From: a virus
Length of the DNA: 20,851 bases
Virus record (IMG/VR): IMGVR_UViG_3300033146_002575
Coordinates: 1 to 20,851 of that record
Direction: 5' to 3' (one strand)
In this document: positions 1 through 20,851 of the stretch, piece after piece
How positions within the stretch are numbered: the first letter of the stretch is position 1
Layout of the letters: each line of letters starts with the position of its first letter
Position numbers and translations under genes: made by a program
The notes under the pieces: model-generated
Told to the model about the DNA's origin: nothing
Database searches by the model: none
What the model saw: the letters and a program-made list of their open reading frames with translations, nothing else

Positions 1-633
1 GTTTCATATTTTTTAAAACGAAAGCATTATATATGTCATCTTATTGATATCGAAGGTCATACACCTGAACCAGGTAAAGATTTTAAATATAAAGGTTTAG
101 CTATTGTTAAAAGTACTTATCCGAAATTTGCAAAAGATATAATGCATGATGTTTTTGAAAATACTATTAAACATAATTGGGATGAAAGTACATGTTTATC
201 ATATCTGAATGACAAATATCAAGAGTTTAAAAAATTAGATATTATTGATATAGCAAAGTATCAAAATGTAAATACTGAAAGTGACAGTAGTGATTTTTTA
301 GTAACTAAAAAGGGAGATACAGCAGGTGCAAAAGGTGCACTGTATTACAACCAACTTATTAAGAAATTAAAACTCACACATAAATATGATTTAATAACTA
401 AACGTATGAAAGTTAGAATGGTTGATTTAAATTCTGCAAATGAGTTTGGGATTGCCAGTATATCATTTCCTGATGTATGGCCTAAAGAATTTGATAAGTA
501 TTTTACGGTTGATTACCGTAAACAGTTTGACACTATGGTTTTGAAACCTATAGATAATTTTATAATATGTAATAATTGGAGTCGGTGGAACCCCAATATG
601 GCAAATTATGCCGTTAATATAATGGAGTTATAA
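1..633 (+). CDS. 43: Family B DNA polymerase, C-terminal part (T4 gp43-like), cut by window start
   Basis: The reading frame is open from base 1, so the ATG at 142 is internal and only the last 210 residues are visible. They match the palm-end and thumb region of T4-type replicative polymerases. A 'KGLAIVKSTYPKFAKD' stretch corresponds to T4 'GLETQKSSTPKAVQ'. It is followed by 'AKGALYYNQLI' (T4 'RGILTYNRAI'), then 'NSANEFGIASISFPDVWP' (T4 'GNPFGDKCIAWPSG'), and finally 'FDTMVLKPIDNF' (T4 'LLEKTFIKPLEGF'). The polymerase and exonuclease active sites would lie upstream of the window. The neighbours (uvsX, helicase, SSB, clamp and primase) support replicative polymerase identity. The comparison was made from memory, not by alignment software. 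Confidence 0.88.
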   Translation, partial: VSYFLKRKHYICHLIDIEGHTPEPGKDFKYKGLAIVKSTYPKFAKDIMHDVFENTIKHNWDESTCLSYLNDKYQEFKKLDIIDIAKYQNVNTESDSSDFLVTKKGDTAGAKGALYYNQLIKKLKLTHKYDLITKRMKVRMVDLNSANEFGIASISFPDVWPKEFDKYFTVDYRKQFDTMVLKPIDNFIICNNWSRWNPNMANYAVNIMEL

Positions 634-652
634 TAATAAAATTAATTTACGT

Positions 653-662
653 AGTATATTAA
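653..662 (+). promoter_or_regulatory. AGTATATTAA motif, putative phage promoter element
   Basis: One of four exact copies of AGTATATTAA in the window (also 3490, 7667 and 8353), all just upstream of genes. This copy ends 32 nt before the ATG at 695, exactly the spacing seen before uvsX. The function (a -10-like box for an early or middle promoter) is inferred. Confidence 0.45.
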
Positions 663-666
663 GGTA

Positions 667-674
667 TATAAATA
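667..674 (+). promoter_or_regulatory. TATAAATA, T4-late-type promoter box
   Basis: Exact match to the T4 late promoter -10 element, 20 nt upstream of the ATG at 695. It lies a few bases after an AGTATATTAA motif, so this gene could have both kinds of promoter. In DNA this AT-rich the octamer also occurs by chance. Confidence 0.35.
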
Positions 675-694
675 AATAAAACAGGAGAAAAGAA

Positions 695-907
695 ATGGAA
701 ACGAAATTTAAGAAATTATCGGAATTAATTGAGACAGGTGAATCTCCAATAGACCTAAGTGTGATTTCCAATTATATGGGAATTAATTTGTGTAGCGTAG
801 ATTCACTTGAATGGACTAGACAAGATGATGGACAGCTGGTAGATTTAAAGATTAACTTTATTCCAGCAACAGAGGCAGAGACAAAAGCTCAAGGAGAAAA
901 CTGTTAA
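695..907 (+). CDS. Hypothetical protein, 70 aa
   Basis: Not recognised. The start is supported by a strong AGGAGA ribosome binding site about 6 nt upstream and by the two promoter-like motifs before it. The predicted protein is soluble and acidic to neutral, with no membrane segment. It has a helical N-terminal third ('FKKLSELIETGE') and a likely beta segment ('GQLVDLKINFIPA'). It is the first gene after the DNA polymerase and is separated from it by about 60 nt, so it probably heads a new transcript with the small genes that follow. Confidence 0.7.
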   Translation: METKFKKLSELIETGESPIDLSVISNYMGINLCSVDSLEWTRQDDGQLVDLKINFIPATEAETKAQGENC

Positions 908-944
908 AATGGAAACGATAAACTTAACATAAGAAGGAACTCCT

Positions 945-1069
945 ATGATACAATTATATTTTATGTATTGCCTGTATATGAAGTATTTTTACATCAAGGA
1001 GATTTCTACAAGAAAAAAGATGAGTATAAAGTTACAGATTTACTAGATGATAAGGAATGGGTAATGTAA
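945..1069 (+). pseudogene. Small gene broken by one-base frameshift, about 41 aa if restored
   Basis: An AAGGA ribosome binding site precedes the ATG at 945, but that frame stops at 1044-1046 after 33 poorly protein-like residues. From about 963 another frame reads smoothly to the stop at 1067-1069, including 'LPVYEVFLHQGDFYKKKDEY' and then 'KVTDLLDDKEWVM'. Adding one T to the T4 run at 959-962 would join the start to this frame and give a protein beginning 'MIQLYFYVLPVYEV'. An extra base right after the ATG would also work. No function is recognised. The break may be a sequencing error or real. Confidence 0.5.
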
Positions 1070-1082
1070 TCACAACATGGGT

Positions 1083-1136
1083 GTATAATTAGTAAAAATA
1101 TTTGATATATTAGGATATCACAAAAATCAATTATAC
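1083..1136. other. Nested inverted repeats in the gap before the zinc-finger gene
   Basis: In the 99-nt gap before 1169, GTATAATT (1083-1090) pairs with AATTATAC (1129-1136). Inside it TGATAT (1103-1108) pairs with ATATCA (1115-1120). No U tract follows. This could be an RNA structure or an operator, but in AT-rich DNA it could also be chance. Confidence 0.25.
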
Positions 1137-1168
1137 AATAGAATAAAATATTATAAAATAGGAACAAT

Positions 1169-1306
1169 ATGGTTGAGAAAAAACAAAAGAAACCCTCAAA
1201 GTTAGTTGATGCATGTGTTTGTAATATTTGCGGAAAACAGTTTACTTCTGTAAATTATTTATTAAAACATGCCTGTTACCCTGAAAATAAAAAGTATAAT
1301 AAATAG
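1169..1306 (+). CDS. Small C2HC zinc-finger-like protein, 45 aa
   Basis: A short gene with a GGAAC ribosome binding site. After a lysine-rich start ('MVEKKQKKPSK') come Cys18-x2-Cys21 and then a His-x-Cys pair at residues 34 and 36 ('CNICGKQFTSVNYLLKHAC'). This is the spacing of a C2H2-like finger with a final Cys. A basic tail ends the protein. Nucleic-acid binding or a protein contact is likely for such a fold, but the target is unknown. It is the first of three consecutive genes with paired Cys-x2-Cys motifs (1169, 1321 and 1601). Confidence 0.65.
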   Translation: MVEKKQKKPSKLVDACVCNICGKQFTSVNYLLKHACYPENKKYNK

Positions 1307-1320
1307 GTGATATTGATATT

Positions 1321-1575
1321 ATGACTAAAAAAGAACGAAAAGCTGAACGTGTAGCAATTATGGTTAAATATGAAATTGAAAAGCAAAAGAAAAAATTTCC
1401 TAATAAATGTTTTTGTGAAGATTATAAAAGATTAGAATCTGATCAATTTATAAGAAAAGAAACAATTGGAGGAGCTCATCCAATTTATTCTCCTGACCCT
1501 AGAGAAATAGATATAAGAAAATGTTCAAAGTGTGGAAAAGAATATGCGGATATGGTTATAGTTGCATATGCTTAA
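1321..1575 (+). CDS. Hypothetical zinc-binding-type protein, 84 aa
   Basis: Starts 14 nt after the previous gene with an AGGTGA ribosome binding site. The N-terminal 25 residues are a highly charged lysine/arginine/glutamate helix. The rest carries Cys-x-Cys near residue 31 ('KCFCEDYKRLES') and Cys-x2-Cys near residues 64-67 ('RKCSKCGKEYADMV'), a possible four-cysteine zinc site with a treble-clef-like second half. No enzyme motif is visible, and the family is not recognised. Confidence 0.7.
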   Translation: MTKKERKAERVAIMVKYEIEKQKKKFPNKCFCEDYKRLESDQFIRKETIGGAHPIYSPDPREIDIRKCSKCGKEYADMVIVAYA

Positions 1576-1600
1576 TAATTAACAGAAAATAGGAGACTAT

Positions 1601-1942
1601 ATGAATATGACACCAGAAGAAAGGTTTGCAATGCAGTTAGAACAACAGCGTTTAAAAAACCAAGATGCCGAAGCAAAGGCAATTAATGAAATGATAAGTA
1701 AAACAGTTGACGAAAGGTTTGATAAAGAATTTGTACAGTGTAGTCGATGTGGTTGTCAAAAACCTCATGATAATTTTCCCTTATGTGATAAATGTAATTT
1801 TAGTGTTGATAAACAAATAAGGAATGAAGATAAGGATTTTATTGAAGGTAAATTCTTTGCTGGTATGAATCAAGTAGAATGTGCAAATGAAGTGGATGAA
1901 TTTACTGACTTAATTACTAATATAGATAAGTTTATAAAATAA
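1601..1942 (+). CDS. Hypothetical protein with Cys4-type zinc ribbon, 113 aa
   Basis: A well-placed AGGAG precedes the ATG at 1601. The ATG two codons later is a possible alternative. Residues 1-45 are a charged helix rich in Glu and Gln. Residues 47-67 hold Cys-x2-Cys-x-Cys and, twelve residues on, Cys-x2-Cys ('CSRCGCQ' and 'CDKC'), consistent with a zinc ribbon. The C-terminal third is acidic. It lies 18 nt upstream of the nuclease gene and probably shares its transcript. No function is recognised; an adaptor or DNA-contact role is only a guess. Confidence 0.7.
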   Translation: MNMTPEERFAMQLEQQRLKNQDAEAKAINEMISKTVDERFDKEFVQCSRCGCQKPHDNFPLCDKCNFSVDKQIRNEDKDFIEGKFFAGMNQVECANEVDEFTDLITNIDKFIK

Positions 1943-1960
1943 TATTATATAAGGAAACAA

Positions 1961-2707
1961 ATGAGTATATTGTTAGCAACAAATCCTCAAGGGGTTGAAA
2001 TTAAATTTAATGAAAAACAACATAAATACTATACTACTAAAGTACAGGATTTTACGTCTGCAACTACATTAATTCATAAATATTTTAAACCGTTTGACAG
2101 AGATAATATCGCTCGAAGATATGCTACAAAACATGGACTAAATTTTTATGATGTTTTAAATAAATGGCAACATGAAGCAGATATTTCAATAGAACTTGGA
2201 AATATGGTTCATAAATTTTGTGAAGAAAAATTACTAAATTTAGATTATACAATTAAACCATATACTGATAAACATAAAAATGTACTAAGAGTGGCTGATA
2301 GGACAGTTGATTTTCTTTTAAATAACTTTGAATTTATAGAATCTGAGAAAATTATATTTTCTGAAGAATATAAAGTTGCTGGTACTATTGACTTATTAAT
2401 GAAACGAAATAATGTAATTTATATATTAGATTGGAAAACAAATAAGAAAATAGAAACTAAAAATATCTATCATAAATACGGTTTAGATTGTATAAGCCAT
2501 TTAGATGATAATAATTACACACATTATCAATTACAGTTAAACCTTTATAAATGGTTGTTACAAAAAGAAAATTATTATAATTGTGATATTAAATTAAAAC
2601 TTATACATATAACAGAAGACAATTGTAGATTTTATGATTGTCGTAACTTACAATCAGAAATTTCAGAAATTATGGAAATAAAAAAGCTCTCCGAAGAGAG
2701 CTTATAA
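1961..2707 (+). CDS. PD-(D/E)XK nuclease (RecB/Cas4-like phage exonuclease)
   Basis: This 248-residue protein carries the motif series of RecB-family PD-(D/E)XK nucleases. 'GNMVHKFCEE' at about 80-89 contains the conserved His. 'FSEEYKVAGTIDLLM' holds Glu135/136 and catalytic Asp144. 'ILDWKTNK' has Asp157 and Lys159, and 'HYQLQLNLYKWLL' (188-200) is the glutamine-tyrosine motif that follows in this superfamily. The N-terminus ('KFNEKQHKYYTT', then 'TSATTLIHKYF') is typical of phage exonucleases of this group. Mg2+-dependent DNA end processing in replication or recombination is the likely role. The last codons overlap a hairpin that terminates the opposite-strand genes. A start with GGAAAC upstream is adequate. 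Confidence 0.85.
   Translation: MSILLATNPQGVEIKFNEKQHKYYTTKVQDFTSATTLIHKYFKPFDRDNIARRYATKHGLNFYDVLNKWQHEADISIELGNMVHKFCEEKLLNLDYTIKPYTDKHKNVLRVADRTVDFLLNNFEFIESEKIIFSEEYKVAGTIDLLMKRNNVIYILDWKTNKKIETKNIYHKYGLDCISHLDDNNYTHYQLQLNLYKWLLQKENYYNCDIKLKLIHITEDNCRFYDCRNLQSEISEIMEIKKLSEESL
2680..2703 (-). terminator. Rho-independent terminator of the minus-strand pair, UUCG loop
   Basis: On the minus strand AAGCTCTC, loop TTCG, GAGAGCTT, then a T run: a perfect 8-bp stem with a stabilising UUCG tetraloop and a U tract. It lies about 25 nt after the stop of the 2729-3124 gene. It also lies inside the last codons of the + strand nuclease gene, so the same bases code for the nuclease tail. On the + strand no U tract follows. 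Confidence 0.85.
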
Positions 2708-2728
2708 TAACCTTGATGAATGCCAGGT

Positions 2729-3124
2729 TTATTTAATTTTAACACCATCTCTTTCTTTCTGTTCATGCCAATCTCCAACAGAAGTCAATAAAAATTTTCG
2801 TTCATCTACATCAAATAAAATTGTAGTAATATAAGTATCACCCATATTAACATATTCTGCTATGATATCTCGATAATACTTATTATTTTCTTCTTCACCT
2901 TTGATCACTTCTATTCCATAACCACCGATAAGTTTATCAATTTTTTCCATGTTAGTTGTTACTTTCTGTGGAGAACCAGGATATTCCATAAGTTTTAGAA
3001 GTTCCTTGGCTTGAGGTTCTTCAATCTCTTTTCCAAATGCTTTTAATAGCTCCTTAGTTGATGGTAATTTTTCTTCGTTTAATCTTTGTTTAAACCCTTC
3101 ATAAATTGTTTCAAATTTTGTCAT
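2729..3124 (-). CDS. Putative packaged (internal virion) protein with capsid-targeting-like leader, 131 aa
   Basis: Minus-strand gene with AGGAA upstream of its start. Residues 1-17 (MTKFETIYEGFKQRLNE) match the leader shared by four other genes here and end in L-N-E, the (L/I)-x-E form cut by T4-type prohead proteases. The mature part has a helical segment and then a conserved-looking beta-rich domain: 'IDKLIGGYGIEVIKGEE', then 'EYVNMGDTYITTILFD', then 'LLTSVGDWHEQ'. From memory, this C-terminal type recurs in phage hypothetical proteins. It has no known enzyme motif. It is transcribed with the 3133-3444 gene from a TATAAATA box. Packaging into the head is inferred from the leader only. Confidence 0.7.
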   Translation of the reverse strand: MTKFETIYEGFKQRLNEEKLPSTKELLKAFGKEIEEPQAKELLKLMEYPGSPQKVTTNMEKIDKLIGGYGIEVIKGEEENNKYYRDIIAEYVNMGDTYITTILFDVDERKFLLTSVGDWHEQKERDGVKIK

Positions 3125-3132
3125 AATATTTC

Positions 3133-3444
3133 CTATATTGTTGTTTGATTATTTTGAGATTGATTTTTAGAATCATTTGCTTTTTTCTTATTTAATCTAT
3201 CCACTTCTTGTGCAATCTTATCCTTTTTAGATTGTATATTATCCTTTTCTTTAGCAACTTTTATTTCATCATCAATAATTCTCGTTTTTTCTTGGCGAAT
3301 TTTGTTTTCTTCTGGGTATTTACTTGGATTATTTCTAATCGTGTCTTGAAGGTTTTTTTTCTGTAACAATAAAGATTTGATATCTTCACCATCTTCATTT
3401 AATCGTGACTTAATTGCTTCATATAATTTTTCAAATTTATTCAT
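3133..3444 (-). CDS. Coiled-coil protein with capsid-targeting-like leader, 103 aa
   Basis: First gene of the minus-strand pair, with an AAGGA ribosome binding site. The leader MNKFEKLYEAIKSRLNE ends in L-N-E, like its neighbour. The rest is nearly all charged helix with long Lys/Glu heptad-like stretches (residues about 20-95) and an Asn/Gln/Thr-rich tail, so an elongated coiled coil is expected. The only 8-nt gap to the next gene indicates co-transcription. If the leader is real, cleavage after residue 17 would leave an 86-residue helical head protein. No function is recognised; the alternative is a scaffold-like or DNA-binding accessory. Confidence 0.7.
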   Translation of the reverse strand: MNKFEKLYEAIKSRLNEDGEDIKSLLLQKKNLQDTIRNNPSKYPEENKIRQEKTRIIDDEIKVAKEKDNIQSKKDKIAQEVDRLNKKKANDSKNQSQNNQTTI

Positions 3445-3474
3445 ATTAATCCTTTTATTTGTTTCTATGTTTAT

Positions 3475-3482
3475 TATTTATA
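3475..3482 (-). promoter_or_regulatory. T4-late-type promoter box TATAAATA (minus strand)
   Basis: The + strand reads TATTTATA, so the minus strand carries TATAAATA, the T4 late consensus, 30 nt before the ATG of the 3133-3444 gene. It sits back to back with the AGTATATTAA motif that faces uvsX, forming a divergent control region of about 90 nt. Confidence 0.55.
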
Positions 3483-3489
3483 AAAAAAG

Positions 3490-3499
3490 AGTATATTAA
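3490..3499 (+). promoter_or_regulatory. AGTATATTAA motif upstream of uvsX
   Basis: Exact copy of the motif found at 653, 7667 and 8353. It ends 32 nt before the uvsX start, the same distance as at the 695 gene. A transcript from here would plausibly cover uvsX, the 37-residue ORF and the helicase. The promoter role is inferred from position and recurrence. Confidence 0.5.
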
Positions 3500-3531
3500 A
3501 GTAATAATTTAATATAATAAGGAGAAAATAA

Positions 3532-4704
3532 ATGGCAACATCTAATTTTTTAAAAAAAATTCGTAAAAAAACAGGCAGTACAAGTTTTAAAGATAGTAAA
3601 TATGCAGAACCGTCACATTATATTAATACAGGGGATTATGCATTAAATAGAATTATAAGTGGTGATGTACATAATGGAATACCTGCTGGAAGAGTTATTA
3701 TACTTGCAGGAGAGACTGGCACATTAAAAACAGTACAAGCAATCAAACTTGCAGTCAATGCATTAAATGAAAATAAATATGACGTTGTATTTTATTTTGA
3801 CAGTGAAGGTGGTGCACCTAGAGAAATGGTTATTAGTATGGGTGGTGATCCTGCAATGATAGAACATGTTATTGTTGATAGCGTAGAAGATGCCACAATT
3901 AAAATTTTAACAACTTACCAAGAAATTTTAAAAGAAAAAGAAACCAACCCTAAGTTTAAAGCATTATTGATTATGGATAGTATTGGTGCAACATTGACAG
4001 AGAAAATTAATCGTGATATTGAGAAAAATCAACTTAAATCCGATATGGGAAATGCTGCCAAGCTCATAGGTACAATGGTACGTGGTTGTACTATACCTGC
4101 ATTGAAAAGTGATTCTTCTATTATTTTCATTAATCATATTTATGAAGATCCTGCTGCAATGTATGAACGTAAAATTAAAAATCAAAGTGGTGGGTTACGT
4201 TTACAGTATATGTCTACTGTCACGATCCAATGTAATAAAAAATTAGAAAAACCAGAAGCTGTAAAAACTAAAATAAAAAAAATCGACGAGGGTGGTGAAA
4301 AAAAGATTACAAAAATTAAAAATAAAGAAGAAGCGTTTTATAGTGGTTCTGTAATGAAATTCTTTACTGTTAAAAATCGTTTATGTAGACAATTTATTGA
4401 AACAGAAGTTTATGTTGATTTTAAAAAAGGGTTCGGTGTAAAGAAATATATGGGATTAATTGATCCTGCAATAAAATATGGAATTATTACTAATGAAAAA
4501 CAAGGCTATTTACAGATTCCTAGTGTTAATGATAAATCATATCGACGTTCTCAACTTGAAGGTGGAACGAAAGCTGACGAAATATGGGCAAAGATTCTTG
4601 ATGAGTTCAATGAAAAATCAAAAGAAGATTTAAAATATAGTAGTATTCATGATAAAGATATTGAAGAAATTGAAAAAATAGTAGAGGATGTTAAAAATGC
4701 CTAA
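3532..4704 (+). CDS. uvsX: UvsX-like RecA-family recombinase
   Basis: A 390-residue recombinase that forms filaments on single-stranded DNA and drives strand exchange with ATP. In T4 this serves recombination-dependent replication. The Walker A loop at residues 60-67 reads GETGTLKT, with Leu where most P-loops have Gly. T4 UvsX has the same kind of change (GPSKSFKS). Walker B is 'ALLIMDS' (about 144-150). The following 'SDMGNAAKLIGTMVRGC', 'INHIYEDPAAMY' and 'NQSGGLRLQYMSTVTI' align with the T4 order 'SDMTRAKTMKSLFR', 'INHTYETQEMF' and 'GGGTGPMYSADTVFI'. The C-terminus is acidic and helical. AAGGAG precedes the start, and the next gene overlaps its stop by 8 nt. Confidence 0.92.
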   Translation: MATSNFLKKIRKKTGSTSFKDSKYAEPSHYINTGDYALNRIISGDVHNGIPAGRVIILAGETGTLKTVQAIKLAVNALNENKYDVVFYFDSEGGAPREMVISMGGDPAMIEHVIVDSVEDATIKILTTYQEILKEKETNPKFKALLIMDSIGATLTEKINRDIEKNQLKSDMGNAAKLIGTMVRGCTIPALKSDSSIIFINHIYEDPAAMYERKIKNQSGGLRLQYMSTVTIQCNKKLEKPEAVKTKIKKIDEGGEKKITKIKNKEEAFYSGSVMKFFTVKNRLCRQFIETEVYVDFKKGFGVKKYMGLIDPAIKYGIITNEKQGYLQIPSVNDKSYRRSQLEGGTKADEIWAKILDEFNEKSKEDLKYSSIHDKDIEEIEKIVEDVKNA

Positions 4705-4810
4705 TTTAGAAATAATAGCAAATGTAATAAACTATCATGGTACAAAAATATCAGAACTTCAAAAACAAATACGAATTCTTTCTGATAAAATTGAAAACGA
4801 GGAAGATTAA
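4697..4810 (+). CDS. Small coiled-coil ORF overlapping uvsX, 37 aa
   Basis: Begins inside the last codons of uvsX (8-nt overlap) and ends 3 nt before the helicase start, so it fills the junction exactly. The product is 'MPNLEIIANVINYHG' followed by a Lys/Glu/Gln amphipathic helix ('KISELQKQIRILSDKIENEE') with leucine/isoleucine spacing of a short coiled coil. No function is recognised. The tight translational coupling and the protein-like composition argue that it is real. Confidence 0.6.
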   Translation: MPNLEIIANVINYHGTKISELQKQIRILSDKIENEED

Positions 4811-4813
4811 TAT

Positions 4814-6187
4814 ATGGATGATATAAAATCACAAGAATTAATTAGTCTAAGTGATGAACAGATGGAACAAATAATTCTTAAAAAGTATTTTACTGATATT
4901 AATTATTTTACAATTATAAATGAGTTTTGTGAAAGTAGATTCTTTCAGAACATACATTCTAAGAAAATAGTTAATATATTAAAAAAATATTATCTAAAAT
5001 ATGAAAAGATGCCTACTGATAATATGTTGAAACTTATTTTTCAGAAGTATGAGAAAAAGGAAAGTGGTACTGGTCAGGCAATGAAACGAGAGTTTGATAC
5101 TGCTATTAATCTAAGTATTGAACAAGATGAAGATTTTGTTAAAGAAAACGTATTAAAATTTATTAAACATAAAAGTGCATATTTTTCTTTTATGGATCAT
5201 ATTGACGGTGTTACTATTAAAGGTGATGTTAGTGATTGTTTAAGTGATTTTCAAAAGATTTTGAGTATTGGTTTCAATGATGATCTAGGTTTTGATTATT
5301 TTAAAGAACATCATGTACATAGAGATAATATGGCTAATCCTGAATTTAAACTATCTACAGGTTATACTCAAATTGACAGAGTAACCTTTGGTGGTTTACC
5401 TAAACTAGGTAAATCTATGTTTGTAATTGCTGCACAACCAGGTTTAGGTAAATCGTTATTTATGAGTAATTTTGCAGTTAATTTTTTACAACAGGGATTA
5501 TTCCCTGTTATTATTACATTAGAAATGTCAGAAGAGATGTATGCAAATAGAGTGGATGCTCATATAAGTTCAATGAATATAAATGACTTAAGAAATAATC
5601 TTGATGGTTTAGGTGATAAAATTGAGGGATTTAGTCAATTAAATCCGAATGCAAAATTATTAATAAAAGAATTTCCACCAAATACAATTTCATGTGTACA
5701 TATTCAAAACTATTTAGACAAAATATCTACACTTGGAAGAAAACCTGATGTTATTTTTGTGGATTATATTAATTTATTAAAATCAAATAGTGGAAATAAT
5801 AATCAAGGTATGTACGAAAGAGTAGGTGATATATGTCGTGAATTACGTGCATTAAGTTATCGATACAGTTGTCCTTTAATTACTGCTACTCAATTGAATA
5901 GGTCAGGTGTTGATACTTCTGACGTATCAATGGATAAGATATCAGAATCGATGGGAACTTCTCAAACTTCGGATTTTGTTGGAGCATTGTGGCAACAAGA
6001 GGGTGATTTAGAGGCATGTCGAATAAATATGAAAGTATTAAAAAATAGATTGGGTGGATTAGTAGGTAAAAATATGCAATTTAATGTAAATTATAATACT
6101 TTAAGAATAACAGATATGGTGGATATTGAAGAAATTTCCAGTACATCTGCAACAGAGAGTCTAATGACTGATTTGGAGGATTTATAA
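4814..6187 (+). CDS. 41: Replicative DNA helicase, DnaB/T4 gp41 family
   Basis: A 457-residue protein, close to T4 gp41 (475). The N-terminal 150 residues are helical, as in the DnaB collar. The RecA-like motor follows. Walker A AQPGLGKS spans residues 207-214, 'ITLEMSEEMYANRVDA' (234-249) matches the DnaB H1a glutamate region, and Walker B 'VIFVDYINLL' covers about 313-322. 'LITATQLNRSG' with its Gln is the sensor motif, and 'KNRLGGLVG' is near the C-terminus. The last residues are acidic. It unwinds the lagging strand as a hexamer and would partner the gp61-like primase (13186) and probable gp59-like loader (7680). Its stop overlaps the next start as TAATG. Confidence 0.92.
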   Translation: MDDIKSQELISLSDEQMEQIILKKYFTDINYFTIINEFCESRFFQNIHSKKIVNILKKYYLKYEKMPTDNMLKLIFQKYEKKESGTGQAMKREFDTAINLSIEQDEDFVKENVLKFIKHKSAYFSFMDHIDGVTIKGDVSDCLSDFQKILSIGFNDDLGFDYFKEHHVHRDNMANPEFKLSTGYTQIDRVTFGGLPKLGKSMFVIAAQPGLGKSLFMSNFAVNFLQQGLFPVIITLEMSEEMYANRVDAHISSMNINDLRNNLDGLGDKIEGFSQLNPNAKLLIKEFPPNTISCVHIQNYLDKISTLGRKPDVIFVDYINLLKSNSGNNNQGMYERVGDICRELRALSYRYSCPLITATQLNRSGVDTSDVSMDKISESMGTSQTSDFVGALWQQEGDLEACRINMKVLKNRLGGLVGKNMQFNVNYNTLRITDMVDIEEISSTSATESLMTDLEDL

Positions 6188-6474
6188 TGTACGGATTTTT
6201 TAAAAGTGCTAGTGAAGATATAATGGATATGATCGATTGTGATGATTTAAATTTACAATTAAAAACAAAATTTGGAACAGAAGGGATAAAATTAGAAGTT
6301 AAATTAAAAAAAATTATTAAAGTTAAAGATAAATTTAAAATATTATCTGATGAGTTGTCGTTACCTGAAAAAGATTTACTTTATTTAATGGTTAAAACTT
6401 ACCCTAATATTTTTAACCATAGATTAATTAAATTTATTAGAAAAACTTATTTGTTTCCAGAGGAAGATGTATAA
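6187..6474 (+). CDS. Hypothetical protein, 95 aa, coupled to helicase
   Basis: Start and stop codons are shared with its neighbours through TAATG at both ends, so translation is probably coupled to the helicase before it and the gene after it. The protein is helical and lysine-rich in the middle ('KLEVKLKKIIKVKDKFK'), with a patterned C-terminal helix ('LYLMVKTYPNIFNHRLIKF'). No motif is recognised. Its place in the helicase operon suggests a role in DNA replication, but nothing in the sequence proves it. Confidence 0.75.
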   Translation: MYGFFKSASEDIMDMIDCDDLNLQLKTKFGTEGIKLEVKLKKIIKVKDKFKILSDELSLPEKDLLYLMVKTYPNIFNHRLIKFIRKTYLFPEEDV

Positions 6475-6773
6475 TGAAATATATAAATATAAAAGAATTT
6501 AGAGAAATGGGATATTTACAGGAAATTAATAGATTATTTTTACATCGTTTAGGGTTAGCGTTAGAAATTCAAATAGATGAAGAAGGTAATGAATGTTTAG
6601 GTGGTATTTGGGATTATCGTGAAGATGATGAAGGTATAATATATGATTTAAAAAATTCTTGTAATGATCGAAAGGATAGATTTAAAGAAAAATCTGAATT
6701 TATACGACAACAATTAGAAAAATATGATAAAGTACGTAAAAAGAATTTTGGATTTACAATAGAATGTATATAA
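6474..6773 (+). CDS. Conserved phage protein, 99 aa, paralogue of 12627-12941
   Basis: The N-terminal half is clearly homologous to the 12627 gene. Here it reads 'KEFREMGYLQEINRLFLHRL' and 'GLALEI', then 'GGIWDYREDDEGIIYD'. There it reads 'KEFVEGGYLQEVNRQFFHGL' and 'GLAMEV', then 'SGLWDFRQIKGGILF'. The C-terminal half is a charged helix (Arg/Lys/Glu). From memory, this 'GYLQE-NR-FFH-LGLA' type recurs in many phages with no known function. Translation is coupled to the 6187 gene by TAATG. A TATAAATA at 6482-6489 lies in its first codons and is probably fortuitous. Confidence 0.75.
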   Translation: MKYINIKEFREMGYLQEINRLFLHRLGLALEIQIDEEGNECLGGIWDYREDDEGIIYDLKNSCNDRKDRFKEKSEFIRQQLEKYDKVRKKNFGFTIECI

Positions 6774-6787
6774 ATATTTTATAAATA
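6769..6787 (+). promoter_or_regulatory. Two T4-late-type boxes (TATAAATA) in tandem
   Basis: TATAAATA occurs at 6769-6776 (overlapping the previous stop codon region) and again at 6780-6787. The second ends 21 nt before the ATG of the leader-bearing repeat protein at 6809. A late transcript starting here would begin the mRNA close to the AAGGA ribosome binding site. Confidence 0.5.
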
Positions 6788-6808
6788 TATATTAAAATAA
6801 GGAAAACT

Positions 6809-7598
6809 ATGAATAAATTTCAAAAATTATATGAAACTGTTATAAATGAATATAAGAATTATGAAAATCTTACAGAAAATAGACAATGGTTTAAAGATAA
6901 AGTAATCGATTTTAAATTTAAAAATTGGATGAAAAAAGAAATTAAAAAAGGAAATTTAATTAAAAATGATGATAATACTTATGATGCAATAAGATTTAAT
7001 ATGTCTAATGGTGGGTTTAATGATTTAAAAAATATACCAATAAAATTCAGAAATGTTTCAGAATACTTTTTTTGGTTTCGATCTAAGTTATCATCACTTG
7101 AAAATGCTCCTGAAAAAGTTGGGGATGATTTTGGGTGTAGTTATAACAAATTAACATCACTTCTTGGTTGTCCTAAAAGTGTAGGTGGAACTTTTGATTG
7201 TCAATTTAATTATTTAAAATCTCTTCAATATGGTCCGACAAATGTAGAAAAAGATTATTTATGTGTAGGAAATGATTTAACATCTTTAAAAGGAATTCCA
7301 AAAGTAATTAAAGGGGGGGTTTTCGTGTACAAAAAACAAATTAACTTCTTTAAAAGGTTGTCCTGAAAAAATTGCAGATTATTTTCTGTGTTATGATAAT
7401 AATATAACAAGTCTTAAAGGGTGTCCTGATAAAGTTAAAGGGGATTTTTCTTGTAATAATAATATTTTAACCTCTCTTGAAGGTTGTCCTAAAGAGGTTG
7501 GAGGATATTTTGATTGTAAAAACCAAAAAAATGGTCATAATTTTACAAAGGAAGATGTTAAAGCTGTATGTAAAGTTAGTGGAAAAATAATTGTATAA
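6809..7598 (+). pseudogene. Leucine-rich-like repeat protein with capsid-targeting-like leader, frame broken at G7
   Basis: The frame from 6809 stops at 7364-7366 after 185 residues, but the last 15 are out of register. Removing one G from the G7 run at 7313-7319 restores a 262-residue protein ending at 7598, and the repeat pattern continues exactly across the join. The leader is MNKFQKLYE with L-T-E at residues 21-23. Residues about 25-70 are a charged globular part. From about 93 there are seven 21-residue repeats, for example 'KLTSLKGCPEKIADYFLCYD', with consensus L-T-S-L-x-G-C-P-x-x-V-x-G-x-F-x-C-x-x-N. These are LRR-like solenoid units found in phage proteins. Packaging or injection is inferred from the leader. 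The break may be a read error, slippage or an on/off switch. Confidence 0.75.
7085..7526 (+). repeat. Seven 63-nt coding repeats (21-residue LRR-like units)
   Basis: Diverged in-frame units, each with L-x-S-L, C-P or x-P, and F-x-C positions conserved. A weaker eighth unit may precede them (from about residue 72). The phase is kept only if one G of 7313-7319 is skipped. Confidence 0.8.
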
Positions 7599-7666
7599 CT
7601 GATATTTTATTATATTTTATTTTAAGAGATTTTTTTTCTTTTATTGTTTAATTGTTAGAATTTCAT

Positions 7667-7676
7667 AGTATATTAA
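7667..7676 (+). promoter_or_regulatory. AGTATATTAA motif immediately before the 7680 start
   Basis: Exact copy of the motif seen at 653, 3490 and 8353, but only 3 nt upstream of the ATG. No ribosome binding site fits between. Either the mRNA is leaderless or nearly so, the start lies further inside, or the motif is not a -10 box. Confidence 0.4.
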
Positions 7677-7679
7677 AAT

Positions 7680-8354
7680 ATGACATACACACCAGAACAA
7701 TTATATAATTTATATCATAGAAAAATAATGTATCATGTAAAAAATGTACATGTTAGAAATGTTAAAAATTATGATAAAATAAAAGCTAGTCCTGATTGGG
7801 TTTATTTTGAAAATTTTACAAAAAGAGTTAATAAGAACATGGGTCAATTAAATCCTGATTTATATATTGATTCTTTAATTGACTTTTACGATGGTTACTT
7901 CAATCTACAGTTACTAACACATTTAAAAGGAATAAAAATATATAGATTATATATTAAACAGCAGAATATTAATTGCAACAAAGATGAAGTTAAAACAAAC
8001 ATCAAACAAGGAATTGATTTTATAGTTGATTATATGGTTGAAAATTCTATGAACGATATTTATGAATATGTAAATGAAGGTAAAGATATTTATCCTACAT
8101 TAGCAAAACATTTTTATAGTGGTAAAATATCATTACAATTATTGGTTTTAATTCCTGATATGAAAATTATTATCCAAAATTACCCTAAAGATATTATTAA
8201 TCAGTTCTTTGATAATATATTATTAGAATATGATAATATAAGAAAAAATCTTATTAGTTATCCTAAATTAAAGAAAATCAGTGATAATTTTGAAACAATA
8301 ATTAAAAATATGATAAATAAACGAAATCTAGGGTTAAAAAGTAGAAACAAGTAG
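7680..8354 (+). CDS. 59: Probable T4 gp59-like helicase loader
   Basis: A 224-residue, mostly helical protein, close to T4 gp59 (217). The order of features fits. The N-terminal helix 'EQLYNLYHRKIMYHVKN' resembles gp59 'VYKLYLMIKQHMNG'. Next come 'YFENFTKRVNK' (gp59 'FFQKLSEKYK') and 'FYDGYFNLQLL'. 'YPTLAKHFYSGKISLQLLVL' corresponds to the gp59-family stretch 'IFKLLQSNIISFETFILL'. A C-terminal segment 'EYDNIRKNLISYPKL' lies where gp59 has its last helix. Such a protein binds fork DNA and gp32 and loads gp41, and it lies between those two genes here. There is no ribosome binding site before the ATG at 7680; Met17 (7728) is an alternative, but the first 16 residues look genuinely coding. The assignment is from memory of family patterns and is moderate. 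Confidence 0.6.
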   Translation: MTYTPEQLYNLYHRKIMYHVKNVHVRNVKNYDKIKASPDWVYFENFTKRVNKNMGQLNPDLYIDSLIDFYDGYFNLQLLTHLKGIKIYRLYIKQQNINCNKDEVKTNIKQGIDFIVDYMVENSMNDIYEYVNEGKDIYPTLAKHFYSGKISLQLLVLIPDMKIIIQNYPKDIINQFFDNILLEYDNIRKNLISYPKLKKISDNFETIIKNMINKRNLGLKSRNK

Positions 8355-8362
8355 TATATTAA
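8353..8362 (+). promoter_or_regulatory. AGTATATTAA motif overlapping the previous stop codon
   Basis: Fourth exact copy. It starts in the stop codon of the 7680 gene and ends 24 nt before the ATG at 8387. It probably drives the small genes up to the gp32-like gene. Confidence 0.45.
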
Positions 8363-8386
8363 AGCAAATAGAAAATGAGGAAATAT

Positions 8387-8648
8387 ATGAAAGAAACGAA
8401 TGAAAGAAAATTTGAATCAATTGAAGATGTCTCAATGTTTTTATTACATGAAAAAGGTTGTACTGACGAAGAAACAAAAGGGTTATTAAAATTTTTTTCA
8501 TAATGATAAATGGGAAAAGGTAATATCTTCAGGTAAAGAATCATTTAAAGATTTGAAGGAATTAACATCTGAATTGACAAATGATATGATATCCTGTATG
8601 AATGATGCGGATGGAGAAAAGTTTGTAAAAAATGGGGGTCTAATATAA
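8387..8648 (+). pseudogene. Small hypothetical gene broken at a T7 run, about 86 aa if restored
   Basis: The ATG at 8387 has GAGGAA upstream. The frame stops at 8501-8503 after 38 residues. Removing one T from the T7 run (8492-8498) lets it continue to the stop at 8646-8648. The restored product begins 'MKETNERKFESIEDVSMFLL', passes 'LLKFFHNDKWEKVISSGKES' and ends 'EKFVKNGGLI'. The restored frame is uninterrupted and protein-like on both sides of the run. It is a charged helical protein with no recognised family. The break may be a read error, a natural mutation or a site of slippage (+1 or -2). Confidence 0.6.
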
Positions 8649-8660
8649 TAAGGTGATAAA

Positions 8661-8939
8661 ATGATACAGGTTGAAGATAAAGATATGAATAACGATTATA
8701 AATTTATAGCCAAAAAAGATTCTTGGTTTAAAGAAGGTAGTGAAGTTCAATTAACAACAAATTGTATACATGCAGGTGATTTTATAGGTGTAATTAAGGT
8801 AACTGAAAATTCTCATACTCCATTATATCGTAAAGAGTTAAAAGGTAAATTATCTGTTGAGTTTGAAGATCAGGAATTATGTCAATGGGAAGAATTTGAT
8901 ATTTACAATACTCAAAATCAATTAATTGAGGTTATATAA
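8661..8939 (+). CDS. Hypothetical phage protein, 92 aa
   Basis: An AAGGTGA ribosome binding site precedes the ATG. The small protein is probably beta-rich: 'YKFIAKKDSWFKEGSEVQLT' and 'AGDFIGVIKVTE' at 13-52 suggest strands around a turn, then 'QELCQWEEFDIYN' near the end. From memory, the 'KKDxWFKEGxEV' pattern followed by 'C-x-W-x-E-F' occurs in phage hypothetical proteins of unknown role. No catalytic motif is seen. It lies in the run leading to the gp32-like gene. Confidence 0.7.
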   Translation: MIQVEDKDMNNDYKFIAKKDSWFKEGSEVQLTTNCIHAGDFIGVIKVTENSHTPLYRKELKGKLSVEFEDQELCQWEEFDIYNTQNQLIEVI

Positions 8940-8998
8940 TGAAACAATAGAATGTATATGGAACGATAATATAAAAGATATAGAATATTTTTAAATAA

Positions 8999-9097
8999 AT
9001 GAATAAAGAATTTACACGTAAACATATTATACAATTTTGTTTATTGGTAACTTCGTTAGAAAATTATATAGAATGTAAAGTAGATAACAATCAATAA
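8999..9097 (+). CDS. Possible short ORF before the gp32-like gene, 32 aa
   Basis: An open frame of 32 residues ('MNKEFTRKHIIQFCLLVTSL' and on), ending 10 nt before the gp32-like ATG. It has a hydrophobic centre but no good ribosome binding site. It may be a real small gene, a leader peptide or chance. In the preceding 8939-8994 stretch, an ATG coupled by TAATG stops after three codons, while the next frame reads 'ETIECIWNDNIKDIEYF', so another broken small gene is possible. Confidence 0.3.
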   Translation: MNKEFTRKHIIQFCLLVTSLENYIECKVDNNQ

Positions 9098-9107
9098 GGA
9101 GAAAGTT

Positions 9108-10118
9108 ATGAGTAAATTAGAAGAACTGTTTAACGCAGCACACACAGAGGAACTCGAAAAAACGAAAATCACAAGTAAACCGAGTTTAAAGAATGATCCA
9201 AGACTGATTCATTTTAAACCAGGTAATACTTTTCGATTTAGGCTTCTTTTAACACCAGGTGATGAAAGAAAAAGTCCTTTTATTAACAAGAACACACATG
9301 TGTTTTATGATAAAGAAGGTAGTAACCGTTTAAATTATGTAGTTTGTTCTACTAGTGAGTATATGGCAGGTCGCAATGGTTACAACCAATGTCAGACTTG
9401 TGGTCAGCTTAATAAATGGTGGGATGAAGGACAGAAAGGTTCTCAGACTTCCAAGGAATTGTATAGTACGTTTAGAAGACAATTTAACGGATTTGTATTA
9501 GTATATGTAATTAATGATCCATTAAATGAAGAAAATAACGGTACAGTGAAAATTATGAGATATGGTGCAAATATTCGTAAATACCTTAAAGCTAAAATTC
9601 ATGGAATTAATGATAAAGACGATTCCGTAATTGAGGGTGCTGATTCAATTGGTATCGAAGCATTCAAACTTAAAGGTGGTAGGGATTTAATCATTACAGT
9701 TGGAGAAAAACCCGTCATTGAAAACGGCAAAAAGAAAGTATATCCAGAATATACTTGTGAATTTGCTTCTAAAACATCCGATATATCTTTAACAGAAAAA
9801 CAGTCTGAAAAGTGTGCTAAAGAACTAAGGTTTGATGAAGATTTTTATGAAGTATCAACTAAAGAAGAAAGAGATGCTTTTTACAAAGAGTTTGTGTTAA
9901 GAGAAGATGTTAGTTCAGAGGTTGATACTACAACTAAAACTTCTACAATAACAGATACACAAGAACCAATGCCTGATAATGTTCAAGATGTAAAACCTGA
10001 AGATGTAAAACCTGAAGAAGTAAATGATATCATTAAAGAAGATATAAAACTTGATGAGAGTGATTTGGATGGTATAGATGATATTGAGGATCTATTAAAA
10101 GATTTAGATGATATTTAG
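9108..10118 (+). CDS. 32: Single-stranded DNA binding protein, T4 gp32 family
   Basis: A 336-residue protein with the gp32 layout. A basic/polar N-terminus (residues 1-20) would mediate cooperative binding. The OB-type core starts at 'DPRLIHFKPGNTFRFRLLL'. A zinc site is formed by His64, Cys80, Cys95 and Cys98 ('QCQTCGQL'); T4 gp32 uses His64, Cys77, Cys87 and Cys90. 'RRQFNGFVLVYVINDPLNEE' and 'NNGTVKIMRYG' match T4 '[20 protein letters not shown]' and 'NEGKVFKYRFG'. The C-terminal tail is very acidic and ends 'DIEDLLKDLDDI', like T4 'DDTDLDDLLNDL', the segment that recruits partner proteins. A Lys-Pro-Glu-Asp-Val duplication lies in the linker. A strong AAGGAG precedes the start. Confidence 0.9.
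   Translation: MSKLEELFNAAHTEELEKTKITSKPSLKNDPRLIHFKPGNTFRFRLLLTPGDERKSPFINKNTHVFYDKEGSNRLNYVVCSTSEYMAGRNGYNQCQTCGQLNKWWDEGQKGSQTSKELYSTFRRQFNGFVLVYVINDPLNEENNGTVKIMRYGANIRKYLKAKIHGINDKDDSVIEGADSIGIEAFKLKGGRDLIITVGEKPVIENGKKKVYPEYTCEFASKTSDISLTEKQSEKCAKELRFDEDFYEVSTKEERDAFYKEFVLREDVSSEVDTTTKTSTITDTQEPMPDNVQDVKPEDVKPEEVNDIIKEDIKLDESDLDGIDDIEDLLKDLDDI
9987..10016 (+). repeat. 15-bp tandem repeat in the gp32-like linker
   Basis: GATGTAAAACCTGAA occurs twice head to tail, encoding D-V-K-P-E twice before the acidic tail, with a third degenerate half-unit (E-V) after it. This fits slippage in a flexible linker, where length is tolerated. Confidence 0.85.
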
Positions 10119-10128
10119 GGAGTACAAC

Positions 10129-10342
10129 ATGAGTAACCCATTTCAAGGTGTTTTACCTAACACAAATCCTTATACTGTAAAAAAAGATAAGTGATATTAA
10201 ACGTGAAATTTATTATAATAATAGCTTAATATTTTCTTATAATGGGTTGATTGATGATAAAGTGGTAGCAGATATTGCCTTATCAATGTATGAAGCATAT
10301 AAGAATGGGTATCATGAATGTTCAATAAAGGTATTGAATTAA
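10129..10342 (+). pseudogene. Small hypothetical gene broken at an A7 run, about 70 aa if restored
   Basis: The ATG at 10129 (GGAG upstream, 10 nt after the gp32-like stop) reads 21 residues, 'MSNPFQGVLPNTNPYTVKK' and on, then stops at 10192-10194. Dropping one A from the A7 run at 10179-10185 gives an open frame to 10342 that continues 'ISDIKREIYYNNSLIFSYNG' and ends 'HECSIKVLN'. The sequence is protein-like on both sides. The restored protein is small and mixed alpha/beta with no recognised family. It sits between SSB and clamp genes. Confidence 0.6.
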
Positions 10343-10347
10343 TTAAT

Positions 10348-10381
10348 AATTGGGTGGTATAACAAACGATACCACCCAATT
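10348..10381 (+). terminator. Strong 13-bp hairpin between small genes, terminator or processing signal
   Basis: AATTGGGTGGTAT (10348-10360), an 8-nt loop, and the perfect complement ATACCACCCAATT (10369-10381). Only two T's end the stem and ACGGAG (the next ribosome binding site) follows directly, so it lacks the U tract of a standard terminator. It could pause or end SSB transcripts, protect an mRNA 3' end, or control access to the next start at 10394. Confidence 0.6.
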
Positions 10382-10393
10382 TACGGAGTAGAT

Positions 10394-10576
10394 ATGGAAA
10401 TTGATATAGTTGATAAATTGAATATACATATGGTTTATAAATCTAATGAAGAATTTTTACGTATTGATAGTGAAAATTGGTTTCAAGGAACTGAAGAACA
10501 TTATCAGTTTTTAGATGATTGTATAGATTTAGAATATGAGTTTCAAGAATATTTAAAACAGGAAAAACATATATGA
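10394..10576 (+). CDS. Hypothetical acidic protein, 60 aa
   Basis: Starts 12 nt after the hairpin, with CGGAG as ribosome binding site, and overlaps the clamp gene by 4 nt (ATGA). The product is small and strongly acidic ('MEIDIVDKLNIHMVYKSN', then 'EEHYQFLDDCIDLEYEFQE'), probably two helices. No family is recognised. Translational coupling to the clamp makes a role in replication or in clamp expression possible, but there is no direct evidence. Confidence 0.65.
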   Translation: MEIDIVDKLNIHMVYKSNEEFLRIDSENWFQGTEEHYQFLDDCIDLEYEFQEYLKQEKHI

Positions 10577-11343
10577 AAATAAATATTAATAATGTAGAAG
10601 TATTTTCTATGTTTTTAAGTAGTTTACTTAAAATTGTACCTAGTTGTAAATTTATTATTACACCACAAGGCACAAAAGTAAAAATTAAAACAGAAAGTAA
10701 AAGTCTTAGAGGAGTATTTCAGACAGATAGTATTACATCAGAAGAACAAGTTGAATTTTGTTTTGGAGATTTAAGTAAATTTTTTAAATCTGTTTCATTA
10801 ATCAAGGATATAGAAAAGTTAAACCAAACAGAATTAGTTTTTGATGAGCCCTTTATTCGATATAAAAATAAAGTAACTTTTAAATTAAAAACAATTAAAG
10901 AAGAACGTATAACTAAACTTGTTGATAATATAGGTATTGATAAGAAATTTAAAACACAATATAATATTATAACAAATACAGAAAAAATTAAAAAAGTATT
11001 AAAATGTGTCAATATTGTAGATGATAGTGATGCTAAAGTTTATTTTGTTAAAACTACTAATGGTATGGTTTGTGAAATAGATAATAAATGTAATCAACTG
11101 AGTGACAGTGTAGGTATTCCTTTATGTTCCAATACTAATTTAACAGGTGAAGTAGTTGAAGTTTTGTCTACTACTTTAGATAATTTTCGATGTTTTGGAA
11201 TTTTACCATCAGAAAATATAAATATAAATATGACAACAGAACGAGTTATTGTTGTTACATCAGCTTATCGGTCTCCAAAGACTGACAGTATAGATAGTTT
11301 TTATATAGCTATGAAATTATATAGTAGTATTTTAAAGGGGTAG
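10573..11343 (+). CDS. 45: DNA polymerase sliding clamp, T4 gp45-like
   Basis: A 256-residue protein (T4 gp45 has 228) with the two-domain, beta-rich pattern of PCNA-fold clamps. The N-terminal helix 'FSMFLSSLLKIVPSCKFIIT' is followed by strands 'GTKVKIKTESKSLRGVFQTD', and 'VEFCFGDLSKFFKSVSLI' matches the gp45 'DLNSFLSILSL' element. 'LVFDEPFIRYKNKVTFKLK' follows. Domain two contains 'DAKVYFVKTTNGMVCEIDN' and 'RCFGILPSENININMTTER', then 'IAMKLYSSIL' at the C-terminus. As a trimer it would tether the polymerase and, in T4, also activate late transcription with gp33/gp55, which fits the TATAAATA boxes here. No clamp loader gene is in the window. Confidence 0.8.
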   Translation: MKININNVEVFSMFLSSLLKIVPSCKFIITPQGTKVKIKTESKSLRGVFQTDSITSEEQVEFCFGDLSKFFKSVSLIKDIEKLNQTELVFDEPFIRYKNKVTFKLKTIKEERITKLVDNIGIDKKFKTQYNIITNTEKIKKVLKCVNIVDDSDAKVYFVKTTNGMVCEIDNKCNQLSDSVGIPLCSNTNLTGEVVEVLSTTLDNFRCFGILPSENININMTTERVIVVTSAYRSPKTDSIDSFYIAMKLYSSILKG

Positions 11344-11345
11344 TC

Positions 11346-11459
11346 ATGGCAGGTAAAGGTAGTAAACCACGTCCAAGAAAAATTTCTAAAAAAGAATGGG
11401 ATGATAATTATGATTTGATTTTTAAAAAAAAATCAAAGGGTATTAAAAATGAAAAATAA
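11346..11459 (+). CDS. Conserved small basic phage protein, 37 aa
   Basis: Begins right after the clamp stop and overlaps the next gene by 11 nt. The sequence is 'MAGKGSKPRPRKISKKEWDD', then 'NYDLIFKKK', then a lysine-rich end. From memory, proteins beginning 'MAGKGxxPRP' with a later 'NYDxIF' recur in many unrelated phages, always short and of unknown function. That makes this very likely a real gene despite its size. The A9 run at 11424-11432 is read in frame without a break. Confidence 0.7.
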   Translation: MAGKGSKPRPRKISKKEWDDNYDLIFKKKSKGIKNEK

Positions 11460-11754
11460 CGTATACACAAAAAGTTATTTTATAAAACGTATGAAAGATA
11501 ATGGGTTTCATATTAATACATTAGTCGTATATCCTGAATCGGATATACGATCATGGACAATTAATATTAACCCAAAATTACATGATATTTTATGTACTTG
11601 TTACAAAGAAAATTCTCAAAATTTTTATTTTAATTTTCAATGTCAACAAAACAATAGTATCACAGTTAAAACCATGAGTATGAAAACTATTTTTGAAATG
11701 GTTAATAAATTGATTGATGGTCATACCGTTTATGAAAGTTTAAAGGTTAAATAA
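11449..11754 (+). CDS. Hypothetical protein, 101 aa
   Basis: Overlaps the previous gene by 11 nt and the next by one base (TAATG), so it is part of the clamp operon. It shows a basic N-terminal helix ('KSYFIKRMKDNGFH') followed by a beta-rich centre ('TLVVYPESDIRSWTININ', then 'NFYFNFQCQQNNSITVKTMS') and a C-terminal helix ('MKTIFEMVNKLIDGHTVYES'). No family is recognised and no catalytic motif is visible. Confidence 0.7.
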   Translation: MKNNVYTKSYFIKRMKDNGFHINTLVVYPESDIRSWTININPKLHDILCTCYKENSQNFYFNFQCQQNNSITVKTMSMKTIFEMVNKLIDGHTVYESLKVK

Positions 11755-12209
11755 TGGTTAGAAATAAACCTCTATATATAACTGATAAACAACGTAAATT
11801 ACACCGTGGACAAATTAGATTTTTTTTAGAATATAACGTTGTAGAATTTGTTTTTAAACGACGTATATTTCCTCCTAAACCACGTAGACTGAATTTTGGT
11901 AAACCAACACCTATCAGAAGGATAGTATGTACATCTAATTGGGATTTTTTAAAAAAGAATAGTAAAGTTTTTAATTTTAAAACTCCAAGGGGTCCGAAAA
12001 GACCAGAACATTGGTACAGAAAAAAGAATTTAGTAATTGTATATGATTTAATTATTCAAAATTTTAGAAGTGTTAGTTTAGATGATTATCGAATAATGAA
12101 CTCGTATCCTATTGATACAGAATTAGATAGAGAAAAATTTACAGAAAAATATAGTATCATGAAAAAATCGAAAAGTAGAAATAATTTAATTAGATTATTT
12201 CATAAATAG
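11754..12209 (+). CDS. Hypothetical basic protein, 151 aa, possible small beta-barrel
   Basis: Starts in the preceding stop codon (TAATG). The protein is rich in Lys and Arg and probably binds nucleic acid. The N-terminal part includes 'VVEFVFKRRIFPPKPRRLNF'. The centre has 'CTSNWDFLKKNSKVFNFK', then 'WYRKKNLVIVYDLIIQNFRS' with 'VSLDDYRIMNSYPID'. The 'VIVYDL...FRSVSLDDYRI' pattern resembles small SH3-like beta-barrels in phage proteins, but this is weak. It is intact across a T8 run near 11820. The final helix is basic. Function unknown. Confidence 0.65.
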   Translation: MVRNKPLYITDKQRKLHRGQIRFFLEYNVVEFVFKRRIFPPKPRRLNFGKPTPIRRIVCTSNWDFLKKNSKVFNFKTPRGPKRPEHWYRKKNLVIVYDLIIQNFRSVSLDDYRIMNSYPIDTELDREKFTEKYSIMKKSKSRNNLIRLFHK

Positions 12210-12218
12210 AGGTATAAA

Positions 12219-12623
12219 ATGAAAACACATGTGATTGCAGGATATAATATTCCTGAAACAGTAGTATGTAATGTATGTAAGAAAGAAATAAAAGTTGAAT
12301 ATGAAGTAAGATGTGGGTTAAAGGTTGCCAGTAATATCAGAACGTTTATATGGAAATGTGAAGATGAGCCAATGATTTCATGTTTAAATTCGAAATGTAT
12401 AGAACAGCGAGGTATGAGATTTTCAAATATAGTCAGTAAGAAAGTTAAATCCATTGTAATTCGTGCAGAATGGACTGACGATGAAGGAATAACAAGAGAA
12501 TTAGATGCATGTAACATAAACAATAATATATGTAGTGATGAATTTAAAGAAGATATTAAAAAAGATTATAATATCGATTTTGATAAATTAGTAGATGGTG
12601 TTAAATTTTTAAAACAGGAGTAA
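12219..12623 (+). CDS. Hypothetical zinc-binding-type protein, 134 aa
   Basis: An AGAGGT ribosome binding site precedes it. Cys17-x2-Cys20 ('VCNVCKKE') and Cys55-x4-Cys60 ('SCLNSKCIEQ') suggest a four-Cys zinc site in the N-terminal half, with additional Cys at 32 and 47. The C-terminal half is acidic ('EFKEDIKKDYNIDFDKLVDG'). No family is recognised. It has a 3-nt gap to the next gene, so it belongs to the run that ends in the primase. Confidence 0.65.
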   Translation: MKTHVIAGYNIPETVVCNVCKKEIKVEYEVRCGLKVASNIRTFIWKCEDEPMISCLNSKCIEQRGMRFSNIVSKKVKSIVIRAEWTDDEGITRELDACNINNNICSDEFKEDIKKDYNIDFDKLVDGVKFLKQE

Positions 12624-12626
12624 ATT

Positions 12627-12941
12627 ATGCCAAAACAACAAAAAATGAGTATGAAAGAATTTGTAGAAGGTGGTTATCTTCAAGAAGTAAATCGTCAATT
12701 TTTTCATGGTTTAGGTTTAGCAATGGAAGTTAAAAAAACAGGAAATGAATATGAATTTTCTGGATTATGGGATTTTAGACAAATAAAAGGTGGAATTCTA
12801 TTCGGAGAAAAAGTAATAAAAGACAAGGAATTTATTGACAGAACTAATAATATCAAAGGAATTCAGAAATTAAATAACTCTTTGAGAAAACAAGCATATA
12901 ATGAAATAAGACAATCAATTCCTAAAACAGTAGACGAATAA
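12627..12941 (+). CDS. Conserved phage protein, 104 aa, paralogue of 6474-6773
   Basis: The first 60 residues share the 'GYLQE-x-NR-x-F-x-H-x-LGLA-x-E' signature, then 'GLWDFRQIKGGILFGEK', with the 6474 gene. The C-terminal part is a different charged helix ending 'RQSIPKTVDE', so the copies diverged or were acquired separately. AGGAG precedes the start. TAATG couples it to the next gene, which in turn overlaps the primase, just as the other copy sits behind the helicase. The role is unknown, but both copies travel with helicase-primase genes. Confidence 0.75.
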   Translation: MPKQQKMSMKEFVEGGYLQEVNRQFFHGLGLAMEVKKTGNEYEFSGLWDFRQIKGGILFGEKVIKDKEFIDRTNNIKGIQKLNNSLRKQAYNEIRQSIPKTVDE

Positions 12942-13189
12942 TGTTAATTTATCTATCAGAAATAAATAAAATTATTAATACTGATGAAATTTCAGATGTT
13001 AATGCAAATTATAATGTAGAAACATCTGAAGATTTTGCTCAAGTATATGTTAATACTGCAATGGATGCAAAATTACCAATAGAAGAACAGCCACAAGATT
13101 ATTGTACTGTGGTTTTGAAAAATAAAACAAAGATATTTTTAAATATAAGTGTTGAGGAATTTTGGAAGTTAATACAAAGTAAAATATGA
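12941..13189 (+). CDS. Hypothetical small beta protein, 82 aa
   Basis: Shares its ATG with the previous stop (TAATG), and its own stop overlaps the primase start by 4 nt (ATGA), so all three are translationally coupled. The pattern 'MLIYLSEINKIINTDEISDV', a variable insert, then 'CTVVLKNKTKIFLNISVEEF' and 'WKLIQ' resembles short FlbD-like beta proteins, where a strand pair is followed by 'V-x-x-S-x-E-E'. This is a fold-level resemblance only. No enzyme motif. Confidence 0.65.
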   Translation: MLIYLSEINKIINTDEISDVNANYNVETSEDFAQVYVNTAMDAKLPIEEQPQDYCTVVLKNKTKIFLNISVEEFWKLIQSKI

Positions 13190-14169
13190 TAGTCGAAGAA
13201 GATATTAAATGTTATGTAGAAAACCGGCTTCCTGAAATTGTGAACCATATTCAGAAAACACGGGATTGTTTTCGTTTTAGATGTCCGTTATGTGGAGACA
13301 GTAAAAAATCAAGACTAAAAGCCAGGGGTAATTATTATCGTAGAGAGGGTACTTATCATTGTTTTAACTGTGGAACTACTATAGGTGGTCTGTACATCAT
13401 TGCACAGCTAGGTGATCTTGACATTAATGAAGTTAAAAAAGATTACCTACGTACATTTATACATCTCAGAAATGAACCTCGTCAGATAATCAAGAAAGAA
13501 GTAATCAAAGTAGAAAAATTTGAAGTCCCTGATCATTGGGTTGATATACCTAAAGATATATTACAGAAATATGTTTTAGATAGAAAAGTAATGCAAGCCA
13601 AAGGTGTTCCTAAAACTTGGAGACTTTATTACAATGAAGAAACCGATCGAATTGTTTTACCATGGGTCAGAAATAATGAAATAGTTTATTATCAAGAACG
13701 TTCTATACGACATTGGCAACCAGAGAAATATAGATTTCCATCTAAAATGAAAAAAGACATTTTCGGAATAGATATGATAGATGAAACTTGGAAATATGTT
13801 TTATTTTTTGAAGGAGTTTTCGATAGTATTTTTGTAAAAAATGGTATCGCTATTGGTGGACTATATCCGACAATTGAACAATTTGAATACTTAAGAAAAT
13901 TAGAAATTAATCAGGAATTGGTGTGGTGGCCTGACAATCCGTGGTTAGATTTGTCTTCTCGTAATAAAATTATATCTCAAGCCGAAAGGTATCCTACCCA
14001 AAAAATCTACATGTGGAGTAAAAATACTCCTGTTAAAGATGTTAATGATTTGGTACTAAATATCAACGATGTTGACTTCTTTTTTAATAATAAATCAGAA
14101 ATAGAAAATCGAATTACTACATTAAGTAAAGCCGTAATTATGTTAAAATTTGACAATGATGTCTTATAA
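13186..14169 (+). CDS. 61: DNA primase, T4 gp61/DnaG-like
   Basis: A 327-residue primase. The N-terminal zinc ribbon uses Cys33-x2-Cys36 ('RCPLCGDSKKS') and Cys59-x2-Cys62 ('YHCFNCG'), which recognises the template start site in this family. A linker region leads to a TOPRIM core: 'LFFEGVFDSIFVKNGIAIGG' at 207-225, with Glu209 and Asp213; 'WWPDNPWLDLSSRNK' at 248-261, carrying metal-binding aspartates; and 'KDVNDLV' at about 284-290. It makes RNA primers on the lagging strand with the gp41-like helicase. Its start overlaps the 12941 gene by 4 nt. It is followed by a TATAAATA box and a separate operon. Confidence 0.9.
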   Translation: MIVEEDIKCYVENRLPEIVNHIQKTRDCFRFRCPLCGDSKKSRLKARGNYYRREGTYHCFNCGTTIGGLYIIAQLGDLDINEVKKDYLRTFIHLRNEPRQIIKKEVIKVEKFEVPDHWVDIPKDILQKYVLDRKVMQAKGVPKTWRLYYNEETDRIVLPWVRNNEIVYYQERSIRHWQPEKYRFPSKMKKDIFGIDMIDETWKYVLFFEGVFDSIFVKNGIAIGGLYPTIEQFEYLRKLEINQELVWWPDNPWLDLSSRNKIISQAERYPTQKIYMWSKNTPVKDVNDLVLNINDVDFFFNNKSEIENRITTLSKAVIMLKFDNDVL

Positions 14170-14181
14170 ACTAATTATTTT

Positions 14182-14189
14182 TATAAATA
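14182..14189 (+). promoter_or_regulatory. T4-late-type promoter box TATAAATA
   Basis: Lies in the 47-nt gap after the primase, 27 nt before the ATG of the first leader-bearing gene at 14217. This is probably the late promoter of the 14217-15343 operon. Confidence 0.55.
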
Positions 14190-14216
14190 AATATAGAACA
14201 TAATTATGGAGACTAT

Positions 14217-14600
14217 ATGAAAAAATTTGATAAACTAATTGAAAGTACTAAATCAAAAATACAGATTAATGAAAGTAAATACGTAATTACTGACATTAAA
14301 ACACCTATAGGAAAAAAGATTTATACTATTTTAAATGATGCAAAAATGGATATTAAAATTAATATCGAAAAACTATTTAAGAAAAGTGATGAAAATCGTG
14401 GTGTTATAAGTAATACCGTTCTTCAAGAAATGCCTGACTTTATTACACAAGTTGCTAACCTTGAAAGAATGTCTACATTTAAAGACAGTTTCAATACTGA
14501 AATTGAAGAACCTAATTTTGATGATACTCTTGACGATTTAGATTCTGATATTGAATCTGATGACCTTGAAATTGATGATGATATTGAAGAAACTAACTAA
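14217..14600 (+). CDS. Putative packaged protein with capsid-targeting-like leader and acidic tail, 127 aa
   Basis: The leader MKKFDKLIESTKSKIQINE ends in I-N-E, a prohead-protease-type site at residues 17-19. The body is basic to neutral ('KTPIGKKIYTILNDAKMDIK', then 'LQEMPDFITQVANLERMSTF'). The last 30 residues are almost entirely Asp/Glu, with repeated D-D and D-L-E patterns. GGAG precedes the start, after a TATAAATA box. An acidic late protein could act as an internal head protein or scaffold-like factor; that is inference. Similar leaders occur in four other genes here. Confidence 0.7.
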   Translation: MKKFDKLIESTKSKIQINESKYVITDIKTPIGKKIYTILNDAKMDIKINIEKLFKKSDENRGVISNTVLQEMPDFITQVANLERMSTFKDSFNTEIEEPNFDDTLDDLDSDIESDDLEIDDDIEETN

Positions 14601-14614
14601 AAAAGGAATATAAA

Positions 14615-14944
14615 ATGAATAAATTTGACAAAATATTTGAAGAAACAATGAATGAAATGAATTACGAACAAGCAAGTGATGAAGATTATAATAAAATAGC
14701 AGATGCTGCTAATTTATCACCGAACGAAACAAAAATGTTTATTTCTGTTATGAAAAATAGATTTAATGGTACTATGTACTCTCCTAGTTATGCATCAAAA
14801 TGGGCAAATAGAATTAAAAAACAAACTGCTTGGATTTATGGTGATAGTTCAACTAGAAAAATTTTAGTTAAACTTGGTTATAAATTAGGTGAAGAAGAAA
14901 AAGAAATTAAAAAGTCTCAAGAAGAACAAAAGAAGAAAAAATAA
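14615..14944 (+). CDS. Hypothetical protein with leader-like N-terminus, 109 aa
   Basis: Second gene of the late operon, AAGGA upstream. The N-terminus MNKFDKIFEETMNEMNYE fits the shared leader but lacks a clean L/I-x-E site (nearest are M-N-E and M-N-Y-E). The middle 'LSPNETKMFISVMKNRFNGT' and 'YASKWANRIKKQTAWIYGDS' looks like a compact helical domain, and 'TRKILVKLGYKLGEEEKEIK' with a lysine/glutamate-rich tail ends the protein. No family is recognised. The next gene begins directly after its stop. Confidence 0.7.
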   Translation: MNKFDKIFEETMNEMNYEQASDEDYNKIADAANLSPNETKMFISVMKNRFNGTMYSPSYASKWANRIKKQTAWIYGDSSTRKILVKLGYKLGEEEKEIKKSQEEQKKKK

Positions 14945-15343
14945 ATGAATAATGGTGCTAGTACAATTAATGCTGCTATGAAAGCTATGGCAAACGTTCG
15001 AAAAATGAATATTGATCCAAAAACTGGAAGAGTTTTACGGAGAGAAAATAAGTCCATTTTAGAAGACGCTTATGAAAAGTCTGGAGCAGCTATTCCTGTT
15101 GAGGTTAAAAAGATTGTAGAAGATAAGAAAGAATCATTAGCTAAATCATCAGAACCTGTTAGAGATACTGTAGCAGCTTATTATGCTATGATTCAAGGTA
15201 AACCAAAAGAAGAAGTATTAACAGAAGAAAATAAAATAGAAGAACAACGTAGCCCTTTGGACAATAGTATTATTGTTGAGAAGTTGATAAACGAAGATGA
15301 TTATATGGCTAGGATTGTAAAAGAAATTAATAAACAAAGGTAA
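14945..15343 (+). CDS. Hypothetical protein of the late operon, 132 aa
   Basis: The ATG directly follows the previous stop (TAAATG), indicating coupling. The protein is helical and charged: an alanine/methionine-rich start ('STINAAMKAMANVRKMNIDP'), a central 'RDTVAAYYAMIQGKPKEEVL' and a C-terminal 'NEDDYMARIVKEINKQR'. It contains I-N-E- and L-T-E-like tripeptides, but no N-terminal leader like its neighbours. No family is recognised. A structural or head-associated role is suggested only by its operon. Confidence 0.65.
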   Translation: MNNGASTINAAMKAMANVRKMNIDPKTGRVLRRENKSILEDAYEKSGAAIPVEVKKIVEDKKESLAKSSEPVRDTVAAYYAMIQGKPKEEVLTEENKIEEQRSPLDNSIIVEKLINEDDYMARIVKEINKQR

Positions 15344-15346
15344 GAA

Positions 15347-15601
15347 ATGAAAATTGTTATAGTAGGGATGTTAGTGTTATTAATGTGTGGATGTCAAACA
15401 CCGATGGAAATATTTATTTCATCTGAAGAAATACCTATAAAAATTGAAAAAAATGGTTGTTTTGTCAGTAAATCAGACTATATTAAATTAGTAAACGGTG
15501 AAAGTATTAAATATTATAATGGAAGATTAGATAAGTTTTATATTCCAGGCAATTTAATAAATATTATTGATAATAAAGTGTCCTTAAAAGAGGTTAAATA
15601 A
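15347..15601 (+). CDS. Putative small lipoprotein, 84 aa
   Basis: Begins MKIVIVGMLVLLMCGC followed by Gln-Thr-Pro: a short basic end, a hydrophobic core and a lipobox-like M-C-G-C, with Cys16 as the lipidation candidate (position -3 is Met, not the usual Leu). The rest is a small beta-rich extracytoplasmic domain with 'KNGCFVSKSDYIKLVNGESI' and 'LDKFYIPGNLINII'. Candidates are an outer-membrane lysis protein (o-spanin-like) or a superinfection-exclusion lipoprotein. It lacks the proline-rich character of Rz1, so this is open. Its stop shares bases with the next start (TAATG). Confidence 0.6.
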   Translation: MKIVIVGMLVLLMCGCQTPMEIFISSEEIPIKIEKNGCFVSKSDYIKLVNGESIKYYNGRLDKFYIPGNLINIIDNKVSLKEVK

Positions 15602-15891
15602 TGTGGAGTTTAGGGATAACTGCAGCATTAGAGGTCATTAAAGAAGTAATAGCAGTATACAGAGACCAAACTGACCCAATCAAAAATCGCAAAAGAGTGT
15701 TGTTAGAGACAAAAAAACAGTTGGTATACCAAGAAAAACAATTAATTCGCTCTGAAAGTAGATTAAAAAAAGCATTGTCTGGTTTAGATGAAAAAGATAA
15801 TAGTGTTCAATATTGGACTATTTATAGAAACGAAACAGTAAAAGAAATAAAGCGAATTAAAAAACGAATTAAAATGTTCGAAAAAATGTAG
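15601..15891 (+). CDS. Coiled-coil protein coupled to the lipoprotein gene, 96 aa
   Basis: TAATG coupling to the lipoprotein suggests matched expression. The N-terminus 'MWSLGITAALEVIKEVIAVY' is moderately hydrophobic but contains Glu and Lys, so it looks like an amphipathic helix, not a clear membrane anchor. From residue 25 on it is a long Lys/Arg/Glu coiled coil ('ETKKQLVYQEKQLIRSESRL', later 'KEIKRIKKRIKMFEKM'). An inner-membrane spanin partner would have the coiled coil, but the missing transmembrane segment argues against it. Function is unresolved. Confidence 0.6.
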   Translation: MWSLGITAALEVIKEVIAVYRDQTDPIKNRKRVLLETKKQLVYQEKQLIRSESRLKKALSGLDEKDNSVQYWTIYRNETVKEIKRIKKRIKMFEKM

Positions 15892-15899
15892 GAGTAATT

Positions 15900-16073
15900 A
15901 TGAATCTTTATAAAAAATGTAAACATTTTGTTGATGAAATTGGTACTACTTATGAAATTGTAGAAGATAAGTTCTATGATTATAAGTTAACTGATGAATT
16001 CGGAATCGATTATTGTACAGTTGATCAAATGATTAATTGGAAAGTAAAAATAAAAAAAGAAATAAAGGATTAG
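15900..16073 (+). CDS. Hypothetical protein, 57 aa
   Basis: GGAG lies just upstream of the ATG, 8 nt after the preceding gene. The product is 'MNLYKKCKHFVDEIGTTYEI' and on, with a central acidic beta-like part ('FYDYKLTDEFGIDYCTVDQM') and a basic lysine-rich end. There is no known motif. Continuous coding, a good ribosome binding site and close packing with neighbours support it as a real gene. Confidence 0.65.
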   Translation: MNLYKKCKHFVDEIGTTYEIVEDKFYDYKLTDEFGIDYCTVDQMINWKVKIKKEIKD

Positions 16074-16074
16074 T

Positions 16075-16245
16075 ATGAAAAAGGTACAATATATTGCAGA
16101 AAGTGGAGAGTTTATTGTTAATGGGAAAGTCATTAAAGAATCTACATTAACAGAAGAAGAAAAGAGGATGTTACATGAACAATGTACAAATGTCCAAATA
16201 ATTACAGGATCAAGAATGTCTCCTGTAAATAATTTAATTGTTTAG
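16075..16245 (+). CDS. Hypothetical protein, 56 aa
   Basis: Starts one base after the previous stop (TAGTATG) with AAAGGA inside the preceding gene as ribosome binding site. The sequence 'MKKVQYIAESGEFIVNGKVI' suggests a short beta hairpin, followed by an acidic helix 'LTEEEKRMLHEQCTNVQIIT' and a short tail. No family is recognised. Confidence 0.6.
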   Translation: MKKVQYIAESGEFIVNGKVIKESTLTEEEKRMLHEQCTNVQIITGSRMSPVNNLIV

Positions 16246-16256
16246 AAGGATTTTTA

Positions 16257-16463
16257 ATGTCTAAATACGAAGCCAACACTAAGTGTTGTAAAAATTGTTG
16301 TTATTATGAAGACAGAACACATTTCTGTCGTTTAAACCCACCACAACCACTTATATTTTATGGTGAAACAGAAGAATCTACAAAAGTTTCAAGTAAATTT
16401 CCAGTAATAACTTTACCTGAAAAAGATTATTGTAGTCATCATGAAATAAATGGAAATGTGTAA
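16257..16463 (+). CDS. Cysteine-rich small phage protein, 68 aa
   Basis: An AAGGA ribosome binding site precedes it. Paired cysteines near the start ('TKCCKNCCYYEDRTHFCRLN') at 9-15 and 24, followed by 'PPQP', and a last Cys-x-His-His ('DYCSHHE') after 'KFPVITLPEKD', are the pattern of small phage proteins read as 'C-x2-C-x-Y...C...NPP...FP...D-x-C'. A zinc or iron-sulphur site is likely. The role is unknown. It lies immediately upstream of the ribonucleotide reductase, which may or may not matter. Confidence 0.7.
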   Translation: MSKYEANTKCCKNCCYYEDRTHFCRLNPPQPLIFYGETEESTKVSSKFPVITLPEKDYCSHHEINGNV

Positions 16464-16486
16464 GTAAAATAAAGGAGATATACTTT

Positions 16487-19360
16487 ATGTATACGTATGA
16501 AAATGTTTTTAAAACATGTTTGGAATATTTTAATGGAGATGAATTAGCTACATCTACTTTAATAAATAAGTATTTAATGCAAGATCAAGAAAATAATTAT
16601 ATAGAACATTCGCCTGAAGATTTATTTAATCGTTTAACAAGTGAATTTTACAGAATTGAACAAAATTATCCTAACCCGTTAAGTAAAAATGATATATATG
16701 AATTATTTAAAGATTTTAAATATATTATTCCTGGTGGAAGTGCTTTATTTGGTGTAGGCAATAATCAACAAATTACATCTATAGCTAATTGTTTTGTTAT
16801 TGAACAACCAGAAGATAATTATAATTCTATTGTAAATAAAGATAAAGAATTGGTACATTTAATGAAACGTCGTGGTGGAGTAGGAATTGATATATCAAAA
16901 TTGAGACCTGCTGGTACACCTATTAATAATGCAGCAATGTTTAGTGACGGTGTAACTTGTTTTATGAATAGATATAGTAATACTACAAAAGAGGTTGCAC
17001 AAAATGGTCGTCGAGGTGCTTTGATGATAACATTAGATTGTCGCCACCCAGATTTAGAAAATTTCATCACTGTTAAACAAGATCTGACTAAAGTTACTGG
17101 TGCAAATATCAGTGTTAAATGGCATGATGACTTTCTTAATTGTGTTGAAAATGATGAAGAATATACATTAAGATTTCCTGTTGACAGTTCTATTGAAGAA
17201 GCAAAAGTTACAAAGGTTGTTAAAGCAAAAGAAATATGGGATAAATTTGTTAACGCAAATTGGAACTCTGCTGAACCAGGTTGTTTATATTGGGATAGAG
17301 TTATAACTAAATCGTTAAGTGATTGTTATGATAACCATAAAACTGTTAGTACTAATCCGTGTGTGGTAGGAAGTACAATAATTAACACACGACAGTTCGG
17401 TAAAATTACAATGAAAGAGTTGGTTGAACTTTTTAACAAAAATAATTATATTGAAGTTATGTCATTTAATACTCAAAGTAATAATTATGAATTTAAAGAA
17501 GTTACTAACGCAATGTTAACAAAAAAAGATGCGACTGTTATTAAAATAGGTAGTAATGTAGTTGGTAATATAGACAACCCACTAATTGTATGTACACCTG
17601 ACCATAAAATATATACAAAAACTAACGGATATGTTGAAGCAGGAGACTTACAATTAGATGATATTATACAAGGTAACGAGATATGGGTAGAATATACTGA
17701 TCTATGTCAACAAGTAACTGATAATGAAGATGTTTATGATATAACTGTTAAAAATAACAATAATTTTATTGCTAATAATATTGTCGTTCATAATTGTGGT
17801 GAAATTACGTTGAGTCCATACAGTAGTTGTATATTAATGGCTATTAATTTAACATCGTTTGTTGAAAACCAGTTTCAGAATAATGCAACTTTCAATTTTG
17901 ATAAATTTGCAGATATTGTTTATAAAGCAAATAAATTAATTGATGATATGATAGACCTTGAATTAGAAAAAATTGAAAAAATTATGTCAGTTATTAAAAA
18001 TGGTGATAGTTGTCAAAAAGATAAAGATGATGAATTATTTGTTTGGGGTAAGATGAAAGAAAAGTATATTGAAGGTCGTAGAACTGGTTTAGGGATTTTA
18101 GGTTATGGTGATATGTTGGCTATGCTTGGGATCACTTATGGGTCAGAAGATGCTTTGAAGTTTACAGAAAAATTATTTTCAAATTACCATAAATATTTAA
18201 TGAAATCACAGTCTATATTAGCACAAGATAGAGGAATGTTTCCTATTTTTGAATTCAATAAAGAAAAAGATAATTTCTATTATAAGGGTCTTGATAATAA
18301 AATAATTGCAGATATTAAAAGAAATGGTAGAAGAAATATTAGTTTTTCTACAATTGCCCCAACAGGGTCTATTTCTATGCTTGCTCAAATAACATCTGGC
18401 ATTGAACCTGTCTTCATGAGATCATATAAAAGAAGAAGAAAACTTAATACATCAGAAATTGAACAGGGTGTTAAACCTGACCATATTGATGATGATGGAA
18501 TTAAATGGATAATTTATGACGTATTTCATCATAAACTTAAAGAATGGTTGAAATTATTTCCAAATAAATCTGTAGAAGAAAGTCCATATTATGAAGCCGA
18601 AGCATCAGAAATAAATTGGGAAAGTAGAGTGAAACTGCAAAGTATTGCTCAGAAATATATCACACATTCTATTAGCAGTACTGTAAATTTACCAAAAGAC
18701 ATAAGTGTCTCAGAAGTTCATGATATTTATATTAATGCATGGAAATATGGATGTAAAGGGATTACAGTATATAGGGAAAGTTGTAGAGAGGGTGTTTTGT
18801 TTGTAGATGACGAAATTGAAGATGCTGTTAGTAAAGAACGACCTAAACTTATACCTTGTGATATACATTATAGTACTATAGAAGGTCACCCATGGATTAT
18901 TTTTATTGGTATGTTTAATGGTAAACCATATGAAGTGATTGGTGGTAAAAAATCAAATGTTGAAATACCTAAAAAATACAAAAATGGATGGATAAAGAAA
19001 AATGGTATAATTAATGGACGTAGAACATATGAATTGGTACTAGGTAGTTTAGATGATGAAAATGAACAAATGGTTATTAAAGATATTTGTCATATTTTTA
19101 GTACAGATGCTAGTAGTTATACTAGACATATATCATTATCTTTACGTTATAATGTACCTATTAATGTAATTTGTGAAACATTACATAAAGATGGTGACAG
19201 CGACATGTTTAGTTTTGCAAAAGGTATTGCTAGATGTTTGAAGAAATATATAACAGATGGTACTTCTACAAAGGAAGATTGTCCTGAGTGTAGTGATCAA
19301 TTGAAATATAAAGACGGTTGTGTATGTTGTATGTCTTGTGGTTGGTCAAAATGTATGTAA
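16487..19360 (+). CDS. nrdJ: Adenosylcobalamin-dependent (class II) ribonucleotide reductase, with intein
   Basis: A 957-residue precursor; about 812 residues after intein removal. It reduces ribonucleotides to deoxyribonucleotides using a B12-generated thiyl radical. Active-site Cys102 ('SIANCFVI') and Cys448 would be the reducing pair. Cys437 in 'NP-CGE' is the radical residue, and Cys448 lies 11 residues later, as in Thermotoga NrdJ (322 and 333). 'MKRRGGVGIDISKLRPAGTP', 'APTGSISMLAQITSGIEPVF' and 'SISSTVNLPKDI' are class II core motifs. The C-terminal 'CPEC...GCVCCMSCGWSKC' (about 932-956) is the cysteine-rich redox tail. AGGAGA precedes the start. No small radical-generating subunit gene is adjacent, consistent with class II. 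Confidence 0.9.
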   Translation: MYTYENVFKTCLEYFNGDELATSTLINKYLMQDQENNYIEHSPEDLFNRLTSEFYRIEQNYPNPLSKNDIYELFKDFKYIIPGGSALFGVGNNQQITSIANCFVIEQPEDNYNSIVNKDKELVHLMKRRGGVGIDISKLRPAGTPINNAAMFSDGVTCFMNRYSNTTKEVAQNGRRGALMITLDCRHPDLENFITVKQDLTKVTGANISVKWHDDFLNCVENDEEYTLRFPVDSSIEEAKVTKVVKAKEIWDKFVNANWNSAEPGCLYWDRVITKSLSDCYDNHKTVSTNPCVVGSTIINTRQFGKITMKELVELFNKNNYIEVMSFNTQSNNYEFKEVTNAMLTKKDATVIKIGSNVVGNIDNPLIVCTPDHKIYTKTNGYVEAGDLQLDDIIQGNEIWVEYTDLCQQVTDNEDVYDITVKNNNNFIANNIVVHNCGEITLSPYSSCILMAINLTSFVENQFQNNATFNFDKFADIVYKANKLIDDMIDLELEKIEKIMSVIKNGDSCQKDKDDELFVWGKMKEKYIEGRRTGLGILGYGDMLAMLGITYGSEDALKFTEKLFSNYHKYLMKSQSILAQDRGMFPIFEFNKEKDNFYYKGLDNKIIADIKRNGRRNISFSTIAPTGSISMLAQITSGIEPVFMRSYKRRRKLNTSEIEQGVKPDHIDDDGIKWIIYDVFHHKLKEWLKLFPNKSVEESPYYEAEASEINWESRVKLQSIAQKYITHSISSTVNLPKDISVSEVHDIYINAWKYGCKGITVYRESCREGVLFVDDEIEDAVSKERPKLIPCDIHYSTIEGHPWIIFIGMFNGKPYEVIGGKKSNVEIPKKYKNGWIKKNGIINGRRTYELVLGSLDDENEQMVIKDICHIFSTDASSYTRHISLSLRYNVPINVICETLHKDGDSDMFSFAKGIARCLKKYITDGTSTKEDCPECSDQLKYKDGCVCCMSCGWSKCM
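17360..17794 (+). mobile_element. Mini-intein (145 aa) at the reductase active-site cysteine
   Basis: Residues 292-436 of the precursor. It begins Cys-Val-Val-Gly-Ser-Thr, has block B 'VCTPDHKIYT' (T-x-x-H), block F 'EDVYDITVKNNNNFIANNIV' and ends Val-Val-His-Asn before Cys437. All splicing residues are present: Cys1, the block B His, the penultimate His, the last Asn and Cys+1. There is no LAGLIDADG or other endonuclease domain. Insertion splits Asn290-Pro291 from Cys-Gly-Glu, so the enzyme cannot work unless splicing occurs. Confidence 0.92.
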
Positions 19361-19363
19361 TTT

Positions 19364-19371
19364 TATAAATA
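19364..19371 (+). promoter_or_regulatory. T4-late-type promoter box TATAAATA
   Basis: Lies 17 nt before the ATG of the endonuclease-like gene and just after the reductase stop. Several T4 homing endonuclease genes are also read from late promoters. Confidence 0.45.
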
Positions 19372-19388
19372 TATAAAAAGGTATATTT

Positions 19389-20851
19389 ATGAATATTAAA
19401 AAGGAAATATCTAAAATAAGATTAGATAAAAAAATGCGAACCCTTTATAAGGCAGTAGAAAACCCGAACAATTGTTATTATGAATTATATTGTAATATTG
19501 TTAAACAGACCGAATTTTTAGGTCAAGATGCCAAAATTCAGGAGAGAATATATTATATTGAGTTTGGTATATTACATCATAAAAAATGTTTATTTTGTGG
19601 TAAGAATATAAAAAATTATAAAAGTATGTATTGTTCACTTAAATGTTTTAATTTATATGCAAAAAATGATAATAACATTAAGCAAAAACGTGTAGATAGT
19701 TATAAAAAAACATGTATGGAAAAATATGGTGTTGATAATGTTTCACAATTGCAATCAACATCAGAAAAGAAAAAACAAACATGTATGAAAAAATATGGTG
19801 TTGATAATGTTTTACAGTCTAATATTATAAGAGAACAAATAAAACAAACATGTATAGAAAAATATGGAACACCTTATGCTATACAAAATAATCAAGTTAA
19901 ATTAAAACAAAAAAAGACAAAAAACTCTCAAACTGAAAATTTTAAATCAAGTATAAATAAAAAGCGAATAAATACTTGCCAAAAAAAATATGGTGTTGAT
20001 AATGTTTTACAGTCGCATATTATTCAAGATAACATTAGACAAACTTGTATAGAGAAATATAATAAAGATTATTATATTGAAACTGATGATTTTAAACAAA
20101 AGGCAATAGCAACTTCACAACAACATTATCAAGTTGATTACCCAACTCAAGCATCAGAGATAAAAGACAAAGTTAAACAAACATGTGAAAAAAAGTATGG
20201 AGTTGGTAATGTCTTACAAATAGAAGGTATACGTAATAAAATTAAACAAACATGTGAAAAAAAGTATGGTGTAAGTAACCCAGCTCAAGCATCAGAGATA
20301 AAAGACAAAGTTAAACAAACATGTGAAAAAAAGTATGGAGTTGATAATTATTTTAAAACGAAACAATTTAAAACACAAAAATTAAAACAAAATTATTTGT
20401 TTTTGTGTGAGAAATTAAAAACATATTATATCCCACTATTTTCAGAAGATGAATATTGTGGGAGTAGTTACACAACACTTTATAATTGGCAATGTAAAAA
20501 ATGTAATAACATCTTTCAACATTGTTATCATAGTTCATTATTACCTATTTGTAGAATATGTTATCCTTATATTTCAGGATATTCTTTAATAGAAAAACAA
20601 TTATTAAAATTTTTAAATAATATATGTAATTGTGTAATTGAATCAAATGATAGAGAAATACTAGATGGCAAAGAATTGGATATTTATATTCCAGAAAAGA
20701 ATCTTGCAATAGAATTTAATGGTAATTACTGGCATAGTGAACAACAAGGAAAAGACAAAAACTATCATCTAAATAAAACTAATTTATGTAATAAAAAAGG
20801 AATTCAACTTATACATATCTTTGAAGATGAATGGGTTTATAAACAACAAAT
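19389..20851 (+). CDS. Modular homing-endonuclease-like protein (EDxHD/Vsr-like nuclease), cut by window end
   Basis: Open from the ATG at 19389 to the window edge (487 residues seen, no stop). Order of parts: an N-terminal treble-clef zinc motif ('CLFCGKNIKNYKSMYCSLKC', about 67-86); nine repeats of about 23 residues with consensus K-Q-T-C-x-x-K-Y-G-V-D-N-x-x-Q (about 104-330); and a zinc ribbon ('WQCKKC', then 'CRICYP'). A nuclease core follows, with 'ELDIYIPEKNLAIEFNG', 'NYWHSE' and 'GIQLIHIFEDEW', the signature of the EDxHD branch with a Vsr-like fold. The repeats probably read DNA. AAGG precedes the start, and a TATAAATA box lies upstream. It directly follows the intein-bearing reductase. 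Its target is not visible. Confidence 0.8.
   Translation, partial: MNIKKEISKIRLDKKMRTLYKAVENPNNCYYELYCNIVKQTEFLGQDAKIQERIYYIEFGILHHKKCLFCGKNIKNYKSMYCSLKCFNLYAKNDNNIKQKRVDSYKKTCMEKYGVDNVSQLQSTSEKKKQTCMKKYGVDNVLQSNIIREQIKQTCIEKYGTPYAIQNNQVKLKQKKTKNSQTENFKSSINKKRINTCQKKYGVDNVLQSHIIQDNIRQTCIEKYNKDYYIETDDFKQKAIATSQQHYQVDYPTQASEIKDKVKQTCEKKYGVGNVLQIEGIRNKIKQTCEKKYGVSNPAQASEIKDKVKQTCEKKYGVDNYFKTKQFKTQKLKQNYLFLCEKLKTYYIPLFSEDEYCGSSYTTLYNWQCKKCNNIFQHCYHSSLLPICRICYPYISGYSLIEKQLLKFLNNICNCVIESNDREILDGKELDIYIPEKNLAIEFNGNYWHSEQQGKDKNYHLNKTNLCNKKGIQLIHIFEDEWVYKQQ
20146..20343 (+). repeat. Exact 60-bp direct repeat inside the endonuclease-like gene
   Basis: Bases 20146-20205 and 20284-20343 are identical over 60 nt, offset by 138 nt (46 codons, two repeat units), so the copy keeps frame. 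The units between and before are diverged. This indicates a recent duplication of part of the DNA-reading repeat region. Confidence 0.9.

Follow-up and report, generated by a model that had tools for sequence, protein, structure and literature searches.

Why should five genes scattered along one phage genome begin with the same short motif while the proteins they encode otherwise differ? The question is raised by a 20.8 kb genome fragment of an uncultured T4-like virus of bacteria, the whole of which was analysed and is referred to here as the window. Its five leader genes (2729 and 3133 on the minus strand; 6809, 14217 and 14615 on the plus strand) sit among replication genes and have the consensus start M-x-K-F-[DEQ]-[KT]-[LI]-[YFI]-E, with K3, F4, [LI]7 and E9 common to all five; 2729 and 3133 are low ends, the start codons of these genes lying at 3124 and 3444, respectively. 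The open reading frames that the original prediction described as sharing K3, F4 and E9 are all present, and every ATG is preceded, at a distance of a few bases, by a Shine-Dalgarno-like AGGA/GGAG/AGGAA. We consider that the shared start is probably a leader for capsid targeting that is cut off in the prohead and marks packaged and perhaps injected cargo.

The leaders and the proteins behind them

The leader of the 2729 gene, MTKFETIYEGFKQRLNE (residues 1–17; 3074..3124, minus strand), has a predicted cut after LNE17, and that of the 3133 gene, MNKFEKLYEAIKSRLNE (3394..3444, minus strand), likewise carries LNE17. On the plus strand, the 6809 leader, MNKFQKLYETVINEYKNYENLTE (6809..6877), holds the sites LYE9, INE14 and LTE23, the 14217 leader, MKKFDKLIESTKSKIQINE (14217..14273), holds LIE9 and INE19, and the 14615 leader, MNKFDKIFEETMNEMNYE (14615..14668), has [LI]-x-E at residue 9 only, with M-x-E at 14. 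Four of the five proteins had been credited with an L/I-x-E site, which is correct for residues 12–23, where a further [LI]-x-E is found in 4/5 leader proteins vs 8/28 other window proteins (Fisher p = 0.047) and where the 14615 protein, with none past residue 9, is the exception; the site at residues 7–9, inside the leader core and present in all five, had been overlooked. The [LI]-x-E motif is only modestly enriched at residues 10–25 and is weaker support than the shared leader itself.

The bodies behind these leaders are of several kinds. That of the 2729 protein (114 aa, pI 5.0; 2729..3073, minus strand) is a conserved phage domain with GGYG[IV]E and YVNxGDxY motifs, while the 3133 body (86 aa, pI 9.3; 3133..3393, minus strand) is lysine-rich and highly charged and gave no convincing family match. 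The 6809 body (162 aa, pI 9.6; 6878..7366, plus strand) is leucine-rich-repeat-like (N-x-L-x-S-L-x-G-x-P), with 43% identity over 107 aa to a protein of Vibrio phage TDDLMA and a further relative in the 735 kb phage LR756501. The 14217 body (108 aa, pI 4.1; 14274..14600, plus strand) has an acidic tail; for the 14615 body (91 aa, pI 9.6; 14669..14944, plus strand) no relatives were found, and A5 had none in genome contigs. The gene that follows in the 14217 operon, 14945, is without the leader. As to homology with the T4 internal proteins (IPs), neither Pfam nor PHROGs gave a family match for the five bodies, and tblastn of the window proteins against loci including T4 segments gave no T4 match for the leader proteins.

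The proteins had been described as unrelated beyond their starts, and this was borne out by a BLASTP comparison of the window's 33 predicted proteins with one another, in which similarity lay mainly in residues 1–20 (61% over residues 1–18 for 2729/3133; 73% over 1–11 for 3133/6809) with no convincing homology between bodies. The few weak longer alignments also started from residue 1 (e.g. 14615/6809, 28% over 68 columns, E = 0.002), and ungapped comparison of the bodies of leader pairs was negative or near zero. A blind screen for shared N-termini, covering 3,041 ORFs from the window plus relatives, returned the window's set as the largest and also recovered T4 ipII/ipIII and other leader sets.

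Within the window the motif is confined to gene starts. K-F-x-x-[LI]-x-E occurs six times in six frames, always at an ATG (the five genes and the 695 gene), and in none of 5,367 internal windows of the predicted window proteins. The 695 gene (METKFKKLSELIE, with TATAAATA 21 nt upstream) was considered for sixth membership and set aside: its N-terminus appears co-linear with those of relatives in SPAsTU and LAh_8, which suggests inheritance of the start rather than a swap.

For the 2729 protein, leader and body are separable. Relatives of the body were found at L088 and L098–L104, and two leaderless ones, L102 (ATG 4205) and L104 (ATG 5824), both with good ribosome sites, begin at the equivalent of residue 18, directly after the predicted cut at LNE17. 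A structure model shows the leader as a helix of its own, predicted with low confidence (pLDDT <50 at residues 14–17), ahead of a body that is well predicted; the model had no fold match in the PDB at E ≤ 0.001.

Late promoters, head protease and virion proteins

The T4 late-promoter octamer TATAAATA lies 22–31 nt upstream of all three transcription units that carry the leader. One octamer (3475..3482, minus strand) lies 31 nt upstream of ATG 3444 and serves the 3133–2729 pair, a second (6780..6787, plus strand) lies 22 nt upstream of ATG 6809 with another copy at 6769–6776, and a third (14182..14189, plus strand) lies 28 nt upstream of ATG 14217 and serves 14217 and 14615. This placement is seen for 3/3 leader units vs 2/29 other genes (Fisher p = 0.002); across the whole window the octamer is not enriched (13 seen vs 9.6 expected), and only its placement matters. 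Support for late expression of the leader genes lies at the level of promoter sequence only.

When UvsX, RNR and the 14615 protein were used to scan IMG/VR, no close relative of the window came up. Leader patterns written as degenerate DNA yielded one match of interest, L001; at the other loci the check made revealed no gene start resembling the leader. In the IMG/VR contig behind L001, the closest relative found, TATAAATA precedes gp18-, gp19- and gp25-like genes and also two leader-like genes, MSLFKKAFNQELVNE and MDLDSKLIFEAYNKHNANPLTE.

The window, as a 20.8 kb fragment, contains no protease, scaffold or capsid genes. Of the 14 contigs in the helicase clade to which the window belongs (loci L135–L214), 6 encode an S77/gp21 protease, as does Vibrio phage TDDLMA, and the gp21 and scaffold-like proteins of this clade start with [LI]-x-E stretches (MALRLLVE|T and ..ILKE|A). 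The window-type leader pattern was found at none of 1,069 gene starts in the clade and is not enriched there.

Published virion proteomics of the cyanophages S-CREM2 and S-SCSM1 bear on T4-type leaders rather than on the window's own leader, and on virion presence rather than cleavage. With the T4-type pattern M-x(1,2)-[FYW]-x-x-[FYLW]-[LIVM]-x-E fixed before use, matches in S-CREM2 comprised 3/28 virion-detected non-structural, 0/24 structural and 0/167 undetected proteins (p = 0.003), and in a 74 kb part of S-SCSM1 1/8 virion proteins (NMNAT) and 0/106 others. All matches are virion-detected enzymes (SAM hydrolase, kinase, cytidylyltransferase and NMN adenylyltransferase), against 0/273 undetected ORFs. 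Among T4-type leader genes of marine and cyanophage T4-like phages, TATAAATA stands in front of 9/26 (odds ratio 15). Whether the kinases, NMN adenylyltransferases and SAM hydrolase of cyanophage virion preparations are packaged or contaminants has been doubted (PMC10665884); the leaders of these enzymes argue for packaging over contamination.

Explanations for the shared start

A T4-like capsid-targeting leader on varied cargo, as originally proposed, is the best explanation, backed by the late promoters, the leaderless relatives, the gp21-type proteases of relatives and the cyanophage virion proteomics, although the leader does not fit the T4-type consensus. Late transcription of the leader genes would start at TATAAATA promoters of their own, despite their replication-gene neighbourhood. 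In the growing prohead, the amphipathic N-terminal segment, which has F4, L/I7 and Y/F/I8 on the same face, would attach to the scaffolding core, and a gp21-type protease of the phage would cleave on the C-terminal side of [LI]-x-E, at E9 and/or E14–E23. Once freed, the small proteins would stay alongside the DNA inside the head and probably pass into the next host. For the five proteins, we infer packaging and cleavage, and with them core binding and injection.

The same amphipathic start on all five proteins might instead serve for docking to some other complex of phage or host (replisome, modified RNA polymerase or host target), leaving the proteins uncleaved and unpackaged as late co-recruited effectors. 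The position of the leader genes among replication genes and the absence of this leader from the replication regions of relatives would suit such a role, which we nevertheless regard as unlikely: late promoters together with further [LI]-x-E sites in 4/5, and the parallel with T4 and the virion-detected cyanophage enzymes, fit head packaging better, and leaderless relatives begin at the predicted cut site.

It is more doubtful still that a single ancestral gene gave rise to all five by duplication and divergence, the leader being merely the slow-evolving end of these paralogues. At the DNA level, 26/27 positions are identical between the 3133 and 6809 leaders, and 3133/2729 and 14217/14615 are adjacent pairs, as such a history might leave; the bodies, however, share no convincing similarity, and those of 2729 and 6809 have separate relatives in unrelated phages, without this leader. 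Chance, or a 5′-coding constraint in which an A-rich start favours translation, is very improbable even in an AT-rich window where K and N codons are common at starts, since about 0.006 K-F-x-x-[LI]-x-E starts were expected vs the 5–6 found (P of at least 5 of 33 starts, 1e-9 to 1e-13), and the conservative exchanges (D/E/Q at 5, L/I at 7, Y/F/I at 8) point to constraint at the protein level.

Implications and comparison with known systems

Head-carried phage proteins act ahead of any phage gene expression, and the best-studied of them, T4 IPI, disarms a host restriction enzyme. To our knowledge, such proteins are too diverse for detection by homology. Were head cargo marked by a short leader together with a late promoter, it would be predictable from sequence alone, including in uncultured phages. 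More tentatively, and with the balance somewhat against it, lineages of the T4 superfamily may each use their own head-loading tag as a code, in which gene, tag and late promoter together give injected cargo, K-F-x-K-[LI]-[YFI]-E with tandem protease sites being the window's version; a lineage-specific tag would then read out the counter-defence and takeover proteins carried in the phage head. A leader that marks cargo would also bear on the packaged-vs-contaminant doubt over cyanophage virion enzymes (PMC10665884).

The ejection proteins of SPN3US and phiKZ-type phages likewise have propeptides removed by the prohead protease; according to PMC10052503 and PMC7411985, these are cut in head maturation and the proteins are ejected into the cell. 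Protease and proteins there differ from the window's T4-like case. The T4-type leaders of S-CREM2, S-SCSM1 and S-CRM01 also stand on unrelated proteins near helicase and primase genes, often behind TATAAATA, but follow the cyanophage and marine consensus M-x-x-F-x-x-F-[LI]-x-E and carry large enzymes, in contrast to the window's 10–19 kDa proteins.

T4 propeptides are 10–19 residues long and cut by gp21, and IPIII targeting is mainly via residues 4 and 7 (PMC9026906). Like the leaders of T4 IPI, IPII and IPIII and the Alt propeptide, the window's is a short N-terminal leader on unrelated small proteins, with the aromatic residue 4 and hydrophobic residue 7 of the T4 capsid targeting sequence (F4 and L/I7 in 5/5). 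As in T4 (MKTYQEFIAE; MKTFKEFTSTTTPVSTITE), [LI]-x-E falls at or near the leader end, at residue 9 in 5/5 and at 14–23 in 4/5. Unlike in T4, the core is K-F-x-K-[LI]-[YFI]-E rather than Y/F-x-E-F, [LI]-x-E lies within it at 7–9 with a second at 14–23 in four, the cargo bodies are unrelated to the IPs and stand behind clear TATAAATA promoters, and two bodies are acidic where T4 internal proteins are basic. The window leaders also fail the T4-type pattern used on the cyanophages, with Y/F (I in one) at position 8 and E at 9, and we therefore regard the leader as a variant that would work like T4's rather than filing it in the same leader family.

Shared leaders and their promoters

Five open reading frames of the window, named by their low coordinate (2729 and 3133, minus strand; 6809, 14217 and 14615, plus strand) and encoding proteins of 103–185 aa, start with a common leader, M-x-K-F-[DEQ]-[KT]-[LI]-[YFI]-E; as the original prediction stated, K3, F4 and E9 are common to all five. 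Because 5/5 leaders also have L or I at position 7, each contains an [LI]-x-E at residues 7–9, and the cleavage-type [LI]-x-E predicted for four of the proteins was found as a further site at residues 14–23 in 4/5. BLASTP among the leader proteins showed similarity mainly confined to residues 1–20. A six-frame search of the window for K-F-x-x-[LI]-x-E gave six matches, every one at an ATG, whereas 5,367 internal windows taken from the predicted window proteins gave none. A leader-like start (METKFKKLSE) is also present in a 70-aa protein (695–907, plus strand) with TATAAATA 21 nt upstream, whose 77% identity over 47 aa to a protein of the giant Salmonella phage SPAsTU is far above the window's other matches.

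The window, a fragmentary virus record of 20,851 bases, carries a T4-like phage replication block with genes for the DNA polymerase C-terminus, an exonuclease, a UvsX-like recombinase, a DnaB-like helicase, a ribonucleotide reductase, a probable primase and, below the Pfam cut-off, a gp32-like protein; head genes are absent from it. The ribonucleotide reductase frame (16487–19360, plus strand) apparently contains a small intein (about ..NPC|VVGSTIIN ... VVHN|CGE..), and the small proteins at 6474–6773 and 12627–12941 form a paralogous pair (48% identity over 58 aa) sharing the motif YLQE[IV]NRxFxHxLGLAxE.

The leader genes form three transcription units, all three with the T4 late-promoter octamer TATAAATA (PMC1524935) 22–31 nt ahead of the first ATG, compared with 2/29 other window genes (Fisher p = 0.002); taken over the window as a whole, octamer numbers show no excess (13 found versus 9.6 expected). 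Of the relatives found, the nearest is a 39 kb contig that has in common with the window the helicase, gp32-like and primase genes as well as a small one. There, TATAAATA stands ahead of two leader-like genes and of genes resembling those for gp18, gp19 and gp25, so that, from its placement, the octamer appears to drive late genes of the group. A 200-aa protein (MNKFEKLYESAIQRFTRGGFLTGDLVKFTE..) encoded on the strand opposite this contig's baseplate genes (L001, 2–301, minus strand) is the sole IMG/VR match to the exact leader MNKFEKLYE. In the window, TATAAATA at 19364 also precedes a frame with many TCxKKYGVDNVxQ repeats (19389–20849, plus strand), which resembles a late-expressed homing-type gene and has a related repeat in Vibrio phage TDDLMA.

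Leader and body as separate modules

Leader and body form distinct modules. Relatives of the 2729 body make up a small phage family; two of them (L102, L104) start at the equivalent of residue 18, just behind LNE17, with a good ribosome site, and a third (L101) likewise lacks the leader. AlphaFold placed residues 3–17 of the 2729 protein in a separate low-confidence helix, with a break at 14–17 and a high-confidence body for which no PDB match was found. The leucine-rich-repeat-like 6809 body has relatives in TDDLMA and a 735 kb phage; the TDDLMA gene likewise adjoins a DnaB-like helicase, and its neighbours carry MKFKEYL- and MNFKEFI-type leaders. On a 60% GC contig (L099), a relative of the 2729 body opens a 1,285-aa protein (5995–9852) as its first domain. 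That protein has numerous ..E|A.. stretches and, internally, a repeat-like ADAMIERAMKGEPIFE|A; its neighbour (3854–4315) starts MNRADKLIERELKGTRNPLNE|A. The long protein resembles a head polyprotein that has a leader code of its own, and the contig has only a weak match to the prohead protease family S77 (E = 1.5e-4).

A T4-type start pattern and cyanophage virions

Contigs around the gp41 gene (L006–L085) served to build a T4-type start pattern, M-x(1,2)-[FYW]-x-x-[FYLW]-[LIVM]-x-E. In these contigs 26 of 1,042 starts match it, 23 times the internal rate, and TATAAATA lies upstream of 9/26 marked versus 35/1,016 other genes (odds ratio 15, p = 3e-7). Throughout this analysis, relatives' frames were called mechanically, the statistical tests are small, and kinship within groups makes such counts overstate independence. 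Among the marked proteins are kinase-like, cytidylyltransferase and DUF6267 proteins, in which the Pfam domain starts at residue 14–15. An S-CRM01 protein (L006) that begins with the leader MISFDQFLSEK matches kinases weakly, and a protein kinase reported from S-CRM01 virions, as cited in PMC10665884, may or may not be its product.

Applied unchanged to cyanophage S-CREM2, the pattern has three matches, a SAM hydrolase, an APH-like kinase and a cytidylyltransferase. Each of them was detected in the virion proteome (PMC10665884, Table 3), whereas 0/167 undetected and 0/24 structural proteins match (p = 0.003). Of 114 proteins encoded by a 74 kb part of S-SCSM1, one matches, a virion-detected NMN adenylyltransferase; pooled by hand, the two phages give 4/36 versus 0/273 (p about 2e-4). 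Looser patterns, chosen post hoc, bring in further S-CREM2 proteins, two of them detected and two undetected. The S-CREM2 authors left packaged versus contaminant undecided for such enzymes (PMC10665884). A virion-detected S-CREM2 protein annotated as Cas9/Csn1-like (7704–10313, minus strand) has a leader-like LRFASFMAE|AA at residues 17–25; translation may really begin at the CTG of residue 17, or the leader may lie within the protein. Together with the SAM hydrolase it suggests packaged nuclease and counter-restriction cargo. In S-SCSM1, seven virion-annotated proteins lie in a row between gp41-type helicase and gp61-type primase (86357–93306, record coordinates), several behind nATAAATA, in a neighbourhood that also hosts leader genes in the window and L006–L085.

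Proposed processing and comparison with T4

An S77 (gp21) protease is encoded by TDDLMA (E = 1e-25) and by 6/14 contigs of the window's helicase clade (E about 1e-36). In this clade gp21 starts MALRLLVE|T and ..ILKE|A lies close to the N-terminus of a scaffold-like protein, both compatible with cutting after [LI]-x-E. For the five leader proteins we infer that, most likely, a precursor would be made by late transcription during head assembly, its leader would bind the scaffolding core, a gp21-type protease would cut after [LI]-x-E, and the mature protein would remain with the DNA.

As the original prediction proposed, the leaders would work like the capsid-targeting leader of T4, but they do not match the T4-type sequence pattern. 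Because, in addition, the window-type pattern is not enriched in relatives (0/1,069 starts in the helicase clade), we set the leader apart as a variant. Capsid targeting of cyanophage virion enzymes seems little described, since in the literature covered, which takes in few subscription journals, capsid targeting and cyanophages come together in one paper, a T4 review. T4 IPII and IPIII start MKTYQEFIAE and IPI starts MKTFKEFTSTTTPVSTITE; short and long leaders therefore each have precedent. In IPIII, targeting depends mainly on residues 4 and 7 and processing on residues 8 and 10 (PMC9026906); the window leaders carry F4 and L/I7. Three predicted mature window bodies are basic (pI 9.3–9.6), as the T4 internal proteins are, and two are acidic (pI 4.1 and 5.0); T-even internal proteins are themselves diverse, with the targeting sequence their sole shared part (PMC3012670).
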